A stretch of 64,000 bases of DNA from Glandiceps talaboti (lineage: Eukaryota; Hemichordata; Enteropneusta; Spengelidae): contig NC_135566.1 of the NCBI RefSeq assembly GCF_964340395.1, positions 14,406,001 through 14,470,000 on the forward strand, in the 5' to 3' direction. Shown one piece after another: positions 1-64,000 of this stretch. Position 1 is the stretch's first letter, and each line of letters starts with the position of its first letter. The translations under genes and the position numbers were made by a program. The notes beneath the pieces are model-generated. The model worked only from the letters and a program-made list of their open reading frames with translations. It did not search any database and was not told where the DNA came from.

Positions 1-795
1 TTCTGTTATGGTGATGGCTCTGTTGAACGCCATCCTGGCAGCAAAGTTGTTTCCTTCTCTTGATAGAGCAAGACCCATTTGCAAGTTCTTGGCTCGTTCT
101 CTGCAAGTTAGGAACAATTGAAATAACAAGTGTATGGACTTTGAAAAGAATCATGTTTGAATAGTTTTGGTGTCTATGTCTACTTTGTCATAGATGTTCC
201 TCTGTGGAGTATGCGTAAAATATATTGCTTAAATTAATTTTGCTGTTCATTTGCAGTCATTATCAGAATAGTAACATCCATGCAATGTTATGAGTCCAAT
301 TTGTAAAACATAGTTTATTATAGCTACTGAGCTAACGAGGACTGCTAAAATGACAATGTACATACTTGTTTCGTGACATCCTCACAGCTTGTTTTGCCGG
401 CAGACTGTTAAACCCATCGAACACAACAACAGGTTTGACACCATTGTTTTTCAGATGGTTCAATCGAGCCATAAAATACTTAATATACCTGAAGAGAAGG
501 AAAATAAAATAACATTGTTAAACAGATGAAATATCACATAATTTGTTGTTTGAGAGTGCTATAGTTTTTAGATAGCTAAGGCAATTTCAAGCGTTGAATT
601 TACTGTAAAAAGAAAAGAAAAAGTAAAAACTTACGCTATTGTCGGTTGACCACGACAGAGTTCTTCCGAACACGAAATGGCACCACGGTGCAGCCAACAG
701 GATGCATCAACGCCTACGACACTTCCTGTCAGATCGTCGATATGAATTTTTTTTTTGGACGAGTCCAGGCAAGGAAGTAATCCTTCAATTCCCAT
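1..795 (-). CDS. EXO1: Exonuclease 1 (EXO1-like), N-terminal three coding exons, runs off the left edge
   Basis: EXO1 is a Rad2/XPG-family 5'-3' exonuclease and flap nuclease of mismatch repair and end resection. Coding exon 1 is 795-635 (donor GTAAGT at 634), exon 2 is 488-366 (donor GTATGT at 365) and exon 3 is 100-1, continuing outside. Phases agree (2, then 2) and all acceptors are CAG. The joined 128 residues start MGIEGLL and show the XPG N-domain: the catalytic metal ligands fall exactly at Asp30 (VVGVD) and Asp78 (VVVFDG), as in human EXO1, followed by the helical-arch Lys/Arg (LPAKQAVRMSR, with one extra residue). The start is the ATG directly after an acceptor (TTTCAG|ATG), so an upstream intron lies in the 5'UTR. 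Residues identify EXO1 rather than FEN1 or GEN1 (CWLHRGAISCSEELCRG). The rest of the gene is off the window. Confidence 0.9.
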
Positions 796-1338
796 CTGAA
801 ACAATACACATGTTAAAATGTTAAACAACTACATAGTTTACTTGTCGACACGAATGAAACTTCATTTTTCAGTAAATACGGCAAAACAGAGAACGCAGAA
901 AGAAGAACGTAAACTTATGGGCGTTAGACCGGGTGCGGTACGTTATGCCCGGCGTAGCGCACTGATCACCTGACGTCGAGCTTGCACACTAGCGTACTAG
1001 ACGTAGACGTTGAATGTCACAACTATAACAGTCATCAATTATCATTGAACATGTAGGTGCCCAACAAATGATGCCTTGAAGTTGATTCTAGAAAATGGAA
1101 TGACCATGTACTTTTTTTGGTAAACGCGACCGCGACCTACCGTATATACCGAACTACAAATCGTACAATGAACTGCAGGCCAGGCCGGCATGTACATGTA
1201 CGTACGGTACCGGCACGGCCGCGGTCACGTCGCTGAATACTTTTCGATCTGATTTGCCGATGAAATATACTAGTAAACATAATAAATTACGATGGCACAA
1301 AAAAGAAATACGACTTTAAAACGTGAAAATGTACGTAC

Positions 1339-1480
1339 CTTGCCTTGTCGATCTGTTGTCAGCAGCTAGCAGCGAATACAGGGTAGTAGACAGTGCTAGG
1401 GGTAAACAGGAAGTGCACTCGACAGTGTATCAATACTGAATGAGCTCCATCGCGCTGACGCGATAGCGTGTCACGTGACA
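1339..1480 (-). promoter_or_regulatory. Probable non-coding first exon and promoter of EXO1
   Basis: On the minus strand an exon-like segment ends at 1339 with a good donor (AAG|GTACGTAC), matching the need for a 5'UTR intron before the ATG-adjacent acceptor at 796. Just upstream is a TCACGTGA palindrome (1471-1478), an E-box of the USF/MiT class, in locally CpG-richer sequence (GCGCTGACGCGATAGCG). No TATA box is evident. The transcription start is inferred, not seen. Confidence 0.4.
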
Positions 1481-1521
1481 GGCATCGTCCCCCCCCCTGG
1501 TTATGTCTGAGTCTGTAATGT

Positions 1522-2451
1522 TCAAATTCGAGGCTGAGTCTTGAAGATTTCGAGGGAGTCGATTGGTGTCCTGTTATCCATGCTGTTTCTTCTTGCTAGG
1601 TGTATAGACATTTTAGAGGTCGATATGGTGTATGTTGACAGTTGCATGGCGTGTTTGCTGATGAATTTGGTACTTTTCTTTGGTGGGTTTACCAGGAACC
1701 ATGACATTGGTATGACTTGGTAGGCAGTAACTAGGTGTGATGTTATTCTGGTGATGAAGGTTGGAGCAGTTGTATATTCGGGTTCGGGCACTCCAGAAAG
1801 ATGTGTGTAGTGCATCTCGGTCCCCATACAGCGGGCAGTTTGGGTCAGCGCGAAAACCGGCATTGCAGAGGTAGGTTCCTGTCGTGTATGCACCATGTAA
1901 GATGCGCCAGTGAAGATCTCCTTCTCTTGCGGTTGTTGGTGGATAATAACAGGCTGTGAAGTTTGTACTTGTTTGCAATTTCGTTGAAGGTGTCCTTTTT
2001 GTTTGCATTTAAAGCAACACATTTCATCGATAGACAGGCATACTTTATAATTTCTATCTTCATATTGGACATTTGTAGATCCATTTACCGTGCCATTCAG
2101 GTCGCTATCCAGTAATACAAATGCTTGTCGTCGGAAGATTTGACGTGCTTCAGATTTTCACTTTTACATCCCATGCCAGTGGAATAGTTTTCACAGTACT
2201 CACGAGTTTGCCAAATCCTGATAATATAGTTCGTGTTCGATGGTTTCATTTGGAATAAAGGGTGGTATTCCGGATACTATTACTTTTGTTGCTGGTTTTA
2301 CTAGTGGTTCGACGTAGACTGAGAATCCATTTATTTCTAGGCCTTTGATACATATGGTTTCAACCCAGGTAACGGAGTTGAAGAATACGAGTACTGACCC
2401 ATGTGCTCTTGACGCTGACGTTATATTTTCGGGTCCTGTAGTTGTAGCCAT
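1522..2451 (-). pseudogene. Internally deleted Tx1-like LINE: ORF1 joined to the ORF2 C-terminus
   Basis: The proximal part reads as a Tx1/L1-type ORF1: the motif GIPPFIPNETIEHELY is typical of fish and frog Tx1 ORF1 proteins, then GCKSENLKHV, then a CCHC zinc knuckle CFKCKQKGHLQRNC (C-x2-C-x4-H-x4-C) at about 2020-1978. Within about 60 bases downstream a second frame reads DLHWRILHGAYTTGTYLCNAGF...NCPLYGD (about 1918-1750), which is the ORF2 C-terminal HWRILHG/zinc region. Endonuclease and reverse transcriptase are missing, so the copy lost its middle. Several frameshifts and stops show it is dead. Superfamily placement is from motif recognition. Confidence 0.6.
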
Positions 2452-3039
2452 TGCTTGTAGGTAGGTTTCGACGCTTATTCCATCCAGTGATTCGCACTTT
2501 ATGCCATGTTTTCTGTAGGAGTTGGCGATGGTTGGCTATATAGGGAGGTGTGCACGATTATATCAGTTTATGTACTACTCTTAGTTTGATCGCCAAACCA
2601 CATCTGACGTCAGGGTCAGACTAGAAATGCCACCAGTGGAAAGTGCTAGCTAGCTAATGCTTTAAATTGTATTAGTAGACAACAAACTCAATAGTTTCTG
2701 GTTCATATACGAAATGATGTTATCAGACGTCATCATTGCAGAGGACAAAAGATGACATGGCTCATAGCTGTAGATAAGGACGAAGTTAATGAACTTTTGG
2801 GTACTAGCAAGTTATCAACGGTGGGGAGCTAAAAAGTGACACACGAGATTCGAAACTCTCGAAACCATACAACCTCCTGAACTTAATTATATTTTCAGTA
2901 CATTTTTCATGCATGTTAGGAATCATCTAGACGTAGCAGAGTTCGAGTATGAAAAGACTTCAACAGCCAATTTAAACATGTACTGTTGCATATATATTTT
3001 TGTGATGAAAATGTCTGAATTTAGCTGTCAATCATGAAA
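2452..3039. other. Unassigned intergenic sequence
   Basis: No open frame with recognisable protein similarity, no RNA gene and no clear repeat was seen here. It separates the Tx1-like remnant from the LTR-element remnant. Confidence 0.4.
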
Positions 3040-3319
3040 CCATGTAGTGAATTAATTGTCAATTAAGTAAGTGGGTCCCACAGGAGTAAATGGGCACAGT
3101 TGGGTAAGATATAAGGGATAATGTTGTGGAGTTATTGACCTCTGTCCTGACAATGTCAGGGAGTGTGCCTATCTAGTGTTTGGGGGTTAATATTCTGGCC
3201 TTCATCCAAGCATAGGTATTGATTAATGTAGTGCCAATTTCACACACATTGACTTACAGTGGTAGTAGTTGGGATAATCAATACCTTTAAAACTTTTAAC
3301 GTGGTGGCAGCGGTGGGAT
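3040..3319 (+). mobile_element. Remnant LTR retrotransposon start: possible LTR plus tRNA-Leu primer-binding site
   Basis: Positions 3302-3319 read TGGTGGCAGCGGTGGGAT, the exact complement of the 3' end of animal tRNA-Leu (ATCCCACCGCTGCCA plus CCA). It begins with TGG, as a retrotransposon primer-binding site should. The preceding 260 bases, including a TATA-like GATATAAGGGATA, are the likely LTR, but its left edge is not defined and no gag/pol follows: the sequence is cut by a MITE at 3403. Family (Gypsy, BEL or other) cannot be assigned. Confidence 0.45.
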
Positions 3320-3402
3320 CAAGTCATTTAAACCATTGATTCTGGGACCAGTGTCCTTTTCCATATCTGATAGCATTTAAACCATGTTTTTTAAAAGATA
3401 TT

Positions 3403-3756
3403 TTAAGGTGGCCATATGGATGAGAATTTGGTATTATTTTGGATGTTTATTTGATAAAACAGCTTCACTATGTTTTTCTACTTGAAAACAAAATGTGAAA
3501 TAACATATACTAAGTCTATGTTCATAACTCAATAAACTGCAAAACATTAAACAATGTGTAAAATGTCAGTTATTGTCCGTACAATGACCAACTTTTTACA
3601 CTTTTTCCATCTTTTTGCAATGTATTGAGTTATGAACATGGACTTAGTATATGCTCTTTCGCATTATTTTTTTCAAGTAGAAAAACATAGTGAAGTTGTT
3701 TTATCGATTAAAAATCCAAAATAAATACCAAATTCTCATCCATATGACCACTTTAA
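3403..3756. mobile_element. Foldback MITE, copy 1, TTAA-flanked
   Basis: The left arm starts TTAAGGTGGCCATATGGATG and the right arm ends CATCCATATGACCACTTTAA; the arms stay complementary inward for about 150 bases each with a short spacer. No coding capacity. The TTAA at both ends fits a piggyBac- or Kolobok-type target site. A second copy is at 7764-8070. Confidence 0.7.
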
Positions 3757-3759
3757 TAG

Positions 3760-3905
3760 GGGGAGGGCCATGTTCTAGAGAATGGAAATTGAGGGAGGGT
3801 CACTTTTAAGCATAACAGAGTCATGGGCGGGTCGTTTGTGATGCAACAGCCAGGGCCTGATTTCCAACCCCCAACCCCGCCCCCTGTAAGTAGTGAAGGC
3901 TCTCT
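3760..3905. repeat. Dispersed G-rich repeat (related copy at 52963-53108)
   Basis: The block GGGGGAGGGCCATGTT...GGAGGGTCACTTTT...CCGCCCCCTGTAAGTAGTGAAGGCT is matched with divergence at 52963-53108, inside the large TIR element of duplication copy 2. No coding frame. Confidence 0.5.
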
Positions 3906-4270
3906 AACCACCTTATCAGTGGACACAACTCATTCGGGCAGTATTAATATGACATAACGAGCACATTTAAATGAATAATTCCACACATATTTATTGATAT
4001 TCAATGAGAGTCCAATGATCACAAGAAACAACATAGGTTTTAACCCTTTTTACATTCAAGTCATTTTTTACAAAACAAATTAAAAAACCATCAGTACAAA
4101 ATGGTCCAGAGAAGGGAGAAAGGAAAGCCCAATATTTCATGCTATAAAATGTACCGCTTTTATAATTAAGTTCCTATCATAATTTATATTTTTTCGCACT
4201 TAGATTAACAACAAAATCTCAACATATTTAAAATAAATGTTGGTGTTAATCTTATTTTCATAAAATTAGT

Positions 4271-4271
4271 G

Positions 4272-4330
<59 letters not shown>
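4271..4330. repeat. (GTT)n microsatellite
   Basis: About 19-20 uninterrupted GTT units. The poly-leucine frame across it is an artefact. Confidence 0.95.
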
Positions 4331-4460
4331 TGGTTTCAGATTTGTTATTTGACTTGTGCAATCTCAATTACTTCAGTTCAGTCCTTTTGTTGCCATGTCA
4401 ACTACCAGTTGAATTGGGATAACTTATTCGTGTTTATCCATTATTTGAACAACGTTACTT

Positions 4461-4612
4461 TAATCTATCTGCTAGACCTCGGATGTTCTTCCGATAAAAT
4501 GCGACACACAACCGACATTGCTATTGAGGATGGCAAGCCCTCACTGCGAACTTTTGTTCGCTTATAAGTTATAGTATCGAAGGAAAGCCCGAACGTCTAG
4601 CAGCAAGACAAA
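4461..4612. mobile_element. 152-bp non-autonomous element with 8-bp target duplication, copy 1
   Basis: The body begins TAATCTATCTGCTAGACC and ends GTCTAGCAGCAAGACAAA. It is flanked by CGTTACTT at 4453-4460 and 4613-4620 (extending to AACGTTACTT). Related copies at 38153-38322 and 55241-55410 have the same ends but a different flanking octamer (CCTAACCA). Imperfect inverted ends (TAGTCT-x2-C-x-GCTAG) and 8-bp duplications suggest a hAT- or P-like non-autonomous element. Confidence 0.7.
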
Positions 4613-4952
4613 CGTTACTTCAGCTTGATGGCAAGTTGGCATTAGCAAAAAATTTACATCACTTCGAAGGAGAAAAAACTCGTAGTGTGTGATTTTTCTA
4701 TTCACTGCGAGTTCGAAATTCAGAACATTCTACAGTAAATTTAATACATCTCGACTGAAAATATGATCCGACTGTTGGATTTAGGAAAAATAAGAAAAAC
4801 TTAAAAGACAGTGAACTACCGAAATGTAGTTCCTGTCTAACAACACTGATGACATAGTCAGGATTTTCGAGACATACTCAGTATTATCAATGAGGAAACC
4901 CTACGACCTCTATTCTTTCCATTTTACATACATCCTTGAGGTCACGTGATGT

Positions 4953-5741
4953 TTACAAAACTATATCAGTTGTATATCCAAATAATTCGAAATCCTTTTC
5001 GTAAATTTTATAGATTGCATCGATCTGTTCCTTTGTCACTGCCTTGTAATACTTCCTGATATTGTCTGTGGCTGAACTGTTGGTTATAGACTTGTCGGGG
5101 TATGGGAACTTGAAATTTTCGTCAATTTTGTTCAGCATAGTCTTTGTATCGCTGTCCATGGTTTCCATGTGACCAATGAAGTCATATTTGACTTCACACG
5201 GTGAGCACAGGTCAGATATCGGTCTAAAATGCATATTCCAGGTTTGTGGGTCTTCATCTCTTTTTATCAAGTACTGTAGAAAATCATGAAACTGAGGAAA
5301 CGTTGAATTCGACCCAGTTACCGCTTGGATTTTTGCCACCATCGGCGTGACATATGTCTTATCGTTATTTTCACTAATTTTGTTCCTATACCCTGATAGT
5401 AACCGCGTGAGTGGATGCCGTACGAAAAGAAATTTTGTGTAGTCTCTCAAAAGCTGCGATCTGTCCTCAACCTTGTACTGACTAAGGTATTTGTAATGGT
5501 CCTCCAGTTTGTAAAAGTTCTCCCACTTAATGGTGTCGTTCGGAACATATTCTCCTGCCAAAATCAAGAAAGTTCTCATCCAATTAGAACTGGCGACTTT
5601 CGCTACTCTACAATACATGACTCTATGTACCGGATCAACCAGAAGTCGCCCATATTGTGGTTTTTTCGTCAACTGATAACGGTTGCACTGATTGCGTAGT
5701 AACTGAACCCTTGCACCGTGGACGTCGCTATTGGTAGAATC
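4953..5741 (-). CDS. Carbohydrate sulfotransferase (CHST11/HNK-1ST family), terminal exon
   Basis: Encodes the catalytic C-terminus (262 residues to TAA at 4955-4953) of a Golgi type II membrane sulfotransferase that moves sulfate from PAPS to chondroitin/dermatan or HNK-1-type glycans. The 5'-phosphosulfate loop is CRVAKVASSNWMR, the 3'-phosphate loop is FLFVRHPLTRLLSGYRNKI, and further family motifs are W-x2-HFRPISDLCSPC and YDFIGHMET near the C-terminus. The exon opens after TTTAG at 5743-5742 in phase 0; it continues in frame upstream of any methionine, so the membrane anchor and stem are in earlier exons. Arrangement and spacing fit CHST11/12/13/14-like proteins; the exact substrate cannot be told. 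The frame is intact, so it is probably functional. Confidence 0.88.
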   Translation of the reverse strand, partial: DSTNSDVHGARVQLLRNQCNRYQLTKKPQYGRLLVDPVHRVMYCRVAKVASSNWMRTFLILAGEYVPNDTIKWENFYKLEDHYKYLSQYKVEDRSQLLRDYTKFLFVRHPLTRLLSGYRNKISENNDKTYVTPMVAKIQAVTGSNSTFPQFHDFLQYLIKRDEDPQTWNMHFRPISDLCSPCEVKYDFIGHMETMDSDTKTMLNKIDENFKFPYPDKSITNSSATDNIRKYYKAVTKEQIDAIYKIYEKDFELFGYTTDIVL

Positions 5742-5822
5742 CTAAACATAAAATGAAGAAATTAAAAAGATGTGGTTGAAAAAATGTATTTAGCAGTTGA
5801 TATTCGTTATAGACAATTGGAA

Positions 5823-5825
<3 letters not shown>

Positions 5826-5917
<92 letters not shown>

Positions 5918-6075
5918 GTGTGTGTTTGTGTATGTGCTTGGATGTGTGACTGGGTGTGTGTATGTATGTATGTATGTATGTGTGTATGTATGTATGTTTG
6001 TGTGTATGCATGCTTACGCGTGTATGTGTGTACATGTTTGTGTATATGTGTCAGTGTGTGTGTGCGTGCGTGCGT
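5826..6075. repeat. (TA)n tract followed by TG/TATG-rich microsatellite
   Basis: About 85 bases of pure TA (5826-5911) run into imperfect TGTG/TATG and TGCG repeats. It sits in the likely intron directly upstream of the sulfotransferase exon. The isoleucine-tyrosine and valine-cysteine frames are artefacts. Confidence 0.95.
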
Positions 6076-6618
6076 GCTTCCATCCATCCATCCGTTCATT
6101 TCTGTATTTGTTTTCTGGTCATGCGTTTTATTGGCTGTATAAAAAGCATTACATCTGTTTGTATTTTCGGGGATGAAGAACAAACTCATGTAAATAAGCA
6201 CTAAAGGGATTAAAAAGAATTAAAGTCATACAGCATATCTGTTTATAATTTCATGAATTGTAACAAAATTATCAATACTCTAGTAATATAAATGGAGGTT
6301 TAGGTCACAATGACGTAATGGGTCTAGCATAGATTCTGAGACTGTCCCGAATCCATGGGTTTAGTAATTAACTTCAAAAGCCAATCTGAAGGGTAGCATT
6401 ACTTACGACCAGGAAATAATGAAGAAACTATATCAAGGAGAAAACGATAACATGTCGTTGGAACAGAAATCACACACGTACAATTATAATACAATATCGT
6501 TACACCAAATAAACATATATAACGTATGCAAACATCACTTTCATTTATACATCTTAAAATAAAATAAAATATATTTTATTTCGAACTTAACTGTTTCATT
6601 AGAAGATTGTCCAATTAC

Positions 6619-6677
6619 TCTGTGTGGTGCTCTGGGAATATGTATTTTACCACTTTCCACATTGTAAAGAAAGCGAG
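6619..6677 (-). CDS. Candidate upstream exon of the sulfotransferase
   Basis: A 59-base segment lies between a good acceptor (TTTCCATTTCAG, ending at 6678) and a GTAATT donor (6618). It reads RFLYNVESGKIHIPRAPHR in the one phase that ends on a codon boundary, matching the phase-0 start of the exon at 5741. It would lie in the poorly conserved stem region, so similarity cannot confirm it. The intron would be 877 bases and contain the (TA)n tract. Confidence 0.25.
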
Positions 6678-7506
6678 CTGAAATGGAAACAACAATTGTG
6701 TATATTTATTTTTTAAGTCAAGTGCATTTTGTCCTTTTTTAGTGTATTGTACAAGCATGTACTTGTATCTTCAACTGTAACTCATCCTTACTAGCCGCTG
6801 TGGAGCATTTGTGGAATGGGTGGTGGCCCCTCTTCATGTTTAATTCATTCAAACTGAAAGTCTGAAACTGTGGAGCATTACAAGATTCATCCCGTGTAAT
6901 TAATGGGTATATTTTATGCTGATCAGCAAGAGGGGAAAGAATCAATGCTACAAATATCTATGAACGAATCAAAGCATGTGAGGATACAACGCTTTGGGTT
7001 CGATGGCATTTGTTGTCGTCATCTTTTTTCAAAGGGGCAATGTTTATTGAGCGTCTGAGGTATACTTTGACACAAACATCAACTAACCTGCACCGTAGTG
7101 GATTACAAAAGCACATATGCTCAAGATTAAGATCACCTTCAAGATATTATTAAAGTTTCTTGGGATGGTCCTCATGGTTGGGAAAGTGACTTATCTCTGC
7201 TATAGGTACACTGAAAGAGATGGACAGGACAAAAATCACCACTTAAGAAATAAAAACATGTGAAAGTGTAACCTGGTCATTGTTAGTAGAGGAGGTATAA
7301 CTGAAATGACCTACCCTCGTCTACACATCGTCAAATTGTTGAGTTTTAACAATTTCTTAAACACTTTACTGTATACCTTGTTCCATTAGTAGTCTATCTG
7401 TTAATATTCACACACATCGACGGTTGGGAAAAATCATGATTCGGAAATAAGAACTGTGGATCGCCCAGTTTACAACCTCATCACGTATGAAATGAAACGG
7501 AACATC
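6678..7506. other. Unassigned intergenic sequence
   Basis: No convincing gene, RNA or repeat. A 68-codon minus-strand frame at 6739-6945 has no recognisable motif. Confidence 0.4.
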
Positions 7507-7507
7507 C

Positions 7508-7546
<39 letters not shown>

Positions 7547-7552
7547 GCAACA
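7507..7552. repeat. (CAA)n microsatellite
   Basis: About 14 CAA/ACA units with one GCA interruption. Confidence 0.9.
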
Positions 7553-7763
7553 ATAGTATATCGACCAACCCAGTATTAAACCCTAAAAGCGTTAACACTG
7601 TAAATTGGGATTGCAATAACATGTAATCATCCGATCAGACAATTCAACATATGTGTACTTGTCCTATGCAAGTGTTTTTATATCCAAGTGCATGGAAGAC
7701 TTTCACATATATAGTTCTAATAATTATGTCCATTAATGTCCATGGGGCTCTAAAACCATGATA

Positions 7764-8070
7764 TTAAAGTGGCCATATGGATGACAAATTGGTATCTATT
7801 TTTGATTTCTAATTTATAAACACACCTTAATATACGTTTGTACTTGGAATCACAATGTGATAAAATATGTATCAAGTCCTAGTTTGTAACTCAATAAATT
7901 GTAACAAAAACTAAAAAGGCATGTAAAAAAAGTAGATAGTTTTGTAATTTGTTGAGTTACAAACATTGACTTGAAATATGTTCTTTTACATTGTATTTCC
8001 ACGTAGAATAACGTAGTCAATTCAAATTCCAAGATAAATAGCCAAATATTCATCCATATGGCCACTGTAA
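7764..8070. mobile_element. Foldback MITE, copy 2
   Basis: Same ends as the element at 3403-3756: TTAAAGTGGCCATATGGATG at the left and CATCCATATGGCCACTGTAA at the right. The inner arms (TTTGTAACTCAATAAATTGTA against TTGTTGAGTTACAAAC) also match the first copy. It is about 47 bp shorter and independently diverged. Confidence 0.7.
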
Positions 8071-8367
8071 CATCAACTGTACGATTTTACCGGCCAAGAG
8101 TGGGCAGTGTGATAAACGATCATGCACCTATTACATGACATGCTATGTCCTAATTTGCATATTGCTGATGGGATGGTCATATTGTGACTACATCTTCATG
8201 TACACATCCCTATAGGCATCCCTATTAAATTTCATCCCAATCTGCTCAGTAGTTTTGAATTACAGATTTTTGACCAAAAAGACACATTTAAAGCTCTGAT
8301 TTGCATTTCACTGATGCCCATCTACACGCCCAAAGCAATGTCCACACCAAATACCAAGGCAATCGAG

Positions 8368-8619
8368 CTACCTATCCAGCCCTGTACGTGACCATTTGGC
8401 TGTCTCAATAGGCGAATCTTTGGAGCACTCATCACTTCCTATGTCACATCCATATACAACTATTGGTCTCATTAGTTTATCAAATATATCTAGCATTAAT
8501 GGTGAACTTAAATTTCTAAGATTACCTAGCCTAGACTTAAGTGAAAATAGTGCTTCCATGTTTTTTTTAAATCCATTACTAATGACTGTGTGGGTGGCTG
8601 TGGATGAATTCTCATGCAT
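8368..8619 (-). pseudogene. LINE reverse transcriptase C-terminal fragment
   Basis: The 83-codon frame reads ALFSLKSRLGNLRNLSSP..LDIFDKLMRPIVVYGCDIG, the segment found just after the palm/thumb of LINE reverse transcriptases (compare FKLFDSLIAPILLYGTEIWG in the intact LINE at 44-47 kb). No other LINE part is attached, so this is an isolated fragment. Confidence 0.55.
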
Positions 8620-8699
8620 CTCAGAACTTCTAGAGTAACGACTTTGACTATAGTCTATACTGTGAGTGAGTGTTTAATAGGAACGATACTGTATAGGTA

Positions 8700-9250
8700 C
8701 TAGATTACTGTATGGGCTGTCAGCCAAAGACATTGTCCTCCTTCAACATGCCCAAAATACAGCAGCTAGGATTGTGTCACGTACTAAGAAAACAGATCAC
8801 ATCACAACAGTTCTTTCTGCTCTTCACTGGCTACCTGTCCAGTACAGGATTCAATACAAAGTACTACGGATCACCTACAAGGCACTTTATAACACTACTC
8901 CTGGTTACATCGCAGACTTCATTAACAGTAACCCCGCAACTCGTTCACTTCCCGCAAACAACAAAAGTCTACTTCAGGTACCATGCGTATTTACAAAGTC
9001 ATATGAGCGTGCGTCCTCGCAAGCAGTGTCAGTTTTATTACTCTAGTTCCTATACAGTATCGCTATGATTAAGACTACATCCTTTATGAAACAGTATAAG
9101 ACTTGAACTTCGTTCTTCATCAACTATCGATACATTCAAGAAGGACATCAAGACACAACTGTTTGCAAGATCTTTCTCTAACTTTTTAGATTGATCTACT
9201 ATTGTTAATATTCAGCGCCATAGAATATTACGTCGTATTGGATTTTGGCA
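8700..9250 (+). pseudogene. 3' end of a CR1/L2-type LINE
   Basis: Two frames together read ...ARIVSRTKKTDHIT, LSALHWLPVQYRIQYKVL, TYKALYNTTPGYIADF, TRSLPANNKSLLQVP and finally IDTFKKDIKTQLFARSFSNFLD-stop. This is the characteristic C-terminal block of CR1/L2 ORF2. The tail carries AGCGCCATAGAATATTA, as at L2/CR1 3' ends, and runs directly into a tetranucleotide repeat. A frameshift and missing upstream domains make it a 5'-truncated dead copy. Confidence 0.75.
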
Positions 9251-9366
9251 TGCATGCATGCATGCATGCATGCATACATACATGCATACATACATACATA
9301 CATACATACATACATACATACATACATACATACATACATACATACATACATACATACATACATACA
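9249..9366. repeat. (GCAT)n then (CATA)n microsatellite at the LINE 3' end
   Basis: Starts as GCAT units and changes to about 24 CATA units. It abuts the CR1/L2-like tail, so it probably grew from the element's terminal short repeat. Confidence 0.9.
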
Positions 9367-10341
9367 TCACATTACCTTCCAAGTAACCTGTCTGTAAAAC
9401 AGTGTCTACCAAGACATTCTTGCAGAACTTAAAACAATCACAGTCAATGTGTTTTACTCTTTATGTCCCTTTGGCACGTACTGACATATTTGGGAAGTTT
9501 ATTCCTTAAAAAAAACAATCTATCAAACACGACATCGTCCTTTAGCTCAAGTGTTTTTGAAGTTGGCATATCATCATTTTTAATTGATAGGATCATGTCT
9601 TAGATTGTCATTATTTTAAATCTATTTCTCTATTTTTGATGATACATTGACTTGGAGGCTCAATTTTCTCAGTACAAGTCTTGGCAAAACAGTGGTTTAC
9701 GAATATGCTTATTGGAGTTGTTGGATATATTGTGACTAGGTTCGCTACCTCCTTATTTTATGTAGCCATCTATTTATTTACACTTATATTTATGCAAAGT
9801 TTAAATTAAAGTATAAACAAGTTTATTTTGTCTTTTACTCTATGATAGTTAACTTGCCAAATATTATCAGGTTTTTTTTACACATTTAGCAGCTGGTCTT
9901 CAACTCTCACCATTTCTACAAAAGTATCTAGCATTCCTTAGAGTTTATGTTGTAAAGTTATAGTCAATCCATGTCAATAGGAGAGGAATTTTACAAGCAT
10001 GTTTTACAGAGTTTTTGATATTTGTCAACCACTCCATTTGTTGCATGTTCCTCTCAAGTGTTGTGTGTACGTGTCGCCGTCGGTACAATATAAAGGGCGT
10101 GACTTTAAAAGCGTGTTGAAGTCCGTGAACTATTATTGCTAAATTATTCTCTTTCGTGTCGTGACATTTATTTAAACTAGAAATTCTGAACTACTACTAT
10201 TATTTCGTCTGAATATAACCTGCTGTTGTAGGAGTGTACGTCGTCTTTCTGAAGTTCTGTGGAACTATAGGTGTTCTCGCCAAGTGTAGGAGTTGCTGAA
10301 CTAAACTTATTGTTCTATGTGCGGTGTACTAACAAGTTTCG
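9367..10341. other. Unassigned sequence with LTR-like hints
   Basis: No gene recognised. ACAATATAAAGGGCG at about 10085 resembles a TATA-type promoter, as in an LTR, but no paired LTR, primer site or polyprotein was found. Confidence 0.3.
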
Positions 10342-10495
10342 TTCAAGAATAGTGGCAGCCATCTTGTACACGCAAACTTTATTCCGTTTCTTTCATTCAA
10401 GAATAGTGGCAGCCATCTTGTACACGCAAACTTTATTCCGTTTCTTTCATTCAAGAATAGTGGCAGCCATCTTGTAGACGCGAACTTTATTCTAC
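10342..10495. repeat. 54-bp tandem repeat, about 2.8 copies
   Basis: The unit (ATTCAAGAATAGTGGCAGCC...) is repeated almost exactly; only the third copy has a few changes (TGTAGACGCGAAC). Because 54 is a multiple of three, a repeated 18-residue frame appears, but nothing else supports coding. Confidence 0.9.
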
Positions 10496-11029
10496 TTATT
10501 TAATGTATTTAGTTCCTCCCGTTTCAGCTTCATGACATGTAATTACTTACAGTTCCGGCGATATTTAATACAGTCAATTGAAGTAGTATTTCATTTTATA
10601 GCGTTTAACATATTTTCCACGTTATTATAGGATATACTTACTGCGATTGAGATCAATTTAAAACTACTCGTAATATTATTTCACTATACAAATCAACTTA
10701 GGATACTTATTGTAATATTATTTTCATTTGTATAAATCAACTCAAGACAATTTATCGTACTATTAATTATTTTTTTGGAATTTAGAAATAACTTATTGTA
10801 AACTTAATATTAATTAATCTTTGGGAACGGATCCGATAGTGTTTGCTTTCTTTACTGGACGCTTATTTTGTAGATATTGCGATTTATGTTGATATAATTA
10901 AGTAAAAGCATACCATCAGTTCATTTATACCTATATAATCTCGTGCCATTAATTTTAGTATTTATAACTATTGTCCCTGAACCCAAGTCCCCACGACGGC
11001 ATCGATCATACGCAACCTTAGCCCCCCCC
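10496..11029. other. AT-rich unassigned sequence
   Basis: No gene or repeat recognised. It ends near a poly-C run at 11021-11031. Confidence 0.4.
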
Positions 11030-11527
11030 CCCTCCGTAAGACTGTGTTGCTTACAGTTGAATATCCCCTACGAAAACCAGCTTGAACTTCGTCAATTTTG
11101 TTGAGTGACTCAAAAAGAAAGACGACGATTTAAAACAGATGTGAAAATCTTACTGAATATGTATTACTCAAAAGATATATCCCTCTGTAGTTCTCTGGGG
11201 AGTTCTTTGGACCCTTTTAATATAATGGAATAATAATTGCTTTGGTCCAATCACTGGGGAAAATACCGCTATCAAAAATCTTATTAAACAAAACATACAA
11301 ACAATGAGTAAGAAAATATTTACTTGCTTTGAAAAATTTACCAAGTAGACCGTCTGGACCAGGTGACTTACCATTTTTTATACTATTAATACTGGTTAAA
11401 ATTTCACCTTGTGTAATTGGGGAATTTAGAATATCGAAGGTTAAGTTTGCTACAGTGTCTGGTATAATGAGCTCAATAGTAGGCTCAATATATATTAATT
11501 CGTCAGCCTCGAGTCATTTAAATTAAC
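11030..11527 (-). pseudogene. LINE reverse transcriptase fragment (RT blocks 0-3)
   Basis: Read on the minus strand through two frameshifts: IKNGKSPGPDG, then LFNKIFDSGIFPSDWTKAIIIPLY, then KNSPENYRGI, then VQAGFRRGYST. The order and wording match the intact LINE ORF2 at 44.1-47.0 kb (NGKSPGPDGIP, FPKGWSRGVIIPLYKKG, NNYRGITLL, QAGFRKGYST), so it is a related but decayed family member. Confidence 0.75.
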
Positions 11528-11562
11528 ATGTTCATCTACTGTGAAAAGATTTCTAAAATAAT

Positions 11563-11856
11563 TAAACGACAACAAACCAACGAACAACCAAACACTGCCT
11601 CCCGCCCCCGCCCCCCGAAATGGTCACATACGGAAATAACCCACATGTGACCATTTCGGGGGGGGTGGGGGGGGGCAGTGTTTGGTTGTTCGTTGGTTTG
11701 TTGTCGTTTACTCATGTATGTATCTACTCATTTATAAGTTTATTTTGTTTGTTTGTTTACTTGTTTTTGTTTGTTTGTTTGTTTGTTTGTTTACTTGTAT
11801 GTTTATTTTGTTTTGTTTATATTTGTAAACAGAACTAAATGAGCCTGAGCACCCTG
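11563..11856. repeat. Foldback hairpin plus TTTG-rich tail
   Basis: TAAACGACAACAAACCAACG at the left is complementary to CGTTGGTTTGTTGTCGTTTA at the right (ends 11563 and 11710), around a GGTCACAT...ATGTGACC core with poly-C/poly-G shoulders. The following GTTT-rich stretch and the end GAGCCTGAGCACCCTG match the right arms of the foldbacks at 36.9-37.3 and 53.7-54.4 kb. Confidence 0.75.
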
Positions 11857-14800
11857 TAGTGCGGGGGCATATGGCAGATTTTGGGGTTTCGTGTGAATAT
11901 CAGGTTAATTTTTGCCAACGTATCTCATTGTGTTCCCCATCATCTGAGCAATTAAAAAATATATGTTGGCAATTTTTATTTCAATATTAAGGGTAATTTT
12001 TGCCGCAATTTCATAAATGATGTAAAATCATGATTTGTCTGTATATTGATGGCAAATTAAAATATGTGAACTGTACGATTGCTTTATATCTGTATAAATG
12101 TACTAATGGGCATCCTGTAGACTATAAACTTGTAGACAGTTGTATAATTTTGCATTTTAATCACAATATTATAAATTATGGTTTCTTTATTTGCATATCA
12201 TTTGCATATTATGTATGATGCTTCCGGTGTATTTGATTTCCTGTATTCTTTGATGTTGCTGATTGCTATTCTTTCAAAAATGTACGCCAACCATGAATTA
12301 TTTCAGTCACTATGAATACTCTGGTTGGTTTTTATCTTTTAAAGCACTAGTAAGTCCACACCTTGACTATGCTTCCCCAGTGTCTTCCCCACATATATAC
12401 GAATAGGGATATTGCATTTTTGGAAAAAGTGCAGCGTCGGTTCACCAGGATGATTCCGCAGCTTGGTGGCTTGAATTATGAGGACAGTTACGCATATTGA
12501 AACTGACAACTTTAGAAACTAGATGAATTAAAGCTGATTTGCTTGAAGTGTATAAACTTTTCCATTTACATATTCGCCATGATCCAGTTGTATTTTTCAA
12601 AGTATCTACTTCGACAACAAGAGGATATAGATTGAAATGATTTAAAGACAGATCCAGATTGGATATACCAAAATATTTTTTCAGTCGACATGTTGTAAAC
12701 ATTTGGAAGTTTACCAGAAAGAGTTATTGTTATTACTACACCAATTAAATCATTGTAATTACTTAGTAATTATTTTAATCCAGATTGGATATACGTAAAT
12801 ATTTTTTCCAGTCAATATGTCGTAGACATTTGGAACAGTTTGCCAGAAAGGGTTATTGTGACTACAATAAAGGCATTCATTTATTGTATAGAACTACCCT
12901 TGCCAAATGATATGTCCTTTTGACCAATTTCGGCGTATTGATGTGACTTGTTATCAAGTGTACATACACACGTTAAAAATATTCCTTTTCAGATCTGGCA
13001 TCTGGTTTTAATACGTATCTACACATGTAGTATTGAATCCTGGACAGGTACATTCTACACAGGATATAGAGTCCAAGTTTAGGTCTACGCAAAATTTGAA
13101 ATTTTACCTCTCAATATTAGCATACAAGTTACATAAATTGGACGTCTTGCAAATATTAGATAGAAAAGAAACATCACTCAGTAAAACACCTTTAGAAACC
13201 TTTAGAATGTTTTACCCCCACTTTTGACCAATTGAGATACTGTCTACAGCAATGAAAAAAGTCAATATGGCAGCTACTTTAGAACGTTTTTGTTATTTGT
13301 TCTGTATGGCAGTATGCAGTTCTCCCTCAACGTTCTGTAGAAATATAATATTAAAAAGTAAACGAATCGTTGTTAAAGGCATGAGTGCTTATTAATTTCT
13401 ACTTTGCAATGGTGTCAAAATGAGATAGATTTAGTCATCAAGTTGGCATGTGACTACTTATTCCCAGCAATGAAGGTTATTTGTGTATGAGAATTACCAA
13501 AAGATGTAGAAGGGTATTTTCCATGTTTACGTTGAGGATTTGAATGTCAGATTTTCTTTGAGTACTAAAACACGTGGAATGATAGCTAACAATGCAATAC
13601 AATTTGATTAAAGATGCTATTTTCTGGTGGGTTGGTGGTTGGGGTTGGGTGGTACATTAGAATGTGTCTCTGCTGTTACTTTCAACCTTTATTCATGACT
13701 GACCAAGAGGAATTTCGTTGCGTAATCGAATGTAAGAGTACCTTCACGCTGAATAACTAAACTAAATATGCATATATTCATATTGTTCCTTTGAAATATT
13801 ATAAAGATATTCTTCAGATACTGAATTTATCATCTTTATTTTATACTACATTGTCCTTTATTCTGTTTTATTTTAGAATTTCGATGAAATAACGTAATCA
13901 AATGTAACAGTGGAGAACACGTCTATTCATGTTGTTCCTTTCACTTGTAACGCCAACCAAATAGCTATACTAGTAGAAACGTAGACAATGCATACAACAT
14001 AATGCCGTGAGAGACTAGACAATAGTTTTGAATAAAAATGATTGGGTCTATTCAGTCGAATACATAACTTTGTATAGTAACGATTCAATTGATGCTACGC
14101 TATTGATAAAAAATATGTTTATACCAGGTGTAAACTGAATGCCTTCAGTAAAGGCCAAACTTTAGATTGCTGCTCCTTCACGCCTTGTCGAAAGAAAAAT
14201 TCTGCGCTACCACAAATGATATTGCATATCCATTAGTTACTACATCAATAAATAAAACGTAGCTTTGGAAAACATTGTCCATTTTTGCATGTTTATCCAC
14301 ATACTGCCCTTAATTCTATGTTTGCCATTGTAAAACCTTTAAAATGATTGGTATGTGAGTCTGTTAACAATTAAAAATAATTGTTATTAAAAATAGTAAG
14401 TTTATGAGTACTTGTTGGTGATACTTTCAATTCATAATCATATTTTAATATTCTGAATGACAAGTAAAGTCAGAAGGAACATTTGAATTGTTTCTTTTAT
14501 TGAATTTGCCCAAATTTCAGCGATAAACAAATTTTCATTCAGATACGCACTCATGGGTTTCCTAACCCTGCCATAGAGGGCGTCAATTTAAATTTTTTTC
14601 ATCTCATTGAAGACATTTAGGGTCGTTTGGGTCATGAGAAACAGAATTCAGGCTGCCCTTACATATACCTACCAATTACTGTTATCTTTACAATATACAT
14701 AATGTTCTGACTGTTGCTATGGACATGGTCTTGTTGATAGGCATATTTGCATACATGTTTTGATATTTTTTTTTGCCTGACTAACCAAAAATGTTGTTAT

Positions 14801-15070
14801 CTTTGCAAAATATACTGGCATTGTTGGCTGTTGCTAAGGCCATATCAATGGAAGTTGACTATAATCATGGATTCATGGGTTTTCATTGCCTAACCAATTG
14901 TTAAGAATAGGGTCTTGGGGTCAAATTTTATTTTAGCCCCCTCAAACTAATTTTGAAGATAAAAATTGCCAACATGTATTTTTTATATGTGGTCCTATAA
15001 TGAACATAACCATATATGTTTCATAAAATTAACATGCATTTCACACGAAAACCCATATGCCCCTGCACTA
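11857..15070. mobile_element. TIR DNA element with 3-bp target duplication (diverged copy)
   Basis: Begins TAGTGCGGGGGCATATGG and ends CCATATGCCCCTGCACTA, flanked by CTG (11854-11856 and 15071-15073). Imperfect terminal inversion extends about 150 bases (TTTCGTGTGAAAT and TTGGCAATTTTTAT on both ends). It is the inverted relative of the elements at 33927-36833 and 49369-53579, which share the ends but have AAG duplications. No transposase is recognisable. Three-base duplications occur in CACTA, Harbinger, Zator and Academ groups; the ends match none clearly. A LINE fragment lies inside. Confidence 0.75.
12330..12900 (+). pseudogene. LINE ORF2 C-terminal fragment nested in the TIR element
   Basis: Through frameshifts it reads LVSPHLDYA, then VQRRFTRMIPQLGGLNYED, then LKLTTLETR, then LLEVYKLFHLHI and RLDIPKYFFSRHVVNIWK. 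This is the usual C-terminal stretch of Jockey/CR1/I-type LINEs. The last 90 bases are repeated in tandem with divergence (12773-12860). The corresponding position in duplication copy 2 lacks it, so it inserted after the element families diverged. Confidence 0.65.
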
Positions 15071-15073
15071 CTG

Positions 15074-15140
15074 TGATTGAATAAGCTTACACGGAGATAA
15101 TATACCGGCGTTATAAACAATTTTCTTTGGGCAAAAACAA
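15074..15140 (+). repeat. Deletion derivative of the sequence at 48602-49240
   Basis: ATTGAATAAGCTTACACGGA here is matched at 48604, and the adjacent ATATACCGGCGTTATAAACA is matched at 49179 and 33737. The two pieces are about 550 bases apart in the later locus but joined here. Confidence 0.6.
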
Positions 15141-15356
15141 GTCTTACGTTTACAAAACACGGCGAAAGAAAGGGCTGAAGCAGAACCTATAGTCTCAGAC
15201 TTCAGTCTCGGAGCTAAAGTACAACCCAAGGCCAGGAAAACACCAACTCGTTGGCATTTTTCGTTCTCTTGGCCAGTAACTGGTGGAGGTAAGGTATCAG
15301 GTGCCCCATCAAATGTTGTAGTCTGTGTTCTAGCTGATTCATAGCTTCCACTAGTA

Positions 15357-15640
15357 GGGATTTTAGTACAGAATACGTCATTTTCCGTACTATAGTTCAG
15401 ATTGAGTTCAATTCTGTACTTTTATGCTGATGAGGTGGACGTTTCTGTACTTTCCCATTAGCGCCTGTCTAATCGGATTATACTCGATCTGAAAAATAGT
15501 TCAGATTGCGAGTCGGAAGTGATTTGAATACATTTGCATTTAGTTCAGAATATATTCATGAGTTCACCCCGATAACCGGGCAGTAAACAAATGAATATTC
15601 AAATCTACCGTGCTTGCAATCAATACGTACATAAACGCTA
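15357..15640. repeat. Inverted repeat partner of 32900-33178
   Basis: TAGGGATTTTAGTACAGAAT...CATTTGTTTACT-complement is found in reverse orientation at 32931-33178 with few changes over about 250 bases, with weaker similarity a little beyond. No coding frame. Confidence 0.7.
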
Positions 15641-16579
15641 TACGTGTAGCTAGTGTATTCGATACATATATGTATGTATATAAGCAGGCTTATGATATGA
15701 ACTACATGGTTAGGGCGTACGTAGATTGTAATATCACAGGGCTCATTTTGAAATAAATGTTCGTAGTACGCCTTTTCATTATGCACTACATACCACCACC
15801 ACTAAACGTGTTTCACATTTCTACGCGTTTGATGCATAGTAATACAGATTTAGATGACATGACAATCGTTTCCAATAATAGTTTAAAATTGGGCCACAAA
15901 TATTGCTAGTGTATGGAGCTTCTTAACAAACCTGACCGGCCAATAGCGTCAACAAACTCACAGTAGAGACGTGCTGACAGATTTGAGTCTGTGGACATTA
16001 TTTCTAGCTAAGTAAAATTGAGTGACTATTGGGAATATTATGGCAGTATCTACCCATGTCATCCATGTCGTCTATAGTTTCTAACGGACTGTGTTATGTA
16101 CAACGTAACGCTGAACGAAATACGGTCCATCAGGAATTAACTAGACTAACCTCTATGGGAATAGTATTCTTGTCCATGAGTCGTTTGAGAGTTTATGGTA
16201 CAAAAGAAATGTATAGTTCTTTTCGAATGACAAAGGCCTACTATAGAAGCCTTTTGTGATCCATTCATGTCAAACTACTTTGTTTGGTTGTGACTTTAAA
16301 GGGGAGTAAGTTAATCACACGGGTTCATTTGCATGTAATTATGCATTTCTCCACCCAAACGACGTAATCTTGAATAATTAACGACCAAGCTGGGAATCAC
16401 TATCTTTCTCGGTAAATAGTGGTAAGACGTAAGACAAAAGAAATAAAACAAAGGAGTTTGAATTTGATTACCGAGAGTAACTAATGTTTTACCATACCCG
16501 GTTGAAAAATACTGAATGAGTTGAGTACAGGTTTGTATACTGTGCGTTTATATAATTTACAAACTGTAAATGTACTTGC
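15641..16579. other. Unassigned sequence
   Basis: Short frames at 15556-15786 and 16029-16259 have no recognisable motif. No RNA gene or repeat noted. Confidence 0.4.
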
Positions 16580-19500
16580 ATGTCCCGTGACTCGAGTATT
16601 CACACAGCTGTGTTGTACGCAACACTAAATGGTTTTTTTTTCTCCACCTTACCTTTCAAAGTTTGACTAAAAATATTCCAAGACATTGTGCCATGTACGT
16701 ATTTGTCAAAAAAACCAAAACATTCCGAGCCAATAATTATATCGCAAACGCATGCTACTGAGCTACGTGTTGACGACTGTTTACTGTGGCCTGTTCTGAT
16801 CTAGCTCTCGCGGTCCTATAATATGCGTTTCTATAGTCCGATCACATGTCGTAGTATCGCGGCGCAAATATCCAGTGTTAGGTTCTGATCATGATCATCT
16901 TATCGCTAACATGCTCGATTGTCACCTAAAATAAGTGTACTTGAGTGCCGTTTATCTTTTTTCACTGTTTGATTTTATTCTTGATGAGCCTTTTCGATGT
17001 CTGAGCGTATCATTATTACAAGAAACTTCGAGAATTTGCATTGAGTAGTTTGAATCAAACGTACAGAGAACGTCCGTGTGACCATAGACCCTGCACACGG
17101 TGTAACAACGTCAATGTGGCTACAAGATCATCAACACATAACAAGATGGACATTTGGTAATTTTGTGAGTCTCCCAAAAGTCTACCGACCAAAACTATGA
17201 CATACAAATAAAAATATTTTTGTCCAAGTTTGAATAGTGTTGAGCATGCCGACCCCATGAATACTAGAAAAAAATAAATTATTATTACGATTGGTGTATA
17301 TGAGTACGCGAGTGTGCATACCGAGTTATAATTACACAGTCTGATCGATTAAACTGTTGCATGTTCGTACACTCCAGGCTGTCACAAATACAACCATTTC
17401 TGGAGTTATATATAGAAACGCCTCTGTCTGATCCGAACGTTGTTGTATCAGTGGTGGACAATAAAAACTGGCTTTGAGGGTGCCGAAAAAGTGTTGTAAT
17501 CAGTGCCGAGGTTATGTTGTCTTACCTGAACTGACTATCGTCAGGCTTGACAACTCTGTCTCTGCGATGTGGCTGTGTAGATGCAGGCTTTAGTATACGA
17601 TTTGGTATGACTTGCATCCACACTTGCTGTAATCCGTCCTACGGGATCCAGGGTGATACGTTTATATACCAGTCAGCCCTCTATCGTTGGTGGGTTGTTC
17701 CATTATTGCTATAGTACGGTTTCCAGAGGGGCACTGGAAACCGTTCATACAACACTCCCCCCAACTTCATTTAAATAGGGCTGGACCCTGAGGGGATCTT
17801 GTGGGAGCGAAATAGCCTAAGAATATCCACCAGGGACTGTCACTAGGGGAGATGGAAGAGCTACTAGTCTATAAACATAGTGCCTGAAACAATGTCCCAT
17901 AACCTTGTACAAGGTACCAGCGGTTATACTGAGCTAGCTATGTTAAAACAGCTATCCAATTATTTACCTCACCTTTCATGGGGTACAAATAATTATAACT
18001 AACTAGTCATCAATTTATGGCATAATGACTAGCTACCTTGATGTCCTTATCAGGGTATTCAACTGAAATTATTTACCTCAACTTTTATGGGGTACAAATA
18101 ATTCTAACTAACTAGCCATCAACTTATAGTATAGTGACTAGCTACCTTGATTTCTTTATCAAGGTATTGATACTGAACATAATACCTTAACTAGGGATTT
18201 TGACTGAATGTTTTGGTCCCCAGGCTTGATTAGTGCCATCCCTAGCTATTAACTAAAAACATGTTGGGTTAGTATGCGGCCATTGGTTATCTGTTCCACC
18301 TCCTAAGAAGATCCCAGGGCCAATGACTGTGTACTTCTTGTCACTGTTATCAAACTGACAAACGTTGATACAAAAACAACACCGTGTCCCAAGGGCCTCT
18401 GACGTAGGTTCAAGCATAGACAATGTATATGGTTCAAGCGACTCTCTTGTCAGTTTGATTATGTCTGCGAAAGTTAGTCATGTTGTAACATAAAATCGAA
18501 TTCGATCGGAAAATCATTTGGTGTCCATCTAGCCTTGGTTCAATATTAAAGCCACTCTATTGTCAATTATCATTAAGATTATATTAATAATGGTACAAAG
18601 CTAAGTATTACACGTAATTAATAAATTTGCAGTCGATTGGATCATGACATATCACCCCTGACATAAAATGGTGTGGTCAAACGAAAAGTTTTAGTGCCTA
18701 TTTCCGGTGATGAAAGAGCATCCTGTCAGAACCAACAGGTACCATAGACACTACAATACGCCACGTCGAAAGACCGTCGATTGACACCTTTCTAAGTGGT
18801 ATTGATCCGGTTCTTCTGAAATACTCAGATGACTTCTTTCGTTTAGCTTTCAAAACCGAGTCCACAATGAAGTTTTTTCCGTTCAAGAGATTTAAAAAAT
18901 TTCTCCCAACCAGTCAGCACCGTGCATAGGTGTAGTTGCTAAAATTCAAACTCCACGAGCACATCTGTTGGGATTATTCAGTGAAGACTTGAATGTCGTT
19001 TCTATGTCCTGCTGTAAGGTCATGTTCGGTGGCGATTTTCAGCCCAAAACTCGACATATAATCCATACACTGTAAGTTTATTTTAGGACCAGGAAGACTA
19101 TATAAGTTTACACTTGACTTTTATATTACTCAATAGATAATTTTGTCCATTGTGGGAAAGTGTGTTTATATTTCAATGCACAGGAAATCTACAATATGTG
19201 GGGACCACTTGTTTATCATCTCATTACACCTACGACATGTATAATTGATCGACCAATTATCACCACCGGCCTGCGTGTTCTATACAAACATTTTAGTACA
19301 TGTTCCATATGTGTTGGCGGTCGACATTCAATCGAACATGACACTACGGGTAGATACATGGGGAAACAAATATAAACATACAATTGTCCATAATATTGTA
19401 ATTCATAAAAATATAGAATCCTACCCATGATACATACGCCCCAAAGATTCATAAACGACGAAATATGTGGTTAGGTCGGCTGTTTTAAACGGTCCTTACT

Positions 19501-20095
19501 TCACATCTCAACAGAAACGGTAACAAATATGTAATCTGATCTAATCTCAAGATACAGACGTAGACACGTCGAGAAACCTTCTGGTTATCGAGAGATTCAA
19601 CAAGTTATATCTCATTTTCCGGTCGAAAGCAACAAATATTCGAGATAGCGTCATTTTATGAAAGCAAAAGCTACCTAGTGTTGTATTTCGAGTGAAAATT
19701 AGCGTTTATTCACTTTCGTTGTAAACTGTAAAATATTTCACACATTGGCGTCCTGCTGTCTCCACAAAAAAAATCGCAAACCATAATTTCCTGAGTCAGT
19801 AAAGGACAATGCACGGCGGCATTTTTTAGCCTTTTTGATTGGGAGCTTACATATAGCTGACAGGTCAACCGACCGCCCTGAAGATCCAAGTCAAAATAAC
19901 CAGCTCTGAACCAGAACTATACATGTATCTCAACGTATCGCGGCAGATGTCTGCAGATACTGCCTGTGCTTATCATATCTCTGACAAGTTCACAGGCATG
20001 TAGTTGGTTCGGCACATGTCAACCAGCACGCGATCACAATATCTTTCTCCGTAAGATCCGGTATAAAAAGTATTGGCCCCTCATGGATAGACGTG
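16580..20095. repeat. Old inverted copy of the 2.7-kb repeat (C repeat), with a 1.2-kb insertion
   Basis: From CGTGACTCGAGTATTCACAC at 16582 to CTCATGGATAGAC at about 20092 the sequence is the reverse complement, diverged, of 37310-40010 and 54400-57085. About 17496-18722 is absent from the other copies, so it is an insertion here. At 19468-19475 this copy has a single TGGTTAGG where the others carry the 170-bp element, making it an empty-site reference. The source element is unknown. Confidence 0.7.
17959..18180. repeat. Tandem duplication, about 109-bp unit, two copies
   Basis: ATTATTTACCTCA..CTTTTATGGGGTACAAATAATT..AACTAACTAG..CATCAA..ACTAGCTACCTTGAT occurs twice in a row with scattered differences, inside the 1.2-kb insertion. 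Confidence 0.8.
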
Positions 20096-21146
20096 GGGCA
20101 TAAAGAAACGACCGCTACTTGAAAGTAAATGGGCGTCTAATGCGAATGGTTGGTATTGTCGAAAGAGATGTGAATCAGAGCGCGTCATCGAATCGATGGG
20201 TTCTCCATACGTCTTACGATACGACCGTACGTTGGTTATATATAGTACAACGTTATAATTTGCCATGCAACGTGTGCGAAATTATTGCATATCCCCAAAA
20301 GAGAAATGCCGTATACCGAAACAAGTTTCCTTTATTTACTATTCTAATTTGACAATTACTAGTAGTACAACTCCAGGACTATCCCTGCACGTTATGTATC
20401 ACACTATCAGGGAAGTACGCGGCTCAGTGTGAACACTATCAACAAAATTCCTGTTGAAAAAATAGTGTTTCCTTGAACATTACAATCAACTCTATAGGCC
20501 TACAATCGTAGTGACTTGTAGTAGTGTTCGCTATTCATGTTTTTGAAATATTTCGTTTCAGCACCGCTACTTTATGCATAGACATCGTAAATGTGAACTC
20601 AATGTTTCATGAAAGCAAACTTGCATGTACCGTTATGCTTGGGCATGGAGAGGTACTAATTACTAATCATGTTTACTTCAAGATAACGTTGATTGCTACA
20701 CAAACTTTCGTGGATTTACGTACCCGTATTTGAACAAGTGTGATTGGCAGGCGTTTTAATCCCAGGTTTGAAAAGTAACGGCTTTTCAGTAGTAACGAAC
20801 AGACCCAGTTTGACCGTGTTTTGTACGAAATTGTCTCTACCATGTTTAAATATCACCTTTCTGTGACCATACCTGCATTCAACAGACATTCACAAGTCTA
20901 CACATACCAAATTTATTACGAAAATCACCAGCTGCTAATTGTTATCACGGCTTTTCAGAGAGGAATCAAGACGTTGTTAACAGTCTGCATTCAAATTTGA
21001 CAATAACCCCCGCGAAGTTAGGGGGCCTTTTATACCCAACACTCCCACGGTGTTATAGATTTTGACCCAAGCTATGCATGCCACGGTCACAAGCTACATT
21101 CCGTCAGATCGATTTACCAAACAAGTTTGCCACAATTAACGCATCC
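20096..21146. other. Unassigned sequence
   Basis: Several short frames (for example 20119-20352, 20524-20733) without recognisable motifs. No repeat identified. Confidence 0.35.
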
Positions 21147-21194
21147 CATCAAACCATGGACCCTCCACAAAGGTGGAGTGTCTATGGTCAAACA
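21147..21194. mobile_element. Micro-hairpin insertion with imperfect 9-bp direct repeats
   Basis: Core 21156-21185 begins ATGGACCCTCCAC and ends GTGGAGTGTCTAT, forming a hairpin. Flanks CATCAAACC and GGTCAAACA agree at six of nine positions in register. Confidence 0.5.
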
Positions 21195-21454
21195 AATGAC
21201 AGGTCGCAGAAACTATGGTCATGGAAGTATGAACGTCGTTTATACTTCTACGCCGTGACATACAATGAGCGCAGTGCCATGATTGACCGGATTATTCAGT
21301 GTCGATAATCCCAGTTAATATAATCCCAAAGGCAAACTTGTTTTATTTACCACCTTGCCAAGCAACACAGGGTGGTGGCGAGGCGAAGTTGTAATGTACT
21401 GTCGCTTTGATATTCACGATTTTGGAAAGGAAATAGATAACATCGGGTTAGATC

Positions 21455-22885
<1,431 letters not shown>

Positions 22886-22933
22886 AACCAAACTAAATAA
22901 TTCTATTTCAAAGACATCTGCTCTGCATTTCAG

Positions 22934-23080
22934 ATTGGAAGAACAGCGTTTTTTTATTGTCTTTTTTAAGTTGATGACCATTTCTGGCAAGACTTCACTC
23001 ACAATTTTCGCGATTTTACTGATTTTTCTTCTTTATTAAAAAGGTTTAGGGTCGGCACCGGATTTCTAGAATGGAAGCGT
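22934..23080. repeat. Dispersed repeat, copy A
   Basis: CAGATTGGAAGAACAG...TTGTCTTTTTTAAGTTGATG...AAGACTTCAC...AGGGTCGGCA is matched with divergence at 26471-26640. No coding frame. Confidence 0.6.
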
Positions 23081-23140
23081 TTGGGGAGTTATGTGTGATT
23101 TATTTGTTGAGAAAGGTTCAAAGACAATAAATATCGCCGG

Positions 23141-23182
23141 AAGGTGGCACTTGCCGTTCCAGTGAGGAACGACTAGTGCCAC
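23141..23182. repeat. Imperfect hairpin GGTGGCACT...AGTGCCACC
   Basis: Stem GGTGGCACT / AGTGCCACC with an inner GTTCC / GGAAC stem. No matching direct repeats in the flanks. It lies at the C-terminal side of the endonuclease remnant. Confidence 0.6.
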
Positions 23183-23403
23183 CACGGTAGTACTCGACAA
23201 TTCGATGGACCACGGCCAAGTCCGCCATTCACAATTTTCAAATCACTTGAAATAAAGCAATCTGGCAAAACTCGCCCATGTACATTTACAATCTTGTCGC
23301 AACTAATTCTAGTAGGTAAAACCATAGACCCTCCACCCTGTCTATGGTAAAACCTAGTCGCATTCATAACTTTCATCGAGGGTAAGGTAATTTTAGTCAT
23401 CAA
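23173..23403 (-). pseudogene. LINE endonuclease-domain fragment (Tx1-like style)
   Basis: The frame includes RISCDKIVNVHGRVLPDC followed by SDLKIVNGGLG, matching the part of LINE apurinic-type endonucleases that reads roughly D..N..G..L...C....IVNGR.. in this group (compare SMHVLNGRFNGD in the LINE at 44 kb). Only about 50 codons are recognisable. A micro-hairpin at 23315-23354 lies in it. Confidence 0.45.
23315..23354. mobile_element. Micro-hairpin insertion with perfect 9-bp direct repeats
   Basis: Core 23324-23345 (22 bp, ATAGAC...GTCTAT) is flanked by GGTAAAACC at 23315-23323 and at 23346-23354, nine of nine identical. Confidence 0.65.
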
Positions 23404-25196
<1,793 letters not shown>

Positions 25197-25233
<37 letters not shown>

Positions 25234-25259
25234 GTTTGTTTGTTTGTTTGTTTGTTTGT
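25197..25259. repeat. (GT)n followed by (GTTT)n
   Basis: About 17 GT units then about six GTTT units. Confidence 0.95.
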
Positions 25260-25291
25260 AATGTAGATTCGTCATTGATATACTGCTACTA

Positions 25292-25326
25292 GATCAGACC
25301 GTGGGTTATACTTCCATGATCAGAAC
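25292..25326. mobile_element. Half micro-hairpin with 9-bp direct repeats
   Basis: The 17-bp core GTGGGTTATACTTCCAT equals one arm of the perfect hairpin at 28424-28455. It is flanked by GATCAGACC (25292-25300) and GATCAGAAC (25318-25326), eight of nine identical. Confidence 0.55.
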
Positions 25327-26470
25327 ATGACCAGACACAACTCTCCACGGCACCATTTTGGTTTTGCAACTTTGATTACTTTGTTTTGAATAGCTTTTGT
25401 CAAGTTCTTGACTTTCCTGATATGACAATAAAGCAAGGGCGGCGAAATATTATTATAGTAGTCCTTCAAAAAACAAGACAATTTTGAAACTTTTAGTGGA
25501 AAATGTTAGTGAAGACACGGTTTACCCGCATAAATTAACTAACAAAAGACAAAAGAAATGTACACATGGTTCATTTTCTAGGTGTCGACCTCATGAATAT
25601 GCACCAAGATTTAGAACCGAGTCAGCTTTAAATGCGTTCACACCTCCAAATCTGGTCTGGACAATATTGTCTGGGCTTAGTCACCCTTTTATGCGGACTA
25701 CAGAGCGGCCCTGGTGCGGACTATTTCTGCCACCTATTAATGCCTGAAAGTCAAGGGAAAGAAAGGAGAGTGGCATATGCTGAGGTTGTGTACAACCAGC
25801 AACCCATAACATTTTAGCAATCTACAGTTCTACCTCAGTATGGCTATTAGCCATGCTAGGTAGTTACTATAATGATTAATATAATGGTTGTCTTGGTAAA
25901 AGTTGTCGACCCCACCCCCCCCCCAAAAAAAAAAAGAAAGAAAAAAAGATCAACAAAACATTCTATGATATTGAAAGCGCTTCTGGCATGTAATTCCATA
26001 GAACAGTTTCCTGTAGGGAATGGCAGCGATTTCATTCAAACTCAAAGACAGAGATGTTGCTAACCAACGTGAACAGCCATAAAAAATTGTATGTGAATGA
26101 GTATGACTCTGAGATCCCGCTAACGGTTTCATTGTTGTCGGTCTAACCAGAGACACTGGACAACTTCACTGTCTATGATCTAATCGTATTGCTCAGTGTG
26201 AAAACTGTGCAAAGCGTTACTATTTTGGCGTTGTATTTTCGCACATTTTTGGTTCACAAGGGTCCAATAATTTAAGCTTGAGTTAGGAAATAGGCCTGTT
26301 AAAAAAATTGTGTTGTTCCGATTAGGCCAAATAATAGAATAGGTGGGGTAGGTAGATTTATTTTATTTCATTTTATCATATATTTGTTTTCATGTGCGAG
26401 TGTCTAATTCTGGTTTTCCATTTTTTCCAAATGGTCTCTGTGTTATTGGCTTCTTTCCATTAGATGTACA
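25327..26470. other. Unassigned sequence
   Basis: Contains a poly-C/poly-A run near 25913-25935. Frames at 25484-25747 and 25872-26063 lack motifs. Confidence 0.35.
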
Positions 26471-26640
26471 ACCATTACAGATTGGAGGAACAGTTTTATA
26501 TTGTCTTTTTAAGTTGATGTCAGTTTCTGCATCCACTATGTCTCGTGAGACTTCACAATTGTTGCGATTTTGTTATTTTTTCAAGAACACGTAAAAAAAG
26601 TTAAGGGTCGGCAGTGAAAAACTAGGTGGGTCGGGTAACA
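26471..26640. repeat. Dispersed repeat, copy B
   Basis: Diverged partner of 22934-23080 (CAGATTGGAGGAACAG...GACTTCACAATTGTTGCGATTTT...AAGGGTCGGCA). Confidence 0.6.
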
Positions 26641-27236
26641 GAAACCAAACAGTTATTTTTTAGGCCTAAGGCATAACGTAGCATATAAATCTACCCAACC
26701 TGCGCGAGCAAGATCTGCATCGGTCAATGTAATATTTACATGGTCTATTACAATTTGATAAAGTGTACCATTGTATATGCTTGTGCGAGACGTAAAAAAA
26801 CATCATGCCGTCTAATTGTATGAAACGATTTAGTCACTATGGTTTTGAAGTCAGTGAGATAATGTTTGTGAAGTACCCGGTATCGTGATGTTATCGCTTG
26901 TATAGAAAAACCATCACTGAGGCAAAATCTCACTTTTATCTTCATTCATTTTTTTAAAGTCTTCAATCGTGCCAATTAAAAATATCGATACTGCAGTCAT
27001 TTATGTGACTTTTTTTCCCTTTTTTTTTCTCGATTATATTTGTTTTCGTCTTCGTAACATCTTTTTTTTAATTGTGCCAAAAGTAGTAGCTACCACATAT
27101 AGAACAGTGGAAAAATACAGAATGAGACTCAGAAATGTAAAATCATTTACTTCAATGTCCAAAATGCGGACATCAGAAAATGATGCATGCACGTTGTGAT
27201 GGACTCGTGATTAGCTTTAGATGCCAATTGGTATCT
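26641..27236. other. Unassigned sequence
   Basis: T-rich stretches near 27010-27075; no gene recognised. Confidence 0.35.
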
Positions 27237-27288
27237 AACTAAACCATAGACAATAGAGAGGGTCCTCTCTATTTTCTATGACTAAACC
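27237..27288. mobile_element. Micro-hairpin insertion with 9-bp direct repeats
   Basis: Core 27246-27279 (34 bp) starts ATAGACAATAGAGAGG and ends CCTCTCTATTTTCTAT. Flanks AACTAAACC and GACTAAACC agree at eight of nine positions. Confidence 0.6.
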
Positions 27289-28414
27289 AAGTTTAGTGAG
27301 TGGAGGTGTAAATGGTAACGATACTGTTTAGGAACACGGTGATAGGAACTAGACGAGATTAGCACTGACAACACACGCTCCGCGAACTCCAGCAAAGAGG
27401 CATGGTGGGGTATATAGAGACTTGTCAGAGTTGTCGGAGCTACTGTGCATGTACATATAAGTTCCACGTATTCTCAATTTATTTCGTGCTGGATAGAAAA
27501 CAGTCAGTATAGTCCTTGTGTTCTCCAGTGTATAGCCGATGGATTGGATAGTGAGAGTCATGATATGTGTGATACATTGTAGTTTATACACCAGAACTGA
27601 ATTTTAGACGGATCCCGTCGGCATCTTCAGAGAAAGCATCACGCGGGTACCACAATAAACTGAAAACGTAACGACTATAAGCATAACTATAAGTTTTAAT
27701 TTACATGGAACTACGGTCATATTTGATAAGCTTATCCCCCACTTCCACATATGGTCTCATACCCCTTGGTCAGCGAACAGCCAATCATGTTCATGTCCGG
27801 ACATACGAGTTATAAATGGGGCGGTCATATGGGTTAAGTTAGGGTGGAATATAATATATGGAAAAAGTCTGATTGATACTGGCTGTGATGGGTAGTAGAG
27901 CATTTTTTAATTGTCAAAAACAGGGTTGGGGGCCGAATGATATGATTCAAAACGTCATGATTTTCTGGTATATCTTTGTTGTCATGTTGTGTGTCCAGTT
28001 GAGGATGGCTGTCTTTGACTGGCAAGTTAAGCTACAACAGTAAGTGACTGACTTTGAAAGCAAAAAAAAGTAGAAGAACATTGGTGTTAGTTAAAAAACT
28101 ATTGTTATTAAATATAAACAAGTAAACACAGCAAAACAATTGAGAGTCGGTACGGAAAGGAACAGATGACCACAGGAAGGTGTTCAGCTGTTCTTCATTG
28201 TTCTTTGCAATTTGACGACCGGGCGAGGCCTTGAGTAAGTCCAGAAGTTCGAGCAGTCAGTACGTCGCTATTGATAAGGCCGAATGTTTTTGGCAGTATA
28301 TTAGGTTGTCATTGAGTAGCTAGCTGTTTATCAGTAAGCTTAAGTCTCGACAAACGTTTGTAGTCGTTTAGGTGTGAGCCATTCACTGGTAATGACTGAC
28401 ATTTTTCCCTACTT
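27289..28414. other. Unassigned sequence
   Basis: The motif GGTAACGATACTGTTTAGGA near 27315 recurs with changes near 8680 and 40707. No gene recognised. Confidence 0.35.
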
Positions 28415-28464
28415 GGTCGCAACATGGAAGTATAACCCATGGGTTATACTTCCATGGTCGCAAC
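28415..28464. mobile_element. Perfect 32-bp palindrome with perfect 9-bp direct repeats
   Basis: Core 28424-28455 starts ATGGAAGTATAACCCA and is a mismatch-free palindrome. GGTCGCAAC lies at 28415-28423 and again at 28456-28464. This is the cleanest member of the micro-hairpin set. Confidence 0.7.
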
Positions 28465-31400
28465 CTCACCTACAAATTAATTGTATATGGTATTAATTGT
28501 ATTAACTGTCATACTCTACTGCTTTTCTACCACTAAGACTGTGCCCTGGCGTAAGGACAAGCAATGTGCATTGTCAAAAGTGATTCTCACGTGACCCCTT
28601 CGCAGGTGGCAAGAAATGAACAGAAATCAATAAACCCATACCTTGATTGACATTACCCACTATACAAAGAAGAAGTTGAAATAATTGAACTTGAAATGCC
28701 TTTTGCAGGCCGATAATGTAGGACAAAGAGGACGTAGTGCTGTTACTTTCTACTACGCAAAAACCACAGACAACTAACACAACAACACTGTAATACTTAT
28801 GCCGGTAGGATTTAAATAGATTGCTGTGTGAAAATTTCAGCTAATGACCAATTTGCACTTCAGTAAAATTGGTATCGCTGAAACGCGATACAAAAAATAC
28901 AAATAATACCTCTACCTATTGGTTTTGTTAAAAACAGAATGTCATCTTTGCATGGAAGGTGGTATGTCGGCAACTTAAAGCTAAAAAAATGACAATATAA
29001 AACGAAGTGAGGGCAGTTAACAATCACCACGTTGTAAGTGTCAAAGAGATGACACCTTCCTATAACCCCCACCTTGCTTGCTACGAAGTTCACAACCTTG
29101 TAGATAATCTTTGAAGTTTCGCAGTTGTACTTCTAAGAGGGTGAGGGACTGGTATGTGAGTAATGGTCAACAATAGCAACACAGATTCAAAACTGATAAC
29201 ATTGAATATTCGAGGTAGCCTACCTCCATTTTTGAACAAACCATGTAGGTAGGAACACGTCTTTTCTACCTCCATGAACAAACCGATGTGTCTTTAATGG
29301 GCAATCGTCCTTGAATCATCAACTATACACTCACAGTCGCAGTTTTCAAACAGACTTTATTGGATTTTCGGATACCGGCTCAGCCAACAACCCTCGCTGT
29401 TTTCTTCGGTTATATTGTCATGCTCGGGCATTCGTACAAAAGATTCAACACTAATGTTGTGGTATATCGGTTTTGCGAGAACTAATATCGGCGATCACAT
29501 ACTAGTAGTTGTCAGTGTTTTCGCTAAAGCAAAATACACGGAGATGGTTCAAAATCACTTGACTATCATTTCACTCTTATTTAAATCTACAAATATCTCA
29601 TTAATATTTTCTCCCAGCATACTTCAAACTATATGACATTTTCCATGAAAAAAAGGTGCGTATCTGGAGCAAAGAAGTGTTTCAGATATCAGAGTGTTCA
29701 CGTTTGCGTGACCAAGACATGGACTGGCAAGCGGCGCCATGAATTGTGATCGAATCCCAGGGACGGATCGGTAGTAGATCAGTGTTCATGATAATTAATT
29801 TGCGTGTTCAATTACTAAGTCATCGATGTAGGGTTATAAATTCAGTGACTACACCATCAACAAAGTTACTTCTTACTATAAATCCTGTTGAAAAAGACCC
29901 TAGGAAAATGTCTAAGCAACAATGACGGGTGTTACTTTTTTGCAGTGTTTATCCAAATAGTAATCGTCGAATAACGTGACCCTGGCTGAAAACTGCGACA
30001 GTGAATGTACCATAAATTCCCAAAGCAGACTGACCAGAACAGACATATTGACACAAAAAAAGTGTGCAAGTTTACATCTTTTGACAGGTTTGGTTGGGGT
30101 CACCTCCATCGGCTAATGGTCGAAATCGTCATTGTAAAATATTTTTAATTACCCTCAACTACAAATCAGCGTATCATTGACGATCATTTCAATCGTAAGT
30201 GTTTAGAACTGATTCATAAGTAAAACGTAGAATTATTAATGACAATGGTATGCAAAGTTTTGTTGTTTAACAATCATCAGCGATTTGGCATGTTTGCACA
30301 AACCACAGATACTTGTTAGTGCATACACTTTTGATACTTCTATTCTATAAGGTAAAGGCTAAATTTAAAAAGACATGATCCCAGTATTAACTTTTTTGTT
30401 GCGGCTATATTTCCTAAGTGAGGTGTGCCAAAGAAAGTTTTCCCATGATACTTTGCGCCAGTGCGACTTTTTGACATTGTACGTTCGACGTTCCCAATGA
30501 GTAAATGAAATTTTATCGAGAAGTCTATTCATATTTGTTTATGACAGCAAGATATTTTCAATTTTCTGTTTTTGGTCATTTTTGGGGTCAAAAACTGTCA
30601 TTTGTTTTGTAAATAAAAGAATTCAAAGTAAAAATGAATGACAGCCTCAAAACTAATCGATTGAATGGGCTGACATTTGGTGTGCAGGTATGTTAGAGTA
30701 TCTGGATGAAGAATTCTTCAAGAAAATTTGAAGATGACATTGATATGCAAATACGTCTAAAACGTGCTGTGTAGTATCATATTATAGCCATGTTATTTTA
30801 CAATACTCGTGAGAAAGTAGAATTTATTGGTGAAGTAAAGTTGCTCATACACCTAAGAAAATTTGACTACACTTGAATACATAATGAGCAAATGAAATGA
30901 TCACAACAATCACATATCTTTGTAATATTATGACTATACAAGATCTAATACAGGGACGAATATTATCAAATAATGCCCTCGGCGTAACTCAGAAATAAAT
31001 GTAGATGCGCTGTACCATGCAGTTACGATCAGCGGTTTTGAACTATGGAGGTAGGAAGGAAGGAGGTAGGAAGGATTATAGTCCTACCACCATTTCTGAA
31101 CAAAATCGTTGTCCTTGAATTGGAATGGTATGCTTTTAATACAAAAGTTGCACAAAAATATGTTCTTGCTTTCAAAAGTTTTAGAATTAACACCATGATT
31201 TCACCGTCGCCCATACTGAGGTTTCCCTGTATCTATTGTCATGTATTTTGTTGGTGGGACTTTGCTGTACTGTATGAACACTTGTTCAGACTCAGGCCAC
31301 TAAAACACAATTGCAAAAAAAACGTAAAGACACGAAGTATCGTTTTGCACAACGTTCGGCTTGAAGCAGGCTTGAAGGGTAACCATGCATGACAGTGAAG

Positions 31401-32314
31401 AGATGTTTAGAGCCCCAGCCGCATTCACACCTAAAACAAAAAGCGATTCTAGTCTGTTCCTATTATAGTGGTCTGAGGTTCAGATCAAAGTGCCACATTC
31501 ATCCACAGCATAAAATCATAGACCCTAGACGACTGGCGTACCCAGTTAAATCCGATACACAGTTTGTAAAAGTCAGTTTTAAACCATAATTACTACACCT
31601 CTTTATCTTCTCGGCAAGAACATGCAGTTCTGCAATCCAACGTGAGGACCTCTCACCAACTTTCAGATCACTTCACATTGGGAACGTTGGTGAGAGTTCT
31701 ACTAATATAATTCTGACAGGCAAAAAATATAGCCTTTCCGAGTTAAAATCCGAGGTTTAAATCCTGATATCTGAAAATTCCTAATCAACCCAGATTACAT
31801 TGAATAAAAAAATAAGTCTAACCAACAATTTATGATTGTTCAGTCCCGAAACTTGCTATTATCCATACACTGTATACAAAGCTAAATACACGGTGATTGG
31901 TGTATCGCACTCCTTGACTGAGTGAGTCGGAAAAAAATAGGTAGACTCACTTGTCATAAATCGATTTATAAATCCACAACGGCACTGTGACAACTAAAGC
32001 AGTCCCTTTACAGACCATTTTCCTTTAGAAGTAGGCTAAAACAATGCTGAACGACAGGCAGTCCAAGGTATGCAAAACCATAAGCGAGCGCGTACTCACG
32101 ATGCTAGATTAACACACTATTTTACCTGCGCATTGCAGACGCACAGTAAAAAGACCAGTTTTCAACATTAATGCAGGAAATACAAAGCTAACAATTTAAA
32201 ATTGTATAAAATGTAAGAAAACTAAAAACAGGCGACAGTCAGAGCAGGCATGAACTTCGATTTACAATACCATTATTATGTTCTTGCATTTTGGGGCTAA
32301 TGAAGTCATAGAGA
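28465..32314. other. Unassigned intergenic sequence
   Basis: Nearly 4 kb without a frame that I recognise. Frames at 28860-29093, 29415-29636 and 31045-31392 lack motifs. Two similar GGAGGTAGG/CCTACCACCATT-rich spots occur near 29220 and 31050. Confidence 0.35.
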
Positions 32315-32497
32315 CTAGAGTGGGCGAGTTTCATCACAGTTAGTATAATCAATGGCACCGTGATAATTCTGACTTTCACTTGAAACTGGACCAGAACCGT
32401 CTGGGTCGGACGAGTCGTCATCATCATCAATTCAACGGCGACGCCACCAAATATACACCGTGAATTCATCTTCGGTCGCATCGATTTGAACAATCAT
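32315..32497 (-). pseudogene. Coding-like segment with one internal stop, unknown
   Basis: Sixty codons from ATG (32497) to TAG (32315) stay in frame except for one TGA at codon 22. The second half, DSSDPDGSGPVSSESQNYHG, has the composition of an acidic cytoplasmic tail. No family recognised; it may be a decayed last exon or chance. Confidence 0.15.
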
Positions 32498-32654
32498 GTC
32501 TGTCATTGTTGTCCTCTTTGACTAACATCGAATGTATTTATCATTGTAGAATGTAGACCTTTACGCTGTTTGACCGACTATTGAAGTATAACCCACATAG
32601 GTGATATTTCATTGACATACATGGAAATGCTTGTAAATACTTTTTGCAAGTAGT

Positions 32655-32695
32655 AGTAGCTCAGACCACTCTAGTATTTTAGTGGTCTGGGGTAG
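32655..32695. repeat. Hairpin CAGACCACT...AGTGGTCTG
   Basis: Arms CAGACCACT and AGTGGTCTG around CTAGTATTTT, embedded in GTAGTAG repeats. A single arm (TAGTGGTCTGAGG) occurs near 31470. Confidence 0.6.
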
Positions 32696-32930
32696 TAGTA
32701 AGAATTTTTGCTAACGTTTACATGCTAGCGTAGTTGTACATGTACGTATACATGTCAGTTCGTATATATGTACATGTCAACTGACATGTACATTAAATGT
32801 AGCTCTCATCATATCATACATGTGTGTAACCCTTTTCTTCTGCACCCTCCCCTCCGCCTTCATGTGGTCAAACACAGACAACTAACTAACTAGTGTACAC
32901 GCCTTGAATCACATGCAAGCGAGATAGATT

Positions 32931-33178
32931 TGAATATTCATTTGTTTACTGCCCGGTTATCGGGGTGAACTCATGAATATATTCTGAACTAAATGCAAAT
33001 GTATTTAAATCACTTCCGACTCGCAATCTGAACTATTTTTCAGATCGAGTATAATCCGATTAGACAGGCGCTAATGGGAAAGTACAGAAACGTCCACCTC
33101 ATCAGCATAAAAGTACAGAATTGAACTCAATCTGAACTATAGTACGGAAAATGACGTATTCTGTACTAAAATCCCTAA
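32931..33178. repeat. Inverted repeat partner of 15357-15606
   Basis: Reverse complement of the earlier block over about 250 bases with few substitutions. It ends about 420 bases before the large duplication starts. Confidence 0.75.
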
Positions 33179-33926
33179 TAGTGTTCGTCAGTCTGTCGGA
33201 CACCCTGTTGATTCGTAATAATCTATGCTATGAGATCGTCCTAGACTTGGGCTACTGGTTGTACTATATTATAGGCACAGTCGCTTGTAAACTGTTATTC
33301 CTTTCCTAAATGGTTTTATTCTTGTCTATGACGGTCCTAATACAGAACAATGACGTTATTATAGGGATTGGCGATATTCTTATAAAATCGGTAGCGATGT
33401 CATAAATACAACACAAGTTGGGAAACCAAGCCATTACCAAAACGGTGACATCGATTTTCATCGATCCAAAGGATTGCCAAAACAACAAATATAATCAAAA
33501 CATAACCACCCATGCCACGTTTGCGTATCACTGGACCTACCTGATCATTAACGTGCAACAACATCGATCTAAAATGCGTTTATGTGTATGTCTAGGACCG
33601 GACATGATAACCCACAGTTCCCTGAGAACGAGTATCATCGCCTTGTAATATAATATTCAGACTTGGAACAACCCCAGAATCCCCAAAGTTGTCAACGGAA
33701 TACGTGTGATACCCCTTGCTATTAGTTAAAGTTAATATACCGGCGTTATAAACAATTTTCTTTGGGCAAATACAAGTCTTACGTTTACAAAACACGGCTC
33801 TTCACAGAGATGGTAGTTAGGTTAGGTGTTTCACAGGCTGGGTAAAGGTGGGTAAATTTGACTTTTCGTATAGTTAACCTCAACTGAATCTCTTCTTTCG
33901 TGACAGTAAAATCAATTTAATACAAG

Positions 33927-36833
33927 TAGTGCAGGGGCATATGGGTTTTCGTGTGAAATGCAAGTTAATTTTATGAAACATATATGGTTACGTTCATTAT
34001 AGGACCACATATAAAAAAATACATGTTGGCAATTTTTATCTTCAAAATTAGTCTTAGGGGGCTAAAAATAAAATGTGGCCCCAAGACCCTATTCTTAACC
34101 ATTGGTTAGGCAACGAAAACCCATGAATCCATGTGATTATAGTCAACTTCCATTGATATGGCCTTAGCAACAGCCATTAATGCCAGTATATTTTGCAAAG
34201 ATAACAACATTTTTGGTTAGTCAGGCCAAAAAAAATATCAAAACATGTATGAAATATGCCTATCAACAAGACCATGTCCATAGCAACAGTCAGAACATTA
34301 TGTATATTGTAAAGATAACAACAGTAATTGGTAGGTATATATAAGGGCAGCTTTAATTCTGTTTCTCATGACCCAAACGACCCTAAATGTCTTCAATTAG
34401 ATGAAAAAAATTTAAATCGACGCCCTATATGGCAGGGTTAGGAAAACCATGAGTGAATGAAAATTATTTTTTATCGCTGAAATTTGGGCAAATTCAATAA
34501 AACAAACAGTTCAAATGTTCCTTCTGACTTTACTTGCCATTTCTAAGTCATTCAGAATGTTAAAATATGATTATGAATCGAAGTAATTTAGTACATACAT
34601 TAATGATAACAAAGTGCATGTGTCATAAAGTTTGATAATACCGTATAGCTTGTAATTTTAATGAGTTATTTGCATAATTAGTTATTTTCAGTAATTACGC
34701 TAGATCTTAAGAATGCACTCATCCTCTGGTGTTATATGGATGTGTGAGCTGATTAAAAATATGCACTTCTGATCGCAATAGATATTATACTTAATCGATA
34801 AAATAGAGAAAATATCACTATACTAGTACATGTATATTTTGGCATGTCATACCTCTCAGTATCGAAACAATAAACGGTTCATGCATATATTCGGAATAGG
34901 TAGCCGGTGAAGGTCAGCTATGAAACAGTGATGCGAAGCCCAGAGTTAGTCGAATCTCCACTAAAACTACATCGAGCTGTAAGCCATTAATACACGTACA
35001 ATTACTGAAATTTAACTAGCAAATTACAGTCTACCATCTTTGAAACAAGTGAATATATCCATCGCCCTTTTGTAATAAAACTTGGCGAATCTCATAAGCT
35101 TAAGGTGAACAGATTACACTAACCTAGATCGTGTGGTGGTGTCTGTGGATGGTAGACTGGTAGCCTGAATGAGAAGGAATGGGTACTCTTATGTAGGTTT
35201 TATTTGAGTAGACGTGGTAACAAGGAAAAAAATAGTTGACAAAACAACTACTTGAGTGGTAGACCTGATTATTTTTTTTTCAAAATTATTGTCTAGTATT
35301 AAATTGATTTTACTGGCACGACCCAACCTTTACCATACCTGTGACCCACCTAACTACCATCTCTGTCAAGGGGTAGTACGAGACAAAGTGACACTTTTGA
35401 CTGTTCACAGCCCCCAGGGGAGAGGTCACCGGGGGTGAATTAAGTCAAAGGTGTCACTTCATCTCATACTCACCACATTTACACATCCTCTGCTAAAGAT
35501 TTACCCCGGTGGAAAGACATGGTCAAATATGACTTTTTGTATAGTGAAACTAAAATGGTGGACTCTAGTGAAATTTACAACGGGTTAAAAATACACCAAA
35601 CTCAACTTTTACAAAAGAGGATATGAACAATAAGTTCCAAAGCTACGTTTTATTTATTGATGTAGTAACTAATGGATATGCAATATCATGTCTGGTAGCG
35701 CAGAATTTTTCTTTCGACAAGGCGTGAAGGAACAGCAATCTAAAGTTTTGCCTTTATTGAAGGCATTCAGTTTACATATGATATAAACATATTTTTTGAT
35801 CAATAGCATAGCATCAATTGAATCGTTACTATACAAAGTTATGTATTCGAGTGAATAGACCCAATTATTTTTATTCAAAACTACTGTCTAGTCTCTCACT
35901 CACGCCATTATGTCGTATGCATTGTCTACGTTTCTACTAGTGTAGCTATTTGGTTGGAGTTACATGTCAATTCAAGGGAACAACATGAAAAGATGTGTTC
36001 TCCGCTGTTACATTTGATTACGTTATTTCATCGAAATTCTAAAATAAAACAGGATAAACAGCATAAAATAAAGATGATAAATTCAGTATCTGAAGAATAT
36101 CTTTTCTAATATTTCAAAGGAACAATATGAATATATACATATTTAGTTTAGTTATTCAGCGTGAGGGCACGATTACGCAACGAACTTTCTCTTGGTCAGT
36201 CATGAATAAAGGTTGAAAGTAACAGCAGAGACACATTCTAATGTACCACCCAACCCCAACCACCAACCCACCAGACCTAAACTTGGACTCTATATCCTGT
36301 GTAGAATGTACCTGTCCAGCATTCAATACTACATGTGTAGATACGTATTAAAACCAGATGCCAGATCTGAAAAGGAATATTTTTAATGTGTGTATGTACA
36401 CTTGATAACAAGCGACTTCTGTCGTTTAGATTTCAAAATCAGTTCAAGAGATTTCGAAAAGGACCGTACACAAGCGGAGTTGCTAAACTACAAACTCCAC
36501 GATCACATCTGTTGTAAGTATTCATTGCAGATTTGAATGTCGTGTACTAGTATATGTTTTGTTGTACTGTCATGTGTGTTGGCGATTTTTCTCTATACAG
36601 ATATAAAGCAATCGTACAGTTCACATATTTTAATTTGCCATCAATATACAGAAAAACCATGATTTTACATCATTTATGAAATTGCTGCAAAAATTACCCT
36701 TAATATTGAAATAAAAATTGCCAACATATATTTTTTAATTGCTCAGATGATGGGGAACACAATGATATATGTTGGCAAAAATTAACATGAATTTCACACG
36801 AAACCCAAAAATCTGCCATATGCCCCCGCACTA
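33927..36833. mobile_element. TIR DNA element with AAG target duplication, copy 1 version
   Basis: Begins TAGTGCAGGGGCATATGG and ends CCATATGCCCCCGCACTA, flanked by AAG at 33924-33926 and 36834-36836. It has lost two blocks (about 1.3 kb) relative to 49369-53579. At 35293-35295 a related, reverse-oriented host sequence shows the single-copy target (AATAC-TAG-ACAATAATTTTG). No transposase recognised. Confidence 0.75.
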
Positions 36834-36893
36834 AAGGCAATAATTTTGAAAAAAATATTAATCAGGTCTACCACTCAAGTAGTTGTTTTGTAA

Positions 36894-37296
36894 ACGGTCA
36901 CAAATGCAATTTGCATTTGTGACCATTTCGGAAGGGGGGGGGGGCAGTGTTTGTTCGATGGTTTGTTGTCGTTTATTCATGTATGTATCTACTCATGTAC
37001 TGTGTCGGGTAGTTTGTTTGTTTGTTTGTGTTTGTTTGTTTGTTTGTTTGTTTATTTATTTATTTGTTTACTCGTTTATTTTTTTTATTTTTTGTTTACT
37101 TGTTTGTTTGTTTGTATGTATGTATGTATGTATGTATGTATGTACATGTATGTATGTATGTATGTATGTATGTATGTATGTATGTATGTATGTATGTATG
37201 TACATGTATGTATGTATGTATGTATGTATGTATGTATGTATGTATGTATGTATGTATGTATGTATGTATTTGTAAACAAAACTAACTGAGCCTGAG
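36894..37296. repeat. One-armed foldback with GTTT and GTAT microsatellite
   Basis: Retains the centre GGTCACAAATGCAATTTGC and the right arm through GTTTG and about 40 GTAT units, ending AACTAACTGAGCCTGAGCAC. The complementary left arm, present in copy 2, has been deleted. Frames through it are artefacts. Confidence 0.85.
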
Positions 37297-37309
37297 CACC
37301 CTGTGGTCT

Positions 37310-40010
37310 ATCCATGAGAGTCCAATCCTTTTATACCCGATTTTACGGAGAAAGGTATTGTGATCGCATGCTGGCTGACCTGTGCCGAACCAACTACATG
37401 CCTGTGAACTTATCAGAGATATGGTAAGCACAGAGAGTATCTGCAGACATCTGCCGCGATACGTCGAGATACATGTATAGTTCTGGTTCAGAGCTGGTTA
37501 TTTTGACTTGGATCTTCAGGGCGGTCCTTTGACCTGTCAGCTATATGTAAGCCGAGTCCCAATCAAAAAGGCTAAAAAAATGCCGCCATACATTGTCCTT
37601 TGCTGACTCGGGATTATTATGGTTTGCGATGTTTTTGTGGAGACAGCAGGGCGCCAATATGTGGCATATTTTACAATTTACCCTGCAATTTACAACGAAA
37701 GTGAAATACAACACGTGTAATATTTTTTTAGAAATCATGAATAACTGGTGTGAGAATTTGTTTACATTTTGTTTGTTTGTTTGTTTTGATTCAGTAAAAC
37801 GAAAATGATATCTCGAAATATATTTTTTATATATTTTGCTTTGGATGGGCGAAAAAGTGATCTCGAGTTGTAATGTTAGATTTCAGAAAACGAACGGCAA
37901 TGTTATATCCGGTCTTGTGAATTTTTCCTTTGCATTTTAAAATAATCTCGAGGTAGCTTTTGCATTCACAAATTGACGTTATCTCGAATATAAGTTGCTT
38001 TCGACCGGAAAATGAGATACAACTTGTTGACTCTCTCGATAACGAGAAGGTTTCTCGACGTGTCAATATCTTGAGATCAGATTACGTATTTGTTGCCGTT
38101 TCTGTTGAGATGTGAAGTACAGGCCGTTCGCGTAAAACAGCAGACCTAACCATAGTCTATCAGCTAGCCCTCGGATGTTCTTCCGATAAAATACGACACA
38201 CAGCCGAACAACGCTATCGAGGATGGAACATCCGAGTGTTCGGGCAGGCCCTCACATGCGAACTTCGTTCGCTTATAGTTTTAGCATCGAAAGAAAGCCC
38301 GAACGTCTAGCAGCAAGACTAACCTAACCACACATTTCGTCGTTTACAAATCCTTGGGGCGTATGTATCATGGGTAGGGTTCTTTATTTTCATGAATTAC
38401 AATATTGTGGACAATTGTATGTTTATATTTGTTTCCCCATGTATCGATCCGTAGTGTCATGTTCGATTGAATGTCGACCGCCAAAACATATGGAACATGT
38501 ACTAAAATGTTGTATAGAACACGCAGGCCGGTGGTGATAATTGGTCGACCATTTATACATTGTCATAAGTGTAATGAGATGATAAACAAGTGGTCCCCAC
38601 ATATTGTAGATTTCCTGTGCATTGGAATATAGACAAAACTTTCCCACAATCGACAAGTTTATCTATCGAGTAATATAAAAGTCGAGTGTAAACCTATAGT
38701 CTTCCTGGTCCTAAAATAAACTTACAATGTATGGATTATATGTTGAGTTTTGGGCTGAAAATCGCCACAGAACATGACCTTACAGCAGGACATAGAAACG
38801 TCTTCACTGAATAATTCCAACAGATGTGCTCGTGGAGTTTGTATTTTAGCAACTCCGCTTGTGCACGGTGCTGACTGGTTGGGAGAATTTTTCTAAATCT
38901 CTTGAACGGAAAAAAAATTATTGTGGACTCGGTTTTGAAATCTAAACAAAATAAATAATCTGAGTATTTCAGAAGAACCGGATCAATACCATTTAGAAAG
39001 GTGTCAACCGTCTTTCGCCGTGGCGTATTGTAGTGTCTATGGTACCTGTTGGTTCTGACTCTAATAGTTTGATAGTGACATGAAGTAGACTTTTTTTTCG
39101 GCACCCTCAAAGCCAATTTTCATTGTCCATCACTACAACAACGTTCGGATCAGAGGCGTTTCTATATATCTCCAGCAATGGTTGTATTTGTGACAACCCG
39201 GGGTGGCTGATAGTACGAACATGTAACAGTTTGATCGATCAGACTGTGTAACTCGGTATGCTACGCACACTCGCGTACTCATATACAACAATCGTAATAA
39301 TAATTTATTTTTTTCTGGTATTCATGGAGTCGGCATGCACAACACTTCAAACTTGGACAACAATATTTTTTATTTTCATGTCATAGTTTTGGTCGGTAGA
39401 CTTTTGGGAGGCTTTTACAAAATTCCCAAATGTCCATCTTGTTCTGTGTTGATGAACTTGTAGCCACATTGACGTTGTTACACCGTGTGCCGGGTCTATG
39501 GTCACACGGACGTTCTCTATACGTTTGGTTCAATGCAAATTCTCGCAGTTTCCTGTAATAAACTAATATAATGTTATGCTCTGACATCTGACAAGAATCA
39601 AATCAAACTCTGAAAAAAATAAACGGCACTCAAGTACACTTATTTTATGTGACAATCGAGCATGTTGGCGGTAATCATGATCAGAACCTAACACTGGATG
39701 TATTTGCGCCGCGATACTACGACATATGATCGGACTATCGGAACGCATCATCATAGGCCTGAGAGCTAGATCAGAACAGACCACAGTAATCAGTCGTCAA
39801 CACGTAGCTCAGTAGCATGCGTTTGCGATATAATTATTGGCTCGGAATGTTTGGGTTATTTTGACAAATACATGGCACAATGTCTTGGAATATTTTTAGT
39901 CAAAAAGTTTGAACGGTAACTTATGGAACGTGGAAAACAAAACCATTTAGTGTTGCGTACAACACAGCCGTGTGAATACTCGAGTCACGTATTCATGTGC
40001 TCCCTCTTTT
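37310..40010. repeat. 2.7-kb repeat of unknown origin (C repeat), copy 1
   Basis: Nearly identical to 54400-57085 and, reversed and diverged, to 16580-20095. A minus-strand frame of 126 codons (38736-39116, ..DPVLLKYSDYLFCLDFKTEST..) is open in both duplicate copies but disrupted in the old copy. A short related piece lies reversed inside the TIR element of copy 2 (52385-52660). No known domain was recognised. Confidence 0.65.
38153..38322. mobile_element. 170-bp element with 8-bp target duplication
   Basis: Body TAGTCTATCAGCTAGCCC...GTCTAGCAGCAAGACTAA, flanked by CCTAACCA at 38145-38152 and 38323-38330. The old relative at 19468-19475 has a single TGGTTAGG with no insert, which proves the insertion and the duplication length. 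Confidence 0.85.
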
Positions 40011-40084
40011 AAACGGACTGGCGGTGGAGTCCTGGTTGGACATTGAACATCGTCAAAACAGTTGTACCAAATGAATATTTAATG

Positions 40085-40480
40085 TGCGGTGATGACATCC
40101 TGTTATTACTATTTATGCAAACCCCTACCACTGCATTTAGAGAAATTAATCGCTAAATATAGATTGTCGTCACATAGTTTAGCCATAGAAACCGAACGCT
40201 ATCAAGCTACAGCCAGGAATTTGATAAATTGCCCAAAGTGTAACAATGACATTGAGGATGAGTACCATTTTGATCTTAAATGTCCTTTCTACACCGACCG
40301 TCGCTCCAAAAAACATTAAACCATATTATTGAAAGAAACTATCTGTGTTCAAACTTGTACAGTTATTCTCTGTCCGTAATGTAAAGCAAACGTATAACTT
40401 AGGACAATTCTTGAGACATGCAGGAAATTTAAGAATCATGCAATGTTTTATTTGCAATGTATATACTTCTGGGATTTGGG
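40085..40480 (+). pseudogene. LINE ORF2 3' end with CCHC motif
   Basis: Reads LIAKYRLSSHSLAIETERY then NLINCPKCNNDIEDEYHFDLKCPFYTDRR, the C-terminal zinc-like motif (C-x2-C...H...C) of the LINE group also seen at 46.7 kb (CEICTQGIEDEYHVIFVCPLY). A shifted frame continues VKQTYNLGQFLRHAGNLR. 5'-truncated and frameshifted. Confidence 0.7.
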
Positions 40481-42508
40481 GATTTTATTTTTCATTCTCC
40501 ATATATTTTCCTGTGTACAGTCATGTAAATTTTTCTTGGTTGTGTATGTTACTGATGAGCAGTGATCCTCAAAGTGAATCAAAATAATTGTAATTGTAAG
40601 TGTAGTGACATACGCTTTTAGCACTTCACTCGCTATGGGTCTGAACCATAATTAACACCTTTCACCAGGGTCTGTGACTACACTGCGTGAGTAAAGGTAT
40701 GAATAGTAACGATACTGTATATAGGAAGTAGACTATTATAAATGCAGAAGCAATGCAACTTTTTTTTCTCGGTTACCAATTTTGTAACGTGTGGTTCATA
40801 ACTATACCTACATGTCACTGGTTCAAAAGTACTTGTTCTGTGTAAGTATAGTAGCAATAAGTAATAGTTTCATAGTTTTCTAGTTTTCAGCACATCGAAA
40901 CTATTTTTTTTTTCTGTCTGTTGGAACAATTTTTTTTCTCAAGCCATTACGGGATCAAATTATTTTTTTTGTCTCCTTCACCTGCCGACAATTTTTTTCG
41001 ATGAGTTTGTAATAAAAACTGCTCACAGTTCAACTACAAAAGTGATGCACCAATTGGGAGACATGGACTTGAAGTAAAAAAGTTGGGTTTGATAAAAGAG
41101 CAAGTCCGGTTGTATACGTCTGCCATTATTACTGGGTTCACATTTATTTATTTTTTACTCATACTATATACTGCATTTTCCACTTTGATTTTAGTAGTTT
41201 TTAGCTGTTTTATCGTTCTATTTTTTACTATCACTTTGTATCCGTTTATGTTTATTTTAGACCCTGTAGAAGACCTCCTGTGTGGAGTCGAAACTTTGGG
41301 TATTAAAGTTTGTTTTTTTAACGTAGACAACCGGACTTATCAACCCAATCCCCCCCCCCCAAAAAAAAAAAAATCCACCCCCACCCACCCAATGAAATCA
41401 AATGGTTCTCCCCTTATCTGCGGTTCACACCAACGTAAACTATTATGAGGTGTATGCAGAAATCCGGATACCAATTCTACCAAACCATAGACCCTACACG
41501 TGATCAAACAAACAATCATGTAAACTGTTATAGTAGCAACGGACTACTCGGAGCCCTTGTAGTACTCCATTGTGGTCTACCGTAACGTCATCATGCAAGC
41601 TCTTAAAAAAACCGTAAGACTTTAGGTATAACCCTACACGTAGGGTCTATGATGGTAGAACAAACTGTCGACGCGTTTCTTTGAGCAATGTATTACTGAT
41701 CGGTGTCCAAAGTGATACAACACTAGAACTAGTATTTGCTGTACGCTTTGCATATTTGTCCATTGACAAACGTTGGTGGAGGGTCTATGGTTTGTCATTG
41801 TCAAGTAACATACTAGACTCTCTCACAGCCCTCGGTGCTTCGCATTACTGTAAAATTAAGCTAAACGAATTATTTTGTAAGTACTGATACCATCTACATA
41901 ACGTACTCCATGACCTTACTCGAATAGCCTTGTACTGTGCGCCCTCATCGACCATGATAGAGATAACCATTCGTCACGGTTGACGTGTGACTGCGACGCT
42001 CCGTGTTTTCGCGAAGCCCAAAATAATTCGTTTAACTTTAATTTAAGTCAAACGACGCTCCGAGAACTGTGAGAGAGTTTAGTAACATACCGGTTTCAAG
42101 ATAATCTATTAAAGGGCGTAAACAAATCATTGGCTCTTTGTAACCTTACCATGGTATGCGTTTTATTGATCGTTCCCATTCTCGCAAACCAGAGTTATTA
42201 TTTCTGCAGCTACATTTCGAAATAAATTCCTGTGGGAGGCTCGTTAAGAACATTGCCGTAAAACAGACCATGGTTTGCGATGATGATCGTTCCTGTCTAG
42301 ACTTATTGTTTCCGTTGAGTTCATTAACATATAATCGTTAATTGCGTGCTCTATTTGCTCATACCTCCATGCTCTGAAGCACTAGGTCTGTGTTTGTTTG
42401 TTGATAAAGAATTTGAATATCTGACGGAGGACGATATTGGCTTCCTTATGGCTACAAGATTCCTCATTTAATATTAGGTGTTAATCGAATGTAATTTCGG
42501 AGCTTTAA
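40481..42508. other. Right part of duplication copy 1, no gene recognised
   Basis: T-rich runs at 40905-41000 and C/A runs near 41350-41375. A hydrophobic frame at 41083-41448 and others at 41681-41887 and 42156-42341 have no family match. ACCATAGACCCTACACGTG at 41484 and CTACACGTAGGGTCTATGAT at 41632 form spaced inverted ends of the micro-hairpin type. Confidence 0.4.
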
Positions 42509-43613
42509 AGGCCCGTATTTCAATCCCGGGTCACCGCATTAGGGACTACTCCACCCAGTACACAGCGTCTTATCTGAGCGGATTACATGTAACACTCACG
42601 TCACCGTGTCCACATATCAATGACAACGATCAAACATTTACTAATCCTGTTATGACAGTCACTGTTTCTGCCTGAACCAAAATCATTTATAGTAACAACG
42701 GACATCGGAATCATTTCACTGCGTTGCTAGTCGTTGTGATACTCGAACTGTATTATGTACAGGCTCGCAACGAAACGGCCATATACACATTGAGCTTGAA
42801 AGTTCGGCCGACACAGTATACAGCGACTGTGCAGTGTGCGTATTATACCATAGACAATGGATGGCAGTTGTCTACTGCATATAACACTTTTGACTCGACA
42901 GAGGTGGTAATTTTGTTTCATTGTAATGTGTCATAATTACGTAACACATATAGTTTTATAAATAAAAGAATGAATTTCACGAAAAAGAACCTATTGTATG
43001 TTTGTTCAAAGATCGGAATACAAATGTACCGGGGAGACAGCTGTGTTGACGTATCACACAACAATGCACTAGCGATGGCAAAGGAACTGTCTGAAGTAAA
43101 TCGCTGTTTTGTTTATCGTTCATTGCAATGTCCCGAAAGGGTTGAACGGGCCAATTTTATAACTTTACCACTGTATAGTGAATCAAAATATGGAGCTTGG
43201 ACGACAGCGTATGAATATAACGGGGTGTGTTGTACACCGGGGATGTACGTACGTGGCAGGGTGGAGCCGAAGACAATTGCACTTACAGCTACACGACTTT
43301 TGCAATTGAAACTCATGATCCAAAAAATCTGTTTCGGCACCATTTTGAATAGTATTCTGCCTTCTTTCCTTGTATATTTTTTGTCCAGACGCGTTACATT
43401 ATTTTCTGTTGATGCAGCATGTACTATGTGTATCATAACACGGAAAGTCGGGTTGACGTCATGCTCAGTTTAGATTGAGATGATCGACATACTGCCACTT
43501 CCAACGACATGGTGAAAAAGAATGCGTTGTTACATGTAATCAATTCAAAATAATACGCAGATAATGGGCGGAAAAAACCCCAAAATTTACTTCTTTAAAA
43601 AAAAAGATTTACA
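42509..43613. other. Unassigned sequence with an ORF of unknown nature
   Basis: A 167-codon plus frame (42970-43473, beginning MNFTKKNLLYVCSKIGIQMY) is open but I recognise no domain. It could be an upstream coding segment of the following ORF, but no splice pair was convincing. Confidence 0.3.
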
Positions 43614-44030
43614 GGTTCGTTATTATTTCGGCGGAGTTTGAATTTATTGTGTGATTTGGCACGCTCGGGTATCGGGGACGATCTGCAAGATCAAAACAAC
43701 GACATTGCTTTGCATCAAAACGAATGTCCGCACTGCCTTTGCTACCCGTGTGTCACAACATACCGACAAGACTGGCTTGGTATGGGCCAGGAACCTTGTG
43801 ACGAAAATGTTTTGGTTCGCCATCGGCTCTACCGAAAGTATTGGAATATGCTCGACCGAAGAAATGCGTGGAACGATCCACGCTACTTACATAGGAAGCA
43901 GCAACTAATGCAGGCTGATGATGTTGCCATCAGTCGTAGGGAAGTGATGCCTAAATGCGTCACTTCGCAGGTACGGTCTCTTTATCCAAATTTACCCGGT
44001 GTGCCGTACAGAGGTCATAGCTGGGCGTAA
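43614..44030 (+). CDS. P2X7-C-terminal-like zinc-binding domain protein, 5' incomplete
   Basis: Open frame ending TAA at 44030; no ATG precedes the domain, and an acceptor-like TTTACAG ends at 43613, so the N-terminus is missing or in another exon. The domain reads CPHCLCYPCVTTYRQDWLG, then VRHRLYRKYWNMLDRRNAW, RYLHRKQQL, then RREVMPKCVTSQVRSLYPN and PYRGHSW. This matches the fold seen in the cytoplasmic ballast of P2X7 receptors (Cys-rich zinc site, Y..W..L, MP.CV...R..YP.P....Y.G), found widely as stand-alone proteins in invertebrates, often in many copies. There are no membrane segments, so it is not a receptor here. The stop is followed after 40 bases by a histone-type stem-loop, unusual for such a gene. 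Function unknown. Confidence 0.6.
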   Translation, partial: GSLLFRRSLNLLCDLARSGIGDDLQDQNNDIALHQNECPHCLCYPCVTTYRQDWLGMGQEPCDENVLVRHRLYRKYWNMLDRRNAWNDPRYLHRKQQLMQADDVAISRREVMPKCVTSQVRSLYPNLPGVPYRGHSWA

Positions 44031-44070
44031 GCTCGGTCTAACCGAACGGCTGAAAAGCCACAAACCAAAC

Positions 44071-44086
44071 GGCCCTTTTCAGGGCC
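44071..44086 (+). promoter_or_regulatory. Histone mRNA 3' stem-loop
   Basis: GGCCCTTTTCAGGGCC forms a six-base stem with a TTTC loop, preceded by ACCAAAC and followed by ACCA. This fits the SLBP-binding element of replication-dependent histone mRNAs in stem, loop and both flanks. Its place, 40 bases after the stop codon at 44028-44030, is typical of histone genes. No purine-rich downstream element for U7 snRNP is seen, because LINE sequence begins within a few bases. Confidence 0.85.
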
Positions 44087-44090
44087 ACCA

Positions 44091-46982
44091 CATCCTCCAG
44101 CTCATATTTACGAGGGTGATCTGTTTTGTATGGCTCGCAAATCAAAAGATAAGACTTCAAACAATTTCGGTAAAAGTTTGCTTTCTTTGTGTTGTACACT
44201 TTCAATGCATGTATTAAATGGTAGATTTAATGGTGACAGGGAAGGCCACATTACATGTACAGCCAACAATGGTAAAAGTGTTGTAGATTTCATAGTCGTA
44301 TCGTCTTGTTTATTTGATTCAATTGCGGATTTTAAAGTTGGAGATAGAAACGAATCGGATCACTTTCCCATTGAAAGTGTTTTAAGGTGTAAATTACATC
44401 GACACACAGATGGAGACATGAATATGAATGAGTTCACAAGGTATAGATGGAATTCTAAAGAAGAGCATACCTTTGTAAATAAATTTGGTACAGGTGATGT
44501 GGCCAACCTCTTAGAGGAGTGTAATGCAAATATTGGTGTCAATAATGATGAAGCGATCGATTGTATTGTTAAAGCTGTCAAAATGGCGGGATCTTGCATG
44601 AAATGTCCAAGTGGTACACAAAAGCGATCGCGCCAACAACAGCCCCCATGGTTCAACCGTATTTGTCAGCAGCAAAAACATCAGGTGAAAAAAAAATTGT
44701 ATGAATTTAGGAAAAATAGCACAGAAGAATCTCTGCACGTCTACAAACGTAGTCGAAACTTGTTCAGAAATACATGCAGGAAGTTTAAAAGAAACCATGC
44801 TGATACATTATCGACAAAACTGAGAAACCAATGGGAGCATGTTTCAGGTAGTGATGGTATGTGGGCCATGATCAAAGACAGTCAGAAAGGATCACGTGAT
44901 AACCCGTCAATTTCATGCAAACAGTGGGTCGACTATTTCACAAAATTAAGCAACCCTCAAAATACGTCATTTGGTGTAACTTTTGAGGAAGAGAATAGTG
45001 TAGGTTTGGATTCAGATGATACGTATTTAGATATTTTGAATTCAAGCATCACTGACGAGGAAATCATGAAAGTGGTATTAAGATTGAAAAACGGCAAATC
45101 ACCTGGTCCAGACGGCATACCGTCAGAATTTTTCAAATGTACTGTATCTACCTTGTTGCCCATTATGAATAATCTATTCAACAATATTTTTGATACAGGT
45201 AATTTCCCTAAAGGATGGTCACGTGGTGTTATTATCCCATTGTACAAAAAAGGTTCCAAATCAGATCCCAATAATTATAGGGGAATAACCTTATTAGACG
45301 TGTTTGGGAAAATATTCTGCAGTGTTTTAAATGATAGGTTATACAGATGGGCTGAAAACACTAATGCTATTTGTAACGCCCAAGCTGGATTCCGTAAAGG
45401 GTATTCAACAATGGACAATATCTTTTCTTTACATGCTATGATTCAGAACTACCTCAGAAGAAGGAGAGGGAAATTTTACTGCCTGTTTGTGGACTTTGCA
45501 AAAGCGTTTGATTCCGTTAATCACAAATGTCTGTTTTTTAAACTTCAGTCTATTGGCCTCTCTGGCAAAATGTATAACGTAGTCAAATCCATGTATAGTG
45601 ATGTCAAATCATGTGTGCGTTTAGATGGGGGAGTGTCAGATTATTTTAATTGCAACATTGGTGTAAGACAAGGAAGTGTTTTAAGCCCTGTGCTATTCTC
45701 CTTTTTCATTGATGAATTGTATCGCATGATTAAAACTGTTGGTGTTAGGGGTATACAATTAACACAGGAAATGTATGATTTATTTATCTTACTTTATGCA
45801 GACGACATTATACTCTTCGCAGACTCTGTCATTGGTTTGCAAAGATTGATTCACGTACTTGCTGAATTTTGTAACAAGTGGAAACTCCAGATAAACACGG
45901 ACAAAACAAAGGTTGTAGTATTCCGCAAAGGGGGTCATAATGCAAGGAGTGAAACTTGGAAAATGAATGGAAAGGTCATTGATGTTGTAACATCATACAA
46001 ATATCTTGGTTTATTGTTGTCATGTAGGAACACATGGACAAAAGCTGTAGGTAATTTAGCCGCTCAGGCACGGAAAGCAATGTATTCAATTTTTAAGTTC
46101 GAACGAAAAGTTGGTACCGTCAAACGTGATGTTTATTTTAAACTGTTTGATTCTCTTATTGCACCAATATTATTGTACGGAACTGAGATTTGGGGATATA
46201 AGCAATATGTTATAACAGAAAGGGTACACTTAAAATTTTGTAAACATTTTTTAGGCGTTACCCAAAGTACTCCAAATGAAGCTGTACTTGGGGAGTGTGG
46301 AAGATATCCCTTGTTTATTAACTCAATTACAAAATGCATTAAGTATTGGTTACGCCTTACTGGGCTCTCAGATGACAGACTAGCCGCGCATGCATACAAG
46401 CTCATGTTTAAAAATGACGAAAATGGTCACTCATCATGGGCCACAGAGATCAAACATGTCCTTTGCTCATATGGCTTTGGCATAGTTTGGCTTCATCAAG
46501 GTGTAGGGGACATGGCATCGTTCATTTCGGAATTCAAACAACGTGTAACTGATGTTTACAAACAGGAATGGTATAGTGAAATATGCACAAAAGACAGACT
46601 CAAAACATATCGTAATTTCAAAAGTATGCTGGAGCCAGAGAAATACTTGATGGAGATTACAGATTTAAAGTATAGACATGCGTTAGCCAGATTGAGATGT
46701 TCATGTCTCGGTTTAAGAGTTCAAGAGGGTATTTATACTGGTGTTGACATTGATAACAGAATCTGTGAAATTTGTACACAGGGTATAGAGGATGAATACC
46801 ATGTCATATTTGTATGTCCACTGTATCAGAACTTGAGATATCTTTTACCTCAGTATTACTATATTTTTCCTACAGAAGATAAATTTTGTACATTAATGAG
46901 GTCAGAGTCACAAACAGTTTTACGAAATCTCGGTAAATTTGTGTTTAAAGCCATTAACTTGAGAAAAGAATATTTTCTGTAA
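44091..46982 (+). CDS. LINE ORF2 (endonuclease C-terminus, reverse transcriptase, CCHC), 5'-truncated
   Basis: A long uninterrupted frame (over 950 codons) of a non-LTR retrotransposon. In order: the end of the apurinic-type endonuclease (VLNGRFNGDREG, then NESDHFPIE, near residues 30-90), reverse transcriptase blocks NGKSPGPDGIPSEFF, GVIIPLYKKG, NNYRGITLLDVFGKIF, QAGFRKGYSTMDNIF, LFVDFAKAFDSVNH, VRQGSVLSPVLFSFFIDEL, the catalytic LLYADDIILFAD, WKLQINTDKTKVVVF and YKYLGLLL, then a C-terminal CEICTQGIEDEYHVIFVCPLY zinc-like motif. The ATG at 44130 lies inside the endonuclease and is not a natural start; coding similarity continues upstream to about 44091. No ORF1. The open frame and intact YADD show recent insertion. 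Clade not assigned. Confidence 0.9.
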   Translation, partial: HPPAHIYEGDLFCMARKSKDKTSNNFGKSLLSLCCTLSMHVLNGRFNGDREGHITCTANNGKSVVDFIVVSSCLFDSIADFKVGDRNESDHFPIESVLRCKLHRHTDGDMNMNEFTRYRWNSKEEHTFVNKFGTGDVANLLEECNANIGVNNDEAIDCIVKAVKMAGSCMKCPSGTQKRSRQQQPPWFNRICQQQKHQVKKKLYEFRKNSTEESLHVYKRSRNLFRNTCRKFKRNHADTLSTKLRNQWEHVSGSDGMWAMIKDSQKGSRDNPSISCKQWVDYFTKLSNPQNTSFGVTFEEENSVGLDSDDTYLDILNSSITDEEIMKVVLRLKNGKSPGPDGIPSEFFKCTVSTLLPIMNNLFNNIFDTGNFPKGWSRGVIIPLYKKGSKSDPNNYRGITLLDVFGKIFCSVLNDRLYRWAENTNAICNAQAGFRKGYSTMDNIFSLHAMIQNYLRRRRGKFYCLFVDFAKAFDSVNHKCLFFKLQSIGLSGKMYNVVKSMYSDVKSCVRLDGGVSDYFNCNIGVRQGSVLSPVLFSFFIDELYRMIKTVGVRGIQLTQEMYDLFILLYADDIILFADSVIGLQRLIHVLAEFCNKWKLQINTDKTKVVVFRKGGHNARSETWKMNGKVIDVVTSYKYLGLLLSCRNTWTKAVGNLAAQARKAMYSIFKFERKVGTVKRDVYFKLFDSLIAPILLYGTEIWGYKQYVITERVHLKFCKHFLGVTQSTPNEAVLGECGRYPLFINSITKCIKYWLRLTGLSDDRLAAHAYKLMFKNDENGHSSWATEIKHVLCSYGFGIVWLHQGVGDMASFISEFKQRVTDVYKQEWYSEICTKDRLKTYRNFKSMLEPEKYLMEITDLKYRHALARLRCSCLGLRVQEGIYTGVDIDNRICEICTQGIEDEYHVIFVCPLYQNLRYLLPQYYYIFPTEDKFCTLMRSESQTVLRNLGKFVFKAINLRKEYFL

Positions 46983-47120
46983 AATTGTTTCAATGAGTGT
47001 ATAGAACGTTTACTTTCTTTTTTTTGTTTATCCTGTTCATATTTCTATATTGTTAAAATTGCATTATGTATTGTGTCATATTGGCCGGTGGCCTTAAGAC
47101 AAATAAATACTATTATATAA
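46983..47120 (+). other. LINE 3' untranslated tail
   Basis: AT-rich tail containing TGGCCGGTGGCCTTAAGACAAATAAATAC, a small GC stem then an AATAAA-type signal, as often ends LINEs of this kind. The exact end and target duplication were not found. Confidence 0.5.
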
Positions 47121-47291
47121 AAAGAGTGTACCTTAAATAAACTACACGTTCATGTTTTGCGTATGTCGGTGTTGTCATTTGTTAGCAATTTTATTCGAAT
47201 TTGAGATCAAAACACCTTTCTAATTGGTTTTCTACTGTATGTGTAAATGGTACTCCCATCACCAAAAAATAAAACCCAAACAGAAAGACAA

Positions 47292-47292
<1 letters not shown>

Positions 47293-47347
<55 letters not shown>
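47293..47347. repeat. (CA)n microsatellite
   Basis: About 26 CA units followed by CAAA units. Confidence 0.95.
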
Positions 47348-47350
<3 letters not shown>

Positions 47351-48225
47351 AACACAAAGTAGTCACATTTCTACCACTGTATACTTTTGCCTTGTCGCCG
47401 GACCGTACTTCTGATTTGATCATTACCGTTATGTTAAGTAGAGGTAAATAATCTAGCGAATTGATTATCGAGATACTACCAACCCCCCAGGGAGTTACGC
47501 AAACGTTTACACAGTATTTGAGTGACAGCTGTTTGGACGCTTCTAACCTAACATTTCGCCACATACCACATGACAACATACATCAAATTTCGCTCCCAGA
47601 TCATCATAATTTACAAAACAATTCACACAGGCACCTCTTCTACATATTTATAATTCATTTTGGGATACATTTAGAGTAAATGCTCGGGAAATAGCCGTGA
47701 TTTTGACAGTTTTCTTGGAGCACCCAGGCGGTGTTAGGCGTACGAGAGGCTTTGCATAAATGAGCGTCCCTACTGTAATCCTCCTTTTATAGTCGATACG
47801 GGCCTTAAACATTAATATTTTTGAGCTTTTAAAACTTTACACTCGGTATTGAACCACAGTGGCTGTTTCTATGGTTTCCTAATCAATGTAACATTTTTCA
47901 ACGTACCACAGTGGACAGCAGCAGATTTACAAACTTATTTAATTATATTATTCACACTTCATTATCGCCACTTCAAGCTGGGGTTTTGACGGGCGGGCAA
48001 GGGCGATTTTGGACACCCGGGGGCAACACAGGTGATTACCGCCGACTTGAATAAGATCACCTCCCTTACGAACTTGAGCAAGAGTACGGACAAGCTGCAT
48101 ACTCACCCTCTTGTAAACGTCGGAAATGTTACGACTATATATAGCTATGGAATGAAATATCTCCTTTTTGACAAAAATCCCAGTGGGTAAGACGAAAATT
48201 CTAGAGTTCGACTTACTATAGACAT
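47348..48225. other. Unassigned sequence
   Basis: No gene recognised; frames at 47461-47679 and 47948-48295 (minus) lack motifs. Confidence 0.35.
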
Positions 48226-48352
48226 AGACCCTCCACCAAAGGGTGGTGGAGGGTCTATGTTGGTCGATGGCTCTATAGCATAGACCCTCCACCAAAGGGT
48301 GGTGGAGGGTCTATGTTGGTGGAGGGTCTATGCTATAGAGCCATCGAACACA
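48226..48352. repeat. Nested palindrome cluster built from the ATAGACCCTCCACC hairpin
   Basis: Two full hairpins (CATAGACCCTCCACC...GGTGGAGGGTCTATG) and an extra arm lie within outer arms TCGATGGCTCTATAGC and GCTATAGAGCCATCGA. The arms pair with no mismatch over long runs, so the whole block can fold on itself. Confidence 0.8.
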
Positions 48353-48378
48353 ACTTGACCTGTCATACAAAATCTTTC

Positions 48379-48414
48379 TGAACATCCATGGAAGTATACT
48401 TCCATGGAACATCA
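48379..48414. mobile_element. Micro-hairpin with imperfect 9-bp direct repeats
   Basis: Core 48388-48405 is the 18-bp perfect palindrome ATGGAAGTATACTTCCAT. Flanks TGAACATCC and GGAACATCA share GAACATC in register (seven of nine). Confidence 0.55.
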
Positions 48415-49037
48415 AAACTTGTAGTAAAAGGATAGACTGCATACGAGACAATGTATGTGTTGTAACTTGTTCCATATTTCTGCATTTTCCAATCAAATAT
48501 GCTATTCATAATTTTGACCATCCCAAACAAGCAAGTTTTAAAGCAATAACTCACCTAAATCTCGCTCGATTTTCAAGCTGTTTCCGCAGAAATTGTATAA
48601 GAAATTGAATAAGCTTACACGGAGATATAGCCTGGATGCCAACTGTGAACCACAACACAAAACGTTTTGTGGGGTTCTGGGTAAGTACCAGTTCTTCATT
48701 GCCGAGCCTAAACGTTTATTACATATTCAAGACGTAAGCTTACATGATGTAACTTGTAAGCCTTCACATCAAGTTACAGATTTTTATTTTTGAAAATGCA
48801 AGCAGCTTGAAGTCAAATCCGTAGTCAAAATCCTATATGTATGAAATTCAAAAATGGTCCAATTTAAATTAAATGGTCCAAAGGTCATCGTCTTTCAATG
48901 GAGTCCTTTCATTTGTTAATCAATATTCTATGCACAGGGACAACGACAAATGATCAATGGAGATTCTCTCCTCCATTGTCTATGATTTAGCTGACGCATT
49001 ATAGACGCAGCGGAACCATGGCGATCTGTATGTCAAT
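48415..49037. other. Left flank of duplication copy 2
   Basis: No gene recognised. ATTGAATAAGCTTACACGGAG near 48604 is shared with 15074, showing that this flank is continuous with the duplicated segment in the older arrangement. Confidence 0.4.
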
Positions 49038-49368
49038 GACCGGACATGATAACCCACAGTTCCCTGAGAACGAGTATCATCGCCTTGTAATATAATATTC
49101 AGACTTGGAACAACCCCAGAATCCCCAAAGTTGTCAACGGAATACGTGTGATACCCCTTGCTATTAGTTAAAGTTAATATACCGGCGTTATAAACAATTT
49201 TCTTTGGGCAAATACAAGTCTTACGTTTACAAAACACGGCTCTTCACAGAGATGGTAGTTAGGTTAGGTGTTTCACAGGCTGGGTAAAGGTGGGTAAATT
49301 TGACTTTTCGTATAGTTAACCTCAACTGAATCTCTTCTTTCGTGACAGTAAAATCAATTTAATACAAG

Positions 49369-52300
49369 TAGTGCAGGGGCATATGGGTTTTCGTGTGAAA
49401 TGCAAGTTAATTTTATGAAACATATATGGTTACGTTCATTATAGGACCACATATAAAAAAATACATGTTGGCAATTTTTATCTTCAAAATTAGTCTTAGG
49501 GGGCTAAAAATAAAATGTGGCCCCAAGACCCTATTCTTAACCATTGGTTAGGCAACGAAAACCCATGAATCCATGTGATTATAGTCAACTTCCATTGATA
49601 TGGCCTTAGCAACAGCCATTAATGCCAGTATATTTTGCAAAGATAACAACATTTTTGGTTAGTCAGGCCAAAAAAAATATCAAAACATGTATGAGATATG
49701 CCTATCAACAAGACCATGTCCATAGCAACAGTCAGAATATTATGTATATTGTAAAGATAACAACAGTAATTGGTAGGTATATATAAGGGCAGCTTTAATT
49801 CTGTTTCTCATGACCCAAACGACCCTAAATGTCTTCAATTAGATGAAAAAAATTTAAATCGACGCCCTATATGGCAGGGTTAGGAAAACCATGAGTGAAT
49901 GAAAATTATTTTTTATCGCTGAAATTTGGGCAAATTCAATAAAACAAACAGTTCAAATGTTCCTTCTGACTTTACTTGCCATTTCTAAGTCATTCAGAAT
50001 GTTAAAATATGATTATGAATCGAAGTAATTTAGTACATACATTAATGATAACAAAGTGCATGTGTCATAAAGTTTGATAATACCGTATAGCTTGTAATTT
50101 TAATGAGTTATTTGCATAATTAGTTATTTTCAGTAATTACGCTAGATCTTAAGAATGCACTCATCCTCTGGTGTTATATGGATGTGTGAGCTGATTAAAA
50201 ATATGCACTTCTGATCGCAATAGATATTATACTTAATCGATAAAATAGAGAAAATATCACTATACTAGTACATGTATATTTTGGCATGTCATACCTCTCA
50301 GTATCGAAACAATAAACGGTTCATGCATATATTCGGAATAGGTAGCCGGTGAAGGTCAGCTATGAAACAGTGATGCGAAGCCCAGGGTTAGTCGAATCTC
50401 CACTAAAACTACATCGAGCTGTAAGCCATTAATACACGTACAATTACTGAAATTTAACTAGCAAATTACAGTCTACCATCTTTGAAACAAGTGAATATAT
50501 CCATCGCCCTTTTGTAATAAAACTTGGCGAATCTCATAAGCTTAAGGTGAACAGATTACACTAACCTAGATCGTGTGGTGGTGTCTGTGGATGGTAGACT
50601 GGTAGCCTGAATGAGAAGGAATGGGTACTCTTATGTAGGTTTTATTTGAGTAGACGTGGTAACAAGGAAAAAAATAGTTGACAAAACAACTACTTGAGTG
50701 GTAGACCTGATTATTTTTTTTTCAAAATTATTGTCTAGTATTAAATTGATTTTACTGGCACGACCCAACCTTTACCATACCTGTGACCCACCTAACTACC
50801 ATCTCTGTCAAGGGGTAGTACGAGACAAAGTGACACTTTTGACTGTTCACAGCCCCCAGGGGAGAGGTCACCGGGGGTGAATTAAGTCAAAGGTGTCACT
50901 TCATCTCATACTCACCACATTTACACATCCTCTGCTAAAGATTTACCCCGGTGGAAAGACATGGTCAAATATGACTTTTCGTATAGTGAAACTAAAATGG
51001 TGGACTCTAGTGAAATTTACAGCGGGTTAAAAATACACCAAACTCAACTTTTACAAAAGAGGATATGAACAATAAGTTCCAAAGCTACGTTTTATTTATT
51101 GATGTAGTAACTAATGGATATGCAATATCATGTCTGGTAGCGCAGAATTTTTCTTTCGACAAGGCGTGAAGGAACAGCAATCTAAAGTTTTGCCTTTATT
51201 GAAGGCATTCAGTTTACATCTGATATAAACATATTTTTTGATCAATAGCATAGCATCAATTGAATCGTTACTATACAAAGTTATGTATTCGAGTGAATAG
51301 ACCCAATTATTTTTATTCAAAACTACTGTCTAGTCTCTCACTCACGCCATTATGTCGTATGCATTGTCTACGTTTCTACTAGTGTAGCTATTTGGTTGGA
51401 GTTACATGTCAATTCAAGGGAACAACATGAAAAGATGTGTTCTCCGCTGTTACATTTGATTACGTTATTTCATCGAAATTCTAAAATAAAACAGGATAAA
51501 CAGCATAAAATAAAGATGATAAATTCAGTATCTGAAGAATATCTTTTCTAATATTTCAAAGGAACAATATGAATATATACATATTTAGTTTAGTTATTCA
51601 GCGTGAGGGCACGATTACGCAACGAACTTTCTCTTGGTCAGTCATGAATAAAGGTTGAAAGTAACAGCAGAGACACATTCTAATGTACCACCCAACCCCA
51701 ACCACCAACCCACCAGAAAATAGTATCTAAAATCAAATTTTATTGCATTGTTAGCCATCATTCCAAGTTTTTTATTACTCAAATAAAATCTGACATTCAA
51801 ATCCTCAACATAAACAACATGGAATGTACCCTTCTACATCTTTTGGTAATTCTCATACACAAATAACCTTTATTGCTGGGAATAAGTAGTCACATGCCAA
51901 CTTGATGACTAAGTCTATCTCATTTTGACACCATTGCAAAGTGGGAAATTAATGAGCCCTCATGAAATGCCTTTAACAACGATTCATTTACTTTTTAACA
52001 TGATATTTCTACAGAACATAGAATACAGAACAAATAACAAAAACGTTCTAAAGTAGCTGCCATATTGACTTTTTCCATTGCTCTAGAATGTATCTCAATT
52101 GATCAAAAGTGGGGGTGAAACATTCTGAAGGTTTCTAAAGGTGTTTTACTGAGTGATGTTTCTTTTCTATCTAATATTTGCAGGAGGTCCATTTTATGTA
52201 ACTTGTATGCTAATATTGAGGTAAAATTTCAAATTTTGTGTAGACCTAAACTTGGACTCTATATCCTGTGTAGAATGTACCTGTCCAGCATTCAATACTA

Positions 52301-53579
52301 CATGTGTAGATACGTATTAAAACCAGATGCCAGATCTGAAAAGGAATATTTTTAATGTGTGTATGTACACTTGATAACAAGCGACTTCTGTCGTTTAGAT
52401 TTCAAAATCAGTTCAAGAGATTTCGAAAAGGACCGTACACAAGCGGAGTTGCTAAACTACAAACTCCACGATCACATCTGTTGTAAGTATTCATTGCAGA
52501 TTTGAATGTCGTGTACTAGTATATGTTTTGTTGTACTGTCATGTGTGTTGGCGATTTTTCGCCCAAAACTCAACATATAATCTATACACTGAAAGTTTAT
52601 TTTTAGGACCAGACAGACTATTACGTCGCATTATATAAGCTTATACTCAAATGTTATGTTACAACATGACAAACGTTCACAGGCACAGACAAACCGATAA
52701 AAGAGTCGCGTGAACCACAGACAAGTACATGTAGGTGCATGAACCTACAACAGAGGGGCGTGCCCGGTGTTGTTTTTGTGCCAATATTTGTCAGTTTGAT
52801 AGTGACAAGAAGTAGACTTTTTATTTCGTTCTGATCACAGGCGTTTCTATATAACTCCTGCAATGGTAGTATATGTACAAATATACAGCGTCAAAATGAT
52901 TTAATGTGTATGTATACATATAACGGGAATATTGATTAACGTTCAGTATATGCAGTTGTCATGGGGAGGGTCATGTTTTACAAAATGGGACAAAGGGGAG
53001 GGTCACTTTTTACGAAGGGAGAATGGGGGGGGGGGGAGGGTCATGTTTTTCTTAACAGACCATGTGTGATTTCCTCCGCCCCCTGTAAATACTGAAGGCT
53101 CCCTAAACCAACCAGAGTATTCAAAGTAACTGAAATAATTCATGGTTGGCGTACATTTTTGAAAGAATAGCAATCAGCAACATCAAACAATACAGGAAAT
53201 CAAATAAACCTGAAGCATCATACATAATATGCAAATGATATGCAAATAAATAAGCCAGAATTTATAATATTGTGATTAAAATGCAAAATTATACAACAGT
53301 CTACAAGTTTATCGTCAACAGGATGCCCATAAGTACATTTATACAGATATAAAGCAATCGTACAGTTCACATATTTTAATTTGCCATCAATATACAGAAA
53401 AACCATGATTTTACATCATTTATGAAATTGCTGCAAAAATTACCCTTAATATTGAAATAAAAATTGCCAACATATATTTTTTAATTGCTCAGATGATGGG
53501 GAACACAATGATATATGTTGGCAAAAATTAACATGAATTTCACACGAAACCCAAAAATCTGCCATATGCCCCCGCACTA
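49369..53579. mobile_element. TIR DNA element with AAG target duplication, longest version (4.2 kb)
   Basis: Ends TAGTGCAGGGGCATATGG and CCATATGCCCCCGCACTA, flanked by AAG at 49366-49368 and 53580-53582. Imperfect terminal inversion of about 150 bases. The interior holds nested repeats: a reversed piece of the C repeat (52385-52660), the G-rich repeat (52963-53108) and a copy of its own flanking sequence near 50660-50760. A 62-codon minus frame at 53218-53406 is also open at 12030-12218 but changes are mostly amino-acid altering, so it does not look selected. No transposase recognised. Confidence 0.8.
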
Positions 53580-53660
53580 AAGGCAATAATTTTGAAAAAA
53601 ATATTAATCAGGTCTACCACTCAAGTAGTTGTTTTGTAAACTGTTTTTGTCCTGGTTCTA

Positions 53661-54397
53661 CCACAGGGTGCTCAGGCTCAGTTAGTTTTGTTTACAAATA
53701 CATACATACATACGTACATACATACATACATACATACATACATACATACATACGTACATACGTACATACGTACATACATACATACATACATACATACATA
53801 CATACATACATACATACATACATACATACATACGTACATACGTACATACATACATACATACATACATACATACATACATACATACATACATACATACAAA
53901 CAAACAAGTAAACAAAAAAATTAAAAAAAATAAACAAGTAAAGAAATAAATAAACAAACAAACAAACAAACTACCCGACACATGAGTAGATACATACATG
54001 AATAAACGACAACAAACCAACGAACAAACACTGCCCCCCCCCCTTCCGAAATGGTCACAAATGCAATTTGCATTTGTGACCATTTCGGAAGGGGGGGGGC
54101 AGTGTTTGTTCGATGGTTTGTTGTCGTTTATTCATGTATGTATCTACTCATGTACTGTGTCGGGTAGTTTGTTTGTTTGTTTGTGTTTGTTTGTTTGTTT
54201 ATTTATTTATTTGTTTACTCGTTTATTTTTTTTATTTTTTGTTTACTTGTTTGTTTGTTTGTATGTATGTGTGTATGTATGTATGTATGTATGTATGTAT
54301 GTATGTACATGTATGTATGTATGTATGTATGTATGTATGTATGTATGTATGTATGTATTTGTAAACAAAACTAACTGAGCCTGAGCACCCTGTGGTC
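53661..54397. repeat. 737-bp near-perfect foldback palindrome
   Basis: ACCACAGGGTGCTCAGGCTC at the left is the exact complement of GAGCCTGAGCACCCTGTGGT at the right. Both arms carry (GTAT)n/(CATA)n, GTTTG-rich segments and a poly-G/poly-C run, meeting at GGTCACAAATGCAATTTGC near 54066. Long repetitive frames here are artefacts. Confidence 0.9.
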
Positions 54398-54399
54398 TA

Positions 54400-57085
54400 T
54401 CCATGAGAGTCCAATCCTTTTATACCCGATTTTACGGAGAAAGGTATTGTGATCGCATGCTGGCTGACCTGTGCCGAACCAACTACATGCCTGTGAACTT
54501 ATCAGAGATATGGTAAGCACAGAGAGTATCTGCAGACATCTGCCGCGATACGTCGAGATACATGTATAGTTCTGGTTCAGAGCTGGTTATTTTGACTTGG
54601 ATCTTCAGGGCGGTCCTTTGACCTGTCAGCTATATGTAAGCCGAGTCCCAATCAAAAAGGCTAAACAATGCCGCCATACATTGTCCTTTGCTGACTCGGG
54701 ATTATTATGGTTTGCGATGTTTTTGTGGAGACAGCAGGGCGCCAATATGTGACATATTTTACAATTTACCCTGCAATTTACAACGAAAGTGAAATACAAC
54801 ACGTGTAATATTTTTTTAGAAATCATGAATAACTGGTGTGAGAATTTGTTTACATTTTGTTTGTTTGTTTGTTTTGATTCAGTAAAACGAAAATGATATC
54901 TCGAAATATATTTTTTATATATTTTGCTTTGGATGGGCGAAAAAGTGATCTCGAGTTGTAATGTTAGATTTCAGAAAACGAACGGCAATGTTATATCCGG
55001 TCTTGTGAATTTTTCCTTTGCATTTTAAAATAATCTCGAGGTAGCTTTTGCATTCACAAATTGACGTTATCTCGAATATAAGTTGCTTTCGACCGGAAAA
55101 TGAGATACAACTTGTTGACTCTCTCGATAACGAGAAGGTTTCTCGACGTGTCAATATCTTGAGATCAGATTACGTATTTGTTGCCGTTTCTGTTGAGATG
55201 TGAAGTACAGGCCGTTCGCGTAAAACAGCAGACCTAACCATAGTCTATCAGCTAGCCCTCGGATGTTCTTCCGATAAAATACGACACACAGCCGAACAAC
55301 GCTATCGAGGATGGAACATCCGAGTGTTCGGGCAGGCCCTCACATGCGAACTTCGTTCGCTTATAGTTTTAGCATCGAAAGAAAGCCCGAACGTCTAGCA
55401 GCAAGACTAACCTAACCACACATTTCGTCGTTTACAAATCCTTGGGGCGTATGTATCATGGGTAGGGTTCTTTATTTTCATGAATTACAATATTGTGGAC
55501 AATTGTATGTTTATATTTGTTTCCCCATGTATCGATCCGTAGTGTCATGTTCGATTGAATGTCGACCGCCAACACATATGGAACATGTACTAAAATGTTG
55601 TATAGAACACGCAGGCCGGTGGTGATAATTGGTCGACCATTTATACATTGTCATAAGTGTAATGAGATGATAAACAAGTGGTCCCCACATATTGTAGATT
55701 TCCTGTGCATTGGAATATAGACAAAACTTTCCCACAATCGACAAGTTTATCTATCGAGTAATATAAAAGTCGAGTGTAAACCTATAGTCTTCCTGGTCCT
55801 AAAATAAACTTACAATGTATGGATTATATGTTGAGTTTTGGGCTGAAAATCGCCACAGAACATGACCTTACAGCAGGACATAGAAACGTCTTCACTGAAT
55901 AATTCCAACAGATGTGCTCGTGGAGTTTGTATTTTAGCAACTCCGCTTGTGCACGGTGCTGACTGGTTGGGAGAATTTTTCTAAATCTCTTGAACGGAAA
56001 AAAATTTATTGTAGACTCGGTTTTGAAATCTAAACAAAATAAATAATCTGAGTATTTCAGAAGAACCGGATCAATACCATTTAGAAAGGTGTCAACCGTC
56101 TTTCGCCGTGGCGTATTGTAGTGTCTATGGTACCTGTTGGTTCTGACTCTAATAGTTTGATAGTGACATGAAGTAGACTTTTTTTTCGGCACCCTCAAAG
56201 CCAATTTTCATTGTCCATCACTACAACAACGTTCGGATCAGAGGCGTTTCTATATATCTCCAGCAATGGTTGTATTTGTGACAACCCGGGGTGGCTGATA
56301 GTACGAACATGTAACAGTTTGATCGATCAGACTGTGTAACTCGGTATGCTACGCACACTCGCGTACTCATATACAACAATCGTAATAATAATTTATTTTT
56401 TTCTGGTATTCATGGAGTCGGCATGCACAACACTTCAAACTTGGACAACAATATTTTTTATTTTCATGTCATAGTTTTGGTCGGTAGACTTTTGGGAGGC
56501 TTTTACAAAATTCCCAAATGTCCATCTTGTTCTGTGTTGATGAACTTGTAGCCACATTGACGTTGTTACACCGTGTGCCGGGTCTATGGTCACACGGACG
56601 TTCTCTATACGTTTGGTTCAATGCAAATTCTCGCAGTTTCCTGTAATAAACTAATATAATGTTATGCTCTGAAATCTGACAAGAATCAAAAAAATAAACG
56701 GCACTCAAGTACACTTATTTTATGTGACAATCGAGCATGTTGGCGGTAATCATGATCAGAACCTAACACTGGATGTATTTGCGCCGCGATACTACGACAT
56801 ATGATCGGACTATCGGAACGCATCATCATAGGCCTGAGAGCTAGATCAGAACAGACCACAGTAATCAGTCGTCAACACGTAGCTCAGTAGCATGCGTTTG
56901 CGATATAATTATTGGCTCGGAATGTTTGGGTTATTTTGACAAATACATGGCACAATGTCTTGGAATATTTTTAGTCAAAAAGTTTGAACGGTAACTTATG
57001 GAACGTGGAAAACAAAACCATTTAGTGTTGCGTACAACACAGCCGTGTGAATACTCGAGTCACGTATTCATGTGCTCCCTCTTTT
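54400..57085. repeat. 2.7-kb repeat of unknown origin (C repeat), copy 2
   Basis: Nearly identical to 37310-40010, with small indels (for example near 56690, where a 15-base piece is missing). Same 126-codon minus frame at 55824-56204. Confidence 0.7.
55241..55410. mobile_element. 170-bp element with 8-bp target duplication, duplicated copy
   Basis: Same insertion as 38153-38322, with CCTAACCA at 55233-55240 and 55411-55418. Confidence 0.85.
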
Positions 57086-57159
57086 AAACGGACTGGCGGT
57101 GGAGTCCTGGTTGGACATTGAACATCGTCAAAACAGTTGTACCAAATGAATATTTAATG

Positions 57160-57560
57160 TGCGGTGATGACATCCTGTTATTACTATTTATGCAAACCCC
57201 TACCACTGCATTTAGAGAAATTAATCGCTAAATATAGATTGTCGTCACATAGTTTAGCCATAGAAACCGAACGCTATCAAGCTACAGCCAGGAATTTGAT
57301 AAATTGCCCAAAGTGTAACAATGACATTGAGGATGAGTACCATTTTGATTTTAAATGTCCTTTCTACACCGACCGTCGCTCCAAAAAACATTAAACCATA
57401 TTATTGAAAGAAACTATCTGTGTTCAAACTTGTACAGTTATTCTCTGTCCGTAATGTAAAGCAAACGTATAACTTAGGACAATTCTTGAGACATGCAGGA
57501 AATTTAAGAATCATGCAATGTTTTATTTGCAATGTATATACTTCTGGGATTTGGGGATTT
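57160..57560 (+). pseudogene. LINE ORF2 3' end with CCHC motif, duplicated copy
   Basis: Copy of 40085-40480; one residue differs (DEYHFDFKC for DEYHFDLKC). Confidence 0.7.
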
Positions 57561-59581
57561 TATTTTTCATTCTCCATATATTTTCCTGTGTACAGTCATG
57601 TAAATTTTTCTTGGTTGTGTATGTTACTGATGAGCAGTGATCCTCAAAGTGAATCAAAATAATTGTAATTGTAAGTGTAGTGACATACGCTTTTAGCACT
57701 TCACTCGCTATGGGTCTGAACCATAATTAACACCTTTCACCAGGGTCTGTGACTACACTGCGTGAGTAAAGGTATGAATAGTAACGATACTGTATATAGG
57801 AAGTAGACTATTATAAATGCAGAAGCAATGCAACTTTTTTTTCTCGGTTACCAATTTTGTAACGTGTGGTTCATAACTATACCTACATGTCACTGGTTCA
57901 AAAGTACTTGTTCTGTGTAAGTATAGTAGCAATAAGTAATAGTTTCATAGTTTTCTAGTTTTCAGCACATCGAAACTATTTTTTTTTTCTGTCTGTTGGA
58001 ACAATTTTTTTTCTCAAGCCATTACGGGATCAAATTATTTTTTTTGTCTCCTTCACCTGCCGACAATTTTTTTCGATGAGTTTGTAATAAAAACTGCTCA
58101 CAGTTCAACTACAAAAGTGATGCACCAATTGGGAGACATGGACTTGAAGTAAAAAAGTTGGGTTTGATAAAAGAGCAAGTCCGGTTGTATACGTCTGCCA
58201 TTATTACTGGGTTCACATTTATTTATTTTTTACTCATACTATATACTGCATTTTCCACTTTGATTTTAGTAGTTTTTAGCTGTTTTATCGTTCTATTTTT
58301 TACTATCACTTTGTATCCGTTTATGTTTATTTTAGACCCTGTAGAAGACCTCCTGTGTGGAGTCGAAACTTTGGGTATTAAAGTTGTTTTTTTTAACGTA
58401 GACAACCGGACTTATCAACCCAATCCCCCCCCCCAAAAAAAAAAAAATCCACCCCCATCCACCCAATGAAATCAAATGGTTCTCCCCTTATCTGCGGTTC
58501 ACACCAACGTAAACTATTATGAGGTGTATGCAGAAATCCGGATACCAATTCTACCAAACCATAGACCCTACACGTGATCAAACAAACAATCATGTAAACT
58601 GTTATAGTAGCAACGGACTACTCGGAGCCCTTGTAGTACTCCATTGTGGTCTACCGTAACGTCATCATGCAAGCTCTTAAAAAAACGTAAGACTTTAGGT
58701 ATAACCCTACACGTAGGGTCTATGATGGTAGAACAAACTGTCGACGCGTTTCTTTGAGCAATGTATTACTGATCGGTGTCCAAAGTGATACAACACTAGA
58801 ACTAGTATTTGCTGTACGCTTTGCATATTTGTCCATTGACAAACGTTGGTGGAGGGTCTATGGTTTGTCATTGTCAAGTAACATACTAGACTCTCTCACA
58901 GCCCTCGGTGCTTCGCATTACTGTAAAATTAAGCTAAACGAATTATTTTGTAAGTACTGATACCATCTACATAACGTACTCCATGACCTTACTCGAATAG
59001 CCTTGTACTGTGCGCCCTCATCGACCATGATAGAGATAACCATTCGTCACGGTTGACGTGTGACTGCGACGCTCCGTGTTTTCGCGAAGCCCAAAATAAT
59101 TCGTTTAACTTTAATTTAAGTCAAACGACGCTCCGAGAACTGTGAGAGAGTTTAGTAACATACCGGTTTCAAGATAATCTATTAAAGGGCGTAAACAAAT
59201 CATTGGCTCTTTGTAACCTTACCATGGTATGCGTTTTATTGATCGTTCCCATTCTCGCAAACCAGAGTTATTATTTCTGCAGCTACATTTCGAAATAAAT
59301 TCCTGTGGGAGGCTCGTTAAGAACATTGCCGTAAAACAGACCATGGTTTGCGATGATGATCGTTCCTGTCTAGACTTATTGTTTCCGTTGAGTTCATTAA
59401 CATATAATCGTTAATTGCGTGCTCTATTTGCTCATACCTCCATGCTCTGAAGCACTAGGTCTGTGTTTGTTTGTTGATAAAGAATTTGAATATCTGACGG
59501 AGGACGATATTGGCTTCCTTATGGCTACAAGATTCCTCATTTAATATTAGGTGTTAATCGAATGTAATTTCGGAGCTTTAA
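57561..59581. other. Right part of duplication copy 2, no gene recognised
   Basis: Same content as 40481-42508. Confidence 0.4.
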
Positions 59582-59589
59582 CGAATTTA

Positions 59590-59940
59590 GAGCATGCAGC
59601 AGTACGATAAAGAAGACGCATACTGCCAGTAGTGGTATTTTCACTGCAGTGCAATACCGAAAACATTATTATTGCTTACCTGTATGCAAATGAAGACATG
59701 ATCTTTCGCTACATATGAAATCACGTGATCTGTATGACTTATGCATAGTATGAATCATATGTAATAATAACAGAACCCCATGCCACGTGAATTTCTGTGT
59801 TGGTACTCTGGGGTATTTGCACTTGTGCTTGCAGTGCTTTCTGCTGCAGGTGCAAAGAACACTGCACGCACTCATGCAAATACCCCGAGTACGCCACACG
59901 TGCATATAATCGTGCCCATCACGGGGTTCTGTCATATCAT
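59590..59940. mobile_element. Foldback MITE-like unit, copy 1
   Basis: AACAGAACCCCATGCCACGTG...GGGGTATTTGCAC near 59770-59825 pairs with GCAAATACCCC...CACACGTG...CACGGGGTTCTGT near 59877-59932. The preceding bases (TTATTGCTTACCTGTATGCAAATGA) are matched upstream of the second copy, so a unit of about 350 bases is present twice. Confidence 0.65.
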
Positions 59941-59999
59941 CTATTTAATTATTTTAACACGGAGGAGAATTTCTGATTTTCTGTCTGCTACTTCATTAG

Positions 60000-61870
60000 G
60001 GAAATGGCTCTGATAATTCATGGATTTCCAAATGATATTTCAGCCTTAAGAGTAGGTATATTATTCTCTGATAGTGATCATTGTTTTCCTGTAAAGCCCC
60101 CCCCCCCCCAATAACTGTTATTTTTTCGTAAATTTTCACATATATGTAAAACGTTTCTATGCTTCTAATTAGCTGAATTACCTGTTGATGATAGTTTTAA
60201 TATCTGCTGTAAACAGTTTTGAAACGGTCATTACTCTGTAATTATCATATATATACCAGTGATTACTTGTACCGAAGCGTGCACCATAGTAGTACTGGTG
60301 TTTGTAGTACAGTACCAAAAACGTTATTGCAGACGTGCATGCAAATAATATGCAAATGAGGACACAATTGTTCCTTGCGCAGGTAATCATGTTACGCTAT
60401 AAGTTTTTACGAAAATTTACTGTTTTGCATAAATGTATGTAATGATAACAGAACCCCATAACACATGCCTGTCAGTGTGGATACTCCGGCGGGGCTATTA
60501 GCATTGGGTGTTCTCTGCTGCATTTCCACTGACTATGATTATAACCATAGAGAACACTACATACAAACGCTTGTGCATATACCCAGAGTACTCTATGCTT
60601 GCATTCACAAGTTTTGAGGCTCTGTTTTGTCTTCTGTCAGCACTTATTAGTAAATTTGTGTGCCACAGACATTAATATGGTTTGATCAGTTGACAGTCAG
60701 CCCATCCTTATTAATCACAGGCCTCATTACAACACCGTCCAAAACGTACCCACCAGAGATACTCATACTTCGTTTCACCAGCAGAAATATGTGCTCTAGC
60801 TTGTATTGTGAGAATGAGTCAGCCACACTGCGGCATTTACAGGAACAGAAATAACAATTTGAACAAAAATAATGAGAAAATAATTCCAATTACAACCATT
60901 TAGATTTTTGTTGATTTTGGATAGAGGACTTCCCCATGGATGCATATTGAATGATAAAAGAATCGTATGGCGGTAATAGCAGTTTGGAGAATGGATATTC
61001 AGGGACTATGGGTTCATACTTATTTAATGGAAATTTCTAATCACAGACTACACCCCCTGACGATGTCGACAAGACGTCAGCAAAGGCTTGGGATCTGCTT
61101 CCAAGAATTTTTTTTGACTTTTTAGAAATTTTCTTTACAAAGTACAAATACATTTGTTGGTGAAATGTTTCAGATTATATTGAATCACAAATTTTTTGTT
61201 TCAATCAATTAATCAGATATGAACCTTTTCAAATGTAAGTCAGCCCAGTGAGCTGTCGGGTTGCAAACATGGAAAGGAATGCCATCATTTATTTGTTCAT
61301 GTTTTGTTTTTTGATGTTTTTTTATCACATTTATTTTCACAATCCTGTCAATTTTGCTGTATTTTAATCTATTTATAGTTTGAGTGGGCATGGCAACATC
61401 CCAAGAAATCCAGACGGCTTCGCCACATAACATCAACAAAAAGAAAGAATGAGACACGTTTTCAGAACTGCATCAGAATCCTATCAAACATGCTCCAAGT
61501 CGGACCATGGAATCGCCTGCCTCTGACTATTCGGTGGTTGCAGCAGGAGTTAAAAGTTGACTTTGAGCCCACACTGGCACCGCCACTACACATGCCGATA
61601 GCGTTTGGTCCAGTAAAGAGTGTCAAAGTCAAATTCAAAGAGAAAAAAGACGATGAATCTCAAAATCAAGCAAGTCAAGCTACGAAGACATCTGACGATG
61701 GGGATGATAACCTTATACCTTTTTGTCTTCATGTCTTCAAGATGTTACTTTCTGGGAGATTCTTACATTCTTTCTTGTATTATATCCATCCTAGGAAGAT
61801 TCTCAAGATACAGATCATTGGAGTGAAGACCTCCGTGTGTAGATGGAAATTATTAACAAGCCTCACTTGA
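60000..61870 (+). CDS. SLX1: SLX1, GIY-YIG structure-specific endonuclease subunit; two or three exons, 5' incomplete
   Basis: SLX1 is the nuclease partner of SLX4 and cuts branched DNA such as Holliday junctions in the nucleus. Exon at 60000-60051 (acceptor TTCATTAG, donor GTAGGT) reads EMALIIHGFPNDISALR. The next exon starts at 61379 (acceptor TTTATAG, phase 0) and reads FEWAWQHPKKSRRLRHI, later MLQVGPWNRLPLTIRWLQQEL and PPLHMPIAFGPV, all diagnostic of SLX1; the Glu of FEWAWQ is the catalytic metal ligand. The GIY-YIG start (an exon ending in ...GPW) is not found in the window. The frame stays open to TGA at 61868, but the usual C-terminal RING-type zinc domain is not recognisable. Alternatively a splice to 61795 would give the end EDSQDTDHWSEDLRV-stop, like the acidic HW end of SLX1. 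Confidence 0.85.
60275..60640. mobile_element. Foldback MITE-like unit, copy 2, in the SLX1 intron
   Basis: TATTGCAGACGTGCATGCAAATAA...GATAACAGAACCCCATAACACATG...GAGAACACTACATACAAACGCTTGTGCATATACCCAGAGTACTC-type order repeats that of 59590-59940 with heavy divergence. It lies in the intron between the two clear SLX1 exons. Confidence 0.55.
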
Positions 61871-62392
61871 AGTTGTAAAAGTAAATCATTTGAGGTGTAG
61901 CGTTCCGTGTGTAGACTTGTGTGTAAAAGCACGACGTGTGATACAGTTTTCTCCCTAGAACGTTTCCACATGAGGGATAGTACTATAAGCAAGTCACCTT
62001 GCATCACGTTCAGAACACGATAGCTTAAAAAGTATATTTAGAAAACGACACTCCTCTCCTTCCCTCTCACCCCAAAGTTGTTTTATTACTAAAATATCCA
62101 AAATGTGTGTTACAGTGTATATGACCAATTCCTAATCAAGATATCCATTATATGATCAATCGAATTTGATGAAGTAAGTGATATGGTTGAGGTTGTGTGG
62201 TCAGAGAATAGTAAGAGAGTTACTTCCGAATCTAGGTCAGTCTAGATTTCTACAGGTACTGTACTACCAGTATTTTATAAAGCGAATAAATCATTTGCTA
62301 AATTGGAAAGAATGTATGCGTAGTCTACATGTAAATAATTGGTATAGGGCACTAAAAGAAGATTCACAACCTGTTATGGGATTTAAAGAGAG
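61871..62392. other. SLX1 3' flank, nothing firm
   Basis: Probable 3' untranslated or intergenic sequence. A frame reading IWLRLCGQRIVRELLPN near 62178 faintly recalls a LINE segment but is too short to call. Confidence 0.35.
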
Positions 62393-62404
62393 AGACAGAC
62401 AGAA

Positions 62405-62438
<34 letters not shown>

Positions 62439-62475
62439 GGACGGACAGACAGACAGACAGACAGACGGACGGACG

Positions 62476-62516
<41 letters not shown>

Positions 62517-62560
62517 TGAGAGAGATAGGTGGGTGGGTGGGTGGGTGGGTGGGTGGGGGT
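62393..62560. repeat. (AGAC)n / (GGAC)n then (GTGG)n microsatellite
   Basis: About 30 AGAC-type units with GGAC interruptions, then seven GTGG units. Confidence 0.95.
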
Positions 62561-62720
62561 GAACAAAATCAAACAAAAAAATCAAAAATAAAATTGACTA
62601 TTTCTACGGTTGGATTGGTTACACATTCATACTTCATTTACAAACACATTAGTGCAAAGGTTGCACACTTGCTCCTTTGTCTTTTATTTAAATAGAGGGG
62701 GATATATGCCTATATCTGTA

Positions 62721-63087
62721 TATTCATCTATCTATCTGTCTGTCTGTCTGTCTGTGTCCGTCCGTCTACCTGTCTGTCTATCTGTTCATCTATCTATCCA
62801 TTTATCTAGCTAGCTTTCTAGCTCTGTCTGTCTGTCTATATATCTAGCAATATTATCGATCTATATATCTATCTATCTATGTCTATCTGTCTGTCTATCT
62901 GTGTATCTATCTATCTATCTATTTATCCATCTATCTATATATCTGTCTCGATATATCTATCTGTCTATCTGTGTATCTATCTATCTGTCTATCTATCTAT
63001 ACATATATATATATATATCCATCCATATATCTATATGTCTGTCTGTCTATCTATCTATCTATCTATTTGTATTCTGTTAGTGTCTCC

Positions 63088-63137
<50 letters not shown>

Positions 63138-63253
63138 TCATCCATCTATATATCTATCTATCTATCTATGTCTGTCTGTCCGTCCGTCCGTCCGTCTGTC
63201 CATCCGTTAATCCATCCACCCACCCACCCATCCACCCATGCCATCTATCTATA

Positions 63254-63336
<83 letters not shown>

Positions 63337-63346
63337 GGATCTGTCG
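62721..63346. repeat. Compound (TCTA)n / (TCTG)n microsatellite
   Basis: Over 600 bases of TCTA, TCTG, TCCG and TCCA units, ending with about 24 pure CTAT units. The repetitive 159-codon frame is an artefact. Confidence 0.95.
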
Positions 63347-63862
<516 letters not shown>

Positions 63863-63885
63863 TACAAGGGTGCGTAACGAATTTT

Positions 63886-63955
63886 TTACACAGCAAAAGT
63901 GGTCATGTCGTTACCAACGTTCTCGCCTTCCAGATTATTAAAAATAATAACCATC
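63886..63955 (-). CDS. Candidate terminal exon of an unknown minus-strand gene
   Basis: After a strong polypyrimidine/acceptor (TTTTTTCAG ending at 63956) one frame reads [20 protein letters not shown] then AV-stop (TAA at 63888-63886), 23 codons. The composition is protein-like, but no family is recognised and the gene would continue to the right of the window. Confidence 0.2.
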
Positions 63956-64000
63956 CTGAAAAAAAAGTACAAAAAAATACATGAATATCCTACTGTGTGA

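Follow-up and report, generated by a model that had tools for sequence, protein, structure and literature searches.

Histone mRNAs have been described as the sole class of metazoan mRNAs without poly(A), ending in a stem-loop (PMC12775136, PMC2642717). Non-histone poly(A)-minus mRNAs have been reported from human cells, and the available part of that report states no tie between them and the histone stem-loop (PMC3188798). Within the titles and abstract openings covered, with subscription journals mostly outside, no report was found of non-histone genes carrying a complete histone 3ʹ signal. As for mobile elements, the Kolobok superfamily is described as having TTAA duplications and 5ʹ-RR...YY-3ʹ ends (PMC9587614, PMC6004289), and piggyBac elements, which also duplicate TTAA, are told apart by the lack of such ends (PMC9587614). 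In LINE template-switch chimeras of the U6-L1 type, a truncated LINE adjoins other gene-derived sequence.

The window analysed here is a 64,000-nucleotide stretch of the Glandiceps talaboti genome. It contains an ORF at 43599–44030 and a histone-type stem-loop, GGCCCTTTTCAGGGCC, at 44071–44086 on the forward strand, with CACAAACCAAAC directly 5ʹ and ACCAC directly 3ʹ, so that both the stop at 44030 and the stem-loop of the original prediction were confirmed. The pattern GGYYYTTHTCARRRCC, allowing at most one mismatch, matched the window only at this stem-loop (0.13 matches expected), and 12 of 100 shuffled windows held at least one match. The Rfam Histone3 model scored the stem-loop at 31.5 bits (E 2.6e-7 in 401 nt searched); because this is below the gathering score of 34, a plain Rfam scan of the window listed nothing. 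The hairpin had an energy of −11.4 kcal/mol (z −3.84). Between the ORF and the stem-loop lies the 3ʹ UTR (44031–44070, forward strand), whose final 12 nt, CACAAACCAAAC, form an upstream flank also found in histone genes, and the stem-loop is followed by the expected cleavage site and spacer, ACCACATCCTCCA (44087–44099, forward strand). No core histone was found in the window (best E 0.95). Upstream of about 43665 the ORF had no match to its genomic relatives, and the P2X7C-like part that follows (43665–44030, forward strand) corresponds to residues 87–207 of protein P0001 plus the stop codon. The coding N-terminal part is missing owing to an internal deletion at about 43667, which is shared with two other copies, L009 and L010.

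When the protein was searched against its own genome (590 Mb), 84 matches were obtained, about 30 of them loci with 95%–99% identity on many contigs. The sample studied comprised 31 fetched copies or fragments of subfamily I, nine loci of subfamily II and seven of subfamily III. Coding DNA identity between subfamilies was 56%–68%, with third codon positions differing at about 60% of sites. In subfamily I, 61 of 87 ORF changes were nonsynonymous, a fraction of 0.70 where 0.72 was expected (p 0.63), indicating neutral drift since amplification. Nine of the 25 subfamily I copies tested were full length with neither frameshift nor stop; the intact copies include L001, L003, and L011. An early stop codon was common to all nine fetched copies of subfamily II. 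The neutral drift, the small share of full-length copies and this stop codon count against a block that acts as in histone genes.

The label "P2X7C-like" given to the ORF in the original prediction held up only weakly. Seven of 66 family members matched the P2X7 receptor C-terminal domain (PF20478) at E ≤ 0.1, and the best of the 66 (E 0.0079) did not reach the curated cut-off of the P2RX7_C profile; the window ORF gave no match at E ≤ 0.001 and P0001 none at E ≤ 10. The cysteine pattern and order of the family protein are, as we assume, similar to those of that domain. The predicted model of the protein had a mean pLDDT of 78 and a pTM of 0.54. Searches of the PDB by sequence gave no usable match (none in one search, a single one at E 0.65 in another), and a search by fold gave none at E ≤ 0.001 and a single match at E 5.6. 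Core histone matches were absent from L001–L028 (E ≤ 1e-5) and from L029–L048 (E ≤ 1e-3). The family protein is not a histone, and its homologues, with protein matches in amphioxus, Mytilus and Pinctada, form a separate family. In viral and prokaryote contigs, neither the DNA pattern nor protein relatives could be confirmed.

Comparison among copies revealed that the gene is the cargo of a mobile element, in which it is uninterrupted and encodes a 189-aa protein. The copy boundaries were sharp (TTAA|AGGCCCGTAT...ATACGGGCCT|TTAA), and of 29 sequences scanned, 18 had both ends identified; 16 of these had TTAA on each side, representing 15 distinct sites. In the window, on the forward strand, the left TTAA copy lies at 42505–42508, followed by the left terminal inverted repeat AGGCCCGTAT (42509–42518), with which a 5ʹ non-coding part begins (42509–43667) that is mostly 97%–99% identical to other copies. 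The 3ʹ non-coding part (47127–47795) leads to the right terminal inverted repeat ATACGGGCCT (47796–47805), after which the window has TAAA where nearly all other copies have TTAA. These ends argue for a non-autonomous, Kolobok-type DNA transposon of 2–3 kb with TTAA target duplications; its AG...CT termini are of the 5ʹ-RR...YY-3ʹ type, by which piggyBac was ruled out. No transposase-sized frame was present in L015, the sole copy whose frames were listed. The element resembles non-autonomous, T2-MITE-like Kolobok elements in its duplication and RR...YY ends, and differs from them in its cargo, a cellular-type gene that brings along a 3ʹ processing signal, and in its terminal motif (AGGCC, compared with AGGRR in T2).

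The original prediction had proposed a search for a purine-rich element downstream of the stem-loop, and such an element was found. Uninterrupted copies contain a 48-nt block, composed of an A-rich flank, the stem-loop, ACCACA, a spacer and AAAAAGAG, which starts in the 3ʹ UTR and places the stem-loop 40 nt past the stop codon. The stem-loop, with A-rich sequence on its 5ʹ side and an ACCA-like flank on its 3ʹ side, is followed about 12 nt past the stem by the purine-rich downstream element ACCACATCCTCC-AAAAAGAG, and both were present in all 31 fetched subfamily I copies or fragments; one stem position was unpaired in each of L016 and L018. The downstream element was likewise found in 9/9 loci of subfamily II and intact in 2/7 of subfamily III. 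The block scored 44–48/48 in the 31 loci of subfamily I, 44–46/48 in the nine of subfamily II and 45/48 in the two of subfamily III; of the other five subfamily III loci, one had a decayed block 1.7 kb farther along, beyond what looks like an insertion, three were cut in the loop and in one no block was found. Between subfamilies, the block matched at 43–46/48, compared with 6–9/30 for the 30 nt upstream and 6–9/25 for the 25 nt downstream; these flanks match at chance level and the surroundings are unrelated. Replication-dependent histone genes, which use SLBP and U7 snRNP, have the same block, a similar distance from the stop codon and one ORF that is uninterrupted in the genome. Seven histone genes were read: the five compared with subfamily I matched its block at 45–47/48, L052 scored 45 and L064 scored 41, so that six of the seven reached 45–47/48. 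AAAAAGAG occurred at each of the 31 loci of subfamily I and in the seven histone genes, slightly altered in L052 and L064. Unlike these genes, the family encodes a non-histone protein, is transposon-borne and has a predicted RNA 3ʹ end.

A genome-wide scan for the composite of stem-loop and downstream element (at most two mismatches) gave 485 matches, compared with 0 for the reversed control. Among the 100 exact places listed, 17 were at P2X7C-like ORFs and 13 were far from any core histone found. The ORF match ended 44 nt from the stem in 11 of the 13 listed P2X7C-like cases; for histones, this distance was close to that value, at 45–48 nt, in 9 of 36 cases, and mostly 96–150 nt in the others, counted from where the profile match stops. 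A scan for the stem-loop without flanks was set aside as evidence (312 matches compared with 26 in the reversed control), and two sampled stem-loop-only matches, L056 and L060, lay within an unrelated palindrome. The candidacy of 51 "other" stem-loops as new genes was rejected in part: among the 15 fetched, L064 and L068 had Lys-rich H1-like ends, and L059 and L065 had no full downstream element. Unrelated frames preceded complete blocks at L054/L066, L058/L067/L061, and L063. The block in the P2X7C-like subfamilies and the composite places at their ORFs show that the cis-signals for SLBP/U7 3ʹ-end formation are present in a non-histone gene family. Thus, the idea of a gene family outside the histones with histone-style 3ʹ processing stood as regards the signals, present in three subfamilies, with the RNA end itself remaining a prediction.

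How the window copy arose was judged differently from the original prediction, which held that LINE reverse transcriptase had switched from LINE RNA to a mature mRNA without poly(A), at its 3ʹ end, to give a chimeric retrocopy. Taken alone, the window fits this order of ORF, stem-loop and truncated LINE. The LINE (44100–47118, forward strand) is 5ʹ-truncated, retains the end of the endonuclease domain and the reverse transcriptase, and has no clear target duplication; its truncated frame matched RVT_1 (E 9.9e-39) and Exo_endo_phos_2 (E 0.00085, under its cut-off). Comparison with uninterrupted copies moved its start from about 44091 to 44100, 13 nt past the stem, and not at a mature-mRNA end. 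It splits the downstream element, the displaced half of which, AAAAAGAG, picks up again at 47119–47126 on the forward strand, and the chimeric-retrocopy model is therefore wrong. L009 and L010, with the same internal deletion and no LINE, run through the downstream element, which already refutes it; other copies likewise pass the cleavage site into that element and have the TTAA duplications and terminal inverted repeats of a DNA transposon. A single target duplication bounding ORF, stem-loop and LINE was sought, and only short matches were obtained because the wrong unit had been assumed. The features of template switching, namely a partner attached by the 3ʹ end of its RNA in a single insertion with a single target duplication, were not found here: unlike in U6-L1-type chimeras, the LINE was inserted later, into a DNA transposon copy, and its junction lies beside the stem-loop by coincidence. 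We give the retrocopy model practically no chance. Nor is a stray histone tail with separate breakpoints, the outcome named as refuting that model, what is seen. An assembly misjoin was also considered, as near-identical duplicates (33582–42508 and 49024–59581) bracket the locus. The duplicate's left flank ends in ...GAGCTTTAA at an intact TTAA (59581). On the right, the two copies have different flanks, which favors a misjoin and for which the duplicate was rejected as a clean empty site. Since the same succession, from ORF part through stem-loop and downstream element to 3ʹ part, is found at the other subfamily I places, the feature is independent of the window join, and a misjoin is highly improbable.

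The window copy thus has a LINE between stem-loop and downstream element and a deleted ORF start, and it is presumably dead, no longer functional as a gene. We consider it probable that it is a dead Kolobok-type copy whose cargo gene has a histone block acting as in histone genes. SLBP would bind the stem-loop of the family mRNA, U7 snRNP would pair with AAAAAGAG, and the RNA would be cut near ACCACA without polyadenylation, which may tie expression to S phase. Alternatively, an ancestral gene may have passively taken up a histone tail that is now a relic, with mRNAs formed by ordinary polyadenylation. The neutral drift of subfamily I ORFs and the near identity of the block to histone genes, expected of a recent capture, agree with this, as do the poly(A) signals of subfamily I: each of the four copies tested has AATAAA or ATTAAA roughly 160 nt beyond the stem, owing to which polyadenylation is possible there. 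However, the four subfamily II/III copies tested had neither signal up to about 600 nt from the stem, and a relic would be expected to decay along with its flanks, whereas the block is kept at 43–46/48 across three subfamilies that differ at about 60% of third codon positions and whose flanks match at chance. We therefore regard a relic as unlikely, noting that histone genes, through repeated gene conversion, could produce a similar picture of conservation. If the histone block does act in this family, a non-histone family in possession of the complete signal would contradict the histone-only rule, would offer a natural test of the roles of the SLBP/U7 pathway apart from histone supply, and would be a case of a transposon that brings S-phase-type control of expression with it. 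More tentatively, hemichordates, and perhaps other invertebrates with the protein family, may possess a set of S-phase mRNAs that are processed by SLBP/U7, lack poly(A) and do not encode histones, in which the P2X7C-like genes would be one large family, spread or exploited by a transposon, and the frames at L054/L066, L058/L067/L061, and L063 further members.

In the window, the frame at 43599-44030 stops at 44030, the stem-loop GGCCCTTTTCAGGGCC follows at 44071-44086, and a LINE frame lies 3ʹ of it. The hairpin scored 31.5 bits against Rfam Histone3 (E 2.6e-7 in 401 nt), slightly below the curated 34, and was the single match to the stem-loop consensus in the whole window, where a core-histone search of the whole stretch found no core-histone gene. 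The LINE, whose second-best match was Glandiceps talaboti LOC144434256, separates ACCACATCCTCCA (ending at 44099) from AAAAAGAGTGTACCTTA (starting at 47119), with its insertion point 13 nt past the stem. Two copies elsewhere in the genome, L009 and L010, had the same internal deletion as the window copy but lacked the LINE. Because the downstream element is split in the window and these two copies share the deletion without the LINE, the LINE is a later insertion into the window copy. The original prediction of a chimeric retrocopy, with a LINE joined to the 3ʹ end of a mature non-polyadenylated mRNA, is therefore refuted.

From its residue 87 onward, P0001, a 207-aa homologue, shares 99% identity with the window ORF. 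A profile search for the family recovered 79 proteins, with named records including Branchiostoma, Mytilus, and Pinctada, and four Cys and four Trp positions were nearly invariant across 66 aligned members. PF20478 (P2X7 C domain) was matched by 7 of the 66 at E≤0.1, and the relationship of the family to this domain is weak. When the 590-Mb assembly (47 contigs) was searched with P0001, 84 matches were obtained, among them about 30 loci, distributed over many contigs, with 95-99% identity, and 48 loci were fetched around the matches (L048 overlaps L005). Decayed copies resembling subfamily II were also seen inside other repeats in the window, at 19903-20265, 37494-37327 (-), and 54583-54416 (-), with similar ones on contigs C2, C4, C13, C20, and others; L025 (C7:12018253-12018555) is a P2X7C-like fragment within a 1772-aa open frame.

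The copies form three diverged subfamilies, with the window copy in subfamily I. The stem-loop was present in 31/31 subfamily I loci, some being ORF fragments, and all 31 read CATCCTCC-AAAAAGAG-TGTACC past the stem; the purine-rich downstream element sought in gene copies elsewhere was thus found in every one. In subfamily II, represented by nine loci fetched from C20 and C21 (50-52% identity over the C-terminal part, 38-39% over a longer alignment), a histone-type signal was present in 9/9, with different UTRs. These loci (L029-L037) lie in several-kb repeats over about 3.5 Mb of C20, plus C21, on a single strand throughout, and their ORFs share an early stop codon. For subfamily III (L028, L038-L042, and L046; the better copies 64-78% identical over the C-terminal part), the signal was intact in two of seven loci, cut inside the loop in L038-L040, decayed and 1.7 kb on, beyond an apparent insertion, in L028, and not found in the fetched locus of L046. 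Between the subfamilies, 43-46 positions matched in the 48-nt block, compared to 6-9 in the 30 nt before and 6-9 in the 25 nt after it. Across the final 74-110 codons, coding DNA matched at 56-68%, with about 60% of third positions different. One stem position was unpaired in four block copies (L016, L018, L036, and L042).

Homology between copies spans about 42505 to 47809 of the window. Using an end-scan pattern that itself started with TTAA and allowed six mismatches, we found both element ends in 18 of 29 scanned sequences, the window among them. The arrangement TTAA|AGGCCCGTAT...ATACGGGCCT|TTAA occurred in 16 of the 18, a few with small repeat changes, the exceptions being L016 (TTAT) and the window (TAAA); as L009 and L010 have common flanks, 15 distinct sites had TTAA on both sides. 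Elements were 2.0-3.1 kb long, excluding the window copy. The TTAA and 5ʹ-RR...YY-3ʹ ends are those described for Kolobok (PMC9587614, PMC6004289). As far as seen, the element is non-autonomous, because the longest frame apart from the cargo in L015, the longest copy measured, was 155 aa. Duplicate blocks at 33582-42508 and 49024-59581 (98-99.7% over long pieces) flank the window locus; the former ends exactly at the left TTAA of the element, and in the latter the TTAA is intact and followed by unrelated sequence.

For selection in subfamily I, 25 loci were used (L009, L010, L043-L045, and L047 excluded). Nonsynonymous changes numbered 61/87 versus 72% expected (p 0.63), and 9/25 loci were full length without frameshift or stop. 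The changes look neutral, and thus the copies are mostly passengers. Between subfamilies, changes were fewer at codon positions 1 and 2, and this older split shows protein constraint.

The consensus stem-loop occurred 312 times in the genome, versus 26 for the reversed pattern. Among 100 listed places (C1-C6), 36 followed a core-histone match by at most 150 nt, 13 were located at P2X7C-like ORFs, and 51 lay elsewhere. Stem-loop, spacer, and downstream element together (≤2 mismatches) occurred 485 times versus 0 reversed. Among 100 listed composite places, all exact matches on C1-C8, 17 fell at P2X7C-like ORFs and 44 at core histones. A further 26 had a core histone no more than 8 kb away and are probably H4 or H1, and the other 13 were farther off (one being the H1-like L068). 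Some of the 39 places away from core-histone matches may be missed histones, since the list of PF00125 matches is a lower bound. Of the 51 stem-loops elsewhere, 15 hand-picked ones were read: two were H1-like, two lay in a palindrome, two lacked a full downstream element, and nine had the signal, which in L055 and L062 differs by a single change in AAAAAGAG or at its edge. No recognisable histone end was read ahead of these nine; frames stopped shortly 5ʹ of the signal in L063, L066/L054, and L058/L067, and six peptides scanned had no Pfam match. In L066, with L069 and L054, a second non-histone frame (..SRRVG.AQ.CNLGF..) stops a short way 5ʹ of a complete histone-type 3ʹ block, and L058, L067, and L061 have similar frames (HSRR.G.VQ.C..GF). 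At L006 1354 (-) and L018 907 (-), a stem-loop and downstream element lie within a different repeat, where no ORF of histone or P2X7C-like type was recognised upstream. The palindromic repeat AACGAAGATCAGAAGGT...CTGATCTTCGTT in L056 and L060 holds the 16-nt histone stem-loop, without flanks or downstream element.

In histone genes, the stem-loop is bound by SLBP, the downstream element is recognised by U7 snRNP, and the pre-mRNA is cut between them (PMC5636114, PMC2642717). The cis-signals of such a 3ʹ end are present in P2X7C-like genes, whose transcripts would be processed and cleaved by SLBP and U7 snRNP as in histone genes. Counting against this, 4/4 tested subfamily I copies have a poly(A) signal some 160 nt downstream of the stem; in four subfamily II and III copies tested, none was found within about 600 nt.

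We also read histone ends of this genome, for H3 (L049, L050), H2B (L051), H2A (L052, L053), and H1-like genes (L064, L068). Types were assigned by adjacency to PF00125 matches and by characteristic C-terminal ends. Five of the seven ends, compared pairwise with the subfamily I block, matched at 45-47/48 positions; against the same subfamily I reference, L052 matched at 45/48 and L064 at 41/48. The finding is real, its interest lying not in the ORF/LINE junction of the original prediction. As the histone ends match the subfamily I block, the non-histone P2X7C-like genes bear the local histone signal, including its spacer.
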